A stretch of 64,000 nt of DNA from Bacteroidetes bacterium SW_9_63_38 (GTDB lineage: Bacteria > Bacteroidota > Rhodothermia > Rhodothermales > Salinibacteraceae). The stretch spans positions 62,001 through 126,000 of the forward strand of contig PXUA01000014.1 of NCBI GenBank assembly GCA_003022435.1, in the 5' to 3' direction. Below are positions 1-64,000 of the stretch, piece by piece. Below the pieces are notes generated by a model. That model had not been told where the DNA came from, made no database searches, and saw only the letters and a list, made by a program, of their open reading frames with translations. Each line of letters starts with the position of its first letter. Position 1 is the first letter of the stretch. Both the position numbers and the translations under genes were made by a program.

Positions 1-144
1 ATGGTTTCACCCGCTCTTTGGGGTCAAACGGCAGGGGAGCGTTGCATCCGCCGCCCCCGATTTGTACCGTATCTGACACCTACCTTCCCATCGTTGTGGA
101 ACGGCTCATTCGCTGGCCTCGCATTTTCTAATCCCGACCCGGTC
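1..144. other. Leader region upstream of nuoA
   Basis: No gene is recognised here. An in-frame extension of nuoA reaches base 1, but its residues (rich in Arg, Pro, Trp) do not resemble NuoA, and the conserved protein begins at the ATG at 145. The stretch probably holds the nuo promoter and leader; no consensus could be assigned. Confidence 0.4.
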
Positions 145-519
145 ATGTTTGGAGAGTTTGTGCCCCTGTTTGTCATGATTGCGCTGGCCACCGGACTGGC
201 GCTCACCTTGCTGGCGGCGGCCGCGTACGTGGGGCCGAGTCGACCGAGTGATTCGAAGACGATGCCCTACGAGAGCGGCATGGACCCGGTCGGGAGTGCC
301 CACGAGCGGTACTCGGTCAAGTTTTACCTCGTGGCCATGATCTTCATCGTCTTCGACATCGAAGTCGTCTTTATGTGGCCGTGGGCGGCCAGCTTTCACA
401 GCTTCATCGACAGTGGGGCCGGACTCGGCGTGATTGCCGTGGTTACTCTCTTTGCCCTCATTCTACTGGTGGGGCTGCTCTACGACATCAAGAAGGGCGG
501 CCTCGACTTCGAGCAGTAG
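145..519 (+). CDS. nuoA: NADH-quinone oxidoreductase subunit A
   Basis: Small membrane subunit of complex I (124 aa) at the joint between the peripheral and membrane arms; it helps shape the quinone cavity. Three hydrophobic helices are visible near residues 5-30, 60-82 and 93-115. The conserved loop between helices 1 and 2 is present (MPYESGMDP followed by the RYSVKFYLVAMIFIVFDIE region), which is diagnostic for NuoA. The start at 145 gives the family's normal length; the open frame upstream is not conserved in type. First gene of the nuo series here, followed 185 bp later by nuoB. Confidence 0.95.
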   Translation: MFGEFVPLFVMIALATGLALTLLAAAAYVGPSRPSDSKTMPYESGMDPVGSAHERYSVKFYLVAMIFIVFDIEVVFMWPWAASFHSFIDSGAGLGVIAVVTLFALILLVGLLYDIKKGGLDFEQ

Positions 520-704
520 TGACCGGCGAGATTCGAGGTTCGAGTGGGAGGCGGACGCGTCGAGGGCGATAGCTGTGAGTTCGACGGACGCGTGCGTTCT
601 GGGGGACAGGGTGAAACAGGGGCGCGACCCTGGGATTTAACGCAGTGCCGTCAAAGGGTGGGGTTTCCTGTAAATCTGCATTCCTTCAATAGCCCGCAAA
701 ACTT

Positions 705-1352
705 ATGGCTGGATCGAGTGGAAGCAATGGACAGAGCTTTTTTACGACCCGGGTGGACGCCGTCTTAAACTGGGCGCGATCCAACTCGCTGATGCCGATG
801 CCGATGGGCTTGGCCTGCTGTGCCATTGAGATGATGGGTTTTGCGGGGCCGAAGTACGACTCCGCCCGCTTCGGAAGTGAAGCAATGCGGTTTTCGCCGC
901 GCCAGGCCGACCTCATGATCGTCGCCGGCTGGTGCTCCTACAAGATGAGCCACGCGATCCGTCGTGTCTGGGACCAGATGGCGGACCCGAAGTGGTGCAT
1001 CGCGATGGGCGCCTGTGCCTCTACCGGCGGCATGCACCGCTGCTACGGGGTGGTGCAGGGCGTGGACAACTTTCTGCCGGTGGACGTTTACATCTCCGGC
1101 TGCCCGCCGCGCCCGGAAGCGGTGCTGCACGCGCTGATGGACATCCAAGAGAAGATCCGCAACGAGTACTCGGTGGTTAAGGACTACAGCCACGGCGAGG
1201 CCGCTCAGGAGACGCCCCTCGTGCCGGAGAACTCCAAGAAGTTTCCCGGACAGCTCGAAAAGCCGAAGACGCCGAGCATGGAATTTGACATGCCCAGCGA
1301 AACGGCCGGCGACGGGGCGGACGACGAGTCGGTCGAGCCGGCACTCGCGTAG
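705..1352 (+). CDS. nuoB: NADH-quinone oxidoreductase subunit B
   Basis: Peripheral-arm subunit (215 aa) carrying the terminal [4Fe-4S] cluster N2, which passes electrons to quinone. The four ligand cysteines are visible: the tandem pair C38-C39 in [11 protein letters not shown]104 in GACASTGG and C133 in [10 protein letters not shown], with the family's 65- and 29-residue spacings. After about residue 160 there is an acidic, Ser/Glu/Pro-rich tail of some 50 residues beyond the usual NuoB core, in keeping with the acidic bias of all proteins here. It lies between nuoA and nuoC, on the same strand. Confidence 0.96.
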
Positions 1353-1418
1353 CTGTTTCGGCGTGCCCGTCCGGCGGCCCGCCCTTCTTCGCATTGACTG
1401 TGACGACCCGACGCGCCT

Positions 1419-2126
1419 ATGCCCGATCCCAGCGACCCGCGTGCCTCGGAGCCCAACGATCCCGAGGAGCTTCGCTTCCAGTACACCCCTTCCGACGAGC
1501 CGACGCCTGAGCAGGAGATCGACAATCCGCACGCGAAGGACACGACGCGGGTGCCGGCGGTCATTGACGCCCTGCGGACGGAGTTCGGCGACGACATCCA
1601 CGACGTGGAGCGCTACGCCAATGAGGACACGGTCTACGTCGCCAAGCAGCGGATTCAGGACATCTGCCGCTTCCTGAAGGAGGACGAGGAGTTCGACTAC
1701 TTTGTCGACCTCGGTGGGATCGACAACTTTACCGACGAGGATCGCTACGAGGTCTTCTACAACATCGTGAGCACCGAGCGGCAGAAGCGCATCCGCCTGA
1801 AGGTGCGGGTGGACGAGGCTGACATGCGCGTGCCCAGCGTGACCGACATCTACCGGGCCGCCAACTGGAACGAGCGGGAGGCCTACGACATGTTCGGGTT
1901 CGAGTTTGTCGACCATCCGGACCCGCGACGGATGTACATGCCCGAGGACTTTGAGTATCATCCGCTGCGCAAGGAATTTCCCCAGTTGGGCGTGCCGGGG
2001 TCGCTGCCGCTGCCCCCGCAGACGCCGGATGGGGATCTCACAATGGATCCCTTTGCCGCCGCCCACGGATCCCAGCCGCGCAAGAGTTACGAGGAACCCC
2101 CCGTCGACGCCGACTCTGACGAATAG
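1419..2126 (+). CDS. nuoC: NADH-quinone oxidoreductase subunit C (30 kDa)
   Basis: Peripheral-arm subunit C (235 aa) that packs against NuoD and NuoB. The hallmark segment ANWNEREAYDMFGFEF, followed by HPDPRRMYMPEDFEYHPLR, is seen near residues 148-187. About 40 very acidic residues precede the conserved domain. The C-terminal tail (after residue 190) is Pro- and Asp-rich. It is separate from NuoD here, unlike the NuoCD fusion of enterobacteria. Confidence 0.95.
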   Translation: MPDPSDPRASEPNDPEELRFQYTPSDEPTPEQEIDNPHAKDTTRVPAVIDALRTEFGDDIHDVERYANEDTVYVAKQRIQDICRFLKEDEEFDYFVDLGGIDNFTDEDRYEVFYNIVSTERQKRIRLKVRVDEADMRVPSVTDIYRAANWNEREAYDMFGFEFVDHPDPRRMYMPEDFEYHPLRKEFPQLGVPGSLPLPPQTPDGDLTMDPFAAAHGSQPRKSYEEPPVDADSDE

Positions 2127-2193
2127 CGTTGGAACGTTGACACGGCAAACGTTCGAACGTTCAACGCTCTAACGCACCAACGCACACCGTACC
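2127..2193. repeat. Low-complexity AACG-rich spacer before nuoD
   Basis: The nuoC-nuoD spacer is built from AACG words. It includes the perfect 14-bp palindrome AACGTTCGAACGTT at 2148-2161 and ends a few bases before the nuoD ATG. A related AACGC-rich spacer precedes nuoG. No terminator or defined operator is evident. Confidence 0.4.
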
Positions 2194-3540
2194 ATGGCCC
2201 AAGCACCCGATTTTCCAGGGCTCGACTTCGGCGACCGATTTCGGTTCTGGCCGAAGCACAACGAAAAGATTTATGAGCGCCTCGAAGGCAAGCATGCCTG
2301 GCTGGAAGAGAAGCAAGCGGCCCGAGGCGACGGCGATCTGCCCGTCACGGAGAAGGTGGAGAAGGACCCGCTGGAAAACGAGATGATCCTCAACATCGGG
2401 CCGCAGCACCCGGCGACCCACGGGGTGCTGCGCTGCGTCGTGAAGCTCGACGGCGAGACCGTGGAGAAGTCGGTCCTCGACATTGGGTACCTGCACCGCG
2501 GGATCGAGAAGCTCGCGGAGCACAAGACGTATCAGGAGTTCATGCCGTATACCGACCGCATGGACTACCTGGCGCCCTACTCCAACAACGTGGCGTGGTG
2601 CTTGGCCGTGGAGAAGCTAGCAGGCATTGAGGTGCCGGACCGGGCACAGTGGATCCGGATGATCATGAGCGAGCTGGCGCGCATCTCCTCGCACTGCCTG
2701 TGGCTGGGGGTGGGCATGATGGACGCCGGGGCGGTGTCCGGGTTCATTTGGACCTTCCAGCAGCGGGAAGAAATCTACGCCATCATGGACGAGGTGGCCG
2801 GCGCCCGCTTCACGGTGAGCCACAGCCGCATCGGGGGAGTGGCCAACGACTTTTCCCCGCGGGCCATTGAGATGATTGAGGACTTCACGGATTCGTTCCT
2901 CGATGAGGTCGACGGGTGGGAGACGCTTCTCAACCGCAACCGCATCTGGGTGGAGCGCAACCGGGACGTGGGCCGCATCACGAAGGAGGAGGCACTGGAG
3001 CTCGGGGTCACCGGCCCTAACCTGCGCGGCTCCGGCGTGCCCTACGACGTGCGCCGCTTCGAGCCGTACCTCAAGTACGACGAGGTCGACTTCACCATTC
3101 CGGTGCGCGAGGAGGGCGACTGCCTGGCGCGCTACTTCCTCCGGCTCGACGAGATGAAGCAGAGCGTGCGCATCATTAAGCAGTGCCTCGACCGCATGAC
3201 GGAGGGGCCGATCCGCTCCGACGACGCGAAGGAGGCCTATCCCTCGAAGGAGGAGGTCTATTACTCGATGGAGGGCATGATCCACGACTTCATGTACACC
3301 GACGTGGGCACCGTGCCGCCGAAGGGCGCGCACTCGTACCACGCCGTGGAAGGGCCGAAGGGCGAGCTTGGCTTCTACCTTACCTCCGACGGCACCGGTC
3401 GGCCCTGGCGCGTGCGCATCAACGCGCCCTCCTTTACCAACCTGCAGGCCATGGAGTACATCATGGAAGGTTCCCTCGTGGCCGACACCGTCGTCATCAT
3501 CGGCTCCCTCGACCCGGTCATGGGCGAAGCCGACAAATAG
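2194..3540 (+). CDS. nuoD: NADH-quinone oxidoreductase subunit D (49 kDa)
   Basis: Peripheral-arm subunit (448 aa) lining the quinone-binding cavity, evolutionarily related to the large subunit of NiFe hydrogenases. Conserved blocks are visible: NIGPQHPATHGVLR near residue 67, GYLHRGIEKLAE near 100, and the C-terminal APSFTNLQAMEY region ending with DPVMGEADK. The N-terminal 60 residues form an extra acidic extension ahead of the NuoD core. The stop at 3540 is followed by a CACACCC-rich spacer before nuoE. Confidence 0.96.
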   Translation: MAQAPDFPGLDFGDRFRFWPKHNEKIYERLEGKHAWLEEKQAARGDGDLPVTEKVEKDPLENEMILNIGPQHPATHGVLRCVVKLDGETVEKSVLDIGYLHRGIEKLAEHKTYQEFMPYTDRMDYLAPYSNNVAWCLAVEKLAGIEVPDRAQWIRMIMSELARISSHCLWLGVGMMDAGAVSGFIWTFQQREEIYAIMDEVAGARFTVSHSRIGGVANDFSPRAIEMIEDFTDSFLDEVDGWETLLNRNRIWVERNRDVGRITKEEALELGVTGPNLRGSGVPYDVRRFEPYLKYDEVDFTIPVREEGDCLARYFLRLDEMKQSVRIIKQCLDRMTEGPIRSDDAKEAYPSKEEVYYSMEGMIHDFMYTDVGTVPPKGAHSYHAVEGPKGELGFYLTSDGTGRPWRVRINAPSFTNLQAMEYIMEGSLVADTVVIIGSLDPVMGEADK

Positions 3541-3638
3541 GTTTGTGCGTAGGGTGTTTGGGGGTGTGGGTCTACATCCGCGTAGCCTCGCCCCGAAACA
3601 CCCACACTCCCATACACCCACACACCCACACGCGAAGT
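3541..3638. repeat. Inverted GGGTGTGG / CACACCC spacer before nuoE
   Basis: A G-rich tract (about 3548-3571, GGTGTTTGGGGGTGTGGG) is followed about 30 bases later by a C-rich tract (3597-3632) built of ACACCCAC words. The two are largely complementary and could fold into an imperfect hairpin just ahead of the nuoE start. No U-run follows, so it is not an obvious terminator. Confidence 0.4.
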
Positions 3639-4316
3639 ATGAGCACATTTGGCATCCAACAGCCCATCGTCGAGCTCCCAGACCAGGATCCGGAGCGGGA
3701 CTTTTCCGACGAGGAGCTTGTGTGGACCGAGGAAGAACAGGAGCAGATCGAGGCCTGGGAGGAGCAGTACGCCGATGAACAGGGCGCTATTATGAAGGTG
3801 CTCTGGCTGGCCCAGGAAAAGTTCGGCTACCTGCCGCCGGAGGTCATCAAGCTCTGCGGCGAGACGCTCGACATGTCGTTCTCGCAAACCTACGGCGTGG
3901 CGACCTTCTACCATCAGTACTTTAAGGAGGAGAAGGGCAGCTACGTCCTCGACGTCTGCACCTGCTTTACGTGTCAGGTCTGCGGCGGCTACGACATCCT
4001 GCACTACCTGGAGGAGAAGCTGGACGTGCACGCCGGGGAGACGACCGACGACGGCATGTTTACGGTACAGGAGGCCGAGTGCTTAGGCTCCTGCGGGTCG
4101 GCGCCCATGATGGAAATCACGAACGGGGTGTACGTGCACCAGCTCACCCCCGAGAAAATCGACGACCTCATCGAGAGCCTGCGCGCGGGGGAGGTCCCGG
4201 AGTTTACGTCCGTCACGCTGCCGCAAGACGAGGACGAGATGGACGGGAACCGACGCACCGACGTGGAAAATACAACCACCTACGAGACGCAACCGCGGGC
4301 CGAGCACATGGAATAG
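3639..4316 (+). CDS. nuoE: NADH-quinone oxidoreductase subunit E (24 kDa)
   Basis: Thioredoxin-fold subunit (225 aa) of the NADH dehydrogenase module, binding the [2Fe-2S] cluster N1a. The expected ligands are C107 and C112 (C-x4-C) and C148 and C152 (C-x3-C, in ECLGSCGSAP). Two further cysteines, C109 and C115, are interleaved with the first pair (CTCFTCQVC), which is unusual. The first 40 residues and the last 40 are acidic extensions. The ATG at 3639 is chosen because the upstream frame is non-conserved and overlaps nuoD. Confidence 0.94.
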   Translation: MSTFGIQQPIVELPDQDPERDFSDEELVWTEEEQEQIEAWEEQYADEQGAIMKVLWLAQEKFGYLPPEVIKLCGETLDMSFSQTYGVATFYHQYFKEEKGSYVLDVCTCFTCQVCGGYDILHYLEEKLDVHAGETTDDGMFTVQEAECLGSCGSAPMMEITNGVYVHQLTPEKIDDLIESLRAGEVPEFTSVTLPQDEDEMDGNRRTDVENTTTYETQPRAEHME

Positions 4317-4354
4317 TGTGAAGGCATGGACGCGTGGGGGCATGGAAGCAATGA

Positions 4355-4861
4355 ATGCAGAGTATCCAGGCCGACACGCATCTCCGCCTGTTGCCCGATC
4401 GACTGAATTTTTCCGAGGCGTCCTCATTCGACCCCGTGTCCGCTTCGAATCCCCCGTCGGCCCGAGACATCCTCATCGAGAGCTTGGGGGGACTGTCCGA
4501 GCACGAGATGGAGCAGCTGTACGGCCCGAACTGGGTTTCCTTCGCGACCCGGAAAGTGCGGGCGCTCCGCGAGTCCCGGAAGTGGGTGTATGCCCTCGGC
4601 GTGACGATGGGGCTGCTGGCGGTGGCACTGCCCACGACGGCCTTTTATCACTACTATCAGTCGGTCGAGAGCTTCTCGCTGCTCAGCTTTCTGGGGCCGG
4701 TGGCCGCGGCCTGTTGCTTCGCCGCCGTGCAGATGGGCTGGGCCGCGCACATGTATCTGCGCTGGCGCCACCAGCTGCAGGGCTACCGGGCGCTGCGGGC
4801 CTTGGGGCGCGAGCAGGGCGAGGAGACGCCTGAGGCGGCGGCCTCGCAGGAACCGGCCTAG
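4355..4861 (+). CDS. Small two-helix membrane protein in the nuo locus
   Basis: Function not recognised. The 168-residue protein has a soluble N-terminal half with the segment SEHEMEQLYGPNWVSFATRK, then two hydrophobic helices near residues 75-97 and 107-128 and an acidic tail. It is 38 bp after nuoE. A GTG at 4436 is an alternative start. Its TAG stop is formed by the TA target dinucleotide plus the first base of the mobile repeat that follows, so the original 3' end may have been changed by insertion. A second, unrelated two-helix protein lies at 6764, so this locus has gained at least two small membrane genes. Confidence 0.6.
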   Translation: MQSIQADTHLRLLPDRLNFSEASSFDPVSASNPPSARDILIESLGGLSEHEMEQLYGPNWVSFATRKVRALRESRKWVYALGVTMGLLAVALPTTAFYHYYQSVESFSLLSFLGPVAAACCFAAVQMGWAAHMYLRWRHQLQGYRALRALGREQGEETPEAAASQEPA

Positions 4862-4968
4862 TGCAGCTTCAAACGATCTTTTGGGGAAAGCAGTTTGCTA
4901 TTGCTCCACGCTCCAGCTTGAGGTATGGACGGACGAGGTCCGTCCGAAGCTCGATTGCACAACGGACC
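4860..4968 (+). repeat. 126-bp TA-flanked repeat, copy 1 (3' truncated)
   Basis: It starts GTGCAGCTTCAAACG and matches the other copies through the perfect hairpin GGACGGACGAGGTCCGTCC, then departs after AACGGACC at 4968, so the right terminal inverted repeat (TTGAAGCTGCA) is missing. It abuts the stop codon of the preceding gene. Confidence 0.85.
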
Positions 4969-5060
4969 CTCCTTCGGAGCAACTGAGCACCGAGTCATCG
5001 GGGACCGAGGAGCGGGGAGCGCTCCGCTCTCGTCCCGTTGCGCTCAAGGCCTCAGCGGGG

Positions 5061-5080
5061 AAAATCAAAACAGCCTCTGA
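5061..5080 (-). mobile_element. Solitary IS-type end upstream of nuoF
   Basis: AAAATCAAAACAGCCTC followed by TGA matches, with one change, the right end of the 381-bp element at 29854-30234 (AAAATCAAAACAGTCTC then TAA). No matching left end is visible between here and nuoE, so this is a relic end. It lies about 60 bp before the nuoF start. Confidence 0.5.
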
Positions 5081-5140
5081 GATCGGTCCCACAGGGACCG
5101 CGACGACCTTCCACACACTGCTACACAACGACACAGACTC

Positions 5141-6514
5141 ATGGAAGCCACGAATGGGAACGCCACCAACGGGGCGCCCGAGACGAAGGACTGGCGCTCA
5201 TACGACCGGATGCTCCTGCCGCCCACCCAGGATCTCCATAGGCTGGAGGTGTACACCGAACACGACGGCTACGACCGTCTCCGCCGCGTCCTGGAGAACG
5301 AGGGGATGGCGCCCGGCGACGTCACCGGGGAGGTCAAGGCCTCTGGGCTCACCGGCCGCGGCGGCGCCGGCTTCCCGACCGGGGTGAAGTGGACCTTTAT
5401 GCCCGACCCCGGCGAGAAGCCTCGATTCCTCGGGGTCAATGCCGACGAAAGTGAGCCGGGCACCTACAAGGACCGGCAGGTGATGGAGTACAACCCGCAC
5501 CTCATGTTCGAGGGCATCCTTCTTGCCGGATACGCCATGCACATCGACACGGCGTACGTCTACGTCCGGGGCGAGTACACCGACTGGATTTCGCAGATGG
5601 CCACCGAGCTCCAGAAGGCCTACGATGAAGGCTACGTGGGCGAAGACATCCTGGGCTCGGACTTCTCGATGGACATCGTCCTCCACAAGGGGGCCGGGGC
5701 CTACATCTGCGGGGAGGAGACGAGCCTTATAGAGAGCCTGGAGGGCAAGCGGGGCTACCCGCGCTACAAGCCGCCCTTCCCGGCCCAGAAGGGCATCTTT
5801 GGATGTCCCACGACCATAAACAACGTCGAGACGCTGGCCCACGTCCCCCTCATCGTCGAGAAGGGCGGCGAGGAATACTCGAGCATCGGAGCGGAGGATA
5901 TGCCCGGTCCGGCCCTGTACGGCATGTCCGGCCACATCAAGCGCCCCGGCGTGTACGAGTACCCGACGGGGATCCCCCTGACGGATCTCATCTACGACGT
6001 GTGCGGGGGTATGGCCCGGGACGAGGACCCCAAGGCGTTCGTGCCCGGCGGCTCGTCGACCCCCCCGATCCGGGCCGACAACATCGACGGCCTCACGATG
6101 AACGACGAAAGCCTCGGCGAGGTCGGTTCCCGAACCGGCACGCTCTGTCCGCTCGTGCTGGACGCGGAGACCGACATGGTCTCGTTTGCCCGTCGCGTCG
6201 CGCACTTCTACCAGGACGAGAGCTGTGGGCAGTGTACGCCCTGCCGGGAGGGCACCGGCTGGCTCGAAAACATCCTGGCCCGCATCGATCAGGGCGAAGG
6301 GCGCATGCGCGACCTCGATCTCATCCTTGAGCTTTGTGACCACATGGACGGCGGCCGCACCATCTGCGCCTTCGCCGACGGCGCCGTGGGGCCTGTGCGC
6401 GCCATCGTCAAGCGGTTCCGCGACGAGTTTGAGGCCAAGTGCCAGGCGTCGGTCTATCCCGTAAGCACCGAGGTGTCGGCGGGGCCCAACTCCGCCGTCG
6501 CGGCGACGGAGTAG
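5141..6514 (+). CDS. nuoF: NADH-quinone oxidoreductase subunit F (51 kDa)
   Basis: NADH-oxidising subunit (457 aa) with FMN and the [4Fe-4S] cluster N3. The NADH/FMN-binding region shows GLTGRGGAGFPTGVKW near residue 70 and NADESEPGTYKDR near 100. The block ICGEETSLIESLEGKRG is near residue 190. The N3 ligands are in ESCGQCTPCREG, with the fourth cysteine in GRTICAFADG near the end. Length is normal apart from a short N-terminal extension. The spacer from the preceding gene carries mobile-repeat debris. Confidence 0.96.
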   Translation: MEATNGNATNGAPETKDWRSYDRMLLPPTQDLHRLEVYTEHDGYDRLRRVLENEGMAPGDVTGEVKASGLTGRGGAGFPTGVKWTFMPDPGEKPRFLGVNADESEPGTYKDRQVMEYNPHLMFEGILLAGYAMHIDTAYVYVRGEYTDWISQMATELQKAYDEGYVGEDILGSDFSMDIVLHKGAGAYICGEETSLIESLEGKRGYPRYKPPFPAQKGIFGCPTTINNVETLAHVPLIVEKGGEEYSSIGAEDMPGPALYGMSGHIKRPGVYEYPTGIPLTDLIYDVCGGMARDEDPKAFVPGGSSTPPIRADNIDGLTMNDESLGEVGSRTGTLCPLVLDAETDMVSFARRVAHFYQDESCGQCTPCREGTGWLENILARIDQGEGRMRDLDLILELCDHMDGGRTICAFADGAVGPVRAIVKRFRDEFEAKCQASVYPVSTEVSAGPNSAVAATE

Positions 6515-6617
6515 TCCGCATCGGGAAAGACCCCGCCGTCCCGAAGAGACGCACTGGTTCGAAGAGTCCTCCTCATACGTGAGTGATGCGTGACTCGTGA
6601 TTGAAGCGGCGGGCAGC

Positions 6618-6680
6618 CTCACGCAATACGCATCACGCGCCCTGAGTGCAAACGAAGAAGTGCCCTCGGGGTGCAATACG
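6618..6680 (+). repeat. Dispersed repeat (CTCACGCAATACGC type), copy A
   Basis: Runs from CTCACGCAATACGCAT through GCGCCCTGAGTGCAAACGA to a GTGCAATACG end. It matches the reverse complement of 54236-54306 almost base for base, apart from a short hairpin loop that is lacking here. It fills part of the nuoF-downstream spacer. Confidence 0.65.
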
Positions 6681-6763
6681 AAATACGTCCCGTATAGCTC
6701 GTCGTGCCCCCGTTCGGGGCGTGCCCGGCCGATCAAGTCACACTTCCTAGTTACACACGCCCC

Positions 6764-7120
6764 ATGGCCCCCCGACAGGCAATTATCGATGCTCTGAACG
6801 AGGTAGAAGACAAGCTCTCGTTCGTGTCGGGGGCGCCGCCCGAGCCGCCGTTTGATGTCGGCCCCCTCGCGGCCCGACTCACGCGGGTGCGACGGTGGCG
6901 TACGGTCGTCATGTGGAGCCAGGTCGCATTCTGTCTGCTCGTAGGCATCGCCGGGCTGCTGATGATCTCGGACATCGGCGTGCCGCGCATCGTCATGGCT
7001 GTGCTTGCGGGCGGGGGCATCGGCCTCGTGTTCGGCGTCCGCAATCTGGTCTACTGCGCCCAGGCCGAGCAGCTCTACACGGTGCTGCACCGGTCGGAAG
7101 AGGACGCTGAGGCGCGGTAA
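6764..7120 (+). CDS. Two-helix membrane protein between nuoF and nuoG
   Basis: Not recognised. 118 residues, with a soluble N-terminal 45 residues, two hydrophobic helices (about residues 50-70 and 75-97), and a short C-terminal tail with AEQLYTVLHRSEED. The ATG at 6764 is preferred because the upstream frame lies in repeat sequence. The reading frame has the strong GC-ending codons typical of this window. It lies between nuoF and the Uma2 gene; whether it belongs to complex I biogenesis or is a passenger cannot be told. Confidence 0.6.
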   Translation: MAPRQAIIDALNEVEDKLSFVSGAPPEPPFDVGPLAARLTRVRRWRTVVMWSQVAFCLLVGIAGLLMISDIGVPRIVMAVLAGGGIGLVFGVRNLVYCAQAEQLYTVLHRSEEDAEAR

Positions 7121-7237
7121 GGCGATGTGTGATCAAGGCGCATCGAGCACGGTTGGTCGCCGGAACTGCTTGGTGATTGTTGAACGGTAGAGGGGGCGAT
7201 CCGTAAAGATTGGAAAGTCACATCCGGAATTGTCTGT

Positions 7238-7873
7238 ATGATCGGTATGGCTGCTGCCACGCCTCCGGCTCCCCCGTCCTCGATTGCCCATCGGGTCGTG
7301 AATAACGAGCCGGTCTCAATCGAAGAGTACCGGACGTTTCAAGAAGAGGAAGAGGGTCGATACGAGTACGTTGACGGATGGATTGTCTCTATGACGGCCG
7401 CAAGCTGGTCCCATAGCGTTATCGCCTCAAATATTGATCGCACGCTTGGGAACCAGCTCCACAAGACGGACTGTCGAACGGCGTCTCGCGACGTAGAGGT
7501 GGAGCTGCCCACGTCGGCCTCCAATGCCTTCCCGGACGTTGTGGTCGTGTGTGGGGATCCGAAGTTTGCGGACGAGCGCGCTCTTCGACTGCGAAATCCG
7601 AGCGTCGTTGTAGAGGTGTTGTCGCCCTCGACGATGGATTATGACCGCGGCGAAAAATTCGCCCGCTACCGGCAGCTGGACACCCTTCAGGAATATCTTC
7701 TGGTTGCTCAGGATCGCCCTCACGTCGAGCACTACGTACGGCAGGAGGACAGCTGGCGCTTTACCGAGACCGATGGGCTTGACGCAGAAATTGATCTTCC
7801 CTCCCTTGACGCCACGCTTCCGCTGTCCGAGATTTATCTGGACGTGTCCTTCGACTCCGACGAAAACGAGTAG
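7238..7873 (+). CDS. Uma2 family (DUF820) putative endonuclease
   Basis: 211-residue protein of the Uma2/DUF820 family, which has a PD-(D/E)XK nuclease fold; the biological role of the family is not established. The family pattern is clear: an Asp in FPDVVVVCGDP, then VVVEVLSPST (catalytic Glu and neighbours), then GEKFARYRQL supplying a conserved Lys. The N-terminal part EYRTFQEEEEGRYEYVDGWI is also typical. It interrupts the nuo series between nuoF and nuoG, and a second Uma2 gene lies at 45066. Confidence 0.85.
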   Translation: MIGMAAATPPAPPSSIAHRVVNNEPVSIEEYRTFQEEEEGRYEYVDGWIVSMTAASWSHSVIASNIDRTLGNQLHKTDCRTASRDVEVELPTSASNAFPDVVVVCGDPKFADERALRLRNPSVVVEVLSPSTMDYDRGEKFARYRQLDTLQEYLLVAQDRPHVEHYVRQEDSWRFTETDGLDAEIDLPSLDATLPLSEIYLDVSFDSDENE

Positions 7874-7970
7874 GTCGCGTCTCCGCTCCGGAACCCATCC
7901 CCATGTCCCAACTACAGATGGTGAGTTTGTGTTTTCCCCTTTGCCAGCGGGGGACTGGACCAAGTCTACC

Positions 7971-8058
7971 GAACGCACAACCCTGAACGTACGACGCGCA
8001 ACGCACAACGCGTGACGTTCAAACGCTCAACGCACCACGCCCAACGCCGAACGCCGAC
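7971..8058. repeat. AACGC-rich low-complexity spacer before nuoG
   Basis: The last 88 bases before the nuoG ATG are repeated AACGC/AACGCAC words, like the shorter spacer before nuoD. No promoter or terminator shape is visible. Confidence 0.4.
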
Positions 8059-9798
8059 ATGCCGATCGTCACCATCGACGGAACGACCTACGAGTACGAG
8101 GGCGAGCAGAAGCTCCTGCAGTTCTGCCTGAACCAGGGCATCGAGCTGCCGCACTTCTGCTACCACCCCGCCATGTCCATTCCGGCCAACTGCCGGCAGT
8201 GTCTGGTGAAGGTGGGCATGCCGAAGCAGAACCGCGAGACCGGCGAGGTGGCGCTCAACGAGAACGGTGAGGCCGAAATCCAGTACCTGCCGGGCCTCCA
8301 GGCCAGTTGTACGATCGACCTGGCCGACGGCATGGTCGTCGAGACGCACCGGTCCAGCGAAGAGGTGCGCGACGCGCAGACCGACAACCTGGAGTTCCTG
8401 CTGGCCAACCACCCGCTCGACTGCCCGATCTGCGACCAGGCCGGCCACTGCCCGCTGCAGATCCAGGCGTACAAGTATGGGCCGGAGGGGTCCCGCTTCG
8501 AGTTCCGGAAGGTGCACAAGCCGAAGCGTGTGAAGCTGGGGCCGCGCGTGACGCTCGACGCCGAGCGCTGCATCAACTGCACGCGCTGCACGCGCTTTAC
8601 CGACGAGGTGTCCGAGAGCGGGCAGCTCACCATTGCGAACCGGGGGGTCAAGAACTATCCGATAACGGCGCCAGGCGAGGAGTTCGACGACCCGTACTCG
8701 ATGAACACGATCGACATCTGCCCGGTCGGCGCGCTCACGGCCACGGACTTCCGCTTCAAGGCGCGGGTCTGGGAGATGAGCTCCACGCCCTCCATCACGA
8801 CGACCAACGCGACGGGGGCCAACTGCAAGTACTGGGTGCGCGACAACCAGGTGCTCCGCATCACGCCGCGGCAGAACATGGCGGTCAACGAGTACTGGCT
8901 CCCGGATGAGGACCGGCTCGTCTACAACAAGTTCAACGACAATCGCCCGGACGGGCCGCACGTGCGCACGGACGGTACCCTGAAGGGCACCCGCTGGGAG
9001 CAGGCCTACGCCAAGGCCGCCTCGCTGCTCGGCAGCACCGATCCGGAGCGGATTCTTTTCCTCGGGTCGGCGAACGCGACCGTCGAGGACAACTACCTGC
9101 TCACGCAGCTCGCCGACGCGGTGGGGGCTGACGCGCCGCGCTACATTCCCCACATTGAGCCGGGCGCGGGCGACGACTGGCTCATCACCGACGACAAGAC
9201 GCCCAACGCCAACGGCTGCGAGCGCCTCGGCATCCGGGCCGTCGACGAGGAGCTGGTCGGTTCTCAGATCGCGAACGGCAAGTACGATCTCCTCTACGTG
9301 TTGGAGGACGACCCGGTGGGCTCCGGCCTCTGCACTGCCGACGACCTGGAGGACGTAGACGTAGTGCTTCACTACTACAACACGACCAACGAGACGCTGT
9401 CCCGCGCCACGGCGGCGCTGCCGGCGGCGATGGTGGTCGAGACGGTGGGGACTTACGTCAACCAGGACGGCCGCGCCCAGCGGGTGCGCCCGGCGAAGGA
9501 AATCCAGGGCGTCAACCGCACGCTCATGATGGAGATGGGCACCAACCGCGAGGACGAGCACGGCACGCCGTTCGACCGCTGGCACAACGACGAGAACCGC
9601 ATCAACTGCACCCCCAGTTGGGAGATCCTGCCGGAAATTGCCCGGAAGCTCGGTGAGGACATGAACTATCCGAAGGGGCCGAAGCAGATCATGGACGAGG
9701 TGCAGTCCACGATCGACGCCTTCGAGGGCGCGACCTACGACGCCATGGGGCTGAAGGGCGTGCAGCTGGAGGAGGTCGAGGCGGGCGCGGCGGCGTAA
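8059..9798 (+). CDS. nuoG: NADH-quinone oxidoreductase subunit G
   Basis: Iron-sulfur subunit (579 aa) relaying electrons from NuoF/E toward NuoI. The N-terminal ferredoxin domain has C34, C45 and C48 (C-x10-C-x2-C) plus a later Cys for N1b. HPLDCPICDQAGHCPLQ gives the N5 ligands, and RCINCTRCTRF with the later DICPVGAL Cys gives N4. At the start of the molybdopterin-like domain the usual Cys cluster for N7 is absent: the stretch reads SSTPSITTTNATGANCKYW, with a single Cys. The protein is much shorter than the about 900-residue E. coli NuoG, with a reduced molybdopterin-like domain. It is the last nuo gene in the window; a restriction-modification system follows. Confidence 0.94.
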   Translation: MPIVTIDGTTYEYEGEQKLLQFCLNQGIELPHFCYHPAMSIPANCRQCLVKVGMPKQNRETGEVALNENGEAEIQYLPGLQASCTIDLADGMVVETHRSSEEVRDAQTDNLEFLLANHPLDCPICDQAGHCPLQIQAYKYGPEGSRFEFRKVHKPKRVKLGPRVTLDAERCINCTRCTRFTDEVSESGQLTIANRGVKNYPITAPGEEFDDPYSMNTIDICPVGALTATDFRFKARVWEMSSTPSITTTNATGANCKYWVRDNQVLRITPRQNMAVNEYWLPDEDRLVYNKFNDNRPDGPHVRTDGTLKGTRWEQAYAKAASLLGSTDPERILFLGSANATVEDNYLLTQLADAVGADAPRYIPHIEPGAGDDWLITDDKTPNANGCERLGIRAVDEELVGSQIANGKYDLLYVLEDDPVGSGLCTADDLEDVDVVLHYYNTTNETLSRATAALPAAMVVETVGTYVNQDGRAQRVRPAKEIQGVNRTLMMEMGTNREDEHGTPFDRWHNDENRINCTPSWEILPEIARKLGEDMNYPKGPKQIMDEVQSTIDAFEGATYDAMGLKGVQLEEVEAGAAA

Positions 9799-9947
9799 AC
9801 GAGTCCCAGTCCTTCTTCTCCGATGCAAATTTCCCCACCCCTCGTTACTGATTCGCGTACGGGCAGGTAAAGGATATCCTCCGTATTGGGAAGACCGTGT
9901 TATTCTATCAGCGGAGATCGTCTTTAGAAACCCATTCACGTATCAGT

Positions 9948-11750
9948 ATGCCCCAGTCCCCTGCCGACATCCAGACATCGCAGGCTACCACAGCCGGGCG
10001 GGATCTCTTCGCGAGCGGGCGGAAACGGGCGCAGAGATGGGTGCAGGCCGACGACGAGGACACGCAGCTCCGGACCGCCCGGGCGTTCTGCACGGCCCTC
10101 CTCGACACGTACTGGTCGTCCATCCAGCCGGACCGGGATCCGCTTCCCCTTCCGCCGGTCGTCGAGCGGTACGAAACGGCGTCCCTTACGAAGCCGGCCC
10201 AGAAGCTGGCCTGCCGCCTCGGCGAGGCCGCTGCTCGCTTCGGCCCGCTGGAGGCCGGGTACCAGATCGGCCGCGTCTACACGGCGACGCTTCCGTCGGC
10301 CTACCAGTCCCAGCACGGCATCTACTACACGCCACCCGCCCTTACGCAGCGCCTCCTCGACCTCGCCGCACGATCCGGCGTGGACTGGGCAGCCGATACG
10401 GTGCTCGATCCGGCCTGCGGCGGCGGGGCGTTTCTGGCGCCGGTCGCGCTCCGTATGGCCGAGGCGCGAGGGACGAACGATCCGGCTGAGACTCTCCAGC
10501 ACATCGCCGATCACCTTCACGGCTACGAAATCGATCCCTTCGGCGCCTGGACGTCGCAGGTCCTTCTCGAAGCCGCTCTGCTCGACGTGTGCCGGGCAGC
10601 GGGAACGCGACTCCCGGCGGTCGTCGAGGTGACCGATAGCCTCGATCGGGGCGGGGAGAACGAACGGTTCGACTGCGTGATCGGCAATCCGCCGTACGGG
10701 CGCGTCACCCTTTCGTCAGAGCGACGCGAGCAATTCGACCGCAGCCTGTACGGCCACGCCAACGTCTACGGCCTCTTCACCGATCTTGCGCTTCGCCTCG
10801 CGGCGCCGGACGGTCGCGTCGCGTTCGTCACCCCGACCGGCTTTCTGGCCGGCCAGTACTTCAAGGCCCTCCGCGGCCTCCTCGGTCGGACCGCTCCGCC
10901 CGCCCACATTGACTTTCTCTCGGTGCGGGAGGGCGTCTTTGCCGACGTGCTTCAGGAAACCCTCCTTGCCGTCTACGACAAAACGCGACAGACGGCCGGC
11001 TCTTCCCCGGCTCAGGTGCACGTCGTGTCCCCCACCGCGCCGGACACGCTGGACGTCGAAGAGGCCGGTACGTTTCGCCTTCCCAACGATCCGACACAAC
11101 CCTGGGTTATTCCTCGACGCGCCGAGCAGGGACTGCTGGTGGAAGGCATGCACGAGATGCCCTGCCGCATCCAGGACTACGGCTACGAAATCAGCACCGG
11201 CCCGCTCGTCTGGAACCGGCACAAGGAGCGACTCCGAACGGAATCGACCCGCGAGACCCATCCACTGATCTGGGCCGAAGCCGTCACGGCCGACGGAGAC
11301 TTCCGGTTTCGGTCTGAAAAACCCAACCACGAGCCCTACTTCGACCCCGGTGACGACCAGGACTGGCTGGTCGTCCGTCAGCCCTGCGTCCTCGTCCAGC
11401 GAACGACGGCGAAAGAACAGCACCGTCGCCTGATTGCCGCTGAACTTCCAGGACCGTTCGTCGAGAAGCACGACGGTGTGGTTGTAGAAAACCATCTCAA
11501 CATGGTCTATCCCGCCGCCGATCCCTCCGTTTCGGTGCGCGCGCTTGCGGCCCTCCTGAACAGTGAGATCGTCGATCAGGCCTTTCGGTGCATCAGCGGG
11601 AGCGTGGCCGTCTCGGCCTACGAACTGGAGGCCCTTCCGCTCCCCTCTATCGAAACGATGCAGGCGGTTGAGGAGCTTCTCCAGCAAGGGGTGCCCGCCG
11701 CCCAGATCGAATCCCTTCTTCGAGACGCGTATCTCTCGTCGCATGGATGA
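9948..11750 (+). CDS. Type II N6-adenine DNA methyltransferase (BsuBI/PstI-type system)
   Basis: 600-residue DNA methyltransferase. The SAM-binding motif I is VLDPACGGGAFLAP near residue 148 and the catalytic motif IV is NPPYGR near 247, which marks an N6-adenine (gamma-order) enzyme with the target-recognition region in the C-terminal half. The ATG at 9948 is preferred over a GTG at 9897. It overlaps the downstream nuclease gene by 8 bases, so the two are translationally coupled. It should protect host DNA from that nuclease. CTGCAG specificity is only suggested by the partner's family. Confidence 0.88.
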   Translation: MPQSPADIQTSQATTAGRDLFASGRKRAQRWVQADDEDTQLRTARAFCTALLDTYWSSIQPDRDPLPLPPVVERYETASLTKPAQKLACRLGEAAARFGPLEAGYQIGRVYTATLPSAYQSQHGIYYTPPALTQRLLDLAARSGVDWAADTVLDPACGGGAFLAPVALRMAEARGTNDPAETLQHIADHLHGYEIDPFGAWTSQVLLEAALLDVCRAAGTRLPAVVEVTDSLDRGGENERFDCVIGNPPYGRVTLSSERREQFDRSLYGHANVYGLFTDLALRLAAPDGRVAFVTPTGFLAGQYFKALRGLLGRTAPPAHIDFLSVREGVFADVLQETLLAVYDKTRQTAGSSPAQVHVVSPTAPDTLDVEEAGTFRLPNDPTQPWVIPRRAEQGLLVEGMHEMPCRIQDYGYEISTGPLVWNRHKERLRTESTRETHPLIWAEAVTADGDFRFRSEKPNHEPYFDPGDDQDWLVVRQPCVLVQRTTAKEQHRRLIAAELPGPFVEKHDGVVVENHLNMVYPAADPSVSVRALAALLNSEIVDQAFRCISGSVAVSAYELEALPLPSIETMQAVEELLQQGVPAAQIESLLRDAYLSSHG

Positions 11751-12831
11751 GTTGCCTCCCGTGCCGCCGGTCGAGACGATCCAGGAGCGCCTGCGGCTCA
11801 TCTTTCCCGAGGGCACCCCGCACCGAAACTACTGCGTGCGGGACATGGCGGCGCGGACGGTGTTCGTGATGCTGTACGTGGGCGCGATTGCCGACGAGGA
11901 CCGCTGGGTTCGCCCCGATCAGGTCACACGGATGACGGACGAGCAGGCGTCGAACCTCGACCCTGACCGTCGAACCGAGTGGCGCGAGTGGTCCCTGCGA
12001 TCGAAGTCAAAAGTCGGCTCCATTCCCGGACGCTGGTACTCGGACAACACCCGAGAATCGATCCGCGACGAGACCATTCGCGACGGACTCATTCCGTTAG
12101 GGGCCATCGTCGAGCGCGAAGGGCTTCCTACCACTTCGCCCCGTCCCCGATACGGGCTCGACCGGGCGTTTGCCGCCCTGTTCGATCCGGACCTGACAGA
12201 TCCCGAGCTAACCGAAGCCATCGAGGACTGGCAGGACACCCACCTGTCGCCGGGGGCGCGGGCCCGCGTCAAAATTATGCAGCGCACGACGTCCGCCGAG
12301 GACGAGAGCGTACTGGTGCGCTTTCCGAGTGAGCAGACCCGTCGAATGGCGCCGGGGCCGAGCTCCGACATCTCGAAGGCGGTCGTCGAAGAATTTGCGC
12401 CCCGCTTTCTGAAAGAGCCGCGGGTCGTGTTCTTGAGCGAGAGTCGAAACAAGGTCGTCGCACGGGACGAGTCCCTGGCCGAGGACATCGGTCTAGATCT
12501 CGAACCGGACCGCCGCCTCCCCGATCTCATTCTGGTTGACGTGAGCACGTCCGATTTCCTCCTCGTTTTCGTCGAGGTTGTCGCCACCGATGGTCCTGTC
12601 AACCGGCGTCGCCGAGAATCCCTGCCACAGTATGCACTCGACGCTGGTTTCGACCCGGAGCAAGTCGCTTTTGTCACCGCTTATCTCGACCGAGACGATT
12701 CCTCATTCCGAAAGACGGTGACGGTGCTCGCCTGGAATACGTTTGCTTGGTTTATGTCGGAGCCGGAAAAGATCATGGTCCTCAAGAGCGGAAATGAGAA
12801 AAGTGGCACTCTGGCAAGATTGACGAAGTAG
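11743..12831 (+). CDS. Type II restriction endonuclease, BsuBI/PstI family
   Basis: 362-residue protein whose C-terminal third matches the BsuBI/PstI restriction-enzyme pattern: RRLPDLILVDVS, then FVEVVATDGPVNRRRRESL near residues 260-295, with the acidic and Glu residues of a PD-(D/E)XK-type centre. An N-terminal helical part (residues 1-130) is also as expected. The start at 11743 lies inside the last codons of the methyltransferase (ATGGATGA overlap). The family cuts CTGCAG in known members; that site is present in the window (for example 8116 and 8455), so it is not strongly avoided. Confidence 0.82.
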   Translation: MDELPPVPPVETIQERLRLIFPEGTPHRNYCVRDMAARTVFVMLYVGAIADEDRWVRPDQVTRMTDEQASNLDPDRRTEWREWSLRSKSKVGSIPGRWYSDNTRESIRDETIRDGLIPLGAIVEREGLPTTSPRPRYGLDRAFAALFDPDLTDPELTEAIEDWQDTHLSPGARARVKIMQRTTSAEDESVLVRFPSEQTRRMAPGPSSDISKAVVEEFAPRFLKEPRVVFLSESRNKVVARDESLAEDIGLDLEPDRRLPDLILVDVSTSDFLLVFVEVVATDGPVNRRRRESLPQYALDAGFDPEQVAFVTAYLDRDDSSFRKTVTVLAWNTFAWFMSEPEKIMVLKSGNEKSGTLARLTK

Positions 12832-12950
12832 GTCGAGTCTCGTCAAACGACAGAAGTGTTTTGCTTTCAGCGCACGCCTTGGCACTCGTGCGTCGTCCCA
12901 TTTTCTATCACCCTGTACTTCACGGATTCGGTCAAACGAGGTGAGGTCTT

Positions 12951-13166
12951 ATGGACAAAGACGTAACCGTATGGTACGACCGCGAGGGCGATTACCTGGA
13001 GGTCCTGTTTGAAGAGAAGGCGGGGTATTTTCGGGAAACCGACAACGACGCCGTGATGGAGAAAGTCGATCAAGACGGACATGTTATCGGTTTCTCCATC
13101 CTCAACGTGAGTGAGCCAGAAGCGGCGGCACCGGTATCGGTCACGCTGCGAGACGTGGCAGCGTAG
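12951..13166 (+). CDS. DUF2283 small protein
   Basis: 71-residue protein with the DUF2283 signature: VTVWYDREGDYLEVLFE, then later DGHVIGFSILNVSE. The family is small and of unknown function, often near toxin-antitoxin-like or mobile genes. A GAGGTGAGG purine run about 8 bases before the ATG supports the start. It lies between the restriction gene and nadE. Confidence 0.75.
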   Translation: MDKDVTVWYDREGDYLEVLFEEKAGYFRETDNDAVMEKVDQDGHVIGFSILNVSEPEAAAPVSVTLRDVAA

Positions 13167-13404
13167 CTTCTCGTCGTCCGGCGTACGTTCTATGCTCATG
13201 ACTCGTTGGCCGAGCCCGTTCTATAATTCTATAAGATGAGCATCCGCGCCCTCTGTCAGAAAACAGAAGCGAACGTCGTTTTCTTTCCCGATCATCGGTG
13301 CCGTTAACCCTGAAATCGCTTCCGTCATTCTCCCGGAACGCACCCCAAACCCCGGGCGTGTGTGATAGGCCACCACTCGTCCTGATTGCCCGCTGCCCAC
13401 GCCC

Positions 13405-15120
13405 ATGAAGATTGCCCTTGCCCAGATCAACCTCACAATTGGGGACCTGGATGGGAACCGGAAAATCATCCTCGACCACGCCCGGCAGGCCCACGACCGT
13501 GGGGCCGACCTCGTCGTCTTCCCGGAACTGGCCGTCACGGGCTACCCGCCGCAAGATCTGCTGGAGAATCCCTTTTTCAAGAAGGCCGTCCAACGCACGG
13601 TGGACCGGATCGCGGAGGCCGTGCCGTCGGACCTCGGGGTGCTGATCGGCGCGCCGGTGCCGAACGAGGATACAGTTGGCAAGCCGCTCCGGAACGCGGC
13701 GCTTCTCTACGAAAACGGCACGCTACAGGGGCAGGTCTATAAGACGCTGCTCCCGACCTACGACATCTTCGACGAGGACCGCTACTTCGAGCCCGCGGAG
13801 GCGCGGGGCGTGATCACGTGGCGCGGCGTGCGGCTCGGCGTGCACGTGTGCGAGGACATGTGGAACGTGCACCAGCCCGAGGGCTTCGAGGGCAGCAACC
13901 GCTACGAGTGCGATCCCGTGACGGAGCTGGGCGACCGCGACCCTGATCTCTTCATCAACCTCAGCGCGTCGCCGTTCTCCCTCGGCAAGCATGACACGCG
14001 CGATGAGCTGATCCAGCACATTTGCCGCCGGCACGAGCGCCCGTTCCTGCTCTGCAACCAGGTGGGCGCCAACACCGAAATCATCTACGACGGCGACAGC
14101 CGCGTCCACGCCGCCGACGGCACGCAGGTGGCCTGCGCCGCCTCCTTCGAGGAGGACCTGCTGTTCTGGGACACTGAGACCCCGGTGGAGGCCTGCACCC
14201 CGGAGCGCGACCGCATTGCGGATTTGCACGACGCCCTCGTGCTCGGCATCCGTGACTACTACGAAAAGACCGGCATCTTCGACAAGGCCCTCATGGGCCT
14301 CTCCGGCGGCATCGACTCGGCGGTCACCTGCGCCCTGGCCGCCACCGCCCTGGGGCCGGATCGCGTGATGGGGGTCACTATGCCGTCCGAGATCTCGTCG
14401 GAGGGCTCGATCACCGACTCCGAGGCCCTCGCCGCCAACCTCGGTATCGAGTTTCAGGAGATCCCGATTAGGCCCGCCGTCGACGCCTTCGACACGATGC
14501 TGGCCGACGCCTTTGCGGGCACCGAGCCCGGCATGGCCGAAGAAAACATTCAGGCCCGGTCGCGCGGCGTCACGCTGATGGCCCTCTCCAACAAGTTCGG
14601 GCACCTGCTGCTGTCGACCGGCAACAAGAGCGAGATGGCCGTGGGCTACGTCACGCTCTACGGCGACATGAATGGCGGGATGGCCGTGCTCAGCGACGTG
14701 CTCAAGACGCGCGTCTACGAGCTCGCCCACCACATCAACGAGCGGGCGGGTCGGAAAATCATTCCGCAGAACACGATCGACAAGCCGCCGACCGCCGAGC
14801 TGCGCGAGGGGCAGAAGGATACTGACACCTTGCCGCCCTACGACGTGCTCGATGCCGTCCTGGAGCGCTACATCGAACAGAAGAAAGAGTGGGGGACCAT
14901 CGTCGACGAGACGGATCTCGATGAGGACCTCGTCCACGACGTACTGCGGCAGGTGGACCAGAATGAATATAAACGCCGCCAGGCGCCACCGGGCCTCCGC
15001 GTCACCGAGAAGGCCTTCGGGAGGGGCCGCCGCATTCCCATCGTCATGCAGTGGGACCGCGAAGACGGCGAAGCCCTGGCCTCCAAGGCCGCCCTCTCCG
15101 AACGCCGGCAGGCACGATGA
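13405..15120 (+). CDS. nadE: Glutamine-dependent NAD+ synthetase
   Basis: 571-residue two-domain enzyme making NAD+ from nicotinate adenine dinucleotide, ATP and glutamine. The N-terminal nitrilase-type glutaminase has the triad E41 (VVFPELAVTG), K113 (YKTLLPTYD) and C149 (HVCEDMW). The C-terminal synthetase has the ATP pyrophosphatase loop SGGIDS starting at residue 300 and the downstream STGNKSEMAVGY block. Length is normal. A 416-bp gene-free gap separates it from ruvA. Confidence 0.96.
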   Translation: MKIALAQINLTIGDLDGNRKIILDHARQAHDRGADLVVFPELAVTGYPPQDLLENPFFKKAVQRTVDRIAEAVPSDLGVLIGAPVPNEDTVGKPLRNAALLYENGTLQGQVYKTLLPTYDIFDEDRYFEPAEARGVITWRGVRLGVHVCEDMWNVHQPEGFEGSNRYECDPVTELGDRDPDLFINLSASPFSLGKHDTRDELIQHICRRHERPFLLCNQVGANTEIIYDGDSRVHAADGTQVACAASFEEDLLFWDTETPVEACTPERDRIADLHDALVLGIRDYYEKTGIFDKALMGLSGGIDSAVTCALAATALGPDRVMGVTMPSEISSEGSITDSEALAANLGIEFQEIPIRPAVDAFDTMLADAFAGTEPGMAEENIQARSRGVTLMALSNKFGHLLLSTGNKSEMAVGYVTLYGDMNGGMAVLSDVLKTRVYELAHHINERAGRKIIPQNTIDKPPTAELREGQKDTDTLPPYDVLDAVLERYIEQKKEWGTIVDETDLDEDLVHDVLRQVDQNEYKRRQAPPGLRVTEKAFGRGRRIPIVMQWDREDGEALASKAALSERRQAR

Positions 15121-15536
15121 GCACTCGGGGCGGCGGTCGACTGAGTGTTTCAGCCGATGAGAGAGACGCTGTTGGGCGGTCGAGGTTCTGCAGTGCCAGG
15201 ACGGCATGGAGGCATGGACGCGTGGATGCACAGGCGCCCTGAACGAGGCGGATGCCGAGGGAAGAAGTGCTCTTGGGGTGCGCCCTGAACGAGGTGTAGC
15301 CGAGTGAGGAAGTGGTGTCTTGGGCCGCGCCCCGAACGAAGAGGACACCGTCACGCGGCGGCGCGAAGAGTCGATCGCTGGAGAAGCACAACGCATGTTC
15401 GCCAGCACCGTACCAGAGAGTACGACTTGTCCGACGGGTGGGGACAAAGAGGAGCGGGGACGGCGACTCGAGAACAGATGGACCCTGCTGCGATCACGCC
15501 CACCCCCCCCAAACGCACACACGCCCATACGCAGTA
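15121..15536. other. Gene-free spacer between nadE and ruvA with direct repeats
   Basis: No gene seen. Two adjacent direct repeats (about 15233-15278 and 15279-15322) share GCGCCCTGAACGAGG, a GAAGAAGTG/GAGGAAGTG core and a TCTTGGG end, and a third partial unit follows. A GGCATGGAGGCATGGACGCG word cluster lies just before at 15205-15230. The last bases before ruvA are a C-rich CACCCCCCCC tract. Confidence 0.5.
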
Positions 15537-16148
15537 ATGATCGCCTACGTCTCCGGCACGCTCGTCGACAAAGATCCCGAGACGGCCCTCGTAGATGTCA
15601 ACGGCCTCGGCTACCGCGTGCATGTCCCCACGTCCACCTACAAGCGCCTGCCCGATACCGACGAGGACGTGACGCTTCACACCTACCACTACTTGCGCGA
15701 AGACAAGGAAGCCCTGTACGGCTTCGCCACGAAAGCGGAGCTCAGGGTGTTCGAGACGATGACCGATGTGTCGCGGGTGGGCCCTAAGCTGGCGCTTTCT
15801 GCCCTCTCGTCGATGCAGCCTTCCGAGCTGCGGGACCACGTGATGGACGGCGACACGAGCCGGCTCACCGAGATCTCCGGTGTCGGGAGTAAGACCGCAG
15901 ATCGCCTCGTGGTGGAGCTGCGCGACAGCTTCGCGGACCTGGATGTGTTTGAAGACTCGGCTCCCATCAGCGGGGGCTCCGACGCCCGGGCCGAAGCGCG
16001 CGCCGACGCCCTCAAGGCCCTCACCGAACTGGGGCTCAGCAAGGCCGACGCCGAGCGCGCCATCCGGGCCGTGCTCCGCGACGACGCTGCCATTCAGTCT
16101 GCCGACGAGCTTACCCAGCGGGCCCTGAAGGAGAGTCAGCAACAGTAA
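15537..16148 (+). CDS. ruvA: Holliday junction branch migration protein RuvA
   Basis: 203-residue DNA-binding subunit that tetramerises on Holliday junctions and recruits the RuvB motor. The N-terminal OB domain begins MIAYVSGTLVDK. Two helix-hairpin-helix motifs are visible (VSRVGPKLALSAL and ISGVGSKTADRLVVEL, residues 79-126). The C-terminal three-helix domain that contacts RuvB spans about 150-200 (KALTELGLSKADAERAI). The ATG at 15537 gives exact family length; the frame upstream is not conserved. Confidence 0.95.
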   Translation: MIAYVSGTLVDKDPETALVDVNGLGYRVHVPTSTYKRLPDTDEDVTLHTYHYLREDKEALYGFATKAELRVFETMTDVSRVGPKLALSALSSMQPSELRDHVMDGDTSRLTEISGVGSKTADRLVVELRDSFADLDVFEDSAPISGGSDARAEARADALKALTELGLSKADAERAIRAVLRDDAAIQSADELTQRALKESQQQ

Positions 16149-16451
16149 TGCGTATTGTGTAGTGCGTATTTCGTATCGCGACAGCCTGTTCAAACGGTCG
16201 GGTTGATCTCCCTACGCAATACGCAACACGCCATACAATCCTTGTCTCCGAAGGGCATCCACGCCGGGGTCAGGCTCGACGATCGCCGGGGGCATAGTCG
16301 AGAACCGGCAGGAATTAAAGAGCCCCTCGTTCGGTTCCCACAGGCCCTTCATTGATGGCTACACAGAAGCCTCGTACCTTCGAGACGATCCGGCAGTCGT
16401 GCGTTGCCCGAATCTCCTTCACACTCATCGCACATCAGCGCAGACCGGCCT
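16149..16451. other. Gene-free spacer ruvA-prs with complementary GCGTATTG / CAATACGC words
   Basis: No gene. GCGTATTGTGTAG (starting about 16150) and CTACGCAATACGC (about 16211) are nearly perfect complements, so the start of the spacer may fold into a hairpin in the ruvA 3' region. The CTACGCAATACGCAACACGCC part resembles the left end of the dispersed repeat at 6618-6680. Confidence 0.45.
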
Positions 16452-17444
16452 ATGTCCGACGACTTTCGCCTGTTCGCCCCCTCCGAAAGCACCGAGTTCG
16501 GACACACCGTCGCCGACGCCCTCGGTGTTGACCTCGATCCGCACCACGAGCAAACCTTTGCCGACGGGGAACACGAAATGCGGTCGGAAGTGAACGTGCG
16601 GGGGCGCGACGTGTTTGTGGTACAGCCCCTCTACGCCGACCCCGGCGTGAGTGTCAACGACAAGCTGTGTCGCCTCCTCTTCCTGCTGGGGGCCCTCAAC
16701 GACGCCGCCGCCAAGCGTGTCACCGCGGTCGTCCCGTACCTCTGCTACCAGCGGAAGGACCGAAAGACGAAGCCCCGCGGCTCGGTCACGACGCGCTATC
16801 TGGGTGGGCTGTTTAAGTCCGTAGGCGTCGATCGGGTGCTGTCGATGGACGTGCACAACCTCGCCGTCTTTCAGAACTCCTTTCCCACGGTCGCGGAGCA
16901 CCTGGAGGCGCGGCCGCTGTTTGTGGAGGAGATTGCCGGACAAATTGACGACGACGATGAGGTCGTCGTGGTGTCTCCGGACGAGGGCGGGGTGAAGCGG
17001 GCCAGCAAGTTTGCCAAGGGCCTATCCGCCAAACTTGGGCGAAAGGCATCTACGGCATTCGTCGAAAAGATCCGCAATGAAAGCTCGGAGAGCGTAAGCG
17101 GCGGGCGGCTCGTGGGACCGGCCGATGGGCGTGTGGCGGTGATCGTCGATGACCTCGTGAGCACGGCGGGTACGCTCACCCAGGCCGCAGCAGCCTGTGA
17201 CCAAAAAGGGGCCGAGACGGTCGTTGCCGCGGCCACGCACGGGCTCTTTTGCGGCGAGGCGCCCCAGCGCATCGCGGACTCGCCGATGGACACCCTCTTC
17301 ATCATGAATACGGTGGAGCCGTTCCGGCTCGAAGGGACGGCGGCCGAAGAAAAACTGTCGATCTGCGACGCCGCGCCTCGCTTTGCGGAGGCCATCCGCG
17401 CCATTCACACCGAAGCCTCCGTGAGTGCACTGAATGAGGTGTAA
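16452..17444 (+). CDS. prs: Ribose-phosphate pyrophosphokinase (PRPP synthetase)
   Basis: 330-residue enzyme making PRPP from ribose 5-phosphate and ATP for nucleotide, NAD, His and Trp synthesis. The ATP/ribose loop region PYLCYQRKDRKTKPR, the metal-binding block SMDVHNLAVF, VVSPDEGGVKRA, and the PRPP-binding motif VIVDDLVSTAGTL (near residues 230-242) are visible. The start at 16452 gives normal length. PRPP also feeds the NAD pathway served by nadE upstream. Confidence 0.93.
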   Translation: MSDDFRLFAPSESTEFGHTVADALGVDLDPHHEQTFADGEHEMRSEVNVRGRDVFVVQPLYADPGVSVNDKLCRLLFLLGALNDAAAKRVTAVVPYLCYQRKDRKTKPRGSVTTRYLGGLFKSVGVDRVLSMDVHNLAVFQNSFPTVAEHLEARPLFVEEIAGQIDDDDEVVVVSPDEGGVKRASKFAKGLSAKLGRKASTAFVEKIRNESSESVSGGRLVGPADGRVAVIVDDLVSTAGTLTQAAAACDQKGAETVVAAATHGLFCGEAPQRIADSPMDTLFIMNTVEPFRLEGTAAEEKLSICDAAPRFAEAIRAIHTEASVSALNEV

Positions 17445-17522
17445 CCGAATGAGGAAATACTAATATGTTCGGTGCAGTTTGAAACTGGTAGTTCGTAACT
17501 TGCTCCGAGGACGCTCGGGGCC

Positions 17523-17603
17523 GGAAGGCAGGGCAACCTGAAGTAAGTGCATGGCCCGGGACCTCTCCCGTGAGCCCGTCCAAGAGATCAGTCCCTGCCT
17601 TCC
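17523..17603. other. 11-bp inverted repeat downstream of prs
   Basis: GGAAGGCAGGG at 17523-17533 is exactly complementary to CCCTGCCTTCC at 17593-17603, with about 59 bases between. There is no U-tract after it, so it is not a standard terminator. It lies between prs and a pseudogene. Confidence 0.35.
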
Positions 17604-17654
17604 CTCTCATTGCGTCGAAATCCGAACAGCATCTGAGGGCATCCCGATCAGAAG

Positions 17655-18059
17655 ATGGCCACGCCCCGAAAAACCTTGTGGCAATGCGCCACTCCCCATT
17701 CCACTTCAGCGCGTGATGGCTGCGCGCCTCCGGGGAGCGGTGTAGAGTTGGCTGACGGAATGGCCCGGCGGGGCGTCGATGGTATCCAGGCGCTGTCGAG
17801 CACGGCCGGTACGGGCGTCACGATTCGGGTCGGACGCGCCGGAAACGATATTCTGTGCATCGAGGACGATGGGTCCGGAATGTCATCCAGGTGTCGTGGG
17901 ACCGTCTTCGAACCGGGCCGGACCTCGCGGACCGAGGGCACTGGATTTGGCCTCACGACTGTGGAGCGCACTGCCGACGCGCAGGGATGGAGGGTCCCCC
18001 TTACGGAAGAAGAGGGCGGGGGCGTCCGGTTCGAGTTTAGAGACTGTTTTGATTTTTGA
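17655..18059 (+). pseudogene. Decayed histidine-kinase ATPase domain, haloarchaeal style
   Basis: An open frame of 134 codons whose second half is clearly the ATP-binding domain of a sensor kinase: CIEDDGSGMS (G1 box, DxGxG), VFEPGRTSRTEGTGFGL (G2 box) and QGWRVPLTEEEGGGVRFEF at the end. The F-E-P/GTGFGL/GW pattern is typical of haloarchaeal kinases. The N-box region is degraded, no dimerisation domain or receiver is present, and the frame ends inside an IS-type end (GAGACTG at 18040) that supplies the last codons. Non-functional relic. Confidence 0.65.
18037..18057 (+). mobile_element. Solitary IS-type left end in the kinase relic
   Basis: TTA followed by GAGACTGTTTTGATTTTT, matching the left end of the 381-bp element at 29854 (TAA then GAGACTGTTTTGATTT). 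TTA fits a TNA target. No right end is visible downstream before 19 kb, so most of the element has been lost. Confidence 0.55.
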
Positions 18060-18276
18060 GCGTCTTGAAATCGAGAGCCGATCAGTCTAACTCGGTTGCT
18101 TGCGAGCCGTTCGGGACCGGAATCAGTCGGACGGGAACCACCGGTCTGCAATCGTCACGTTCTCACGGATCGGTAGAGTCGGCCCTCGGCATGGAGAGAT
18201 GGACTATGATCACCGGCACGCTGCCCGTCGTCCCCCCTCATAGCCGCTCCCGGCCAGCCACGCATCTCTGTGCGCT

Positions 18277-18933
18277 CTACTCACTGGGCGCCTCAAAACC
18301 GAGATCGGCGTGGCTGCCGTCGCAAAAGGGCTTGCTACCAGAGGCCCCACAGCGGCAGAGTGCCCCACGATGCCCCTCGATTTCCGTGCCGTCCGCCCCT
18401 TCGATCGTGACCGGCCCTTCCACCACGAACGGTCCATCCTCGGTGGCTCGAATGTGAAGCGGCCCCTTCTCCCCGGCATCATCGGACCCGGAAAGGGGAT
18501 CGACGGCAATCTGTCCGTCGTCCTCGAACTCCCCGTCATGACTTCCGTCGCAGAGCGGCTTGTTGTCCGACCGACCGCAGCGGCAAAGGGCCATGCGCGT
18601 GTCGGTCAGGAGCATCTGGCCGTCGGCGCCGACCAGTTCGGCGTCGGCGTGGACCAGAAGTGGGCCGTTTGGAAACAGAGAGATGCGATTCGTCTCGGGC
18701 GTCGGCTCGGGGTGCTCCCCCTTCCGGGCAAGATGGAGAGCCCCAGTGGGGCACTGCGGCACGACTGCCTCGACGGCATCGGGGTCGGCCTGGTCGGGCT
18801 CAATCCAGGGCCGCCGCTCCGGATCGAACACATCGGGCAACCCCTCCACACAGGCCTGAGCATGGATGCAGCGCTCGCGGTCCCAGGTGACGGTGATGCT
18901 TTCACCCTCGTAGGTGTAGGTATTCGTATCCAT
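18277..18933 (-). CDS. CDGSH iron-sulfur protein with N-terminal mono-cluster ferredoxin-like domain
   Basis: 218-residue protein. The N-terminal part resembles the Fer4_19 (divergent [4Fe-4S] mono-cluster) domain, with C22, C28 and C61 (CIHAQAC ... QCPTGAL). It is followed by two CDGSH [2Fe-2S] modules: C117, C119, C128, H132 and C193, C195, C204, H208, each CRCG-x7/8-CDGSH. Such proteins are soluble and redox-active, of uncertain role. The ATG at 18933 removes an unlikely upstream extension. It is a single transcription unit, converging on the kinase relic. Confidence 0.88.
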   Translation of the reverse strand: MDTNTYTYEGESITVTWDRERCIHAQACVEGLPDVFDPERRPWIEPDQADPDAVEAVVPQCPTGALHLARKGEHPEPTPETNRISLFPNGPLLVHADAELVGADGQMLLTDTRMALCRCGRSDNKPLCDGSHDGEFEDDGQIAVDPLSGSDDAGEKGPLHIRATEDGPFVVEGPVTIEGADGTEIEGHRGALCRCGASGSKPFCDGSHADLGFEAPSE

Positions 18934-19135
18934 AGCAGAAGGAGAATATGAAGGGGGAACTGCTAAAAGGATCACTTCCTCGTCGGAAGGCGGTGATCTC
19001 GTCTCGCCATTCGAATAGCGAAGCGAGATTTTTAATGACTACCCGTTGTCAGTGTAAGAAAATCGCCCCCCGGTTCGTCAAGAGAACATCGTGACGGGGT
19101 GGTGATTTCGGAAACGACGTCTTGTCGCGAACCGA

Positions 19136-19366
19136 TCAACGTTGTGCGTTACTGGTCACGTACGATTTCATGTTCTCATATAGCACCTCCACCATCTTCC
19201 GGGTCCTTTCGAGCAGGTCCTCATTTCTTCCATAAAACGCATTCCCCATTTCCTTCGTGTTTCGGTCCACAAAAAAGATAACGATCTGATCCTCGTCGTA
19301 CCTCTCACACAGTCGCTTCGCATCTTTTCGACTAGGATGTTCACGTTCTGAAGGAGAGGCACTCAT
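19136..19366 (-). CDS. Small conserved-looking hypothetical protein
   Basis: 76 residues, not recognised. The body RLCERYDEDQIVIFFVDRN followed by LLERTRKMVEVLYENMKSYV has a credible alpha/beta pattern with balanced codon use, though at lower GC than its neighbours. The ATG is at 19366. No operon partner. It could be a recently acquired or decaying gene. Confidence 0.45.
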   Translation of the reverse strand: MSASPSEREHPSRKDAKRLCERYDEDQIVIFFVDRNTKEMGNAFYGRNEDLLERTRKMVEVLYENMKSYVTSNAQR

Positions 19367-19790
19367 ATGTCCGTTTTTTGAAGAAGAGAGATTTTTCGAA
19401 GCGGGAAGATGTCGATTCTGTTTGCTCTCTGGTGGAACCCCGAAGCTCCTTTCGCCTCACTCGTTACAATTTCTGAAGGCTCTTCTCATGCGCAGAACCA
19501 GGATGAGTTGCGGACTTCCTCCGTCGCAGGTGATCTATAACCCCTTCATTGATGCCTGACTGCATACGGCTTGAAGCGGGGAGAGATGTACGCGGATCCT
19601 CGATCTCATTCTGGACGCTGAACGTCAGGAGGGAGGCCGATTTCTCGTCTTTGTCGCCTGACAGTCGCCGCTGCACGTCTTCATTTTTGAAAACCACCCC
19701 CCGAACCCGCCTCTTTATCTGCGGTTGTAGAAACGACGCGCTTCACGTCGCGACGTAGTTTCTCACACAGCCCTTGACCGTCACGATTGT
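19367..19790. other. Gene-free stretch upstream of the oxidoreductase fusion
   Basis: Lower-GC sequence with no convincing gene. A GTG-started 77-codon frame on the minus strand (19464-19697) has no recognisable domain. The promoter of the 19791 gene must lie in its last part, but no consensus is certain. Confidence 0.35.
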
Positions 19791-21749
19791 ATGGACATCG
19801 CCATCGTTGGCTGCGGGGACGTTGCCGGCCAGTACGCTCCTGCCATCGCTGCTCACAACGCCCTTCGGGTGTCGGCTGTCGCCGACCTTGACGCCGACCG
19901 CACCGAGGCCCTGGGACGCACGCACGACGTGCCTTCGTATACTACCCTCAGCGACCTGTTGTCGAACGAGTCCGTCGGGCTCGTTCTGAATCTGACGAGT
20001 CATGCGGCGCATGCCGAGGTGACCCAAACCGCCATCGAGGCGGGGGTCGGCGTGTACAGTGAGAAGCCGCTCGCCCTCGACGCCGCCGAGGCGCAGGCCC
20101 TCGTGGAGGCGGCCGACGACCGCGGGGTGGTACTCGGGTGTGCCCCGTATCCGATCGAGGGGGATGCCCAAAAGTTGACGTGGCGACTGCTGGCGGACGG
20201 GCGGCTCGGGACCGTGCGGTGGGGCTACGCCACCACTCACATCGGACGGCTCACGGAGTGGCACGACAATCCAGAATCGATTCTGCAGGTGGGCGCGCTG
20301 TACGACGGCGCCGTGTATCCCCTCTCGGTCCTGACGGCTTACTTCGGTCCCGTAACGCATGTCGAGGCGGCTCACGACGCCCGGCTTGAGGCCGACCCCG
20401 GCGACGATTGGGCGCCCGACCAGACGGTGGCCGTTCTGGCCTTCGCCGACGGCTCTCGCATTCAGCTGTCGGCAAGCACCTACGTGCCCCACCAGACGAA
20501 ACAGTTCAACACCCTGGAGCTGCACGGAGACGACGGCTCCCTGTTTCTGGAAAACACGGGCGAGACCGAGGCCCCGGCCGATCCGGCCGTCGAGTTTGCG
20601 CGGCTGGGAACCGGCTACACCCCTGTCCGGCAGCAGGCCGACCCGAGCCCGGTGGGCCGAGCGGCCCCCGTAGCGGCCCTGGCCGCAGCCGCCCGCGGCG
20701 AACGCCCCGTGCCCGACAGCCTCGATCCCCGCCGGGCCGCCCACGTCGTCGCCGTCCTGGAGGCCATCGAGGCCTGTGCCGACGGCGCTGGGCCCGTCTC
20801 CGTAGACGGCCCCTCGTTCTCGTCGCCTGCGACGCCGCCCACGGTCCCCGCTCCCGCGGACCGCTTGTCCTCCATGCCCCCCATCGGATTCGGGTGCTCG
20901 CGGTTTCGGGACGGCACGTACGTCGATCTGACGTCGTCCATCGAAACGGCCCTGGACGCCGGCTGTCGGCTCCTCGACATGGCCGAGCTCTACGGCAATG
21001 AGGCCGAAATCGGGGACCTCCTGGATGCCCCTGGACGCCCGGATCGCGACGCCTTGTACCTCGTGAGCAAGGTCTGGAATACAAACCACGCCCCCAAGCA
21101 CCTCCGGGCCGCGTTCGACGCCACGCTCGACCGGCTCGGCGTAGACCGGCTGGACTGTTACATGCTCCACTGGCCCGACGCCTGGGCCCACCGCGGCCCC
21201 CTCGGCGAGCTCAAGGACCGCCCTACGGACGAGGCCGAGGCGCTGACCTTTCCTACCGACGAGGAGGGAGACATCATTGAGGCCGACGTGCCCCTCAGCG
21301 ACTCCTGGGCGGCCATGGAATCGCTGGTGGAGGAAGGCCGGACCACCCACCTGGGGGTAAGCAACGTCGGCCGCCCGGAGCTTCGGGAGCTGCTGTCCCT
21401 CGCCGACATTCCGCCCGCTATCGTCCAGATCGAGCGGCACCCCTACCTTCCCCAGTCCGACCTCGTTGCGTTCTGCCGAGAGCACGACATCGCGGTGATG
21501 GCCCACTCCCCGCTCTCCGCAGAGGGCCTGCTGACGGAGCCGGTCCTCCACGAGATCGCCGAGAACCACGAGATCGCTCCGGCGCAGGTCGTCCTCCGAT
21601 GGAACGTCGAGCGCGGCGTCGTTCCGATCCCGTCGAGCACCACCCCGTCGCACGTGATCGAGAACCTCGATGTCTTCCGGTTCGCCCTCTCCGAGGCAGA
21701 CCTGCAACGGATCGACGAACTGGCGGACCCTGAATGCGAGCCCCGGTAG
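19791..21749 (+). CDS. Gfo/Idh-type dehydrogenase fused to aldo-keto reductase
   Basis: One 652-residue chain holding two NAD(P)-dependent oxidoreductases. Residues 1-335 are a Gfo/Idh/MocA protein: Rossmann motif MDIAIVGCGDVAGQY, the conserved YSEKPLAL Lys motif near residue 92 and a C-terminal sheet domain. Residues 362-652 are an aldo-keto reductase with all four catalytic residues: D396, Y401 (LLDMAELYGNE), K427 (VSKVW) and H460 (YMLHWP), plus the C-terminal IPSSTTPSHVIENL cofactor loop. The Pro/Ala/Ser-rich linker is about 30 residues. Both halves look intact. A sugar or cyclitol substrate oxidised by one half and reduced by the other is plausible but inferred. Confidence 0.9.
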   Translation: MDIAIVGCGDVAGQYAPAIAAHNALRVSAVADLDADRTEALGRTHDVPSYTTLSDLLSNESVGLVLNLTSHAAHAEVTQTAIEAGVGVYSEKPLALDAAEAQALVEAADDRGVVLGCAPYPIEGDAQKLTWRLLADGRLGTVRWGYATTHIGRLTEWHDNPESILQVGALYDGAVYPLSVLTAYFGPVTHVEAAHDARLEADPGDDWAPDQTVAVLAFADGSRIQLSASTYVPHQTKQFNTLELHGDDGSLFLENTGETEAPADPAVEFARLGTGYTPVRQQADPSPVGRAAPVAALAAAARGERPVPDSLDPRRAAHVVAVLEAIEACADGAGPVSVDGPSFSSPATPPTVPAPADRLSSMPPIGFGCSRFRDGTYVDLTSSIETALDAGCRLLDMAELYGNEAEIGDLLDAPGRPDRDALYLVSKVWNTNHAPKHLRAAFDATLDRLGVDRLDCYMLHWPDAWAHRGPLGELKDRPTDEAEALTFPTDEEGDIIEADVPLSDSWAAMESLVEEGRTTHLGVSNVGRPELRELLSLADIPPAIVQIERHPYLPQSDLVAFCREHDIAVMAHSPLSAEGLLTEPVLHEIAENHEIAPAQVVLRWNVERGVVPIPSSTTPSHVIENLDVFRFALSEADLQRIDELADPECEPR

Positions 21750-21795
21750 GTCTCCCGGTGGTTCCCTGTCTCCCGCTCTTCCCTTTTCTCCTGCG

Positions 21796-21945
21796 CGCAT
21801 CCGCGTCCTGAGCGACCTGCATCTGGAGCACTACGACATTCCCGACGGCCTCCACGCAGGGACGGCAAAGCCTCCAGTGGGCGCGACGGACGTTCCCAAC
21901 CCGCGAGGCCATTCCGGCGAGAACCCTGCGTTCCGGGCGGACTGA
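21796..21945 (+). pseudogene. Fragment of a metallophosphoesterase N-terminus
   Basis: RIRVLSDLHLEHYD (21796-21837) is the canonical first metal-binding motif (D-x-H) of calcineurin-like phosphoesterases. The frame then runs into unrelated sequence and stops at 21945; no other phosphoesterase motif follows. A stub left by a deletion, lacking any start codon of its own. Confidence 0.5.
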
Positions 21946-22044
21946 ACCATCGAGGTGTAGCCCCGGCGCCGCATCCTCGATGGACGCGGTGCGTCCACCG
22001 TTGCGAGCGATGCACGGGGGCGTCCCGATCTACCAGCCGCTCCA

Positions 22045-22383
22045 TCAGTCCTCTAGGTCATCAAGACGGGCCGGCAGGGACGAACGATCAAAGGACTCCG
22101 GCAGTTCTTCTGTGCCGGAGGCGCGGGCCCCCGGGGGCCGCCGACTCACGGAATCGGTCAGGGACCGCCGGGCGGCATGCTTCGTGGGGCGCCCGCCGAC
22201 GCGCTTCCGCCACAACTCCCAGCTGGACCGCTTCAGGCGACTCCGCATCAGCGCAATGACGGCGTCCTCGTCGAGGCCGTATCGGGCCTCGATGGCTTCG
22301 AACGGAATGTCGTCCTTCCACGCCATCCCGATGATGTGGGAGACCTCGTCGTCGGAGAGGGAATGGTCGTCTTGAACACTCAT
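22045..22383 (-). CDS. DUF2805 (TIGR03643-type) protein
   Basis: 112 residues. The core SDDEVSHIIGMAWKDDIPFE, then IEARYGLDEDAVIALMR and SSWELWRKRVGGR, is the pattern of the DUF2805/TIGR03643 family, a small helix-turn-helix-like protein of unknown function found in marine and halophilic bacteria. The C-terminal 35 residues are disordered in appearance. The start at 22383 (ATG) is chosen over an upstream extension with no conservation. Confidence 0.75.
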   Translation of the reverse strand: MSVQDDHSLSDDEVSHIIGMAWKDDIPFEAIEARYGLDEDAVIALMRSRLKRSSWELWRKRVGGRPTKHAARRSLTDSVSRRPPGARASGTEELPESFDRSSLPARLDDLED

Positions 22384-22606
22384 GGGGGAACCAACACGTC
22401 GGTGAAACGGAGTTGATTTTGCATGCGGCGCACTCCGTCGTCCTGCGCCCGGCATGGATACAAGAACATCCCCGACTCCCCTTCCCCACCCTCGGTAAAA
22501 AGGGCGTTACACCTGGCAGAATGCCCCTCCGAGTCGGACCGCCCGGCATGCCCTGCGGCGTTCAACGACTGCCTCGGTGTCATTTCTCTGATCCCTCCCT
22601 GCCCTC

Positions 22607-23230
22607 GTGCCTCCATATACCTGTCGTGGCATCTTAGTGCTCTTTTCCGTCCTGCTTGCGGTCCTCGGGGGCGCCGGTCCGGCCCCGGCGCAGCCCGTCC
22701 GCGGGGTTGTCGACTCGACCGCGAGCGTGATCCACTATACCGGGACCGCGCCCCTTCACGAGTGGACCGGCACGAGCCGGCAGGTCGAGGGCCGGTTCGC
22801 ACTGGACCCCGACCGCCCCGACAGCAGTCGCGCCGTCATCCGCGTACCGGTCGCCAGCTTCGACAGCGGCAACGACCGGCGCGACCGCGGGATGCGGGAC
22901 GTGACGGAGGCAGAAACGTACCCGTACGTCACGTTCCGAGGGACGGCCTTTGCTCCGGCCGTCTGGGGCCGGGGCGCCTCGGGGTACCGCGGCTCCTGGG
23001 CGGTATCCGGGACGCTTACCTTCCACGGACAAACCCACGCTCTTGCCGACACGGTCCGGGTAGAGCTGGCGGCCGATTCCGTCCGGGTCCGGGCGCGGTT
23101 CCCCGTCTCGCTGACGCAATTCGGGGTCGAGCGCCCCGGAATTATGGGCTTCACCGTGGGGGACACGATCCGAATCGACGCACAACTGGTAGGCCCTCTC
23201 GTCTCGGATTCGCTCGCCGCCGTGCGGTGA
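22607..23230 (+). CDS. YceI-like exported lipocalin-fold protein
   Basis: 207 residues with an N-terminal signal peptide (hydrophobic ILVLFSVLLAVLGGAG, likely cut after PAPAQ). The mature part follows the YceI pattern: VIHYTGTAPLHEWTGTSRQVEG, then RDRGMRDVTEAETYPYVTF and WAVSGTLTFHGQTHAL. YceI proteins bind isoprenoid-type lipids in the periplasm. Monocistronic, converging with the minus-strand cluster that ends at 23280. Confidence 0.8.
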   Translation: MPPYTCRGILVLFSVLLAVLGGAGPAPAQPVRGVVDSTASVIHYTGTAPLHEWTGTSRQVEGRFALDPDRPDSSRAVIRVPVASFDSGNDRRDRGMRDVTEAETYPYVTFRGTAFAPAVWGRGASGYRGSWAVSGTLTFHGQTHALADTVRVELAADSVRVRARFPVSLTQFGVERPGIMGFTVGDTIRIDAQLVGPLVSDSLAAVR

Positions 23231-23279
23231 CGACGTCCTCCAGCCCGCAGCCCCCCAGCGCTCCCCTCGACCGAGCGGA

Positions 23280-24200
23280 TCACCCTTTCTGCGCGAGCAC
23301 GTCCAACTGGTGGGCGATGTAGGTCAGCTCGCCCGCCTCCACCTGACGGCGGCGCGTGGCCATCCATTCGGCGAACGCGTCCGCATCGAGGTCGGGATGG
23401 CCGGTCAATTCCGTCTCCACGAAGTGCAAGATGTGATGCAGGAAGTAGGCCTCATCGCCGGGATAGGCCTCGCCCTCCGGGAGCACGACCCAGTCCGACG
23501 CCCCGGCCTCCAGGAGGGAATCGTCGGCCCCCTGAAAGTGCGTTAGGAGACGTCGTCCGCAGTGGGCGCCGGATCGGCCCGGTTGGTCGGGTGCGTCGTT
23601 CATGCTCTCGTGGAAGAGTCGTTCAACGCGGGCATCCAGGTCGGCCTCCACAGGGGGCTCAAAGGCCGTCACGCCGTCGAAGTGGATGGGCAGGTACCAT
23701 AGGCCGCCGGGGGCAAGCAGCGGCGCGAGGGCGTCGTGCGCGTCCGGAATCGGGAGAAGGTCGAAGACCGCCTGGGCGGCGACGGCATCGTAGAGCGGGC
23801 CGTCGTGGGAGGCCGCGAGGTCGAAAAGATCCGCCGTCTGAAACTCGACGGACACGTCCAGCGGGCCGCCGGTCCAGGCCTGCGTCTGCCCTCCGGAGAC
23901 GCTGTACCCGCGGTCCTCGGCCCAATCGTGAAGCGCTGCCCGCGCGGTTTCGATGTTTTCAGACTGAATGTCGACGATGGTGTAGCGGAGCGCATCGACG
24001 ACCCGCGGTTCCAGGGCATCCACGATGCGCTGCACCGTAGCGCCGACGCCCCCGCCGACCTCCAGCACACGCACCGGCGAGGCCTGCTCGGCGATCCGCT
24101 CCACGAACTGGGTCCAGACCCGCTCATTCAGGGCGCGAGCGTCGACGGTCCTCTTGGCCGTCAGGTAGCGGGGATAGCTGTAGGTGTCCGGTTCCGTCAC
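23280..24200 (-). CDS. SAM-dependent methyltransferase of the pterin-like cluster
   Basis: 306-residue class I methyltransferase. SAM-binding motif I is VRVLEVGGGVGATVQRI near residues 44-60, followed by an acidic second strand (YTIVDIQ) and a DLFDL segment. It overlaps the glycosyltransferase gene by 4 bases (ATGA), so it is translated with it. Last gene of a minus-strand series with glycosyltransferase, PTPS-like and alcohol dehydrogenase genes. Substrate unknown; modification of the cluster's small-molecule product is inferred. Confidence 0.8.
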   Translation of the reverse strand: MTEPDTYSYPRYLTAKRTVDARALNERVWTQFVERIAEQASPVRVLEVGGGVGATVQRIVDALEPRVVDALRYTIVDIQSENIETARAALHDWAEDRGYSVSGGQTQAWTGGPLDVSVEFQTADLFDLAASHDGPLYDAVAAQAVFDLLPIPDAHDALAPLLAPGGLWYLPIHFDGVTAFEPPVEADLDARVERLFHESMNDAPDQPGRSGAHCGRRLLTHFQGADDSLLEAGASDWVVLPEGEAYPGDEAYFLHHILHFVETELTGHPDLDADAFAEWMATRRRQVEAGELTYIAHQLDVLAQKG

Positions 24201-25297
24201 GAGGCGTGTGGACGTTGCTGTGAGGAGCGTTGTACGATGTTATCCAGAAACGATGCAATTCGGCGGCAGGTCTCGGGCCACGTCGGCGTCGCCCGGTACT
24301 CGGCGACCGCCGCCCGGCCCATCTCGGCAAGGTGCTCGCGGTCGGAGGCCCAGGCCCGAACGGCGTCGGCAATGTCGGTTGCCGTCTCGACGAAGTAGCC
24401 GGTCTCCCCGTCCGTGACCACGTCTTGAACGCCGCCGCTCGGGCTGGCGAGCACCGGAAGCCCCCGCCCCATCGCCTCCACGTACACAATGCCGTACCCC
24501 TCGTGGGCCGACGGCACGGCCAGCACGTGCGCCTCGTCGAGCAGTGCCTTCAAGGCGTCGTCCGACACCTGCCCGTGCAGGGTGACGCGGGACGGCTCGT
24601 CCAGCCGGCGCAGCTTTTGGCGTACAGTCGCCGTGTACGCATCGTGCGCCGACGGGTCCCCGACCACGTCCAACGTCCACTCGGCGTCGGGGACGCGGCG
24701 CAGTCCCTCCAGCAGAAGGTGGAGACGCTTGCGGGGAATGAGGGTGCCGACGAACACAATGCGAAGCGCCCCCTCCGCTGTAGCTCGGCGGGATACGGCG
24801 TCGGGAGCGACGGCTGCCCCAAACCGGCGCCCACTCGGGCGGGCCACGACGTGGGGCCGAGGGCCCGCCAGTCCTTCCACGGCCTTCTTCGTGGACGGAC
24901 TGTTGTAGATCCGCCCGTCCGTGGTCCGCAGATGGCCCCGTTCCAGGAGACGGGCGGCGGCGGCCGACACCGCCGAGCGCTCTTCTCGGGCGCGGAGGTG
25001 GTGCACAATCGCGACGATTGGGGCGTCGATGTGCCTCCGCAGCCAGTGGTTGCCCACTGCGAGAGCAGCATGGTTGAGTTCGTCCTGCAGGACTACGTCG
25101 AGGTCCGCCGCCCGCAGCCGTCGCCAGAACGGGAGATTCGCGTTCTCGAGAAGCTGCAGCGGGTAGGGACGCTGCGGCTGGGAAAACACGATCACATCGT
25201 CGCCCCGGTCCCGGAGGTGCCCTACGAGCTTGCGGTCGTAGAGGTAGCCGCCCGACACCTGATCGAGATCGCCGTAAATCACCAGGCCGATGCGCAT
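24197..25297 (-). CDS. GT4-type glycosyltransferase of the pterin-like cluster
   Basis: 366 residues with the GT-B fold of family 4/1 transferases. The N-terminal domain starts MRIGLVIYGDLDQVSGGYLYD. The C-terminal nucleotide-sugar domain has FVGTLIPRKRLHLLLEGL and the E-x7-E motif (SAHEGYGIVYVEAMGRGLP). It is cytoplasmic, with no membrane helix. It sits 43 bp after the PTPS-like gene and overlaps the methyltransferase. Transfer of a sugar to a pterin/pyrimidine acceptor is inferred from context. Confidence 0.85.
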   Translation of the reverse strand: MRIGLVIYGDLDQVSGGYLYDRKLVGHLRDRGDDVIVFSQPQRPYPLQLLENANLPFWRRLRAADLDVVLQDELNHAALAVGNHWLRRHIDAPIVAIVHHLRAREERSAVSAAAARLLERGHLRTTDGRIYNSPSTKKAVEGLAGPRPHVVARPSGRRFGAAVAPDAVSRRATAEGALRIVFVGTLIPRKRLHLLLEGLRRVPDAEWTLDVVGDPSAHDAYTATVRQKLRRLDEPSRVTLHGQVSDDALKALLDEAHVLAVPSAHEGYGIVYVEAMGRGLPVLASPSGGVQDVVTDGETGYFVETATDIADAVRAWASDREHLAEMGRAAVAEYRATPTWPETCRRIASFLDNIVQRSSQQRPHAS

Positions 25298-25340
25298 GGA
25301 ATCCCGTTACGGTGGCAGGCAACTGAGGTGGCAAGCAACG

Positions 25341-25709
25341 CTACGCACTGTACGACGCCCAGGCATCCTCGTCCTCCCAGATCTTCACCGTCGTGTCGAG
25401 CCCGTCGGTGTCGAGCTGCTCCTCCAGCGACGTGCAGAAGATGCGTGAGAAGTGCTCGATGCTCGGATTAAGGCCTTCAAACTCCGGCAGGTCGTTGAGG
25501 GTGGCGTCGCGGTAGCGGTCCACGAGCCCGTCGAGGGCGTCCTCCACCTCCACGATATCGACCAGATAGCCGTTGTCGTTAAGGTGCTCCCCTTCCAGTA
25601 GCACCTCCACCGCGAAGTGATGCGAATGCCATTCATTTTCGGGGCCGCAGTTGGGCACCGTAAGGTAGTGCTGGGCCACGAAGTCCCGGCGAACCATGAG
25701 TTGATACAT
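25341..25709 (-). CDS. 6-pyruvoyl-tetrahydropterin synthase / QueD-like protein
   Basis: 122 residues of the PTPS/QueD fold. Zinc ligands H14 (RRDFVAQHY), H28 and H30 (NEWHSHHF) are in place, with a Cys at 21 in the catalytic-cysteine region, though the Cys-to-HxH spacing (C-x6-HSH) is longer than in classic QueD (C-x3-HGH). The segment NDLPEFEGLNPSIEHFSR gives the conserved Asn-Pro-Ser/Glu part. The ATG at 25709 matches family starts. It lies between alcohol dehydrogenase and glycosyltransferase, which argues for a role other than queuosine synthesis. Confidence 0.85.
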   Translation of the reverse strand: MYQLMVRRDFVAQHYLTVPNCGPENEWHSHHFAVEVLLEGEHLNDNGYLVDIVEVEDALDGLVDRYRDATLNDLPEFEGLNPSIEHFSRIFCTSLEEQLDTDGLDTTVKIWEDEDAWASYSA

Positions 25710-25747
25710 CGTACTGGGGCTGTGAACAGAGGTCAAACAGAGACGAA

Positions 25748-26767
25748 CTACTCGTACGCGAAGATGGGCTGCAGCATCGACGTACCGTCGGCGAGTTTCC
25801 GATAGACGGACGGGGCCTCCTCCACCGAAAACCGGTCCGAGATCAGCCGGCCGGGGGACACCTCATCCAGCAGGTCCAGCACCACGGCCATCCGCCGGTC
25901 CTTCGTCCACCGTCCGCGGAGCGACGGATCGATGGTGCTAACCTGGCTGGAGACGATGCGCATCCGGGATCGATGGAAATGGCTTCCCAGGTCGATGGGC
26001 GCGGCCTTCGTCCCGTACCAGGAGCCCACGAGGATCCGCCCGTCGAACCCCGCCACCTGGATGGCGTCGTCGAGCACGGCGGGCCGGCCCGTAAGTTCAT
26101 ACACCAGATCGGCCCGTTCCGGCGCCGCGTCCCCGCGGTCCAGATCGTGCCAGTCGTCGATGGCGGCTATGGTCTGGGCTCCGGCGGCCTCCGCCCGGGC
26201 CCGGCGGGCGTCGTCCGGCTCTACGGCTGCCAGCATGCCCAGCGGATGGTCAGCGAGGAGGCGCGTGGTCAGAAGGCCGACCACCCCTTGCCCAAAGACC
26301 AGAACGGTCTCCCCAATCATCGGGCGACCGTCCATGACCAGGTTGACGGCAGTTTCCAGGGACGGAATCATCACCGCACCCGTCAGGTCCGCGGAGGCGG
26401 GGAGTCGAATCAGATTGTCGGTCGCAGCGACGAACCGCGATACGTGCGGCTGAAACGAAAACACGGGTGCTCCCCTCCAGTCGCGGTCCACCTTCTCCCC
26501 CAGTGCCTCCACCTGCCCAACGCAGGCATACCCGTACGAGATCGGGTACGACAAGGTATCCCCCTGCAGCGCTTCGATGGACGCGTCCGCTTCCAGATCG
26601 CCCGGCACCTGTCCCTGATAGACGAGGCGCTCCGTGCCGGGGCTGATGGCCGAGTACGCGGTGCGCACGCGGACCTCTCCGGGGCCGGGCGACGGCACCT
26701 CCTCGATGACGACCTCTGCCTCTTCTGGCGCTGGAAATCGAATGCGCTGACGCGTGGTGCTGGGCAT
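25748..26767 (-). CDS. Zinc-type alcohol dehydrogenase-like oxidoreductase (MDR family)
   Basis: 339-residue medium-chain dehydrogenase. The N-terminal GroES-like domain includes EVRVRTAYSAISPGTE, YPISYGYACVGQVEALG and FSFQPHVSRF; the cofactor domain has VLVFGQGVVGLLTTRLLA. The usual structural-zinc four-cysteine lobe is not seen, as in the zinc-poor bacteriochlorophyllide-type branch (SPGTE motif). The ATG at 26767 is chosen; an upstream extension is Arg-rich and unlikely. It precedes the PTPS-like gene by 38 bp and is probably co-transcribed. Confidence 0.85.
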   Translation of the reverse strand: MPSTTRQRIRFPAPEEAEVVIEEVPSPGPGEVRVRTAYSAISPGTERLVYQGQVPGDLEADASIEALQGDTLSYPISYGYACVGQVEALGEKVDRDWRGAPVFSFQPHVSRFVAATDNLIRLPASADLTGAVMIPSLETAVNLVMDGRPMIGETVLVFGQGVVGLLTTRLLADHPLGMLAAVEPDDARRARAEAAGAQTIAAIDDWHDLDRGDAAPERADLVYELTGRPAVLDDAIQVAGFDGRILVGSWYGTKAAPIDLGSHFHRSRMRIVSSQVSTIDPSLRGRWTKDRRMAVVLDLLDEVSPGRLISDRFSVEEAPSVYRKLADGTSMLQPIFAYE

Positions 26768-27361
26768 GGAAACGGCGGGAATTGGGACGGATGAGAATCG
26801 CGCAGGCGCACGGCGAAGGAGGCGGCCCCTCAACATCCGGAGGGGCCCCACGCTCCTGCCGTTGGAGCGGCCTCACGTGTAAGACAGCCTCACGAATGAA
26901 ACGACTTCACGTATGACTTTGCGAGATTAATCGCTGGACACCTCCCGAAAGAGGGATAATTCGAAGGAACGACAGAAAATCCCCTCCGGCCTTGAAGGGC
27001 ATCGCGCCCGGGCGAGAACGGAGGTAGGGAATCTCTGTGACCCTATGAGATCAATCGCCGGACGACTGATTTTTTCTCACGACTCGAACGGGAAAAGTGC
27101 ACGCCCGACGATTCGGCCGTGCAGGCCGGCTCTTCCCTGTAGCCCTTCCCTGTGGCCCTTCAGTGGATCCCGACCGCCGTCGGGACTCGCCAGCGATTTT
27201 CTTCGAAGGGGCCCTTGTGGGCCATCCCACGCGGCCGCGATCTTTTTTGTGTATTTTTGTCTCGAGACAAAAATACACACGCACTTTCAGGAAGGGCGAA
27301 ACTTGCGCGGAGAGTAGCAGCGTACCGCAGTTAATCTCGCAATCGCACAAGTGAAGCCCCC
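26768..27361. other. 594-bp gene-free gap with terminal inverted repeats
   Basis: Between the GCH-II fusion and the alcohol dehydrogenase. TTGCGAGATTAA at 26919-26930 is repeated in inverse as TTAATCTCGCAA at 27331-27342, bracketing about 424 bp. GAGATCAATCGCCGGAC near 27046 echoes the sequence after the left repeat. A perfect 32-bp palindrome lies inside. No frame inside shows a known protein. It may be a small non-autonomous insertion, or the promoter region of the downstream genes. Confidence 0.45.
27248..27279. promoter_or_regulatory. Perfect 32-bp palindrome
   Basis: Two 16-bp arms meet at CTC|GAG (27263/27264); the right arm is GAGACAAAAATACACA and the left arm is its exact reverse complement. 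The arms are AT-rich in a GC-rich genome. It lies between two minus-strand genes. A T-run precedes it on the plus strand; read on the minus strand it is followed by A residues, so a rho-independent terminator is unlikely. A dimeric regulator site or element end is possible. Confidence 0.6.
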
Positions 27362-28729
27362 TCACGAGTCCGAGCTCGGCCACACTGGATCGCCCTCCAG
27401 AATGAGGTCGTCCCCGTACCACCGCTTCTGCATGTTCGTCAGGCGCGGGAATGCACCCGGGTCGCCCCCCTCGTCCGAGGTCTCCGTGACCGGACCGAGG
27501 GCCGACGTGCCGCCCACAAACATGGGCGCCATCGTCACGATGACCCGATGCACCCTTTGCTCCCGCAGAAAGGTTGTGAGGATCTGCGACCCGCCTTCCA
27601 CCATCATGCTGGTGATCCCCCGATTCCCGAGTGCATTGAGGAGGGCATCGAGACAAACACCCCCAGTCGGCGCACAGGGAAGCTCGTGGACCGTCGCGCC
27701 CTGCGCCTCCAGCTCCTCTCGGCGATCCGGATCCGGGTCCGGCGCCGTAAAGATGAGGGGCGGCGGCCCGTCGCAGTGGAGAAGCCGGGCGTCGGCCGGG
27801 AAGCGGAGGGACGAATCCAAGACGATCGGGGTCGGGTGATCCTCCTGTCCCCGACGCGCATTCAATCGGGGATCATCGGCGAGCACCGTCCCGATGCCCA
27901 CGAGGATGCCGTCGTGAAGCGCCCGGAGCCGATGCGTAAAGTCCAGGGCCTCCTCTCCACTGATGGGCAACGGCGTCCCCGACGACGACGCGATGGAGCC
28001 GTCCAGGCTCTGTGCGTAGGTGAGCGTCACAAACGGCGTGCCCGCTTCGTCGAAGTGGCGCTCGATGCGTTGCTCCAGGGCCTGGAGGGAGTTGTCGTGC
28101 GCGTTGCTTTGGGCATGTCCATTCGCGGGGCCCAGATCCAGCGCGTGACGCATCCGGTTCGCCTTCGTCCGGAGGTAGTCTTCATTGTGCCGATTCACGT
28201 GAGGCTCAAGGGGGGCACGCTTCGTAATTTCGATCCCGTACTCGGTCAGGTCCTCAATTTTTCCGGGATTGTTCGTCAGCAGCCGCACCGACGAGACGCT
28301 GAGGTCCTCCAGGATCCTTGCCGCAACTGCGTAGTCGCGTTCGTCGGCGCCGTGCCCGAGCATCCGATTGGCCTCCACCGTATCGTAGCCTTCATCCTGC
28401 AGGTTGTAGGCCTTCAGTTTGCTCTTGAGTCCGATGCCGCGCCCCTCTTGACGGAGATACAGGATGACCCCCTGTCCTTCTTCGGCGACGCGTCGGATGG
28501 AGGTGTCGAGTTGCTCTCCGCAGTCGCACCGGAGTGACCCAAGCACGTCTCCGGTAAAGCACTCCGAGTGGGCACGGACGAGCACGTCGTCCTTTCCCTC
28601 AACGTCGCCGCAGACGAGAGCGAGGTGGTCCTTGTCGTCCTCGCTGTTCTCGTAGAGTGTGAGGGTAAACTCCCCATCAGCGGTCGGGATGCGTGTGCCA
28701 GTCAAACGTCGAACGGAAAGGGTTCCCAT
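27362..28729 (-). CDS. GTP cyclohydrolase II fused to RibD-type reductase domain
   Basis: 455 residues. Residues 1-205 are GTP cyclohydrolase II: zinc cysteines in HSECFTGDVLGSLRCDCG, the LRQEGRGIGL active-site block and LLTNNPGKI. Residues about 225-455 are the RibD C-terminal reductase fold: TLTYAQSLDGSIA, GIGTVLADDPRLNAR and MMVEGGSQILTTFL. No deaminase domain and no DHBP synthase (RibB) domain are present. The product would be the pyrimidine released from GTP, with its ribose side chain reduced. The neighbours suggest it feeds a specialised pathway rather than, or as well as, riboflavin. Confidence 0.9.
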   Translation of the reverse strand: MGTLSVRRLTGTRIPTADGEFTLTLYENSEDDKDHLALVCGDVEGKDDVLVRAHSECFTGDVLGSLRCDCGEQLDTSIRRVAEEGQGVILYLRQEGRGIGLKSKLKAYNLQDEGYDTVEANRMLGHGADERDYAVAARILEDLSVSSVRLLTNNPGKIEDLTEYGIEITKRAPLEPHVNRHNEDYLRTKANRMRHALDLGPANGHAQSNAHDNSLQALEQRIERHFDEAGTPFVTLTYAQSLDGSIASSSGTPLPISGEEALDFTHRLRALHDGILVGIGTVLADDPRLNARRGQEDHPTPIVLDSSLRFPADARLLHCDGPPPLIFTAPDPDPDRREELEAQGATVHELPCAPTGGVCLDALLNALGNRGITSMMVEGGSQILTTFLREQRVHRVIVTMAPMFVGGTSALGPVTETSDEGGDPGAFPRLTNMQKRWYGDDLILEGDPVWPSSDS

Positions 28730-29490
28730 ATCGGTTACATAAAGCTCAGTCTCGAAGAAGGGCGGTGGGACTCACGCCGCGGATTGCGCAGTCGAAAGTA
28801 CGTGTTGAGAATTCGGTCTGAAACGGCCTGTGCTGTCGCGGTACACGGCACATCTCGAAAGCAGACTCTCTGCAAGAGCACTGGTGCCGCCGTCGCCTCG
28901 ACAATCGTCGAGATGTACGCCGGCCCCGGCTCCGGATGTCCGAGGGGCAGGCTCACTTACACACCCTCTCGACCGCCATAATCGGGACGGTACTGGTTGT
29001 TGAGTCCAAGGGCTTTGCATTGACCAGGTATGTAAACCGCTTCGATTCTGGCGAAGTCGTCCTGTGAATTCACGCAGAACGAGCCTCGGGAATTCTGATT
29101 CGGATTCTCACTGAAAGAACCAAAGTGAGTTGCTTCTACCTGTTCCTGTTCCTGATCTACCGTTCTTGTTACCATCGGCAGTCCCCCGCCGCATGACTAC
29201 TTCCAAGGGGAAAGCGAGAGACTCCGGGCCGTCCTTTTCGGGCAAGCGTAGCGGGAGTGATGCACGCTCTCTTCAAGGTGGGCAGACGCTCTTGCCAGGT
29301 GGCCGCTGGGATCGCGTAGCACCACAATTCGAGTTTCCCATCACATGTGTCTTGACTTTCAAGTTCTAAGCTGCTGTCCCCGAACCTCCGGTTGCCAGTC
29401 GAACGTGTGTGGTGGTGATTCGACCTGCGGCTCTCACACAAGGAAGATGGACCCAAACTCCCTCTGAAACGGATCCCCGGCATTTGCCCC
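28730..29490. other. About 760 bp without a convincing gene
   Basis: Several frames of 70-105 codons occur on both strands but none shows a recognisable domain, a good start site or consistent codon use. GC is somewhat lower than in the flanks. The part next to 28730 should hold the promoter of the GCH-II fusion; no flavin riboswitch-like pattern was recognised. It may be decayed genes. Confidence 0.35.
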
Positions 29491-29611
29491 TAGTGCAGCT
29501 TTAAACGATCTCTTGGGGAAAGCAGTTTGCTATTGCTCCACGCTCCAGCTTGAGGGATGGACGGACGAGGTCCGTCCAAAGCTCGATTGCACAACGGACC
29601 AGTTGAAGCTG
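29491..29611 (+). repeat. 126-bp TA-flanked repeat, copy 2
   Basis: TA then GTGCAGCTTTAAACG at the left (one change), the GGACGGACGAGGTCCGTCC hairpin in the middle, and AGTTGAAGCTG at the right. The right-hand TA is not kept. It ends 12 bp before the ATG of the next gene, so it replaces that gene's leader. Confidence 0.85.
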
Positions 29612-29622
29612 TCCACTCCTCC

Positions 29623-29853
29623 ATGGCCTCGAACGATCACGCATCATCGGTTCTCACATCAATTGGACAAGGGCTCCGCGTGCTCTTCTGGACGGTCTCA
29701 ATCCTCGCGTCGGCGGGGGCGGGTGCATTCGTAGCCACGCATCTCAGTGCTGCCCGGGGGCCGGGGCAACAAGTGGCTGTGGCGGCGTTGGGGCTGGTCA
29801 TCGTGCTCGTCCCGTACACAATTGCCAGGGGCGTGTCTGAGTTGACGAACTAA
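29623..29853 (+). CDS. Small two-helix membrane protein
   Basis: 76 residues, not recognised. Hydrophobic helices at about 19-40 (VLFWTVSILASAGAGAFVA) and 50-68 (VAVAALGLVIVLVPYTIA). Family unknown; the SAARGPGQQVAVAALGLVIVLVPY pattern resembles small inner-membrane proteins with a short hairpin. It is bracketed by mobile elements: a repeat ends 12 bp upstream, and a 381-bp element starts immediately after its TAA stop, which itself forms the element's target duplication. Confidence 0.55.
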   Translation: MASNDHASSVLTSIGQGLRVLFWTVSILASAGAGAFVATHLSAARGPGQQVAVAALGLVIVLVPYTIARGVSELTN

Positions 29854-30234
29854 GAGACTGTTTTGATTTCACACGATGCTTCGCTACTTCCCCAATCCTG
29901 GTGTTCATCCCGACAGCCGTCGCGGACGAACTAAAAAGATCAAGGCCACGCGGGATGACCCGCGAGGAGCCCCTGTGAAGAAACGGCCTGACGCTTGTCT
30001 ACGCTCTGCTGACGGGGATCTAGGATCCCCATTCTCAAACTCGCTTGGCAATCTGGGATTGCCTTGCTCAAACATGAGAAATTTCGGTCGCTTCGCTCCG
30101 ACAGGCGTCCAGGCGGCCGTTTCTTCAAGCTTCGTGTGCAGGGACTCACTTGAGCGCCTTTCTGGCACTTCGCCCACTGCGTCTCGGTTTCGAATCCATC
30201 CACCAAGCAGCTTCTCAAAAATCAAAACAGTCTC
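29854..30234. mobile_element. 381-bp non-autonomous IS-like element (MITE-like)
   Basis: It begins GAGACTGTTTTGATTT and ends with the inverse AAATCAAAACAGTCTC. It is flanked by direct TAA at 29851-29853 and 30235-30237. A 3-bp TNA duplication and GAG-starting ends fit the IS5 family, IS427 group (established for that group; assignment inferred). No transposase is encoded. Related single ends are at 5061 and 18037. The left TAA is the stop codon of the preceding gene. Confidence 0.75.
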
Positions 30235-30589
30235 TAAGCCCGGTCTTCCTTGCCAGTCGCATCGGGCCAGTGAGCGGGCAGATCCGCTCAATGAGAGAAG
30301 AGGGACGGACCGACTCCCGTATCGCGCTCGCCGCGCCCCTGCTCGACCTCCGGCCAGACAGCGAGAGCACACATTGCCTATCGGGAGTGTGTCCTATCGG
30401 AAGGGCAACTTCGTCGAGGAGGTACCTTGACCGGAGAGAACCTGCGAATCACTCGCTCATTTTTCGGAAATGAGAAGCCGCCTGAGTACGCTCGAAGCCG
30501 AAGCTCGACCACAGTCTGCCCGACAGTTGCTCAGAATCCCGATTCAGAATTCGGGGCGTCGTCCATGTTCAGAACACGATCCTGTCCCT
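30235..30589. other. Gene-free stretch before the deaminase-like gene
   Basis: No gene recognised. It contains the palindromic-looking motif CCCGATTCAGAATTCGGG at about 30538-30555 (arms CCCGA/TCGGG with partial inner symmetry), shortly before the start at 30590. That could be a leader or operator; evidence is weak. Confidence 0.35.
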
Positions 30590-31036
30590 ATGCTCACAGC
30601 CGATGCTCTCGCGCAGCACCTCGACGGACTGGTCCACCTCGACACGCAGCGAGCCCCCGGCGGCATCGACCTCACCGTTGATGCGGTCTACCGCACCACC
30701 GGGCACGGCCAGCTCGATTTCGGGGGCGGGGAGTATGCAGCAGCCTCGCGCGAGGCCCTGACGCCGGTGCCGGACAATCCGGAGGACGACTACGCCTGGT
30801 GGACCCTGGAGCAGGGCGCGTACATCGTGCGGTACAATGAATCGCTCACCCTCCCGGAGGGGCAGCAGGCCCGCATCACGCCGCTGGAGCGCACCCTGCT
30901 CGCGGGCGCCCATCACGGAGCCTTCCGGATCGAGGGTCACCGCGACCCGCTTGAGACGCTGCTCGTGGTGAGCCGGATGGGAGTGCGCCTGAAAGAAAAC
31001 TGCCGCCTCTCGCGCCTGACGGTGACTGAACACTGA
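30590..31036 (+). CDS. dCTP deaminase / dUTPase-like protein
   Basis: 148 residues with the trimeric dUTPase-fold pattern: APGGIDLTVDAVYR near residue 23 (GIDL motif), the strand YIVRYNESLTLPEGQQARI and the later segment AFRIEGH. The usual catalytic R-S-S-L of dCTP deaminases appears as PLERTLL, lacking the two serines, so catalysis is uncertain. The ATG at 30590 fits the family start. Similar short proteins are seen next to nucleotide genes in other halophiles. It may act on dCTP/dUTP or be a non-enzymatic homologue. Confidence 0.65.
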   Translation: MLTADALAQHLDGLVHLDTQRAPGGIDLTVDAVYRTTGHGQLDFGGGEYAAASREALTPVPDNPEDDYAWWTLEQGAYIVRYNESLTLPEGQQARITPLERTLLAGAHHGAFRIEGHRDPLETLLVVSRMGVRLKENCRLSRLTVTEH

Positions 31037-31480
31037 TCTCGAATCCGATTACAGAACGCAGGGGAAAGGGAGGGTGGAAGGGAACACATCCCCCGAGGTG
31101 CCCCAGCGGATCCATTCTGCTGTCGGCCGTGGGGCTGGTACGTTGAGCTCACCCATAGATCCAGGAGAGAGCGATCCGGTGCCTGAGACGGGGGTCCTTC
31201 CTGTGGTTGGGAACCCGGCGGTGCTTGGGCCGGCGTCCGCCTCGCTCCATGACCGACACGTCGCTGGTGCAGGGGCCGGACGACCCTCCCCCGACGAACG
31301 TAGGACCGGATTGCTGCAGACCGAAAGCCCCAGCAGGACTGCCATGAAGGCAGCGGAACATGGACGCCGCAACAGCATGAAGCCGAACGGCTCCCTGTGC
31401 GGGACGAGAGCGGACGCATCGCTGTCCATGGTGGCGGGGGAGGCGTCGTGACGCAATATTTCAAGTTGATCGGGGATCGA
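31037..31480. other. Gene-free stretch before the exported methyltransferase
   Basis: No gene recognised. Several overlapping short frames on both strands lack domains. The AT-rich bases just before 31481 (CAATATTTCAAGTTGAT) may belong to a promoter. Confidence 0.3.
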
Positions 31481-32083
31481 ATGAGTAGAATGTCGATGAG
31501 AGCGCTGGCGCTGTGCGGCCTGCTGCTCGCAGGCCTCCTGATGCCGGTTCAGGGATACGCCCAGGGGGAGACCGCAACCCGGGATACCACCGAAAAGGGC
31601 GCGCCGTACGTCCCGACGCCGCGACATATCGCTCTGAAGATGCTCACCCTCGCCGACATCTCATCGGACGACGTCGTGTACGATCTCGGCAGCGGCGACG
31701 GACGCATTCTCATCCTGGCGGCCCAGGAATTCGGTGCCCGGGGGGTGGGCATCGAAATCGATTCGCAACTCGTGCAGCGGGCGCGCCGAAAGGCCCGACG
31801 AGCCGGCGTGGCCGACCGCGTGGAGTTTCGACAGGGGGATCTCTTCGACACGGATCTTCGTCCGGCCACGGTTGTGACCCTCTACCTCTGGCCCGACATG
31901 AACAATCGCCTGCGGCCGAAGCTGCAGCGAGAACTCTCATCGGGGGATCGGATTGTGTCGCACAGCTTCAACATTGACAAATGGCCGGCCGACACCACCG
32001 TCACGATGGAAGTGCGAAGCCCAAGCGAGCCGAACAAGCCGCTGTTCCTCTGGCGAATTTCGGCGCCCGACGCGACTCCGTAG
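31481..32083 (+). CDS. Exported SAM-dependent methyltransferase-like protein
   Basis: 200 residues with a clear signal peptide (MRALALCGLLLAGLLMPVQG, likely cut after GYAQ), then a compact class I methyltransferase domain: motif I VVYDLGSGDGRILILA near residue 66, VGIEIDSQLVQRARRKA, and RVEFRQGDLFD. The start at 31481 places the signal peptide at the extreme N-terminus. SAM is cytosolic, so an exported enzyme is puzzling; either the leader is a membrane anchor or the fold has another use. Similar leader-bearing proteins exist in other bacteria; function unknown. Confidence 0.8.
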   Translation: MSRMSMRALALCGLLLAGLLMPVQGYAQGETATRDTTEKGAPYVPTPRHIALKMLTLADISSDDVVYDLGSGDGRILILAAQEFGARGVGIEIDSQLVQRARRKARRAGVADRVEFRQGDLFDTDLRPATVVTLYLWPDMNNRLRPKLQRELSSGDRIVSHSFNIDKWPADTTVTMEVRSPSEPNKPLFLWRISAPDATP

Positions 32084-32156
32084 TCGACAACAACACACCG
32101 GACGCCCAGAGCCGTTGAGGGGGGCGGACCGTCCATCAGTCCCAGGACTCGATTTG

Positions 32157-32369
32157 ATGATGCGAAACGGGGCCTACACGCTTGCGACGATGGCTGCCCT
32201 GGGCGGGCTCGTGCTGCTGTCGGTGGCCGGACAGGGCGATTATCGCACGGCGCTGGGGGTTATGCTTTTCCTCGCGGCGGGTGTACTCGCCGGAATTGGA
32301 AGGGGGGTGGATGTGCTCGGCTATGTCCATGAGGGCGTCCGTCGATCCGACGAGCACGAACAACGGTAG
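32157..32369 (+). CDS. 70-residue membrane protein
   Basis: Not recognised. Two hydrophobic helices (YTLATMAALGGLVLLSVAG and ALGVMLFLAAGVLAGIG) and a charged tail ending SDEHEQR. Two ATG codons (32157, 32160) stand in tandem. It follows the exported methyltransferase by 73 bp and precedes another tiny membrane gene. Confidence 0.55.
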   Translation: MMRNGAYTLATMAALGGLVLLSVAGQGDYRTALGVMLFLAAGVLAGIGRGVDVLGYVHEGVRRSDEHEQR

Positions 32370-32413
32370 GCGTTCGGATGACTGTTCTTGCAAATTGATA
32401 GGCGACGCCCACT

Positions 32414-32572
32414 ATGTCCCGACAAAATCGCTGGCTCATCGCTGCGGGGGTCATCGTCGCCGATCTCCTCATCTTTATGGTTCCAGTCATTCCCCTCGCC
32501 GCGGCGTACGTGCTGTTGCTGCGTCCGCGATGGTTCAAAGCGTTCGTCGACGATCTCTACGAGGAAGAGTAG
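32414..32572 (+). CDS. 52-residue membrane protein
   Basis: A short frame starting MSRQNRWLIAAGVIVADLL, then a long hydrophobic run to LLLRPRWFKAFV and an acidic end DDLYEEE. The positive-inside pattern (RWFK after the helix) and a clean TAG stop at 32570 support a real gene. It is 44 bp after the previous gene and probably co-transcribed. Not recognised. Confidence 0.55.
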   Translation: MSRQNRWLIAAGVIVADLLIFMVPVIPLAAAYVLLLRPRWFKAFVDDLYEEE

Positions 32573-32658
32573 ACAGTGCTACGGACGTGTCCGAACGGGG
32601 GGGCGGCGACAACAAGGGGCGGCGCACAGAGCTGGGGGAATGGACAGGTGGCTGATGA

Positions 32659-32898
32659 TCACGAGGAAGACGGCGACCGTCGGTAGGAGCGGCGGTCCCC
32701 ATCCGGTGCGGCCGACGACGAGGCAAAGTAGTACCACGAGAAGCCGCCCGCAATCACAATGAATGCGAGGCCCAGTCCCAGAATGTCACGCAGGGAGGTT
32801 TCCGGGGCGGGGGTCAACTCGGGCAGAGCCACGAGTCCCCCCACGAACATCACAAACGCGAAGATGAAAAGCCCAAAGTAGTCGCGGAGTATTGTCAT
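32659..32898 (-). CDS. 79-residue membrane protein
   Basis: Not recognised. Helices YFGLFIFAFVMFVGGLVAL and LGLGLAFIVIAGGFSWYYF, then a basic, Ser/Arg-rich tail. Its ATG overlaps the stop of the upstream gene by 4 bases (ATGA), so the two are translationally coupled. Convergent with the plus-strand mini-proteins. Confidence 0.6.
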   Translation of the reverse strand: MTILRDYFGLFIFAFVMFVGGLVALPELTPAPETSLRDILGLGLAFIVIAGGFSWYYFASSSAAPDGDRRSYRRSPSSS

Positions 32899-33065
32899 CC
32901 GGTCGGGGATTCCGTCTTATCAACGAGGTCGGCGAGGATCCAGAGTGAAGGTACCCAGAGACCGACGAAGATGCCGGCCTGCTTGCTTCCGCTGAACCAG
33001 AGGTAGAGAGACAGGGCAAGTGCCAGAACACCGGCGACAAAAATCCACCCTTTGCTGTTCGTCAT
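32895..33065 (-). CDS. 56-residue membrane protein
   Basis: Not recognised. Starting at the ATG at 33065: MTNSKGWIFVAGVLALALSL, a second helix GIFVGLWVPSLWILADLV and the tail DKTESPTG. First gene of a two-gene unit with the 79-residue protein, overlapping by ATGA. Confidence 0.6.
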   Translation of the reverse strand: MTNSKGWIFVAGVLALALSLYLWFSGSKQAGIFVGLWVPSLWILADLVDKTESPTG

Positions 33066-33527
33066 GGACAGGACACGGATTTGTGACAAGAAATGAGAAG
33101 GAAGAAAGCAACTGTAAATGTAAGTGTGTAGGCTACGGGGGACGTTCGGGGTCCGGTCCGTCCCCTATCGGATTGTTGCAGCAGATCTACATCTGCCGGG
33201 ATGTTGTTACGGGTTCTCCTGCGCCCGAAACGAAGTGCGGAAGTACTCCGACAGCCGTCGGGAGTGCGCCCGAAACGAGGTCATCTGGGATGACCAGTTC
33301 CGAAGACACACTTCATAGGAGGGCGAATGGACAGAATACGTGGGTTTTCGTATAATTAGTACCCAAGTATGCGAAGCTTAGTATAGATAATCTACCCAAG
33401 AGTACGTGAGGTCTCGAATAGGAATTACCGGCGTATGTAACGAGATTGGGAAACACGATGGCCGAGGAGCTGAGGGCTGGGCCCTGCACTCCATTTTCGT
33501 TTCTCGTGTCTCCGATCTCCGAGACCC
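33066..33527. other. Gene-free stretch with a CGAAACGAAGTGC-type repeat
   Basis: No gene. Around 33222-33285, CGCCCGAAACGA occurs twice, separated by CCGACAGCCGTCGGG; both words also occur in the dispersed repeat at 54236-54306. The part from 33350 is AT-rich (TTAGTATAGATAATC) and may be the old promoter of the pseudogene that follows. Confidence 0.4.
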
Positions 33528-34132
33528 ATGGCAGATCGAAACAACATACGCCCGGTCCCTTCTCGAAATCAGTACTCTGTCGGCGTACGATGCCCACTGG
33601 TCCAGCTCTTGCAACTTCGAGGGCTCCTCGTGTGGATGGTCGGAGTGTCGCTTCTGCTCGGAGCCGTCGGCGTCGCGTCGGCGCAGTCGGAAGAAACGTT
33701 GCCCGAGGTAGAAACCGACTTGACCCACGAAGATGCGCTCCTGCGCGCGTCGAACGCGGACCAGCGTGACGGTTTCGGCGGGGAGTTCGACAGATGGGAG
33801 TCGCGCGGTCATCGGGGCAAAGAATGAAGCGGGGCCGTCCAACAGAACGATCCGTGGCGGCGCGGCCTATGTCTTCGAGCGGACAAACGGGCGCAGGGAG
33901 GAGACAGCAGTTCTCCGGGCACCGGAGCGTGGTCGGAGGTGGGGACGGTTCAGGGCACGACCTCCAAGTCCGACGCGGCGACAGGGACATCACAGATGTA
34001 CGAGCTCACCGACCCGGAGCTTCCGTACGCGGCCGACTCGGCGTCGTACCGCCTCAAGCAGATGGACGAAGGGGGAAAAGGGGTACCTGAGCAAGTCGAT
34101 TGCTGTGAAGGTGGAGGCGCAGATGGAACTCT
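33528..34132 (+). pseudogene. Broken FG-GAP surface/secreted protein gene
   Basis: The first frame (33528-33827) encodes a signal peptide (LLVWMVGVSLLLGAVGVASAQ) and an acidic start. Its continuation lies in another frame (about 33780-33920) with FG-GAP beta-propeller text (TDGSRAVIGAKNEAG, GGAAYVFERTNG). A third frame (about 33924-34075) carries MYELTDPELPYAADSASYRL, typical of the segment before type IX sorting domains in this group. The last part is frame-shifted again (YLSKSIAVKVEA) and cut at 34133 by the 126-bp repeat. Several internal repeats have been deleted. Not functional. Confidence 0.7.
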
Positions 34133-34258
34133 TAGTGCAGCTTCAAACGATCTTTTGGGGAAAGCAGTTTGCTATTGCTCCAAGCTCCAGCTTGAGGTAT
34201 GGACGGACGAGGTCCGTCCAGAGCTCGATTGCACAACGGACCAGTTGAAGCTGCATTA
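34133..34258 (+). repeat. 126-bp TA-flanked repeat, copy 3
   Basis: Complete copy: TA, GTGCAGCTTCAAACG, an internal hairpin CAAGCTCCAGCTTG, a second hairpin GGACGGACGAGGTCCGTCC, then AGTTGAAGCTGCA and TTA. The 11-bp ends TGCAGCTTCAA/TTGAAGCTGCA are exact inverse copies and both sides carry TA. It interrupts the FG-GAP pseudogene. Confidence 0.9.
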
Positions 34259-34442
34259 GGGACGTCCCCAGATCCGGCGCGCGCGAGTCCCCGTCCGGTT
34301 CTCGGTGCCGAACGGGTACCAACTCGCCCACCGTGTCTCGGCGACGCACCCGCTCGCAAAGCAGGCTCTGATCCCACAACGAGGATAGGGGCTGCCGCGG
34401 TGACCGGCAGCTCCCTTTTGTATGAGGGGGATGTCGGCGCTG
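34259..34442. other. Spacer after repeat copy 3
   Basis: No gene. It contains GCACCCGCTCGCAAAGCAGG (34346-34365), which recurs with few changes at 38467-38486, directly attached to truncated repeat copy 4. Confidence 0.4.
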
Positions 34443-35978
34443 TCACGAGCGCTGGGGGCGAAGCGCTAGCACACTTCCTACCGTCAGATTGATGGCCGCT
34501 CCGATGGCCGTGTACCAGGGCCACCCGATCGTGCGCAGGTCTTGTGCCTGCACGGTCGCGTCCGACGGAGTGAGCACAAAGAGCCAGCCCTCGGTGGGGC
34601 TGTGCCAGACGCCGAAGATGATGATAACCATGGCGCCGATGGAGACGACGAACGCGACGAGGGCGTCGAGCTGCTGTGTACCGTTGTGCCAGAGGCCCAG
34701 TAGAAAGGCGCCGAGCAGGCCGCCGTACGTGAAGGAGGCAATGGACAGGCCCAGCTCCACCACCGGATTGTTGCTGTCCTGGAAGAGGCCCGCGAAGCCG
34801 ATGAAAACGACGCCCCAGAAGAGGGTAAGCAGGCGAGAGACGAGCACGCCGCGGTCGTCGTTCAGGGTTTGCCCGAAGAGACGGGTGTAGACGTCGTTGA
34901 CCGAGGAGGAGGCCAGGGCGTTGAGCGAGGAGGAGAGCGAGCTCATGGCCGCGGCGACGATGCCGGCCAGGATGAGGCCCGATAGGCCCGCCGGCAGCCC
35001 CTCTATGATGTACTTCGGAAACACCTCGTCGGAGCGCTGCAACCCGAGTGCCTCAATCGAAGCGCCGTCGTAGTGCGCCCACAGCAGGAGGCCCACGCCG
35101 AGGAAGAGGGCAAATTGCAGCATGACGATGACGGCACTGCCGATGATGGCCTTTTGGCTGTCGGCCTTGTCCCGGCAGGCCAGGAGGCGTTGCACGATCA
35201 GCTGGTCGGTACCGTGGGACGCCATGGAGAAGATGGCTCCCGCCACGACGGCCGTTCCCAGCGTGTACGGCATCGTAAACCAGCGCCCGAGCGAGTGGTC
35301 GACGCCGAGGTCGATCAGGTTCGTTTTTCCGGCCTCGACCGCTGTGCCCCACCAGCCGACCGGCACATCGCCCCACAGAAACCCGATGGCGGCCAGGGCG
35401 CCGCCCACGTACAGGAGCATCTGCACCACGTCCATCCACACCACCGCCTTGATGCCGCCCACGAGCGTGTAGATGGCCGTGACGACGCCGATCACGAGGA
35501 TAATCTGGAAATAGCTAATGGACAGGCCCGCGGTGTCGGCAATCACCTTGAGGGGAATGGCGGTGGCGAAGAGGCGCACGCCGTCGGCCAGCAGGCGCGT
35601 GACCAGGAATGTGATCGACGCGGCGCCCTGCGTGAGCCGTCCGTAGCGGTTGCCCAGGAAGGCGTAGGCCGTCTCCAGCTGTCCGGCGTAGTAGTGGGGG
35701 AGGAAGTAGACGGCGACGACGATGCGCCCGGCCAGATAGCCGAGCGTGATCTGGAGAAAGGTGAGCGAGCCGCCGTACGCCACCGCGGGAACGCCGACCA
35801 CGGTGAGCGTGCTCGTCTCCGTGGCCACGACCGAGAAGCAGACGGCCCACCACGGCAGGTCGCGGCTCCCCAGAAAATAGTCGGACATAGAGGTCTGGGC
35901 GCCGCCCGACCAGATCCCGAACGCGGCCACGCCGAGCAGGTAGACGACCAGAACGACGAGGTCGAGCGTGGTGAGCAT
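34443..35978 (-). CDS. Sodium:solute symporter (SSS family)
   Basis: 511 residues with about 13 membrane helices. The SSS signature features are seen: DYFLGSRDLPWWAVCFS near residue 33, SVVATETSTLTVVGVP for the sodium site region, and the GGIKAVVWMDVVQML segment near residue 180. It follows the kinase and asparaginase genes on the same strand with gaps of about 70-80 bp, so it probably imports an amino sugar, sugar-peptide or related solute used by them (inferred). Confidence 0.9.
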   Translation of the reverse strand: MLTTLDLVVLVVYLLGVAAFGIWSGGAQTSMSDYFLGSRDLPWWAVCFSVVATETSTLTVVGVPAVAYGGSLTFLQITLGYLAGRIVVAVYFLPHYYAGQLETAYAFLGNRYGRLTQGAASITFLVTRLLADGVRLFATAIPLKVIADTAGLSISYFQIILVIGVVTAIYTLVGGIKAVVWMDVVQMLLYVGGALAAIGFLWGDVPVGWWGTAVEAGKTNLIDLGVDHSLGRWFTMPYTLGTAVVAGAIFSMASHGTDQLIVQRLLACRDKADSQKAIIGSAVIVMLQFALFLGVGLLLWAHYDGASIEALGLQRSDEVFPKYIIEGLPAGLSGLILAGIVAAAMSSLSSSLNALASSSVNDVYTRLFGQTLNDDRGVLVSRLLTLFWGVVFIGFAGLFQDSNNPVVELGLSIASFTYGGLLGAFLLGLWHNGTQQLDALVAFVVSIGAMVIIIFGVWHSPTEGWLFVLTPSDATVQAQDLRTIGWPWYTAIGAAINLTVGSVLALRPQRS

Positions 35979-36055
35979 GAGGCGAGAAGCGTGGGTGGAG
36001 AGAGCATGGGAGAAAAGGGCGCGAGGGAGGAGGGCGTGGGAGAAAAGGGGGGCGG

Positions 36056-36976
36056 TTACGGCTCTGGGACGAGGCGGCGAGCGCGGCGGAGGGCGCCGAG
36101 GACGGGAGGCGACTCTAGTCGCTGAATGGACCCATCCGGCTCGCAGTCACGGAGGGCGTCCCGGAGCGCCTGATCGTAGTGCTCGTTCGTCGTCAGGCCG
36201 CCGAGAACAGTGAGGCGAGAGGCGACATTCGTTGTTCGCGCTTTGAGCCAGTCGAGCTGGCGGGCGAGGGCCGAGACCTGCTCGTGGAGAATGCGCGCGG
36301 CGACCGAGTCGTCCGCACGGGCGGCTGCTACGACGATCGGGGCTACGTCCGGCAAGGCCAACGCGTCCGTATGTGCCGTTTGCAGAAAGTCGGTCCGGTC
36401 GTTGAGGGCGAAGGCGTCAAACACGCGATCGCGAAGAGTTGTGTCGCGCCCGCCGTCCAGGGCCTCGGCGACGGCGCGGAGCCCCGCGCGGCCCAGGGCG
36501 TGGCCGCTGCCGTCGTCGCCCAGTTGCGGCCCCCAGCCGCCGGCACGCACGATCGTCCCGTCGTGCGTGCGGGCCAGGACCAGCGAGCCCGTGCCCGCAA
36601 TCACGATGACGCCGCTGCTGGTGTCGTACGCGGCGTCGAGTGCAATGATGCCGTCGTGCACTACCTCGACGTGGACGCGAAGGCCGGGACGGGCCAGGGC
36701 GGTGTCCAGGGCCTCTGCGAGGTGCGACTGCACGGACGGCGATCCGGCGCCCGAGATCCCCGCCGCGAGCACGAGACGCTCGATGCCTTCACGCTCCGCG
36801 AGCGCGGCGTCGACGAGAGCAGAAAGGCGGGACACGGCAGTCTCCTCCCCGACGCGATTGGGATTGGCTCCGGGGCCCTCTCGTTCGATAGATTCGCCCT
36901 CGTCGCTTCGTTCGCCCCGGAGACGGGTACGGGAGCCGCCGACATCCAGACCGAGGAGGAGCGTGGAGGAGCCCAT
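36056..36976 (-). CDS. BadF/BadG-type ATPase, probable N-acetylglucosamine kinase
   Basis: 306 residues of the ASKHA kinase fold. Phosphate-1 motif LLGLDVGGSRTR at the start, phosphate-2 VIVIAGTGSLVLAR near residue 122 and the GGWGPQLGDDGSGHALGRAGL block, which is the hallmark of the N-acetylglucosamine kinase branch of the BadF family. It lies between the glycosylasparaginase and the symporter. It would phosphorylate GlcNAc or a related sugar released from cell wall or glycoprotein. Confidence 0.85.
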   Translation of the reverse strand: MGSSTLLLGLDVGGSRTRLRGERSDEGESIEREGPGANPNRVGEETAVSRLSALVDAALAEREGIERLVLAAGISGAGSPSVQSHLAEALDTALARPGLRVHVEVVHDGIIALDAAYDTSSGVIVIAGTGSLVLARTHDGTIVRAGGWGPQLGDDGSGHALGRAGLRAVAEALDGGRDTTLRDRVFDAFALNDRTDFLQTAHTDALALPDVAPIVVAAARADDSVAARILHEQVSALARQLDWLKARTTNVASRLTVLGGLTTNEHYDQALRDALRDCEPDGSIQRLESPPVLGALRRARRLVPEP

Positions 36977-37047
36977 GCGGTGATTCCGAGGCGGTCAGCG
37001 TATCGGGAGTCGTCGGTAGAGGAGGGGGCACCGTAGACGCGAGAGCG

Positions 37048-37980
37048 CTATCCGTCCGCGTCCATGTGGCCGGCCTCGATCATTCTTCCTCCGTCGGGGG
37101 TGTCCCGAGCGGTGTCGAAGCCGGACTGAAGGCTGTACGCGCCGATTTCGCCGTCTGTGTTGAGGGCGAGGACGCCCACCTGCACATCCGAGAGATTGTC
37201 GTGCCACCGATCAATCCGCTCGACAACGCGGCGACAGGCGGCCTGGGGAGAGGCGCCTTGCCGCATCGTTTCCACGGCGAGGTGCGAGCCGGCCACGCGC
37301 ATGATGGCCTCGCCCCAGCCAGTGGCACAGGCCGCCCCGACGGCCCCGTCCACGTACAGCCCGGCCCCGATGAGCGGCGAATCGCCGACGCGCCCGTGTC
37401 GTTTCCAGGCCGTCCCGCTCGTCGTGCACGCCCCCGCGAGTCGCCCCGCCGTGTCGAGGGCCAGCATGCCGATGGTATCGTGGCTGCCTGCGCCGGGGGC
37501 ATTTTCGATGTTCGGTGTGGGACGGTCCGCCGCGTCGGCGTTCGCCCGCCATTCGTCCCAGTCGCGACGGGAGGCCTCCGTGAGCAGAGCCGTCGGCTCG
37601 AAGCCCTGTTCGACGGCAAAGTCGCGAGCGCCCTTGCCCGCCAGCATGATGTGGGGCGTCTCCTCCATCACGGCTCGCGCTACAGAGATAGGGTGCTGGA
37701 TGTCCTCCAGCGCCGCGACTGCGCCGCAGTGACCGTCGGCGTCCATGAGGCAGGCGTCGAGGGTCACGTCGCCTGTGCGGTCCGGATACCCGCCGCGCCC
37801 TACAGTACGCACGTCGGGGTCGGCCTCGGAGACGCGGACGCCCTGCTCCACGGCGTCGAGGGCCGCGCCGTCGTCGGTTAGCACCGCCCACGCCGCGTCG
37901 TTGGCGGCGCGGCCGTGCTGCCACGTCGAAACGACGACCGGGGCCGAAGTCGAAGCGGCGTTGGCGGAAGCAGAAGACAT
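37048..37980 (-). CDS. N4-(beta-N-acetylglucosaminyl)-L-asparaginase family Ntn hydrolase
   Basis: 310 residues. The precursor self-cleaves before the nucleophile Thr169 (GAGSHDTIGMLALD), giving alpha and beta chains. Further family blocks are ALDAVEQGVRVSEADPDV and the GRVGDSPLIGAGLYVDG segment after the nucleophile. The ATG at 37980 starts the protein without a signal peptide, so it is probably cytoplasmic here. It releases GlcNAc-amine from Asn or hydrolyses related beta-aspartyl compounds; the kinase and symporter genes follow it. Confidence 0.88.
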   Translation of the reverse strand: MSSASANAASTSAPVVVSTWQHGRAANDAAWAVLTDDGAALDAVEQGVRVSEADPDVRTVGRGGYPDRTGDVTLDACLMDADGHCGAVAALEDIQHPISVARAVMEETPHIMLAGKGARDFAVEQGFEPTALLTEASRRDWDEWRANADAADRPTPNIENAPGAGSHDTIGMLALDTAGRLAGACTTSGTAWKRHGRVGDSPLIGAGLYVDGAVGAACATGWGEAIMRVAGSHLAVETMRQGASPQAACRRVVERIDRWHDNLSDVQVGVLALNTDGEIGAYSLQSGFDTARDTPDGGRMIEAGHMDADG

Positions 37981-38369
37981 AGACGACAGGTAGAACGACG
38001 ACAAACGGATGCCGGTCGAAGATACGCACGCCGCGGAAGAGGATGCAAATCCGTACACGGTCGGGCCCGGCGCTCACGTCCAGTTCGGCGAGGAGCCCAG
38101 AAGCGTATTCAGTGCCCTATGCATCCCCACGTCTGCTCAGTGCGGGCAGACAGATTGGTCGTAGGCGAAAGCACCGCTGGCGTCCCTGGGAGCGGTTCAG
38201 AACCTGTTTGGCGGGACGTTTACTGCCACTCCGGAGAGTACTCGGTCGCGTCCATTTAGATGCCCCTGCTCCCAGCGCTGCGACTTCGTGGATCTCGCGC
38301 AAAATGGCTTCTGCATTGGAGATCTGAGATCTCCTCCCTGGTAGCTCCGCTCTGGCACACCAGTGTGCC
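37981..38369. other. Gene-free stretch with two perfect short hairpins
   Basis: No gene. GGAGATCTGAGATCTCC (38318-38334) and GGCACACCAGTGTGCC (38354-38369) are perfect hairpins; the second directly adjoins the TA of repeat copy 4. Neither has a U-run. Confidence 0.45.
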
Positions 38370-38466
38370 TAGTGCAGCTTCAAACGATCTTTTGGGGAAA
38401 GCAGTTTGCTATTGCTCCACGCTCCAGCTTGAGGTATGGACGGACGAGGTCCGTCCAAAGCTCGAT
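38369..38466 (+). repeat. 126-bp TA-flanked repeat, copy 4 (3' truncated)
   Basis: The left end and both internal parts are intact (GTGCAGCTTCAAACG, GGACGGACGAGGTCCGTCC), but the match stops at CTCGAT (38466). It is fused to GCACCCGCTCGCAAAACAGG, a sequence that otherwise lies about 90 bp beyond repeat copy 3. A deletion or recombination between such arrangements is likely. It lies just after the gpsA stop. Confidence 0.85.
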
Positions 38467-38518
38467 GCACCCGCTCGCAAAACAGGTTCTCATCGTTCAA
38501 TCGTCCTGCGTCGCTCGA

Positions 38519-39502
38519 CTACTCAAGCATGGGGTCGGGGTTTTCCGACGAGCGCTCTCCCTCGAACAGAATCGTGTAGACCCGCTCCGTGATGGGCATG
38601 TCGAGGTCGTATCGGTCGGCGAGCCCGCGGATGGCGTGGGTCGTGGGGACCCCCTCCGCAATCATCGACATGTCCTCGCGGATCTGATCCAGATCTTTGC
38701 CCCTGCCGAGCTGCTCGCCCACGTACCGGTTTCGGCTATGGCCGCTCATGCAGGTCGCGACGAGGTCGCCGAGCCCGGCCAGTCCGTTGAACGTCTGGCT
38801 CGAGGCGCCCATGGCCTTGCCGAGCTCGCGGATTTCCGAGAAGCCGCGCGTGATGATTGATGCTTTCGAGTTGTCGCCGTAGCCGATGCCGTCGCTAATA
38901 CCGGCCGCGATGGCGAGCACGTTTGTGGCGGCCCCGCCGATTTCCACCCCCGTCACGTCCGTACTCGGGAGAACACGCAGATTGTCGGCCATGAAAGTGT
39001 TCTGGATATTTTCGGCAACCTTGCGCTTCGGAGCGGCAGCCACGACGGTCGTCGGAAGCCCCTGCGCCACCTCCTCTGAGTGGCTCGGCCCGTGCAGCAC
39101 GCCGGTGTGGGTCTGGGGCACGGCGCCGAACATGCCGTCCAGCACCTCCGTCATGGTCATGAGTGTAGCGCTGTCAATCCCCTTCGCGAGGGACACGACG
39201 GTATTCGCATACTGCTGATGGGGGCGCATCTTCTCGACCACGTCTCGGAGCTTCTGCGACGGTACGGCCACCGCCCACATGCTGGCGGACTTCGCGGCTT
39301 CTTCGATGTCGGAGGTCACGCGGACGGACTCCGGAATGTCCACGTCGGACAAGTACTTCGGATTCCGACGCGTCTCTCGGATCCTATTGGTTTGCTCCTG
39401 GCGGCGGGCCCAGAGGGTCACGTTGCGGCCCGACGACGCGAGGTGGACGGAAAGAGCCGTTCCCCAGCTCCCGGCTCCGAAGATCGTAACGTTCGAGGAC
39501 AT
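38519..39502 (-). CDS. gpsA: NAD(P)H-dependent glycerol-3-phosphate dehydrogenase
   Basis: 327-residue enzyme making sn-glycerol 3-phosphate for phospholipids. The Rossmann motif NVTIFGAGSWGTALSVHLA is at the start. The conserved SLAKGIDS (catalytic Lys), GPSHSEEVAQGLPT, and the later GLGDLVATCMSGHSRN block are all seen. Length is normal. Upstream of it (39503-40081) is a long divergent spacer. Confidence 0.95.
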   Translation of the reverse strand: MSSNVTIFGAGSWGTALSVHLASSGRNVTLWARRQEQTNRIRETRRNPKYLSDVDIPESVRVTSDIEEAAKSASMWAVAVPSQKLRDVVEKMRPHQQYANTVVSLAKGIDSATLMTMTEVLDGMFGAVPQTHTGVLHGPSHSEEVAQGLPTTVVAAAPKRKVAENIQNTFMADNLRVLPSTDVTGVEIGGAATNVLAIAAGISDGIGYGDNSKASIITRGFSEIRELGKAMGASSQTFNGLAGLGDLVATCMSGHSRNRYVGEQLGRGKDLDQIREDMSMIAEGVPTTHAIRGLADRYDLDMPITERVYTILFEGERSSENPDPMLE

Positions 39503-40081
39503 AAGTGTGGTCGGCGAGTGAGGGGGAGGTGATACAACAGGTCCATCTCGTCCAACGAGGGCGGGGCGGGGACCCCGCGCCGTCCTGCAGCTGGTGAGGA
39601 AATCCTCCGAGGGGGGCGCGATCCCCTCTCCTCATTCCATTCGAATCGGCACAGTTTCTGCCCGAGAGACGGAAGCGCTTTTGAGAATGTTTGCGGGTAC
39701 GTTTCTACCCACTTCGTGAGACCCACTGTTCTAAAATGCAAGGGAACACGCAGCGGTTCGCAATTGGACGGACGATGATGAGGAAGAAAATCTCGCGAAT
39801 CACGCACACTCCATTTTAACATTCTCGTTGGACAGTTGCGAATCTACGCAGGCGGCGGTGCAGGCGATTGCGTGTTTGCATTCTCTGCTGAGGATGGACG
39901 GCTCGTCCGCCTCCGCTCATTCCGGGCAGAGGGGGCGCTCAGCTGCACAATGGCCTCCCACGTCCGGCCACCCGCCAACGTGCTTTCCCTGGAACCTTCG
40001 GAGGGGAACTTGATCTGGCGGCGTCGCGCCCGTTTCTTCTGTGGACGCCTTCGCCCTTCCGTTCTCGCGCCCCGTCTTTTC
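39503..40081. other. Divergent spacer between gpsA and the second symporter
   Basis: 579 bp without a recognisable gene. The symporter frame stays open back to 39836, but this part is Arg/Ser/Pro-rich and not like the family. Both genes' promoters must be here. A GGCGGGGCGGGGACCCCGC run lies near 39560. Confidence 0.4.
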
Positions 40082-41920
40082 GTGACGCTCCTCGACTGGC
40101 TGTTCGTCGTCGGCTACCTTGTGTTCTCGTTCGGGATCGCGCTGTACTACTATCGGCGCGCGGGGCAGGACACCTCGGAGTTTTTTCTGTCGGGGCGCGC
40201 CATGCCGTGGTGGCTGGCGGGGACGAGCATGGTGGCGACCACGTTTGCCGTCGACACGCCGCTGCTGGTGACGGAGATCGTGGCCACGGACGGGATTGCG
40301 GGCAACTGGCTGTGGTGGAACGCGGCAATCGGGGGCATGCTCACCGTGTTCTTCTTTGCGCGCCTCTGGCGCCGCAGCGGGGTGATGACCGATGTGGAGT
40401 TCGTGGAATTTCGGTACAGCGGGCGGGTGGCGGCGTGGCTTCGGGGCCTGAAGGCCGTCTTCTTCGGGCTACTGATGAACGTGCTCATCATCGGGTGGGT
40501 GTCGCTGGCGATGGAGACGGTGATCGACCGCCTCTTTCCGGAGCTCACGCTGCTGGGGCGGGCGTCGTTTTCGGTGCTAGGGCCGGACGTGAGCGCGGCG
40601 CTTATCGTCGTGGCGGGGCTGCTCCTCCTGGTGTCCGTCTACGCGTTGCTGTCGGGCCTGTGGGGGGTGATGGTGACGGACGTGTTTCAGTTTGTGGTGG
40701 CGATGGGGGGGACGATCGCGCTGGCGATCTTCGTCCTTGACGTGCCGGAAGTGGGCGGGGTGCAGGGCCTGCGCAAGCAGCTGCCCGATCAGACGTTCAA
40801 TCTGTTGCCCACGGTGGGACAGGCGGCGGAGGGGGCGGCCACGTTTTCGCTGTCAGCGCTCGCCTTCGCGGCGTACGCGGGGGTGCAGTGGTGGGCAAGT
40901 TGGTACCCGGGGGCCGAGCCGGGTGGGGGCGGCTACGTGGCGCAGCGCATGATGAGCGCAAAGAACGAGACCCACGCGCTGTTTGCAACCCTCTGGTTCA
41001 CAATTGCGCACTACTGCCTGCGGCCCTGGCCCTGGATTATCGTAGCGCTGGCGTCGCTGGTGCTGTACCCGGACCTGTCGGAGCCGCGGGCGGGATTCGT
41101 ACTCGTGATGCGCGACGTGCTGCCGGCGGGCATGCTGGGCCTGCTCTTTGCAGCGTTCCTGGCGGCGTTCATGAGTACGGTGTCGACGCAGCTCAACTGG
41201 GGCGTCTCGTACCTGGTCAACGACTTCTGGGCCCGCTTCGTACGGCCGGAGGCCGACGATAAGCACTACGTCTTGGTCTCGCGCGTGCTCACATTCGGGG
41301 TGGCGCTGCTGAGTCTCATCGTCACGCTTTTTCTCGATACCATCGCGGAGGCATGGGGATTGCTCCTTTCTGCCTCGGCCGGGCTGGGACTCGTGCTCAT
41401 CCTGCGCTGGTACTGGTGGCGCGTGAATGCGTGGAGCGAAATGGCGGCGACGGTGGCCCCGATTCTCTTGACCGTCGCGGCGCTCGTGCTCAACGCGTTC
41501 GGGGTGCAGGTGCCGGGGCTCCAGGCCGAGTTCCCCGTGAACCTCTACGCAGTGGTTGGCTTTACGACCATTGTGTGGCTGGCCGCCACGTTCCTCACCC
41601 GCCCCACGGATGAGGACACGCTGGATGCGTTTTACCGCACCGTCCATCCCGGCGGGCCCGGATGGGCGCCGGTGGCCGAGCGGCATCCGGACGTGACGCC
41701 GGATCAAGGGCTCGGGCGGCTCGCGGTGGACTGGTTGCTGGGGGTCGTGCTCGTGTACGCCACCCTCTTCGGGGTCGGCTACCTGATCCTGGGCTGGACC
41801 GTCTGGGGACTGGGGGGCGTAATGATTGCGGGGGGAGCGGCGACGCTCCTGTGGCGGGACCTGCAGTGGGACGCGGTGTCGCTGTTCGATCCGACGGACG
41901 CCTCGGAGACATCGGGGTGA
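40082..41920 (+). CDS. Sodium:solute symporter-like permease
   Basis: 612 residues from a GTG start (VTLLDWLFVVGYLVFSFGI), chosen because family members begin at this point; an ATG at 39950 is the alternative. About 13-14 membrane helices. EFFLSGRAMPWWLAGTSMV and VATTFAVDTPLLVTEIVA match the sodium-site region of the SSS family. A long extra C-terminal region with two helices follows residue 520. The next gene (GH3 lipoprotein) begins 52 bp later, so co-transcription is likely; uptake of cell-wall sugars or sugar-peptides is inferred. Confidence 0.85.
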   Translation: MTLLDWLFVVGYLVFSFGIALYYYRRAGQDTSEFFLSGRAMPWWLAGTSMVATTFAVDTPLLVTEIVATDGIAGNWLWWNAAIGGMLTVFFFARLWRRSGVMTDVEFVEFRYSGRVAAWLRGLKAVFFGLLMNVLIIGWVSLAMETVIDRLFPELTLLGRASFSVLGPDVSAALIVVAGLLLLVSVYALLSGLWGVMVTDVFQFVVAMGGTIALAIFVLDVPEVGGVQGLRKQLPDQTFNLLPTVGQAAEGAATFSLSALAFAAYAGVQWWASWYPGAEPGGGGYVAQRMMSAKNETHALFATLWFTIAHYCLRPWPWIIVALASLVLYPDLSEPRAGFVLVMRDVLPAGMLGLLFAAFLAAFMSTVSTQLNWGVSYLVNDFWARFVRPEADDKHYVLVSRVLTFGVALLSLIVTLFLDTIAEAWGLLLSASAGLGLVLILRWYWWRVNAWSEMAATVAPILLTVAALVLNAFGVQVPGLQAEFPVNLYAVVGFTTIVWLAATFLTRPTDEDTLDAFYRTVHPGGPGWAPVAERHPDVTPDQGLGRLAVDWLLGVVLVYATLFGVGYLILGWTVWGLGGVMIAGGAATLLWRDLQWDAVSLFDPTDASETSG

Positions 41921-41972
41921 GGTGGGCGTTGGGGGCCAAATTGGTTTGCACTGCTCTCGTTCGGTGGTTGGT

Positions 41973-44909
41973 ATGATGTGTATTCAGCGTCGTGTGCTTC
42001 TTCCCCTCCTCATGATGGGCCTTCTGGGGGGTGGGGCGGTTGGGTGTGGCAGTAGTGAGTCGGCGACTCCCCCTGCGGTCGATCCCGTTTCTCGCTCGCC
42101 GGCCGACCCGGCTCGCCCGCCGGCCGGCACCTGGGCGGAGCGGCAGTTGCGGCAAATGACGCTGCAGGAGAAGATCGCGCAGCTCTTCATCATCCGACTG
42201 GACGGCCTTTACCAGAACGCGCAGGCCCCGTCGTACCGTGAGACGACGGCGCTCGTGGAGGAGTTTGGGGCGGGCGGCATGATGTTCGGGCCGGGGACGC
42301 CGATGACGCAGGTCACGATGGCCAACGATCTGCAGCGTACGGCGGAGATTCCGCTCCTGGTGTCGCAGGACACGGAGTGGGGCGTGGGCATGCGGATTGA
42401 TCGGGCCACGACGTTTCCGCCGGCCATGGCGCTCGGGGCCACGCGCACTCCGTCTTTGGCCTATCGGGCGGGGTACGCCACGGCCCGGGAGGCGCGGGCG
42501 CTCGGGGTGCATCAGGTGTACGCCCCGGTGGCCGACGTCAATAACAACCCGAAGAATCCGATCATAAACATTCGTTCGTTCGGGGAGTCGCCCGAGCTGG
42601 TGGGCACTATGGCCTCCGCCTTTGCGGAGGGCGCGCAGGACGGGGGGACGATTGCCACTGTCAAGCACTTTCCCGGGCACGGCGATACGGATGTCGACTC
42701 GCACATGGCCCTTCCGGTGCTCCGGTTCGACCGCGCCCGGCTCGACACCTTGGAGCTTGAACCGTTTCGGGAAGTGATGGCCGGCGGCATCGGGAGCGTC
42801 ATGACGGGCCACCTGGCCCTTCCGGCGCTGGAATCGGACGCATCCGTGCCAGCGTCGCTTTCGGAGACGGTGACCACGGATCTGCTGCGTGAGGAGATGG
42901 GATTTGACGATCTCGTGGTGACCGATGCCCTCAACATGGACGCGGTGCGGCGGGAGTTTGGGGTGGGGGAGACGGCGGTTCGGGGGCTGGAGGCGGGGGC
43001 CGACCTCATTCTCATGTCCACGAATCCGCGGGGGGCACACAACGCGGTGGAGGAGGCAGTGGCGTCGGGACGGCTCGATACGACGACGATCAACACTTCG
43101 GTGCGGCGGGTACTGCAGGCAAAAGAAAAGCTGGGGCTGCACGAGCGTAGATACGTGCCGCTCGATACGACGCGACGGCGCGTGAACCGGCGGTCGCACG
43201 AGGTGCTGGCCGCCGCGACGGCCCGCGAGTCGCTGACGCTGCTCAACAATCAGGACGATCTCCTGCCCCTTACGCCGCCGGACGAGTACAGCACGCTCGT
43301 CGTGAAGCTGTCGGGGACCGAGTCGCCCGGAGAGGGAAAGCCCTTCGTGAAGGCGCTGTCCGACCAGCCGGCCATCGGGCGCGTGGACGTGCGTCGGCTC
43401 GATCCGCGGTCCGACGAAACCGACATGGTCGATCACCTGCAGGCGGCGGAGAGTCACGATCTTGTGGTCGTAGCCTCGTACCTGTCCGTGCAGGCGTGGA
43501 GCGGGTCGATCGGGTTCAAGGATTTGCACCGGACCTTTCTGGACCGGCTCTTGTCCGACGGTGGTCCCCCGACGGCTCTGGCGGCCTTTGGCAACCCGTA
43601 CGCGCCCAGCAGGCTGCAGCCGACGCCGGGGGCCGTGCTGGCGGCCTACAGTGCGAGCGGTCCCTCTCAGCGGGCGGCGGCGCAGGCCATCGGGGGCGCG
43701 GCGCCCACGCCGGGCCGCCTGCCGGTCACCATCCCGAACCTTGCGGAACGGGGCGCCGGGGAAACGCTGCCGAGGGTGTCGCCGCGCCGCGGCTATCCCG
43801 AATCGGTGGGCATGGACGGGCAGCGTCTCGCCCAGGCCGACTCGGTGCTCCGAGCGGCGATGCTTGACCATGCGTTTCCGGGAGCGGCGATGGCCGTGGG
43901 GCGAGGCGACGTGATTCCCACGCTGGAGGGGCACGGCTACTACACGTACGAGCAGACGAAACGCGTTAAGCCGACGTCGCAGTACGACGTGGCCTCGCTC
44001 ACGAAGGTCGTGGCCACGACGACGGCAATCATGCTGCTGACAGAGCAGGACCGCGTGTCGCTCGACTCGACGGTGGCGACCTATCTGCCCGAGTTTGCGA
44101 AGAACGGGAAGGAAGACATCACGGTGCGCCGGCTGCTTTCGCACTCGTCCGGCCTCAAGCCGTACCTGGGACCCGACGAGCGCGGCCCCAATCCCCAAGC
44201 GCTCGTAGACACGATCATGGCCCAGCCGCTCGCCTACGAGCCGGGAAAGGCCTCAAAATACAGCGGCCTCAACTTCATCACGCTCATGCGGATCGTAGAG
44301 ACGGTGACGAATCGGGCCTTCGACGTGTACTGTCGGGAGAATATCTTCGAGCCGCTGGGAATGGACCAGACGCGCTTCTACTCGATCGACCGAAAGGCCC
44401 AGTGGGTGGTACCGACGACCGACACGGCGGGCACGATGTATCGGGGCAGCGTCCACGATCCGATGGCGCGGGCCATGGGGGGTGTGTCCGGGAACGCGGG
44501 ACTCTTCTCGACCGCGAAGGACCTCTCGCGCTTCGCCTACATGCTCACGCACGAGGGGCGTATCGACGGCCGGCAGTTTTTGGAGCCGGAGACGATTGCG
44601 CGGTTTACGCAGAAGTCCGACGTGCCGGGCAGCACGCGGGCGCTGGGCTGGGACACGAAGAGTCCGACGGGCTACTCCTCGGCGGGCGATCGCTTCGACG
44701 TGTCCAGCTTCGGCCACACCGGCTACACGGGCACGTCGCTCTGGATCGACCCGACGCAGGGCCTCTTTGTGCTTTTGCTCACGAACCGGGTGTATCCGGA
44801 CGACACCTCGGAGCAGATTCAGCAGGTGCGGCCCAGGGTGGCCAACGAGGTTCACGAGTCGATTGTGGGACCGCCGGAGCCGCTGTTGCCGGGGACGGTG
44901 CCGGAATAA
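41973..44909 (+). CDS. Lipoprotein fusing GH3 beta-N-acetylglucosaminidase and beta-lactamase-like domain
   Basis: 978 residues. A lipobox (LLGGGAVGC) at about residues 17-25 predicts lipid anchoring. The GH3 N-domain has VKHFPGHGDTD near 230 and the catalytic nucleophile Asp318 (VVTDALNMDAV), with the histidine loop typical of NagZ-type enzymes. After a GH3 C-domain, residues about 610-970 are a class C beta-lactamase/esterase fold: S675-L-T-K678 (SxxK), a Tyr-Ser-Gly-Leu-Asn motif (YxN) and HTGYTG (KTG-equivalent). Probably a periplasmic or surface enzyme removing GlcNAc and cutting peptide or ester bonds in muropeptides. Two ATG codons (41973, 41976) are possible. Confidence 0.9.
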   Translation: MMCIQRRVLLPLLMMGLLGGGAVGCGSSESATPPAVDPVSRSPADPARPPAGTWAERQLRQMTLQEKIAQLFIIRLDGLYQNAQAPSYRETTALVEEFGAGGMMFGPGTPMTQVTMANDLQRTAEIPLLVSQDTEWGVGMRIDRATTFPPAMALGATRTPSLAYRAGYATAREARALGVHQVYAPVADVNNNPKNPIINIRSFGESPELVGTMASAFAEGAQDGGTIATVKHFPGHGDTDVDSHMALPVLRFDRARLDTLELEPFREVMAGGIGSVMTGHLALPALESDASVPASLSETVTTDLLREEMGFDDLVVTDALNMDAVRREFGVGETAVRGLEAGADLILMSTNPRGAHNAVEEAVASGRLDTTTINTSVRRVLQAKEKLGLHERRYVPLDTTRRRVNRRSHEVLAAATARESLTLLNNQDDLLPLTPPDEYSTLVVKLSGTESPGEGKPFVKALSDQPAIGRVDVRRLDPRSDETDMVDHLQAAESHDLVVVASYLSVQAWSGSIGFKDLHRTFLDRLLSDGGPPTALAAFGNPYAPSRLQPTPGAVLAAYSASGPSQRAAAQAIGGAAPTPGRLPVTIPNLAERGAGETLPRVSPRRGYPESVGMDGQRLAQADSVLRAAMLDHAFPGAAMAVGRGDVIPTLEGHGYYTYEQTKRVKPTSQYDVASLTKVVATTTAIMLLTEQDRVSLDSTVATYLPEFAKNGKEDITVRRLLSHSSGLKPYLGPDERGPNPQALVDTIMAQPLAYEPGKASKYSGLNFITLMRIVETVTNRAFDVYCRENIFEPLGMDQTRFYSIDRKAQWVVPTTDTAGTMYRGSVHDPMARAMGGVSGNAGLFSTAKDLSRFAYMLTHEGRIDGRQFLEPETIARFTQKSDVPGSTRALGWDTKSPTGYSSAGDRFDVSSFGHTGYTGTSLWIDPTQGLFVLLLTNRVYPDDTSEQIQQVRPRVANEVHESIVGPPEPLLPGTVPE

Positions 44910-45065
44910 TCCCTGTTGCGTGGTGCGCCGTGGGGGTGGGGAAAGAGGCTGTTTGGGCGGATGTGGGAGGGTTGGAAGGTGGATGGTTGGGAGAGGAATG
45001 AACGTGGTCTCGGGGATTGCATACGATGAATAAACACATTCACCTGGACAAAAAGTGGAGGTGTT

Positions 45066-45569
45066 ATGGCCACGACCACGACCCGGGAGCAGGAGCGGTG
45101 GGGGGAGATTGTCAACGATCCGCTGCTTCAGGATCTTCCGTATAAAGTTGAGACCAACCCGCAGGGACAAATTGTCTTGAGTCCACACACGGCCCGCCAT
45201 TCCGAGCTTCAGGAAGAGCTCCAGGATCTTCTGCGTGAGCATGCGCCTGAGGGACGGCAGCCCCCGGAGTATCCCATTGCGACCCCGCAGGGGATTAAAC
45301 AGGCGGATGTGATTTGGGCGAGTCGCGACCGACTGCGCGAGATGCGGGAGACCGGCGATCCGCCCACATTGGCCCCGGAGATCTGCGTGGAGATTCTGAG
45401 CGCCTCGAACACAGTCGGGGAAATGGCCGAAAAACGCACCTTATATCGAAGAGCGGGCGCCGAGGAGGTCTGGATTGTGGATCGGGACGGTACGATTCGA
45501 CTCTTTCAGGACGAGGAAATGGATCGGTCGGCGTGGGCGCCCGATTGTCCGTCGCAGTTGTCCATGTGA
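45066..45569 (+). CDS. Uma2 family putative endonuclease
   Basis: 167 residues, second Uma2 protein of the window. The PD-(D/E)XK pattern is IKQADVIWAS (Asp), PEICVEILSASNT (Glu) and MAEKRTLYRRAGAEEVWIVD (Lys). It lacks the N-terminal third seen in the 7238 copy and differs in sequence, so it is not a recent duplicate. It converges on the clostripain-like lipoprotein gene. Confidence 0.83.
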   Translation: MATTTTREQERWGEIVNDPLLQDLPYKVETNPQGQIVLSPHTARHSELQEELQDLLREHAPEGRQPPEYPIATPQGIKQADVIWASRDRLREMRETGDPPTLAPEICVEILSASNTVGEMAEKRTLYRRAGAEEVWIVDRDGTIRLFQDEEMDRSAWAPDCPSQLSM

Positions 45570-45581
45570 GCCGCGCTCCTT

Positions 45582-46628
45582 CTACTCTGACGTGTGGCAC
45601 CCCCACCCCGAGTGTGTAGTGTGGTCGGCCTGGGGACCGAAGCGGGCGGGGCGATGCCATACACGCACGCCGGACGTGTCGACGGCGGCGTCGAGTACGC
45701 GGCGGCAGTCGACGTGGCGTCCGCCGGTCGGGGTCGTCGACGTATCGGGACGGGCCGTCCGGGTCGGGCCGCGGGCCGTGGAGACAACGCGGTCCATGTC
45801 GTAGGTGGCGAGGGTGACGGCCGTCGTCACGCGGTTGACAAGGCGGTTGTGGGCCCGTTTCGCGAACCGCGCCGTCCAGGCCGACGGGGAGGCAATTGGG
45901 AGGGTTGATAGCAGGTCCGCGTCGAGAAACGAGAGGTGCAGGTCGCTGGGCGATGCAAGGAGACTGCGAGCGTACGGGGCCAGGGCAGCTACGGTGTGCG
46001 GGGTGCCGCCGTCGCAGGTGGAGAGGACCACTGCATCGAACGCGTCGGCGGTCGTCAGTTGCTCCAGGCCACGTGCAAGATCGTCGATCCCGAACGGCAC
46101 GTCCCGGTGGGATCGGTGGTAGCCGGGCCGCGGGCGTTCGGGGACGGCGTGACCGTAGTAGAGTGCCGTCGTGAGGAGCGTGGAGTCGGGGGTGGAACTG
46201 CGGTATTGCCGTAGAAAAGCGGCCGCCCCGGCGAAGGTCGAGTCGGGCGTCCGCTTGTACGTCGTCCGGTGTTGGAGCCGGCCTCGCCGGAAGTGGTACA
46301 GGGTTCCGTCGTCGCGGGGAAAGAGGCCCAGCAGCGGATCCTGCGGGCGCTGGTGGACGATGAAGACTTCGGCTTGCGGCATCGACCGGGCCGCCGCGAA
46401 GGCCTCCCGAAGGGTTTCCTCGTCGGCCTGGTGGGCGGCGCCGTCCGGCGTGTGGTACAGGTAGCTGGCATCCCCGTGGACGAGCACGACAATGCGCTGT
46501 TGGAGCTCAGTCGACGGGGATGGCGGGGGCGCGTCCGCGTTGGGAACGGGGACGACGCTGCTGCATCCGCTCGCAGTGAGGAGCACTGCACACAAGAGCA
46601 GTGCTGCGCGGGGGCACACCGGCATCAT
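45582..46628 (-). CDS. Clostripain-like (C11) lipoprotein
   Basis: 348 residues with a lipoprotein signal (LLLCAVLLTASGC). The body fits the clostripain/caspase-like fold: IVVLVHGDASYLYH at the start, an ALYYGHAVPE His-Gly segment near residue 160 and FDAVVLSTCDGGTPHTVAAL, where the Cys is the likely nucleophile, near 205. Peptidases of this kind act on Arg or Lys bonds. The C-terminal 60 residues are Thr/Arg-rich. It starts 6 bp after a small exported protein gene and is probably co-transcribed with it. Family assignment moderate. Confidence 0.6.
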   Translation of the reverse strand: MMPVCPRAALLLCAVLLTASGCSSVVPVPNADAPPPSPSTELQQRIVVLVHGDASYLYHTPDGAAHQADEETLREAFAAARSMPQAEVFIVHQRPQDPLLGLFPRDDGTLYHFRRGRLQHRTTYKRTPDSTFAGAAAFLRQYRSSTPDSTLLTTALYYGHAVPERPRPGYHRSHRDVPFGIDDLARGLEQLTTADAFDAVVLSTCDGGTPHTVAALAPYARSLLASPSDLHLSFLDADLLSTLPIASPSAWTARFAKRAHNRLVNRVTTAVTLATYDMDRVVSTARGPTRTARPDTSTTPTGGRHVDCRRVLDAAVDTSGVRVWHRPARFGPQADHTTHSGWGCHTSE

Positions 46629-46634
46629 CGGCAG

Positions 46635-47087
46635 TCACACGAGCAGGACGATCAGGATCAGGACGAGTAGAGCCGTGGTGAGGCTGATGGTGAGGGTGCG
46701 GTCGGCTTGCTCGAAGTCCTGCTGCACGTAGTCGGCGAACGAGTTGAGTTGGCCGGCGGGCACGGCCTCGTAGCCGTTCTGGCCGTGAAGTTCGTCGAGC
46801 GTCTCCTGAAGGCGCGTGCGCAGGGCATCAATTCCTTCCTGGTCGCTGGGCGACAGGGTTGCCATCGACTCCGCACGGTTCAGCGCGTCGATCATGCCGC
46901 GCAGTTTTTCGTCCAGGAGCGCGCGTTTCTTTTCGGCTGTCGGGGCGGCCTTCACGTCCTGGACCATCGAACGCACGTGCTGCTTAAGCTTCTTGTGCGG
47001 GTTGATGTCAGCCTGGACGGGCGTGGCCACTGCGAGAAGCATAAGGGCCAGGACGACGAGCGCGGAGCGGTGGAGGAGTGTGCGCAT
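46635..47087 (-). CDS. Small exported, C-terminally anchored protein
   Basis: 150 residues, not recognised. Signal peptide SALVVLALMLLAVATPVQA at the start, a charged helical middle (coiled-coil-like, DALNRAESMATLSPSDQEG) and a C-terminal helix LTTALLVLILIVLLV. The two-ended membrane design suggests a periplasmic protein tethered by its tail. It shares an operon with the clostripain-like lipoprotein (6-bp gap). Confidence 0.65.
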   Translation of the reverse strand: MRTLLHRSALVVLALMLLAVATPVQADINPHKKLKQHVRSMVQDVKAAPTAEKKRALLDEKLRGMIDALNRAESMATLSPSDQEGIDALRTRLQETLDELHGQNGYEAVPAGQLNSFADYVQQDFEQADRTLTISLTTALLVLILIVLLV

Positions 47088-47547
47088 GGAGGAACTGGGG
47101 CTGCGAACGTAAGAGTGCGACTACGAACAAACGGAATACGCGGGGCATGTGCAAGTGCGCACCGTATCACCGGCAGGGCGATTGCGTGCTGGGAGATGTC
47201 CGGAAACGTCGGAGGCGATGTTGCCGCTGAATTCTCCCTCTGCCCAGACTGAGCGGACGCGTGGAGGCATGGAGGCAATAACGCTGTGCCTGAATACCAA
47301 GTCCGGCTGCAAGCTTCCGATTCAGAGAGATGTGATCCTCGTAGCGCCGTTGGACTCCAACGGCGCTACAAAGCCGGATCATCAACACAAAGCCGGATCA
47401 TCAACCAGAATGAATCTGCCGGATTTGGTATTATGGGCAGCTGCATGGGACGGACGTACGAACCTATCCGGGCCTGAGCCGTGCCTTATCCCCCTCCGCG
47501 GCCCGGTGTGGAGATTGGCGTTCGTCGAATGCAAATGCTCGTTCGTG
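47088..47547. other. Spacer before the NfeD gene
   Basis: No recognisable gene although the plus frame stays open. It holds a perfect odd palindrome at 47341-47369 and, right after it, two direct copies of AAAGCCGGATCATCAAC (47370-47404). A GGAGGCATGGAGGCA word cluster lies near 47263. Confidence 0.45.
47341..47369. repeat. Perfect 29-bp palindrome (14+1+14)
   Basis: GTAGCGCCGTTGGA, a single C, then the exact reverse complement TCCAACGGCGCTAC. Short palindromes of this general type are dispersed in some bacterial genomes as REP-like units. The two AAAGCCGGATCATCAAC copies immediately downstream hint that this is part of a larger mobile or repeated unit. Confidence 0.75.
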
Positions 47548-48135
47548 ATGGACCTGCTGGATCCTGTACTTGTGACTTGGGCCTTCGTGATTGGCGGAGG
47601 ACTGTTGATGGTATTGGAGACGGTGGTGCCCGGCGGCGTCGCGGGATTTCTGGGACTGGGCGGGCTCGTGGTTGCGGGGCTCCGGACGCTCGGACTTCTG
47701 CTGAATCCCTGGACGGCGCTTACGACGTGGATCTTTCTGTCGGTGGGGCTTACGATTGCGCTGCGGCCCCTGGCGATGCGGTTTGTGGAGGGGGACATCT
47801 CGCTGGCGTTAACCGATGAAGATGCGGAGGCGATGGGGACGGAGGTGCCGGTGCTCGAAACGGTGGGGGAGGAGTCGCCGGGACGCATCCGGTTCCGGGG
47901 CTCGGGCTGGGACGCGCGGAGCGTGAAGGGGACGCTGCCGAAGGGCGCGACGGCGCGACTGCTCTACCGCGACAACCTGACGTGGGTCGTGGAGGCGGCG
48001 GACGATTCGGATCTTGACTACGAACTGGACGCGGCGACGGAGGGAGAGTTGCCACCGGGGCGAACGCCCGAGTCGGACGATGACGGCGACGAGTCCGGCG
48101 GGCTGGGGTACGATCCGTCGGCGCGGGTGGGGTAG
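47548..48135 (+). CDS. NfeD-like membrane protein
   Basis: 195 residues: two to three membrane helices (WAFVIGGGLLMVLETVVPGG, LGLGGLVVAGLRTLGLL, WIFLSVGLTIALRP) followed by a soluble OB-fold with GRIRFRGSGWDARSV, the NfeD C-terminal signature, and an acidic tail. This is the short NfeD form without the serine-protease domain. NfeD proteins pair with stomatin/prohibitin (SPFH) proteins, and an SPFH gene follows 94 bp downstream. The ATG at 47548 is chosen by the start of the first helix. Confidence 0.88.
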   Translation: MDLLDPVLVTWAFVIGGGLLMVLETVVPGGVAGFLGLGGLVVAGLRTLGLLLNPWTALTTWIFLSVGLTIALRPLAMRFVEGDISLALTDEDAEAMGTEVPVLETVGEESPGRIRFRGSGWDARSVKGTLPKGATARLLYRDNLTWVVEAADDSDLDYELDAATEGELPPGRTPESDDDGDESGGLGYDPSARVG

Positions 48136-48229
48136 CAGGTTGGACGGTTGGCAGATTGAAGGTTGGAAGGGAAAGGTTGGAGAAGGAGAGAAGGGGTATC
48201 TCGCCGTTTCTCACATCTCAGATGTGCCT

Positions 48230-49144
48230 ATGTGGACGCTTTTATTGCTCGTTATCGGGGGTGCGCTGTTCATCGTCTACCACACATTTATCATCGTGGA
48301 GATGCGCGAGGAGGTCATCCTGGAGCGGTTTGGGAAGTACCACGCGACCCTGGAGCCGGGCTTTCACTTTGTCGTGCCGTTCATTGATCGGGTGGCCTAC
48401 CGGCAGGAGACGCGCGAGCAGGTGCTGGACGTGCCGCACCAGACTTGCATCACGAAAGACAACATCGAGGTGGACGTGGACGGCCTCGTGTACCTGAAGG
48501 TGATGGACTCGTACAAGGCCAGCTACGGAATCAACGACTACCGGCTGGCGGCGGTAAACCTGGCGCAGACGACGATGCGGAGCGAGGTCGGCAAGATTAC
48601 GCTCGACGACACGTTCAGCGAGCGCGACGCGATGAACGAGGCGATTGTGGAGGAGCTGGACAAGGCGTCCGACCCCTGGGGCGTGAAGGTGATGCGCTAC
48701 GAGCTGAAGGACATTCAGCCGGCGCAGGACATCGTGCGCACCATGGAGAAGCAGATGGAGGCCGAGCGCGAGAAGCGGGCCGAGATTACGGAGTCGAGCG
48801 GGGAGCGCGATGCCCGGATCAACGTGTCGGAGGGAGAGCAGCAGGAATCGGTGCTGTTGTCGGAGGGACAGCGTGAGAAGCGGATCAATGAGGCAGAGGG
48901 GGATGCTCGAGAGATGGAGCTGATTGCCGAGGCGACGGCCAACGGCATTGAGCGCATCGCGGACGCGATTTCGCAGCCGGGCGGCTCGCTGGCGGTGAAG
49001 ATGCGGCTCACGGAGCAGTTCATCGATCGGCTCGGGGAGGTCGTTGACGGGGCCGACGTGAGCGTGTTGCCGATGGACGCGGCCAACATGCGGTCGTTCT
49101 TTGAGGGGGCCTCCGAAGTGACCGGCTCCGTCCGGAAGGGGTAG
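48230..49144 (+). CDS. Stomatin/slipin-type SPFH protein 1
   Basis: 304 residues. N-terminal membrane anchor MWTLLLLVIGGALFIVYHTF, then the SPFH domain: EVILERFGKYHATLEPGFHF, DVPHQTCITKDNIEVDVDG and VMRYELKDIQPA. A long charged coiled coil (about residues 165-245, EMEAEREKRAEITESSGER and repeats) follows. Such proteins form large membrane-associated rings with NfeD partners. Neighbours: NfeD upstream and a paralogous SPFH gene downstream. Confidence 0.92.
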   Translation: MWTLLLLVIGGALFIVYHTFIIVEMREEVILERFGKYHATLEPGFHFVVPFIDRVAYRQETREQVLDVPHQTCITKDNIEVDVDGLVYLKVMDSYKASYGINDYRLAAVNLAQTTMRSEVGKITLDDTFSERDAMNEAIVEELDKASDPWGVKVMRYELKDIQPAQDIVRTMEKQMEAEREKRAEITESSGERDARINVSEGEQQESVLLSEGQREKRINEAEGDAREMELIAEATANGIERIADAISQPGGSLAVKMRLTEQFIDRLGEVVDGADVSVLPMDAANMRSFFEGASEVTGSVRKG

Positions 49145-49172
49145 TCTCCTTCGGGGGTTCTGCCGGCTTGAA

Positions 49173-49287
49173 GCATGGAGGCTCTGGAGGCATGGATGCT
49201 TTGGATGCTTGGATGCTTTGGATGCTTGGATGCTTTGGAGGCATGGATGCTTTGGAGGCATGGATGCTTTGGAGGCATGGATGCTCG
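49173..49287 (+). repeat. Minisatellite of TGGATGCTT / GGAGGCATGGATGCTTT units
   Basis: About 115 bp of short tandem units: GGAGGCATGGATGCTTT and its shortened form TGGATGCTT repeat several times in imperfect order between the two SPFH genes. Related words (GGAGGCATGGACGCG) occur singly near 4322, 15206, 47263 and 50459. It probably changes length by slippage. Confidence 0.8.
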
Positions 49288-49415
49288 GTAGTGGGAGGTA
49301 CATCGATCGAGCTCCCATGCGTCCAGGCGTCCATGCATTCCGGCACCGTCTTTTGCGTCTGGCACAGGGGTAGTCAAGTTTCCTTTCTTACGAATCGAGC
49401 ACTACCACAACGGAC

Positions 49416-50399
49416 ATGGAGCTCTTCACCGCCCTCAACAACGCCAGCCTCGGCATTCTCGCACTACTGGCACTCTACGTGGCCTACAAATTTTTGCGGG
49501 CCATTCGGTTTGTGCCCCAGCAGAGTGCCTACGTCGTCGAGCGGCTCGGCAACTACCACAAGACGCTCGAGGCGGGCTTTCATGCGCTCGTGCCGTTTTT
49601 TGACGAAGTGAGGTACACGCATGACCTGCGTGAGCAGGCCATCCCGGTGGAGCCGCAGGAATGCTTTACGGAGGACAACGTGCGGGTGGAGGTGGATGGG
49701 GTCATCTACCTGAGTGTCACCAATCCCGTGAACACCAGTTACGGGGTCACTGACTACCGCCGGGCGGCCATTCAGCTGGCGCAGACCACGACGCGGTCGG
49801 TCATCGGACGGATGGAGTTGGATACCACGTTTCAGGAACGGGCGGCCATCAGCCGGGCCGTGGTCGAGGTGCTCAGTGAGGTCGAGCAGACCTGGGGCAT
49901 CAAGGTGCACCGCTACGAGATCAAAAATATCGACCCGCCGCGCACGGTGCAGAAGGCGATGGAGCGGCAGATGACGGCCGAGCGGGAGCGGCGCGCGACG
50001 GTGGCCCGGTCGGAGGGCAAGCAGCAGTCCACGGTCAACGACGCCGAAGGCGAAAAGCAGGAGCTCATCAATCAGTCGGAGGGGGAAAAGCAGCGGCGCA
50101 TCAACGAGGCGGAGGGCCGTGCGAAGGAGATCGAGGCGATTGCCGAGGCGACGGCAGAGGCGATTGAGCGCGTGGCGGGGGCGGTGTCGGCGCCCGGTGG
50201 GGAGGAGGCGGTGAAGCTGCGCCTCGCCGAGCAGTACCTGAAGACCATCTCGAAGCTCGGCAAGAAGGAGAACGAGGTGCTCCTCCCGGCGGACCTGACG
50301 CGGTATGAGTCGGTCATCGATGGACTGTCGCTCGACGAGTTCAAGCTGCGGCCCGACGAGGAGATAGCATCGCCGAGTAGGGAGGACGGGGAGGAGTAG
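49416..50399 (+). CDS. Stomatin/slipin-type SPFH protein 2
   Basis: 327 residues, paralogue of the preceding gene. Anchor helix SLGILALLALYVAYKFLRAI, then SAYVVERLGNYHKTLEAGFH, the SPFH core with IPVEPQECFTEDNVRVEVDG and VHRYEIKNIDPPRTVQ, and a long coiled coil (residues about 190-260, EGEKQELINQSEGEKQRRIN). It is closer to the classic HflK/stomatin-like (QmcA) pattern than copy 1. A minisatellite lies in the spacer before it. Confidence 0.92.
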   Translation: MELFTALNNASLGILALLALYVAYKFLRAIRFVPQQSAYVVERLGNYHKTLEAGFHALVPFFDEVRYTHDLREQAIPVEPQECFTEDNVRVEVDGVIYLSVTNPVNTSYGVTDYRRAAIQLAQTTTRSVIGRMELDTTFQERAAISRAVVEVLSEVEQTWGIKVHRYEIKNIDPPRTVQKAMERQMTAERERRATVARSEGKQQSTVNDAEGEKQELINQSEGEKQRRINEAEGRAKEIEAIAEATAEAIERVAGAVSAPGGEEAVKLRLAEQYLKTISKLGKKENEVLLPADLTRYESVIDGLSLDEFKLRPDEEIASPSREDGEE

Positions 50400-51210
50400 A
50401 GGACTGGCAGGTTGGTGGAGAGAGAATGGGGAGATAGAGAATAGGGGCGAAAGTGGGGAGGCATGGAAGCGTAGGAGCATGGATGCATGGAAGCACGGAC
50501 GCGAGGGGGGCGTTTCGTGTGGTTTGGGCAATCGCATCCCGAGAGATTCGGTCTAGAGGTGGCGGTTCTTTTCTTTTGATCGACGAGATTGTCAGGAGCG
50601 TATGAGCGAGAGGGCGCTCCGGCGCGGGAAAGAATGCCCACGCGGCCGCAGTCGGAAAAATCGATCCAGCGCGAGATGTGATCGCCGAGACATCTTCAAA
50701 CTACGCGTATAGTTTAATATTGAACTAAGCGGACAGCTTGACGATTTCGGGTGGCGGCAGTCAATTGGGATTAGGAGAAAAGGCCCGGTTCGGTGGGATG
50801 TATAGGGTAAGAGGTCAAATAATTTTCCTCTTATATCTGGGTAGTGGGCCCCCTGTGTGTGGGCGAAAATCGGCGTCTCTGGCCTCTGAGGGCAAAATTT
50901 CATCGCTGCCTTCCCCCTTTCCATTCCGAGAATCACCTTTTCGAAGCAAAATGCCGGATTTCGAGAATTAAATCGGGGGTAGATCGGTGGGGATTCCCCT
51001 GCAACGCCTGAAAAGGGCGGTTTTTACCAACACGTGGTAGGGCCATTACCTGTATAGGAGCAGGGCAGGAAACTTGGATGGTTCCTCGGATGGGAAGAAA
51101 CCTTCTATGAAGAGGGATTATAAAAGAGTAATCACTGCTGAGTGCCTTTTTCGCGGTGTTGGCGGGACCCACCGGTGTGCCGGGATTCGGAACGTGCACT
51201 GCGTCGGGCA
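50400..51210. other. 811-bp AT-rich gene-free stretch
   Basis: No gene recognised. GC falls well below the window average between about 50700 and 51150. An imperfect palindrome TAGTTTAATATTGAACTA lies at 50710-50727. Together with the repeat copy that follows it makes about 1 kb without a gene ahead of the Amt-kinase fusion. The left part has GGAGCATGGATGCATGGAAGC words. It may be a decayed insertion or a long regulatory region; no sigma-54 type promoter was recognised. Confidence 0.4.
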
Positions 51211-51336
51211 TAGTGCAGCTTCAAACGATCTTTTGGGGAAAGCAGTTTGCTATTGCTCCAAGCTCCAGCTTGAGGTATGGACGGACGAGGTCCGTCCAAA
51301 GCTCGATTGCACAACGGACCAGTTGAAGCTGCAATA
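51211..51336 (+). repeat. 126-bp TA-flanked repeat, copy 5
   Basis: Complete: TA, GTGCAGCTTCAAACG, hairpin CAAGCTCCAGCTTG, hairpin GGACGGACGAGGTCCGTCC, AGTTGAAGCTGCA, A, TA. Ends are inverse over 11 bp and TA is on both sides. It ends 78 bp upstream of the Amt-kinase start. Confidence 0.9.
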
Positions 51337-51414
51337 GGTGCCGAGCAGGAACCGCTCGGGCGTCCATGGGGGCTGCGTCGCCTCTGTTGTTTTTAGCTTT
51401 TCCAATTCTCGACG

Positions 51415-54087
51415 ATGCACATGTGGACGAGAATCGCTTTTCTGCTTGCTCTGTCTGGGATGGTGGGGGAGCCGGTTGCGGCCCAGGAGGCGCCCGATGC
51501 AGTGTCGGCCGTCGAGGCCGTCCAGACAAATCTCGACTACGTGTGGACGGTGGTGGCGGCCACGCTGGTGTTTTTCATGCAGGCGGGGTTTGCCTTGTTG
51601 GAGACGGGGCTGACCCGCGCGAAGAATGCGATCAACATCATCATGAAGAACGTGACGGACGCCTCGGTGGGCGTCTTCGTGTTCTTCGCGGTGGGGTTCG
51701 GCCTTATGTTCGGATCGTCGTTGAATGGGCTGGTGGGCACCAGCGGATTTTTTCTGAGCGGACTTGTGGAGCAGCACGGGTCGTGGGCATACGCGTTTTT
51801 CCTCTTTCAGGCGGTCTTTGCGGCGACGGCGGCGACCATCGTGTCCGGGGCCGTGGCGGAGCGGACGCGCTTTGCGGCGTATCTAGTGTTTTCTGTGATC
51901 GTGACCGGTCTCATCTACCCGGTGTTCGGGGCGTGGGCCTGGGGCGGACTGCTCAACGGCGGCGGGTGGCTCGAACGGCTCGGATTCATCGACTTTGCGG
52001 GCTCGACGGTTGTGCATTCGATCGGAGGATGGGCGGCGCTGGCGGGCACGATTGTCGTGGGACCGCGGCGGGACAAGTACGACGAAGACGGGGCGCCCCG
52101 CGACATTCCGGGGCATAGCCTGCCGTTGGCGGCGCTGGGCATGTTCATCCTATGGCTCGGCTGGTTCGGGTTCAACACCGGGTCGACGACGGCCGGGACG
52201 CCCGCGATTGCACGGATCGTCGTGAACACGTTTCTGGCGGCCGCGGCAGGAGCTGTGGGGGCGCTGTTTGCGGCGTGGATCCGGACGGGGACGCCCACGC
52301 CGATGCTGACCCTGAACGGAGTGCTTGGGGGACTTGTGAGCATCACGGCGGGCTGTGCGACTCTGATGCCGGGGGCGGCGCTTCTGACCGGGGCCGTGGC
52401 GGGGATGGGGCTCGTGTACGCTACGGCCGCGCTGGAACGGGTGATTGACGATCCGGTGGGGGCGGTGGCGGTGCACGGTGTGTGCGGCGTCTGGGGAACG
52501 GTGGCGGCCGGGGTGTTCGACGCGTCCGGCCTGGCGGTGCAGCAGGTCGGGGTGCAGCTTCTGGGCGTAGCCGCGGCCTTTCTGTGGGCCTTTCCCGTCA
52601 GCTACATGGCCTTTCAGTTTGCGGACCGGCTGGTGGGGCTGCGGCTCCCCGAGGCCGTGGAGGAGAAGGGACTGGACCGGCACGAGCACGACGCGGAGGC
52701 CTACCCCGGACTTATGGGAGACGGCGCGCGTCGAACGCACACGGAGGGGATCAGCCGGGACGAGGTGTTCGAGGACGACAGCGCGTCGCGGAGTCCGCTG
52801 GCGCTCGATCAGGGCACTATGCTCAACGATCAGTTCCGCATCGGGCGCGTGCTGGGCATCGGGGGGTTCGGCCTCACGTACCTTGCCTACGATGAGATAC
52901 TGGAGATGGGCGTGGCCGTTAAAGAGTATCTGCCGAACGACATGGCGGCCCGGAAGACGGACGGGGACACCGTGCAACCTCTCACTACGACGGGGGCGGA
53001 GATGGACGAGGCCGATTTCGAGTACGGGCTCGACCGGTTTCTGCAGGAGGCCCGCACGCTCGCTCGGTTCGAGCGCCACCCGAACATCGTACGGGTGCGT
53101 ACCTTTTTCGAGGAAAACGGGACCGCCTATCTGGTGATGAACTTCTACCAGGGGCGTACGATGGGCGAGTACCTGGCGCTCAACAACGGGTTCATTCCGG
53201 AGGAGGAAGCGCTCCTGATCATGCAGCAGGTCCTCGATGGGCTATCGGCCGTTCACGAGGCCGACGTGCTGCACCGCGACATCGACCCGAGCAACGTGTA
53301 TCTGGCGGACGACGGGACGGTGGTGCTTCTCGACTTCGGGGCCGCCCGGGCGGCGATGGGCGAGCGGACGCGCAACATGTCGGTGGTGCTGAAGCGCGGG
53401 TATGCGCCCCGCGAGCAGTACAAGAAGGAGGGGACGCAGGGGCCGTGGACGGACGTGTACGCGTGTGCGGCGACGCTCTACCGGGCGCTTACCGGGTTCA
53501 AGCCGCCGGATGCCGCCGAGCGTCTTCTGGACGACGAGCTAGTGCCGCCCGACGAGCTGGTGCCGCCCCTTTCGCCGGCGACCAGCGCGGCGATCCGGAA
53601 GGGGCTGGCCGTGGAGCCGGACGACCGGCCCCAGTCGGTCGAGGCCCTTGCTGCGTTGCTGCCGGAGCCGCCGGCCCGGACGCCGGGCTGGGTGGGACAG
53701 GAGAGTACACTCGACGTGCCGGCGCCCGCTCCGGAGAAGGCGTCGGAATTGCGGATCTGGACGAGCCACCCGTGCCGGCTCTACGTCGACGGCAGTGAGA
53801 CCGGCGAGTTTCAGCCGGGGGAGTCGTACACGATCGGGGTGGAACCGGGGACGCACGATCTTCGGGCGGTGCGTACCGACCGGGCGGCGCAGGAGAGTGT
53901 GACGGTCACGGCCACGGGGCCGCCGGAGGAGGAAGGCGGGGACAATCGGATGTCGCTGGAGACACTCGTCTGGCAGGAGGTGGTCTCGACCGCGAAGAGC
54001 GAGCCCACGGATGCGGAGATCGATTTTGAGGACGTGGACGCGGACGAGGGCGGCGGCGCAGACGACAAAACGGTCCGCCTCGACTGA
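51415..54087 (+). CDS. Ammonium transporter (Amt) fused to Ser/Thr protein kinase and PEGA-like domain
   Basis: 890-residue single chain. Signal peptide 1-23, then an Amt domain (about 35-425) with GFALLETGLTRAKNAINIIM, GFNTGSTTAG and both channel histidines, H201 (STVVHSIGGWAALAG) and H354 (VAVHGVCGVWGT). After an acidic linker, residues about 470-745 are a Hanks-type kinase: loop GIGGFGLTYLAYD, VAVK503EYL, catalytic HRDIDPSN with D622, and DFG at 640-642. Residues about 775-830 resemble a PEGA domain (CRLYVDGSETGEF). The acidic tail is Asp/Glu-rich. No frameshift joins the parts. An ammonium-sensing kinase (transceptor) is inferred. The ATG at 51421 is an alternative start. Confidence 0.92.
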   Translation: MHMWTRIAFLLALSGMVGEPVAAQEAPDAVSAVEAVQTNLDYVWTVVAATLVFFMQAGFALLETGLTRAKNAINIIMKNVTDASVGVFVFFAVGFGLMFGSSLNGLVGTSGFFLSGLVEQHGSWAYAFFLFQAVFAATAATIVSGAVAERTRFAAYLVFSVIVTGLIYPVFGAWAWGGLLNGGGWLERLGFIDFAGSTVVHSIGGWAALAGTIVVGPRRDKYDEDGAPRDIPGHSLPLAALGMFILWLGWFGFNTGSTTAGTPAIARIVVNTFLAAAAGAVGALFAAWIRTGTPTPMLTLNGVLGGLVSITAGCATLMPGAALLTGAVAGMGLVYATAALERVIDDPVGAVAVHGVCGVWGTVAAGVFDASGLAVQQVGVQLLGVAAAFLWAFPVSYMAFQFADRLVGLRLPEAVEEKGLDRHEHDAEAYPGLMGDGARRTHTEGISRDEVFEDDSASRSPLALDQGTMLNDQFRIGRVLGIGGFGLTYLAYDEILEMGVAVKEYLPNDMAARKTDGDTVQPLTTTGAEMDEADFEYGLDRFLQEARTLARFERHPNIVRVRTFFEENGTAYLVMNFYQGRTMGEYLALNNGFIPEEEALLIMQQVLDGLSAVHEADVLHRDIDPSNVYLADDGTVVLLDFGAARAAMGERTRNMSVVLKRGYAPREQYKKEGTQGPWTDVYACAATLYRALTGFKPPDAAERLLDDELVPPDELVPPLSPATSAAIRKGLAVEPDDRPQSVEALAALLPEPPARTPGWVGQESTLDVPAPAPEKASELRIWTSHPCRLYVDGSETGEFQPGESYTIGVEPGTHDLRAVRTDRAAQESVTVTATGPPEEEGGDNRMSLETLVWQEVVSTAKSEPTDAEIDFEDVDADEGGGADDKTVRLD

Positions 54088-54089
54088 TT

Positions 54090-54111
54090 CCACTGCGGGG
54101 AGCCGCGGTGG
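54090..54111 (+). terminator. Possible hairpin terminator after the Amt-kinase gene
   Basis: CCACTGCGG, loop GGAG, CCGCGGTGG: a nine-pair stem with one T-G pair, 2 bases after the stop. It is followed by GAAAAG and, about 12 bases later, a TTTTT. The U-run is displaced, so this is a weak candidate. Confidence 0.35.
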
Positions 54112-54647
54112 GAAAAGACGGTGGATTTTTGCCCGTCACTCGCATCCTGCTCTTTACAACCCACTGCAGTGTCAACGCTGATCTTGCGTACGTGAGGAAG
54201 AGGAACAATCCCGGATTGCTGATCGACAAACGGATTGTATCGCACCCCGACGGCTGTCGGGCACTTCCTCGTTTCCACTCAGGGCGCGTAATGCGTATTG
54301 CGTGAGATCGTGTTCGAACTCGCGGCGCCCATCCTTGACCCGGGCACTTGGATATTGACGGTTGACACTGCACTACAAGAGGAGAGCGGAGCACAGCGGG
54401 ACGGCGCCATGCATCCATGCTTCCGCTCATTCTGTGCGGGGGCTCAGCGGCAGCATCGCCGCCCACGTTTCCGGATGGCTGCCAACGCACAATCGCCCTG
54501 TGGATTTTGGACGAGGGTTGACATTCAGCGGGCGTGTTATGAATCCCGCTCGTGCCCCATGCATTTCATAGCACCGATTTCGACACGAAAGGCTCGGGCC
54601 GTTGCGGCCCGTCCGGCCGGTTCCCTCATCCATTCTGCGCCCCAATC
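54112..54647. other. Gene-free stretch before the UPF0182 gene
   Basis: No gene recognised. It contains one copy of the dispersed CTCACGCAATACGC repeat. The promoter of the next gene is presumed within the last 150 bp. Confidence 0.35.
54236..54306 (-). repeat. Dispersed repeat (CTCACGCAATACGC type), copy E
   Basis: Read on the minus strand: CTCACGCAATACGCATTACG, CGCCCTGAGTGGAAACGAGG, AAGTGCCCGACAGCCGTCGG, then GGTGCGATACAATCC. The inner CCGACAGCCGTCGG is a hairpin. It matches 6618-6680 throughout, the other copy lacking the hairpin loop. Confidence 0.7.
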
Positions 54648-57539
54648 ATGTCTCTTCTGCGATCGAGTCGCCCGCTCCAGGTCCTCCTGGGGATTATCGG
54701 CCTCGTGCTGACCACGTTCCTGTTCGCCCCGGACCTCCTCGTTGAGTATCTCTGGCTCGGGGAGCTGGGCTATGAGGGGGTGTTCTGGACCATTCGCACC
54801 ACGCAGGTGGTGCTGTTTCTAATTGTGTTTGCGGTTGCCGGCCTCTACTTCGGCGGCAACTTCCTGCTGCTTCTGCGCCGCATCCCCCCGCTGTGGGCCT
54901 CCCAGTGGGCGCAGGGCGGCGAGGCGCCGACGGTGGGGGGCGAGCCGCTCACGCGCGACCGTCTCAAGCGCTTCGCGTACGTCCTGGCGGCGGTGCTGAG
55001 CCTCCTGTTCGCTACCGGGTTCTCGGGGCGATGGGACGACGTGTTGCGCTTCTGGTACGCTGCGTCGTACGGGCAGGCCGATCCGATTTACGGGCACGAC
55101 CTGGCCTTCCACATGCTGGAGCTGCCGTTCATCCAGGCCCTTCAGAGCGCCGTCGTGGGCCTGGCCTTCCTGGGCCTTCTGGTGCTTGGCACCAGCTACG
55201 TCGTCGCGGGCGAAATTGGGATTCAGAACGGACAGTTTCGCGTAAAGGAAGGGCCGCTGCGTCACCTCGGGGGCAACGTGATTCTGCTGCTGCTGGGGTG
55301 GGCCGTCGGGTTTTACCTCGATCGCTTTGAAATGCTGCAGGAAGGGGGCGGCGGGGCCGTCTTCGGGGCCGGGTATACGGACATCAACGTGGTGCTCCCG
55401 GCCCTCTGGCTCATGATTGGGGCGACGCTTACGCTGGCCGGCCTCGTGGCGTACAACCTGTACCGCCGGAATCTCCGGCTTCTCGGGTTCGGGGTGCTCG
55501 GGTACGTAGTGGTGCTGGTCGGGGCGCTTGTGGCGGCCCCGGCCCTGGTAACGCAGGTCACCGTCCTGCCCAGTGAGTTTCAGATGGAGAAGCCGTATCT
55601 GGAACACAACATCGAGATGACGCGCGAGGCGTATGGGCTGGAGGACTTCAAGGAGGAGTCGTACCCGGCCAAGCCCAGCCTGCCGCCGGACGCAGTGGCC
55701 GACAACCAGGAAACCATCGACAACGTGCGGCTCTGGGACCCGCGTCTCCTGATCGACACGTACCGCCAGCTCCAGGAAATCCGGCTGTACTACGAGTTCT
55801 ACAGTGTGGACGTGGACCGGTACATGATTGACGGCGACTACCGGCAGGTGATGGTGTCGCCGCGCGAATTGACGCAGCAGTTGCCCGAGGACACGTGGGA
55901 CAACCGCCACGTGCGCTTCACGCACGGATACGGATCGGTTGCGAACCTCGTGGCCCGCGAAGGCACGGAGGGGGATCCGGAGTTTCTGGCACGCGACATT
56001 CCGCCCCAGACCGAGCATGAAGCGCTCGATGTGGAGGATCCCTCGATGTACTACGGCGAGAACACGCCCCATTACCGAACCGTCCCGGCGGGGAATCCGG
56101 ACGGCGAGCCGCTGGAACTCCATTACCCGAAGTCCGGGGAGAACGTGTACACGCGCTACGAGGGCGACGGTGGGGTCAGTGTAGGTAGCTTTTGGAAGCA
56201 GCTGCTGTTTTCGTATTTCCTCGGCGACTTCAACATCCTGCTCACCAACTACATCGAAGACAACAGCCGGATCCAGTTCTGGAATCGGGTGCCTGAGCGG
56301 GTGAACCGGGTCGCTCCGTTTCTGAAGCTTGACAACGATCCCTACCTCGTGCTGGGGGACGACCGGCAGTACTGGATGGTCGATGCCTACACGACGAGCA
56401 ACTCGTTTCCGTACTCCGAGCCCATCCGGGATCAGCGCAACTACCAGGGCACGCGTTACATCCGCAACTCCGTGAAGGTGGTGGTAGACGCCTACAGCGG
56501 AGAGGTGTCCCTCTACGTGGCGAATCCGGACGATCCAATTCTCCAGACGTACCAGAAGATCTTTCCGGATCTTTTCCAGCCGCTCGACGCGATGCCGGAG
56601 CGGCTGCAGGACCACATTCGCTACCCGCAGGACTTCTTTGAAATGCAGGTGGAGCGGTACCGGCGCTACCACCAGACCCAGCCGCAGGTGTTCTACAACA
56701 ACGAGGACCTCTGGACGCGGCCCAAGGAACAGTATGCGGATCGGCAGCGGCGGATGGAGCCCTACTACATTCTGACCGATCTGCCGGGGGAGAGGGCGGA
56801 TGAAGGGACAACGGAAAAGGGGTTGGAGTTTATGCTCATGCTGCCGATGACGCCGGAGGGACGAGACAACATGATTAGCTGGGTCGCGGCCCGGTCGGAC
56901 CCACCGAATTACGGCGAGGTGGTGGTGTACGACCTGCCGAAAGAACGGCTCATCCGCGGTCCCAATCAGATTGAGTCGCGGATCGACCAGGACACGGAAA
57001 TCTCCCGGCAGCTCTCGCTGTGGGACCAGCGGGGCTCGAACGTAATTCGCGGCAATCTGATCGTGGTGCCCATCGAGGAGTCGTTCCTCTACGTGGAGCC
57101 GATCTTCCTGGTTGCGGAGGAGATTCAGATTCCGGAGATGCAGCGCGTGATCGCGGCTACCGATCAGCGGGTGGCCATGAAGCAGACCCTCCGCCAGTCG
57201 CTCAACAGCGTGCTGGGCGAGGAGGTCGTCGAGACGCGGCAGAAGGCACTGGCCAACATGCAGCAGGCTGCGGGGGCGGCCCAGCGGGCGTCGCCGCAGC
57301 GCATCGAGGAGCTAGAGGAGGCAAAGGACCTCATTAAGAAGGCGCGCACGGCACTTCAGGACGGGGACTTTGCCCAGTTCGGCGAGCGCTTTAAGAAACT
57401 CGAGAACGTGCTGAACGAGGTGTCGCTCTCGGATACGACGACTGCTCCCGCTGCTCCCACCCCGTCGTCCGGCGTCGATACGACGGCGGCCCCGGCCTCT
57501 CCCGCCTCGGCCGACACCGTATCGGCCGGTCGCTATTGA
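54648..57539 (+). CDS. UPF0182 family membrane protein
   Basis: 963 residues. Seven or so membrane helices in the first 330 residues (LLGIIGLVLTTFLFAPDLL, VVLFLIVFAVAGLYFGGNF and others), then a large extracytoplasmic domain with the UPF0182 motifs NIEMTREAYGL near residue 320, NVRLWDPRLLIDTYRQLQEI and YRQVMVSPRELTQQLP, and later PYLVLGDDRQYWMVDAYTTS. The C-terminal 100 residues are Ala/Thr/Asp-rich. Function of the family is unknown. The ATG at 54648 is chosen; the upstream frame is Pro/Cys-rich and unlike the family. Confidence 0.93.
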   Translation: MSLLRSSRPLQVLLGIIGLVLTTFLFAPDLLVEYLWLGELGYEGVFWTIRTTQVVLFLIVFAVAGLYFGGNFLLLLRRIPPLWASQWAQGGEAPTVGGEPLTRDRLKRFAYVLAAVLSLLFATGFSGRWDDVLRFWYAASYGQADPIYGHDLAFHMLELPFIQALQSAVVGLAFLGLLVLGTSYVVAGEIGIQNGQFRVKEGPLRHLGGNVILLLLGWAVGFYLDRFEMLQEGGGGAVFGAGYTDINVVLPALWLMIGATLTLAGLVAYNLYRRNLRLLGFGVLGYVVVLVGALVAAPALVTQVTVLPSEFQMEKPYLEHNIEMTREAYGLEDFKEESYPAKPSLPPDAVADNQETIDNVRLWDPRLLIDTYRQLQEIRLYYEFYSVDVDRYMIDGDYRQVMVSPRELTQQLPEDTWDNRHVRFTHGYGSVANLVAREGTEGDPEFLARDIPPQTEHEALDVEDPSMYYGENTPHYRTVPAGNPDGEPLELHYPKSGENVYTRYEGDGGVSVGSFWKQLLFSYFLGDFNILLTNYIEDNSRIQFWNRVPERVNRVAPFLKLDNDPYLVLGDDRQYWMVDAYTTSNSFPYSEPIRDQRNYQGTRYIRNSVKVVVDAYSGEVSLYVANPDDPILQTYQKIFPDLFQPLDAMPERLQDHIRYPQDFFEMQVERYRRYHQTQPQVFYNNEDLWTRPKEQYADRQRRMEPYYILTDLPGERADEGTTEKGLEFMLMLPMTPEGRDNMISWVAARSDPPNYGEVVVYDLPKERLIRGPNQIESRIDQDTEISRQLSLWDQRGSNVIRGNLIVVPIEESFLYVEPIFLVAEEIQIPEMQRVIAATDQRVAMKQTLRQSLNSVLGEEVVETRQKALANMQQAAGAAQRASPQRIEELEEAKDLIKKARTALQDGDFAQFGERFKKLENVLNEVSLSDTTTAPAAPTPSSGVDTTAAPASPASADTVSAGRY

Positions 57540-57920
57540 TGCGGAACGGAGGCCGGGGGGCTCTCCGGGTCGGCTTCTGCGAGGAAGGCCCCAGCGCAGT
57601 ACCGGGGGCCGGCCGCCCGTACCCCCCCGACTGCATGTGAGCCTGCGGGGATGTACCGGGTCGGGAAGACGGGCGTGCCGGGGATCCCGTGTTTACTGAA
57701 CGAGGGGTCACCGATCTGAGATCGGGAACGTGTGCTCTCTACGTGCGGCCCTGCACGGCCCGCAGCTGTCGCAAAAGATCGCCGACGTGCGTTTTCACGA
57801 ATCGGAAAGCGCCACGGGATGAGTGCAAAGCGGTCGATGTCGCCCGTTCTTCGGGCCCAACGGGGTGGCACGAGGTGCTTTGGAAGCACATCGGCGGGAT
57901 GGACACCACATCCAAAAAAA
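57540..57920. other. Gene-free stretch, 381 bp
   Basis: Convergent intergenic region. No gene recognised; several Arg/Pro-rich short frames look random. At 57913-57952 a sequence resembling the GAGACTGTTTT IS end overlaps the 3' end of the next gene. Confidence 0.3.
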
Positions 57921-58301
57921 TCAACGCTGTCTCAAAACGGTCTCTTGGGCGTCGGACCGGTACAGCTTCAAAGCAGCGTACCCGGTGCCGACTACGAGGA
58001 GCCATGTCGAGCCGCTCAGCGGAACGTCGTCTGGGTTATCGTTGGGGGGTTGAAAATGAGAATCTTGTGTCCGTACGTTCTCGGTCGGGCCGTTCCTCAT
58101 TCCCGACCGGTCAGAGGGACTCTCGTTCGAGGGGCGAGCCCACTCTGGAAGATCACCGGACGACTCCGGTCCTGACCGAGAGGGGCGCTCCCGCTCTGCG
58201 GTTGGCCGCTGGTGCCCCCGGTCCTGCGAGTGGACATTCGACACCGGGACAGCAGGAAGCAACAGGACGCAAAGGCAAGAAGTGAGCAAAATGCGAGACA
58301 T
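57921..58301 (-). CDS. Small exported protein with PID/PEP-CTERM-like tail
   Basis: 126 residues. Signal peptide SCLCVLLLPAVPVSNVHSQ, a disordered Pro/Ser/Arg-rich middle, then DDVPLSGSTWLLVVGTGYAA and LKLYR: a short turn, a hydrophobic helix and basic residues, resembling the PID-CTERM/PEP-CTERM sorting signals handled by exosortases. The usual D-G of PIDGG appears as S-G. The last codons (ETVLRQR, stop) coincide with an IS-end-like sequence, so the tail may be altered. It lies 50 bp downstream of the giant surface-protein gene and is probably co-transcribed. Confidence 0.6.
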   Translation of the reverse strand: MSRILLTSCLCVLLLPAVPVSNVHSQDRGHQRPTAERERPSRSGPESSGDLPEWARPSNESPSDRSGMRNGPTENVRTQDSHFQPPNDNPDDVPLSGSTWLLVVGTGYAALKLYRSDAQETVLRQR

Positions 58302-58351
58302 CCGCTTGTGGAGACCGATTCGCAGACGCTGAGGGGGGGAAGAGAAGAGCC

Positions 58352-61300
58352 CTAGTGAACCACCGTCATTCGGCGCGTTTCCAGGAAGTTGTCGCCCTTG
58401 ATCCGAAGGAAATAGGCGCCGCTCGAGAGCCGGTCGGTGGCAATCTCGATGACCTCCTCGGTCTGGGCCGGAACAGGGCCCCGATGGGCCGTCCGGACGT
58501 GTCGACCGAGGATGTCGTACACCTGCACGCGAACCGACTGCTCGTCGCGGACCGCGAGCTTGAGCCTCGCCCGCTGGTTCTGGGGCACCGGGTTGGGGTA
58601 GGTCTTCCCAACCTCGTGGGCCGTTCCGAGGCGAACCTGTGCCTCCGCCGGGTCGGTGTACTGGGGGGAGCTCTTCCCGTCCGCCATGCGGAGGCGGAAG
58701 AGATGGCGCCCGTAGTCCAGATCCTTCAAGCGGGTGCTGTACTCGCCCGACGACTTGGACGCGGAGGCCTTCAGGGAGGTGCGCCGGCGCCAGTCTCCGG
58801 GGGACGGGGCCTCGGTTGTGTCCTCCAGCGAGAGGCGCTGGTGCTGCACCACAAAACTGGATGGGCGGGACTCCGACTTCAGTTCCCACTGCAGCGTCAC
58901 CGATCGGTCGCTGACACTCGCGGACAGGCCCCCCTGGAGCGCTATGGTCGTTCCGTCCGTCGACGGACGCTCAATCCGGAGCAGGAACCGGGCCGACGAT
59001 CCCTCGGCCTTCGCACCAGAGGAGTCCTCCGGCGTTGGGACCTCGGCCAGGGCCTGGATTGGCACCGGCCCGTCGGACGGCCCCTTCAGCGCTGGTGCCT
59101 CCTGCTTGGAAGAGCCCGATGCGCCGTCCTTGTTCTTGGCGCTGTCCGTGGTCTTGAACGTGTGCGCATTGGCTGAAGCGGAGGTCAGGGCCGTCGTCTC
59201 GCCGCTCTTCTGGTCTACGAGGACGACGTTCCACGAGGACGGCACCCCGATCCACTCGTTGGCTTGCACCTGAACAGTGCCGTCGGCCTTCTCCAGGCCA
59301 CGCGTTCGAACCGGGACCGTGAGGGTGTCCCCGAAGTCCATCGGCCGGCTCTCAACGGCTTTCATTGCTGTGGAGTCGCCTGCCACCGCCCCTGCCGGCC
59401 CAAAGACCGGCCCGCCGGACAGCGGCGCCAGCTTCGGCGCGTCGAAGCCGTCCCAGTCCGCCGTCGCATTCGAGTGTAGGACGAGGGAGGCCGCTTCGTC
59501 ACGAGCCGTCTGCGTGTTCTCGGACTCGACGGTCATCTTGAGGCCAATCTTTGCGTAGGCAGGCCGGGGGGGAGGGTCGCTGCCTTTCGAGCCGACGATC
59601 GAGCGGGTTCCGGTGGTGGTGCCGCCGGACTTGAAGGTCAATTCGGTGGGACCGCTCGACCGTCCCTGGTTGGTCCGTGTCACCGCAAAGCCCTGCCACG
59701 GAGAAATCACGCGCCCGCTGGGCGCCATGTCGGCAGGGTCCGCGACGGACACGTCGAGGTAAGAGCCGGCCTGGGCGTTGTCTTCACCGCTGGAGTCGCC
59801 GCCGTCCCAGATCTGGACGGTCGCCGAAAAGTCGCCGGTGCCATCGAGGGCGTTCCCGCTGGGGTCCTTCAGGGAGGCAAGGTCGAACGGTACGTTGTAC
59901 GGGTTCGCCAGCACGTGGCCGGGATCGGCGCTCTGGTCGAGGCCGCTGACCGTCTGATCCGTGTTGTCATCCGGTATGCTTCCGGCCGCCATATCGAGCG
60001 TGAGGGTCGGGTCGATGGGCGCGTTGGCATTGTCGAACAGGAAGAGCAGGTGGCCCCGTCCGTTATCAAAGGCATTGCCCTTCGAAAGCCCATCCCAGCT
60101 CGCATTCGTGTCGTTCCACTCGTAGAGCTGGTTGCCGGACGGCAGGTTGAACCGGATGTGCTGGTTGGGCCGCGGCCCCGACACGAGATCGTCGGTCTTC
60201 CCTCCGCTCACGGGCGGCCCCACCATGTACCAGCCGGCGTCCTGTCCCAGCGTGCCGATGCTCGTGTGGCCGGCGTTGCCGGCGATGGTGAGGGCGCGGC
60301 CCGACAGGGGGCTGGTGGTTCGATCGGTCGTGCCGAGCGTGTAGTAGCCATTGCCCTGCGCGGTCACGTCAATACCGGAGAAGGTAATCTGGTCGGCGTT
60401 GGCCACGGACGCAGTTCCCGTGCCGCTCACGGCCGTCCAGTTTCCGCTCGTCCCGCTGCGGTAGAGCAGCACGTACTTGGATGGGTCCGGATCGACGGCC
60501 GGCGGCAGGTCGGCCTTCGAGAGGTCGAAGGTGAGGTCGGCCGTGAGGGTGGAGCCGCTGTTGGTGGGGTCGGCAAACCAGTTTCGATCCATGCGAGCCG
60601 AAAGGCCGGTGACCCCGCTGACGTCCGACGTGTTGACGCTGTTGTCCGCGACCCTGTGGCCGGCCATCAGGTAGTCGCCGTTGTCGAGTCCCGAGGCGGC
60701 CTTAAACCGAAGCCCATCGCTTCCCCCCGCGCTGTGAAAATCGGTTGACGACTCCTGGCCGATGCCAAACGCGGCGCGGTCGTAGTCGCCGTTCCCCCCG
60801 TTGTCTCCCGCGTACACGTCCGTGGCCGTCCCTCCCGTGTTCAGCGCCACCCCATACTTCGCCGACAGGTAGTTGTGGACGAGGGTGCGCTGCGTGGCCC
60901 CCAACTCCTGGTTGAAGACAATCGTCTCCGCGATGTGGCCATCCAGCCGGTCGGCGATGGTGCCGCCTTCATAGCCGGTGCCGACGTAGAAGTTCGTTGC
61001 TGCGGACGGCACCTGCGTCCCCGTGCCCGAGACGTTGTTGCCCCCGGCCTGTTCGTCGCCGTCGATGAAGCGAGTGGCGTCGGTCGTGTCCGAGCTCAGG
61101 CTCGCCGTCAGCAGATAAGAGGTGCCGGACCCTGGACCTGCATTCGCTGTGTAGTCGTGCCGGTCGTCCGAAAGCGCTCGGTTTCCAAATGTATAGAAGC
61201 GATCGGATCCCGAGCTGGTGCGGTAGATTTCCGCCCGGGATTGGCTCGTGCCCAGCGCATCCGCAATCCGAAATACGCCCCCGATCCCTTCACTGCCATC

Positions 61301-64000
61301 GTGCTCTACGACTGAAAAGAATGTATAGCCCGACGTAAGATCCAGGGTGCCCGACGACGTCAGCACGTCCCCGTCGTTGTCGTTGAAGTCAATCACCGAT
61401 CGGCCGTTGAGGGTGCCCGTGTTGAGGGTGGGCCTTTCGGTGCTGGTGGGAGCCGTCACGTCGCGCCCGTTGCCGCTCTGATCGTTCCAGCCGTTCACGT
61501 CGGTGCCAGTGGTGTCGAGGCCCTGGTCCGATCGCAACCAGAGTCTATTATTTGAAGCGACTCCGACGCCGCCCGGCCCTTTGCCTCCGAAGTCATTGTC
61601 CTCAATGGTGAGGGTGTGGCTGGTCGTCCCCCCCGTCGTGGCGTTCGTCAGGTCCCCGCTTCCGAAGGAGAGAGCCACGTCTTCGTTCGTTTCGATTTCC
61701 GCGTCGTCCAGCACGCTGAGCGTGATGTTTTTGGACGTATTCCCGGCCGAGATCGTGACGCTGCCCCCGTCGTCGTCGGTATAATCCGTGCCGCCGGTGG
61801 CCGTGCCGCCCCGATTGTAGCTGACCGTCACGTCCCGTCCACTTTGGGTCGAAAGGGAGAGCCCAATGTTCTGGGAGGTCGACCGCTCCACGGTGGTGGA
61901 CGCCCCCGCGTCAAACGCGACGGACGGTTTGGGGTCGTCGTCGGACACGGTGAGGGTGTGGGCGTCATTGTTGCCGTCGATGCCGGCGGTGCCGCTCGAT
62001 ATATTGGACAGCGTCAGTTCCACCGTCTCGTCGTTTTCGTCGAGCCCGTCGTCAACAATCGAGAGATCACCGCCGTCCAGCGTTATGCTCGTCTGGCCGG
62101 CCGGAATCGTTATGGTTGACGAGGAGAGCGTGTAGTCGGTGCCACCGCCGGTGGCCGTGCCGCCCGTCGATAGATCGACGTCGATGTCCTCATTGGAGCT
62201 GGGCGAGAGGTCCACCTGAATCGACGGGTCCGTCGTCTCGTCCGGGACCGACGACGTGCTTGCCGCAAAACTCACCGTCGGCTGGGGGTCGTCGCCGGTC
62301 TTAATGGTGTGCGTGAGGTTCGTGTAGCGCCCGTTCGCCGGATCGTCGCTCGACGGGTTGTCGTCGAGGCCGGCGTTCTTCACGCCCACGAGCCGCACCA
62401 CCACGTCCTCGCCCAGTTCGTACGTGGCGTCGTCCTTGATCGGCAAATCGAACGTCGTCTGCGATGCGCCGATCCCGATTGTCGCCGTGCCGCTGGTCGA
62501 CGTGAAGTCGTCCGCCGTGGCGTCGGTGGCAGAATCGTTGAGGTCGATTCTCCAATCGACGGGCGTCTGGTTTACGGGGTCCGTACTGCTGGTCTCAATC
62601 GTGTACGTCTGCGTATTCTGCTCCTCCTCGCTGGTGTTGCCGTCATCGGCGGTTCCGTCGCCGTCGAGGAGATAGACCTTGCGGGTAATGTCGTCGTCGT
62701 TCACGTTCACGTCGTGGCTCGTCTGCCCCCCGAGGGTGGCCGTAGCGCCGCTGGTGGAGGGATTCGACATCGACAGGTTCACGGTCTCCGTGTTTTCGGG
62801 GGCACTTTCGTTGTTGATCGACAGGTCACTGCTGCCCAGCGTCTTGGAGGTGTTGCCCGACGTGATGGTGACGGTGGCCGTGTTCAACGTATAGTCGGCC
62901 TCAGCGGACTGAGTCGTGACCGTGAAGTCGGCGCCCGATCCGCTTCCCGAGAGCGTGGTGAACGAGGTGGGGGCGCTCGTGTAGCCGTCGCCGCCATTCA
63001 GCACTATTGCCCTGCCAATTTCCCCGCTGCCGTTCACGGAGGTAACCTTAATCTGCATCCCGCTCCCATCGCCGGTATTGTCGTCCTCCCCGATGATGTC
63101 CCCCTCCGAGTAGTTGCTCCCCACGCTGTCGATGCTCGAAACGTCGTCGACGGAGCGGAGCACCGCCGTGCCGCCGACCGACAGGTCGACGGTCACGTCG
63201 CTGGAGTGCGTGTCGGAAAGCTCGATGTCGAAGTCGTCGGCCCCGTTCGGCTCGTCGCCACCGGAGTTGGCCGTGGAAAAGAAGACCTTGAGTGCCGGGG
63301 TCGCACTGGCGGGGTCATCCTGCTCCTCGGACTCGCCCACGTCGTTCACGGCCGTGACCCAGAAGTAGTACTGCGTGCCGTTCGTGAGTCCCGTAACTGT
63401 TTCGCCCGTCGTGTCGGAGGTGTCAACCTTCGTGGCTCCGCTGAAGTCGTCGGTCGTGTTCTGGTAGATCCGGTACGTCTCGCCGGTGAGCGTCGTGGGA
63501 CTGCCCGTCACGTCGGTGTCGACCTTGTCCCAGGTGAGCTTGGCCTCCTGGTTGAGGTCGCTCTCGGCGGCGAGGTTCTGCGGGGTGGAGGGCACGGCGC
63601 CCTGAGCGATCGTCACGTAGTCGCCGTCCGACACGCTGACCCCGGTGGCGTTGTAGAGGCTGTCCTTCTCCAGGGTCAGCTGGGTGCGCGTGGCGCCGCC
63701 CGTGAAGTCATCGTCCCCGTCCACCAGCACGAAATAGTTGGTGCCGGCGCCGGTCGCGGGCAGGTCGTCGGCGTCCACCTCAACGGTCAGGGTGCCTACG
63801 CCGTCGCCGGGGCCCCCGTCGATCTCGTCGAGGCGCCATTCACGTTCGAGCCGCTCGTCCACAGTGCTCGGGGTCTCGTTCCCGGTCCAGCTGGACGCGT
63901 TGGCGCCATCGTGCCCGTAGAAGAGAAAGTCGCCATCATCCAGGGCCGTCGGGCTTCCCAGGCGAAGGACGCCAGACTGGACATCGGTCTCGTTGCTGCC
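58352..64000 (-). CDS. Giant secreted Calx-beta/FN3/jellyroll protein with T9SS sorting domain (5' partial)
   Basis: At least 1882 residues; the frame is open to the right edge, so the true start lies outside. In order from the edge: a beta-rich segment (VGTLTVEVDADDLPA), a fibronectin type III domain (PSTPQNLAAESDLNQEAKL), three or four Calx-beta repeats (for example TDYTLSSSTITIPAGQTSI and GGTATGGTDYTDDDGGSVTI), a LamG-like jellyroll (NNRLWLRSDQGLDTTG, SFSS-type strands), more beta domains, and a type IX sorting domain at the end (VGKTYPNPVPQNQRARLKL, YDILGRHVRTA, SSGAYFLRIKGD). Cell-surface adhesin or matrix protein. Confidence 0.88.
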   Translation of the reverse strand, partial: GSNETDVQSGVLRLGSPTALDDGDFLFYGHDGANASSWTGNETPSTVDERLEREWRLDEIDGGPGDGVGTLTVEVDADDLPATGAGTNYFVLVDGDDDFTGGATRTQLTLEKDSLYNATGVSVSDGDYVTIAQGAVPSTPQNLAAESDLNQEAKLTWDKVDTDVTGSPTTLTGETYRIYQNTTDDFSGATKVDTSDTTGETVTGLTNGTQYYFWVTAVNDVGESEEQDDPASATPALKVFFSTANSGGDEPNGADDFDIELSDTHSSDVTVDLSVGGTAVLRSVDDVSSIDSVGSNYSEGDIIGEDDNTGDGSGMQIKVTSVNGSGEIGRAIVLNGGDGYTSAPTSFTTLSGSGSGADFTVTTQSAEADYTLNTATVTITSGNTSKTLGSSDLSINNESAPENTETVNLSMSNPSTSGATATLGGQTSHDVNVNDDDITRKVYLLDGDGTADDGNTSEEEQNTQTYTIETSSTDPVNQTPVDWRIDLNDSATDATADDFTSTSGTATIGIGASQTTFDLPIKDDATYELGEDVVVRLVGVKNAGLDDNPSSDDPANGRYTNLTHTIKTGDDPQPTVSFAASTSSVPDETTDPSIQVDLSPSSNEDIDVDLSTGGTATGGGTDYTLSSSTITIPAGQTSITLDGGDLSIVDDGLDENDETVELTLSNISSGTAGIDGNNDAHTLTVSDDDPKPSVAFDAGASTTVERSTSQNIGLSLSTQSGRDVTVSYNRGGTATGGTDYTDDDGGSVTISAGNTSKNITLSVLDDAEIETNEDVALSFGSGDLTNATTGGTTSHTLTIEDNDFGGKGPGGVGVASNNRLWLRSDQGLDTTGTDVNGWNDQSGNGRDVTAPTSTERPTLNTGTLNGRSVIDFNDNDGDVLTSSGTLDLTSGYTFFSVVEHDGSEGIGGVFRIADALGTSQSRAEIYRTSSGSDRFYTFGNRALSDDRHDYTANAGPGSGTSYLLTASLSSDTTDATRFIDGDEQAGGNNVSGTGTQVPSAATNFYVGTGYEGGTIADRLDGHIAETIVFNQELGATQRTLVHNYLSAKYGVALNTGGTATDVYAGDNGGNGDYDRAAFGIGQESSTDFHSAGGSDGLRFKAASGLDNGDYLMAGHRVADNSVNTSDVSGVTGLSARMDRNWFADPTNSGSTLTADLTFDLSKADLPPAVDPDPSKYVLLYRSGTSGNWTAVSGTGTASVANADQITFSGIDVTAQGNGYYTLGTTDRTTSPLSGRALTIAGNAGHTSIGTLGQDAGWYMVGPPVSGGKTDDLVSGPRPNQHIRFNLPSGNQLYEWNDTNASWDGLSKGNAFDNGRGHLLFLFDNANAPIDPTLTLDMAAGSIPDDNTDQTVSGLDQSADPGHVLANPYNVPFDLASLKDPSGNALDGTGDFSATVQIWDGGDSSGEDNAQAGSYLDVSVADPADMAPSGRVISPWQGFAVTRTNQGRSSGPTELTFKSGGTTTGTRSIVGSKGSDPPPRPAYAKIGLKMTVESENTQTARDEAASLVLHSNATADWDGFDAPKLAPLSGGPVFGPAGAVAGDSTAMKAVESRPMDFGDTLTVPVRTRGLEKADGTVQVQANEWIGVPSSWNVVLVDQKSGETTALTSASANAHTFKTTDSAKNKDGASGSSKQEAPALKGPSDGPVPIQALAEVPTPEDSSGAKAEGSSARFLLRIERPSTDGTTIALQGGLSASVSDRSVTLQWELKSESRPSSFVVQHQRLSLEDTTEAPSPGDWRRRTSLKASASKSSGEYSTRLKDLDYGRHLFRLRMADGKSSPQYTDPAEAQVRLGTAHEVGKTYPNPVPQNQRARLKLAVRDEQSVRVQVYDILGRHVRTAHRGPVPAQTEEVIEIATDRLSSGAYFLRIKGDNFLETRRMTVVH

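Follow-up and report, generated by a model that had tools for sequence, protein, structure and literature searches.

The window analysed here, a stretch of 64,000 nucleotides, is positions 62001–126000 of contig C14 in a Salinibacter genome (2.84 Mb over 19 contigs; completeness 83.8%, contamination 0.94%). The genus follows from a relative within it, G067, which has a contig of 35,505 bases that matches plasmid NC_007678.1 of Salinibacter ruber DSM 13855 at 100% identity over its first 12,000 bases. On its forward strand one uninterrupted ORF encodes a protein in which an ammonium transporter (Amt) domain is followed by a Hanks-type Ser/Thr kinase and a conserved C-terminal tail (Table 1). 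Both Pfam domains score above their cut-offs (23.2 bits for PF00909 and 31.7 bits for PF00069), and the Amt half also matches the NCBIfam model TIGR00836 'amt' with 409.7 bits against a cut-off of 343.3. The Amt half stops at AYP, the same end as that of standalone Amts, and retains the full conserved C-terminal region. Homology to separate kinases (blastp) begins 12–15 residues past AYP, at residue 443 for one homologue (L025) and at residue 446 for another (L026). Several Ser/Thr residues occur in the translated linker (T441, T443, S447, S456, S458 and S460). Third-position GC stays at 0.82–0.86 across the junction (four 100-codon windows, codons 301 to 550). Since both halves align lengthwise to separate proteins of relatives, the fusion frame is not a chance frame.

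A first-pass annotation, made from the letters of the window, had described an Amt joined without a break to a kinase. This is borne out by the absence of a stop in the ORF and by two domains above cut-off, and the residues it named (H201, H354, K503, D622 and the DFG at 640–642) all stand at those positions.

Table 1. Features of the fusion gene and of its 5' flank, in window positions.
Feature	Position	Strand	Basis
126-bp interspersed palindromic repeat copy, 78 bp 5' of the start codon	51211..51336	+	context only
Fusion gene, Amt - kinase - conserved tail, 890 aa	51415..54087	+	single stop-free ORF
Amt domain including its C-terminal region, residues 43-430, GLDRHEHDAEAY(P)	51541..52704	+	PF00909 388.7 bits; Ks-Amt5 6eu6 332 bits
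Q56, part of the putative ammonium-site set (T141, S144 farther on)	51580-51582	+	alignment with Ks-Amt5
E63, N79, D82, counterparts of the Ks-Amt5 intramembrane ammonium site	51601..51660	+	alignment, PMC5764959, residue survey
H201, pore histidine 1, aligned with Ks-Amt5 H171	52015..52017	+	alignment
H354, pore histidine 2, aligned with Ks-Amt5 H326	52474..52476	+	alignment
Junction and linker, residues 431-460	52705..52794	+	blastp homology to separate kinases
Hanks-type Ser/Thr kinase, homology set at residues 461-752 (Pfam 476-699)	52795..53670	+	PF00069 106.9 bits; PpkA 5hnv 199 bits
K503, ATP-binding lysine	52921..52923	+	alignment
D622 in HRD, catalytic aspartate	53278..53280	+	alignment
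DFG 640-642, metal-binding motif	53332..53340	+	alignment
Conserved C-terminal tail, no family name	53671..54084	+	common to 4 homologous receptor kinases

Pore and putative ammonium-site residues of the Amt half

The closest solved relative of the Amt half is Ks-Amt5 (PDB 6eu6). In the alignment of the two, the pore residues F135, W176, F253, S257, H201 and H354 are all kept, and they fall on the Ks-Amt5 residues that PMC5764959 names as the Phe gate (F135/F253), the selectivity filter (W176/S257) and the twin histidines. The same source describes seven ligands in Ks-Amt5 that form an intramembrane site for two ammonium ions. Five of the seven are identical in the fusion (Q56, E63, N79, D82 and T141), while S144 and A83 each stand in place of a T. 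Standalone Amts share this pattern: Q, E, N, D, T and S occupy the site in all 22 other rows of the genus and order (20 standalone rows and the fused L031 and L032), and the same pattern occurs in 57 of the 96 genome_contigs rows and in 7/58 viral rows. E. coli AmtB is without E, N and D at these positions of the alignment. Because many standalone Amts have the site residues, their presence is no proof of sensing, and on this survey they appear to characterise a broad group of Amts rather than to mark sensors.

At highly conserved columns the fused Amt departs 17 times and its standalone sister 18 times, so the fused copy is not decaying. There was no clear shift toward sensor-type residues, as 7/22 departures from its standalone kin match the commonest sensor state, compared with 4/24 in the sister and 6/25 in L045, the remotest of the kin rows. 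Pairwise dN/dS is 0.14–0.25 for both halves over the whole aligned length and reaches at most 0.33 over the latter half of the kinase–tail part; these values compare paralogues and so cannot be dated to the time since fusion.

Phylogenetic placement of the Amt half

We placed the Amt half in a tree of 168 Amts. Its input omitted viral sequences, duplicates, any row containing X and matches shorter than ~330 residues; the length limit removed L031. As its sister the fused Amt has a standalone Amt located 68 kb away in the same genome (SH-aLRT 98). The same pairing is recovered at 96/96 in a 42-row tree, where the fused Amt sits among Rhodothermia standalone Amts with 100/100. A separate clade consists of fusions only and holds 39 of the 46 fused rows in the 168-Amt tree (quick method, SH-aLRT 95). 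Its counterpart in the 42-row tree (18/18 rows fused, 96/98) includes Ks-Amt5 and the Amt of PDB 8qj3; the Amt of 8qj3/8qpf we take to be the diguanylate cyclase fusion Sd-Amt1. Fused rows outside this sensor clade, besides the fusion gene itself, are L107, L108, L112, L118, L293 and L305; the PII fusions fall outside it. Grouping the fused Amt with 16 sensors, a group picked after the first tree had been seen, was rejected (p-AU 0.000618).

One position in the C-terminal region follows this division. It is N in 37/39 sensors, forming a GLN motif that is also present in 6eu6 and 8qj3, and D in each of the 114 standalone rows that have a residue at this position, forming GLD (115 of the 122 standalone rows were used; the seven omitted are mostly AmtB-like). 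The fused Amt has D421 and thus GLD, not GLN. The use of GLN versus GLD as a sensor mark is a finding of the present analysis, with no published definition behind it. Judged from the trees, the likeness of the fusion to Amt–histidine kinase sensors is one of shared plan and not of descent. With an Amt half outside the sensor clade and GLD kept, we suggest that this half is probably still a transporter or else a very young sensor.

The kinase half and its tail

The kinase half retains the glycine loop, K503, E545, HRD, N627, DFG and E667, and by this alignment it is a Ser/Thr kinase with its catalytic residues intact. In the same alignment several of these residues are missing from C13, the genome's most diverged kinase, which sits on a long branch. 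The closest solved kinase is PpkA (PDB 5hnv), with the same HRD, DFG and AP.EQY pattern; its solved construct, unlike the fusion, is without a transporter part.

Kinase and tail together are 65–70% identical to two large proteins, one from the same genome (G000:C7) and one from a relative (G068:C4), in which the domain order is kinase, tail, Big_9 and FG-GAP repeats. Over the kinase these two are 83% identical to each other, and the fusion is 73% identical to the first and 78% to the second. In L025 a hydrophobic stretch, read by eye, lies behind the tail; the fusion has neither such a stretch nor Big_9/FG-GAP. This homology suggests that the fusion joined an Amt to the cytosolic portion of a receptor kinase. 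The receptor has its kinase N-terminal and its outer part after it, whereas the fusion carries its membrane part ahead of the kinase and has no ectodomain. Kin of the Amt half and a receptor kinase are both still present in the same genome, which marks the fusion as a domain swap. The two halves have diverged in protein from their own-genome paralogues by 30% and 34%, with no stop.

The tail is a conserved unit in five proteins, namely the fusion and four kinase homologues. It had been called PEGA-like in the first-pass annotation. PEGA is absent among the Pfam matches of the five homologous tails at E ≤ 1, in a scan where the HMMER filters discard most matches above E ~0.1, and we have dropped that identity. 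Weak matches were to BiPBP_C in three of the five tails (best E 0.00025, below cut-off in the fusion's own tail), to DUF2846 in two, and to DUF7305, PKS_DH_N and YpzG in one each. Compared with solved structures, the tail gave nothing better than E 0.024.

Occurrence of the fusion

Among the matches listed, a match over residues 1–890 occurs only in the fusion's own genome, which is one of 114 genomes of the order (at most eight candidates scored per genome), and again only there in a phylum sample of 395 (at most two per genome). Among the matches listed, the fusion is missing from all 12 further Salinibacter genomes, two of which are 62% and 83% complete. The relatives examined carry the Amt and kinase parts in separate proteins, so the fusion looks to have been built recently. 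For the best 80 of 590 confirmed loci in genome_contigs, a collection from which records near the source genome are perhaps excluded, no match extends beyond query residue 474, and for the best 80 of 96 viral loci none extends beyond residue 446. Plasmids gave 679 matched records (tblastn), none of which covers 80% of the query. When the first 200 loci were screened for ORFs, the fusion's own copies were alone in having an Amt and a kinase within a single frame.

Many long Amts appeared among the matches listed for 392 genomes of the Tautonia phylum (Planctomycetota) and 292 of the Phormidium phylum (Cyanobacteriota), both searched with a profile of both halves. Of at least 61 frames longer than 620 aa listed in the Planctomycetota search, 20 were scanned, and of at least 14 listed in the Cyanobacteriota search, 13 were retrieved and 12 scanned. 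PF00069 was found in none of 46 other long Amts, a Pfam-scanned sample chosen for length (long Amts beyond this sample include L058, L067, L108, L118, L280 and L307). The partners in these 46 were 29 histidine-kinase parts (one together with a cyclase), 6 SpoIIE domains, 4 chemoreceptor parts, 2 PII and 1 cyclase alone; the other 4 had no named partner. A kinase profile that recovers each of the nine kinase loci in the source genome, diverged ones included, had no match in the fetched long Amts. Sampling is partial, and a second case of the fusion may exist elsewhere.

Genomic context

The genome contains three further Amts, one of them cut by a contig end. In four Salinibacter relatives (G062, G063, G066 and G067) an NfeD-like gene, two band-7 genes and a UPF0182 gene lie together with no Amt or kinase between them. 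The same neighbours are found in G069 around a gap of ~7.3 kb that has no Amt or kinase match. In G054, G065, G068, G070, G071 and G072 only the UPF0182 gene was matched in the compared stretches. The genomic spot is variable. No remnant of the relatives' methyltransferase-like gene turned up beside the fusion when both intergenic gaps were compared with 14 loci by blastn; the only matches were in four places of the source genome, all of them repeat elements. Rfam returned nothing at gathering score in 45000–60000. In the relatives G067, G063 and G069, ORF lists show the gap to contain a short gene that resembles a methyltransferase, and in G069 a long hybrid sensor kinase frame as well (both names read from the sequence).

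The first-pass annotation had noted that no glnK gene is adjacent. This holds, and the sole P-II found in the genome adjoins dabA on another contig. Two or three P-II genes are present in 13 of the 14 family genomes that are at least 90% complete; given this and the 83.8% completeness of the source genome, a glnK elsewhere may be absent from the assembly.

Possible roles of the fusion

Amt fusions are established as sensors (PMC5764959, PMC8534201, PMC12918730), including the Amt–histidine kinase fusions that the first-pass annotation had named as ammonium sensors (PMC5764959). An Amt fused to a signalling output is therefore already known, and what appears to be new here is the Ser/Thr kinase output. 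A Ser/Thr kinase fusion is not named in the accessible part of a review (PMC10433425), and in the open-licence literature searched no listed title or abstract opening describes one.

We propose, with about an even chance of being right, that the protein is a lineage-specific ammonium transceptor with a kinase output, young and of independent origin. An uptake-type Amt gene of Salinibacter would have been duplicated, and the end of the copy joined in frame to the copied kinase and tail of a resident receptor kinase. The receptor's membrane helix (read by eye) and, judging from homology, its extracellular Big_9/FG-GAP part would have been left behind. In the membrane the product would assemble as an Amt trimer, its three kinases suspended from the C-terminal regions on the cytosolic side. 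Occupancy by ammonium, or its flux, would alter the C-terminal region of the Amt and with it kinase activity, and external ammonium would be converted, through a presumed activity on presumed substrates, into Ser/Thr phosphorylation of proteins. The C-terminal region is an allosteric element of the trimer in plants (PMC7737296) and in AmtB (PMC10433425), so that a kinase attached to it would be well placed to read the state of the Amt. The earlier suggestion of a transceptor is the reading that best suits the anatomy (a complete Amt with its C-terminal region, a cytosolic kinase and most of the Ks-Amt5 site residues), while the position of the Amt half outside the sensor clade, with GLD and without GLN, speaks against it, as does its occurrence, among the matches listed, in one genome only, an 84%-complete assembly. 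Standalone Amts are usually read as transporters, and our proposal presumes this of the standalone relatives.

The same anatomy could serve other ends. The Amt may do the uptake while the tethered kinase phosphorylates its own trimer on the cytosolic side, or standalone Amts, and throttles transport; this would put into a single chain what CIPK15/CIPK23 and their AMT1 targets do in plants. The place of the Amt half among standalone Amts with GLD kept, the kinase directly behind the Amt C-terminal region, the Ser/Thr residues of the linker and the plant precedent (PMC7737296) all favour such self-regulation. We nevertheless consider it unlikely, if still of some weight. When the fusion is aligned with what we take to be the plant sequence around T460, H423 occupies the position of that threonine, and seven Rhodothermia standalone rows have H, L or M there, so that the known switch residue is missing from the fusion and its Rhodothermia relatives. 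Five more distant rows have M, Q, T or S at this position, with T or S in three.

Alternatively, the Amt could be an anchor only, replacing the lost membrane helix and holding at the membrane a kinase that is constitutive or controlled by a signal other than ammonium. The hydrophobic stretch (by eye, L025) and the Big_9/FG-GAP part that follow the tail in homologous kinases, both missing from the fusion, would fit this, as would a fusion confined to one genome among the matches listed. A mere anchor would not, however, need the pore, site and C-terminal residues that are kept in an Amt evolving no faster than its standalone sister, which weakens this reading, and we regard it as rather improbable. 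Very improbable, in our judgement, is an assembly artefact or non-functional chance fusion, with genes misjoined or an aberrant allele peculiar to a single cell line. The single occurrence in an incomplete genome of 19 contigs, the four relatives with band-7 and UPF0182 genes at the spot without the fusion, and a 97% repeat 78 bp upstream of the gene could be taken to suggest one. The repeat, however, lies outside the gene. An assembler needs an exact overlap for a misjoin, and the longest exact stretch shared with the own-genome paralogues compared (L002, L003, L025, L246 and L247) measures 23 bases and lies at codon 191, away from the junction. With no long exact overlap at the junction, a wrong join by the assembler is unlikely. 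A 401-base junction probe matches nothing in the genome but itself and three diverged places at 72–83% identity, and the divergence of both halves from their paralogues, with no stop, also speaks against an artefact.

Relation to known Amt and kinase systems

The proposed transceptor resembles Ks-Amt5 (6eu6; PMC5764959) in having an N-terminal Amt and a C-terminal cytosolic kinase in one chain with no adjoining glnK, and it keeps the pore residues and most of the ammonium-site residues. It differs in its output, a Ser/Thr kinase of other family and chemistry than the Ks-Amt5 histidine kinase, and in its Amt, which belongs to another clade and has GLD where Ks-Amt5 has GLN. Ks-Amt5 itself has lost transport (PMC5764959). 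We would put forward tentatively, at somewhat less than an even chance, that the fusion is the first case of an ammonium transceptor whose output is a Ser/Thr kinase, recent, independent of the sensor clade, made from a working uptake Amt and a resident kinase, and combining transport with signalling in one chain. If true, a transporter would have been caught turning into a transceptor, and the protein would be a one-protein bacterial version of the plant and yeast Amt–kinase circuits. In plants AMT1 and CIPK15/CIPK23 likewise place an Amt and a Ser/Thr kinase in one circuit, but as two proteins, and with a target threonine that the fusion is missing.

It has long been asked whether Amt proteins sense during transport. 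Those bacterial Amt sensors in our trees whose output is a kinase, chemoreceptor, phosphatase or cyclase group in a clade of their own, whereas the fusion starts from a standalone-type Amt and so poses the question of whether an uptake Amt drives a kinase once one is attached. As the same genome holds an unfused standalone Amt and the receptor kinase as natural controls, this is directly testable. The chemoreceptor, SpoIIE phosphatase, nucleotide cyclase and PII fusions share with the fusion the use of an Amt as input module to a cytosolic output, and Ser/Thr phosphorylation would now be added to these outputs. Proteins of the SpoIIE type would strip phosphate from Ser/Thr; by analogy, a SpoIIE-type Amt output would remove the kind of phosphate that the fusion kinase would add.

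Signalling Amts and their residue marks

In the Amt survey (loci L032-L319), the signalling Amts with a histidine kinase, chemoreceptor, SpoIIE or cyclase domain group in one clade that spans several phyla. The histidine kinase-linked ammonium sensor Ks-Amt5 and a second signalling Amt, PDB 8qj3, are placed inside it. GLN replaces GLD in the C-terminal region of 37 of the 39 clade members, and at the level of sequence this replacement may be a simple mark of Amt sensors. The residues of the intramembrane ammonium site of Ks-Amt5 are described as unprecedented in the paper on that protein (PMC5764959). Because they are present in 57 of 96 genome_contigs rows, mostly standalone Amts, and in 7 of 58 viral rows, this residue set is wider than sensing.

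Six loci (L279, L308, L309, L312, L314 and L319) encode an Amt fused to a SpoIIE-type phosphatase, with PAS between the two parts in five of them; compared with the Amt-kinase fusion of the window, they are a possible dephosphorylating counterpart. Among genomes of the cyanobacterial sample, an adenylate/guanylate cyclase domain is fused to Amt in L310 and L316.

When the whole fusion protein was the query, two standalone Amt matches (G000:C14:44624-45994 in the source genome and G066:C1:1347344-1348717 in a Salinibacter relative) did not break off at a TAG stop codon but continued to positions 460 and 467 of the query, where the Amt part is already over. Using their ORFs, blastp stops at 431 and 440, and the extension is probably an alignment overrun.

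Interspersed repeats and other features

A 126-bp repeat with imperfect inverted arms is present in at least 40 copies in the source genome (40 of 85 candidates scored). Identity among the copies listed is 94-100%, with a single exception at 84%. The relative G068 has one copy (78%), and no match was found in the 11 Salinibacter genomes searched other than these two. On each strand, the folding of the repeat is better than that of shuffled sequences (z -4.4 and -5.2). It looks like a MITE- or REP-type element with a recent expansion in this one species. A second, more divergent repeat family adjoins it on contig C7, at the receptor kinase locus L025.

Repeat copies and a further fused gene
Feature	Location	Strand
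126-bp repeat	window 4855-4968	
126-bp repeat	window 29491-29611	
126-bp repeat	window 34133-34260	
126-bp repeat	window 38367-38470	
126-bp repeat	window 51211-51336	
126-bp repeat	L025 5108-5233 (contig C7)	
Second repeat family	window 39908-39983	
Second repeat family	window 47174-47265	
Second repeat family	window 54414-54502	
Second repeat family	L025 5236-5329	
Glycoside hydrolase family 3 and beta-lactamase-fold domain, one 1027-aa frame	window 41826-44909	+

Behind the first band-7 gene (window 48715-49611) lie overlapping ORFs whose translations are repetitive and of low complexity.
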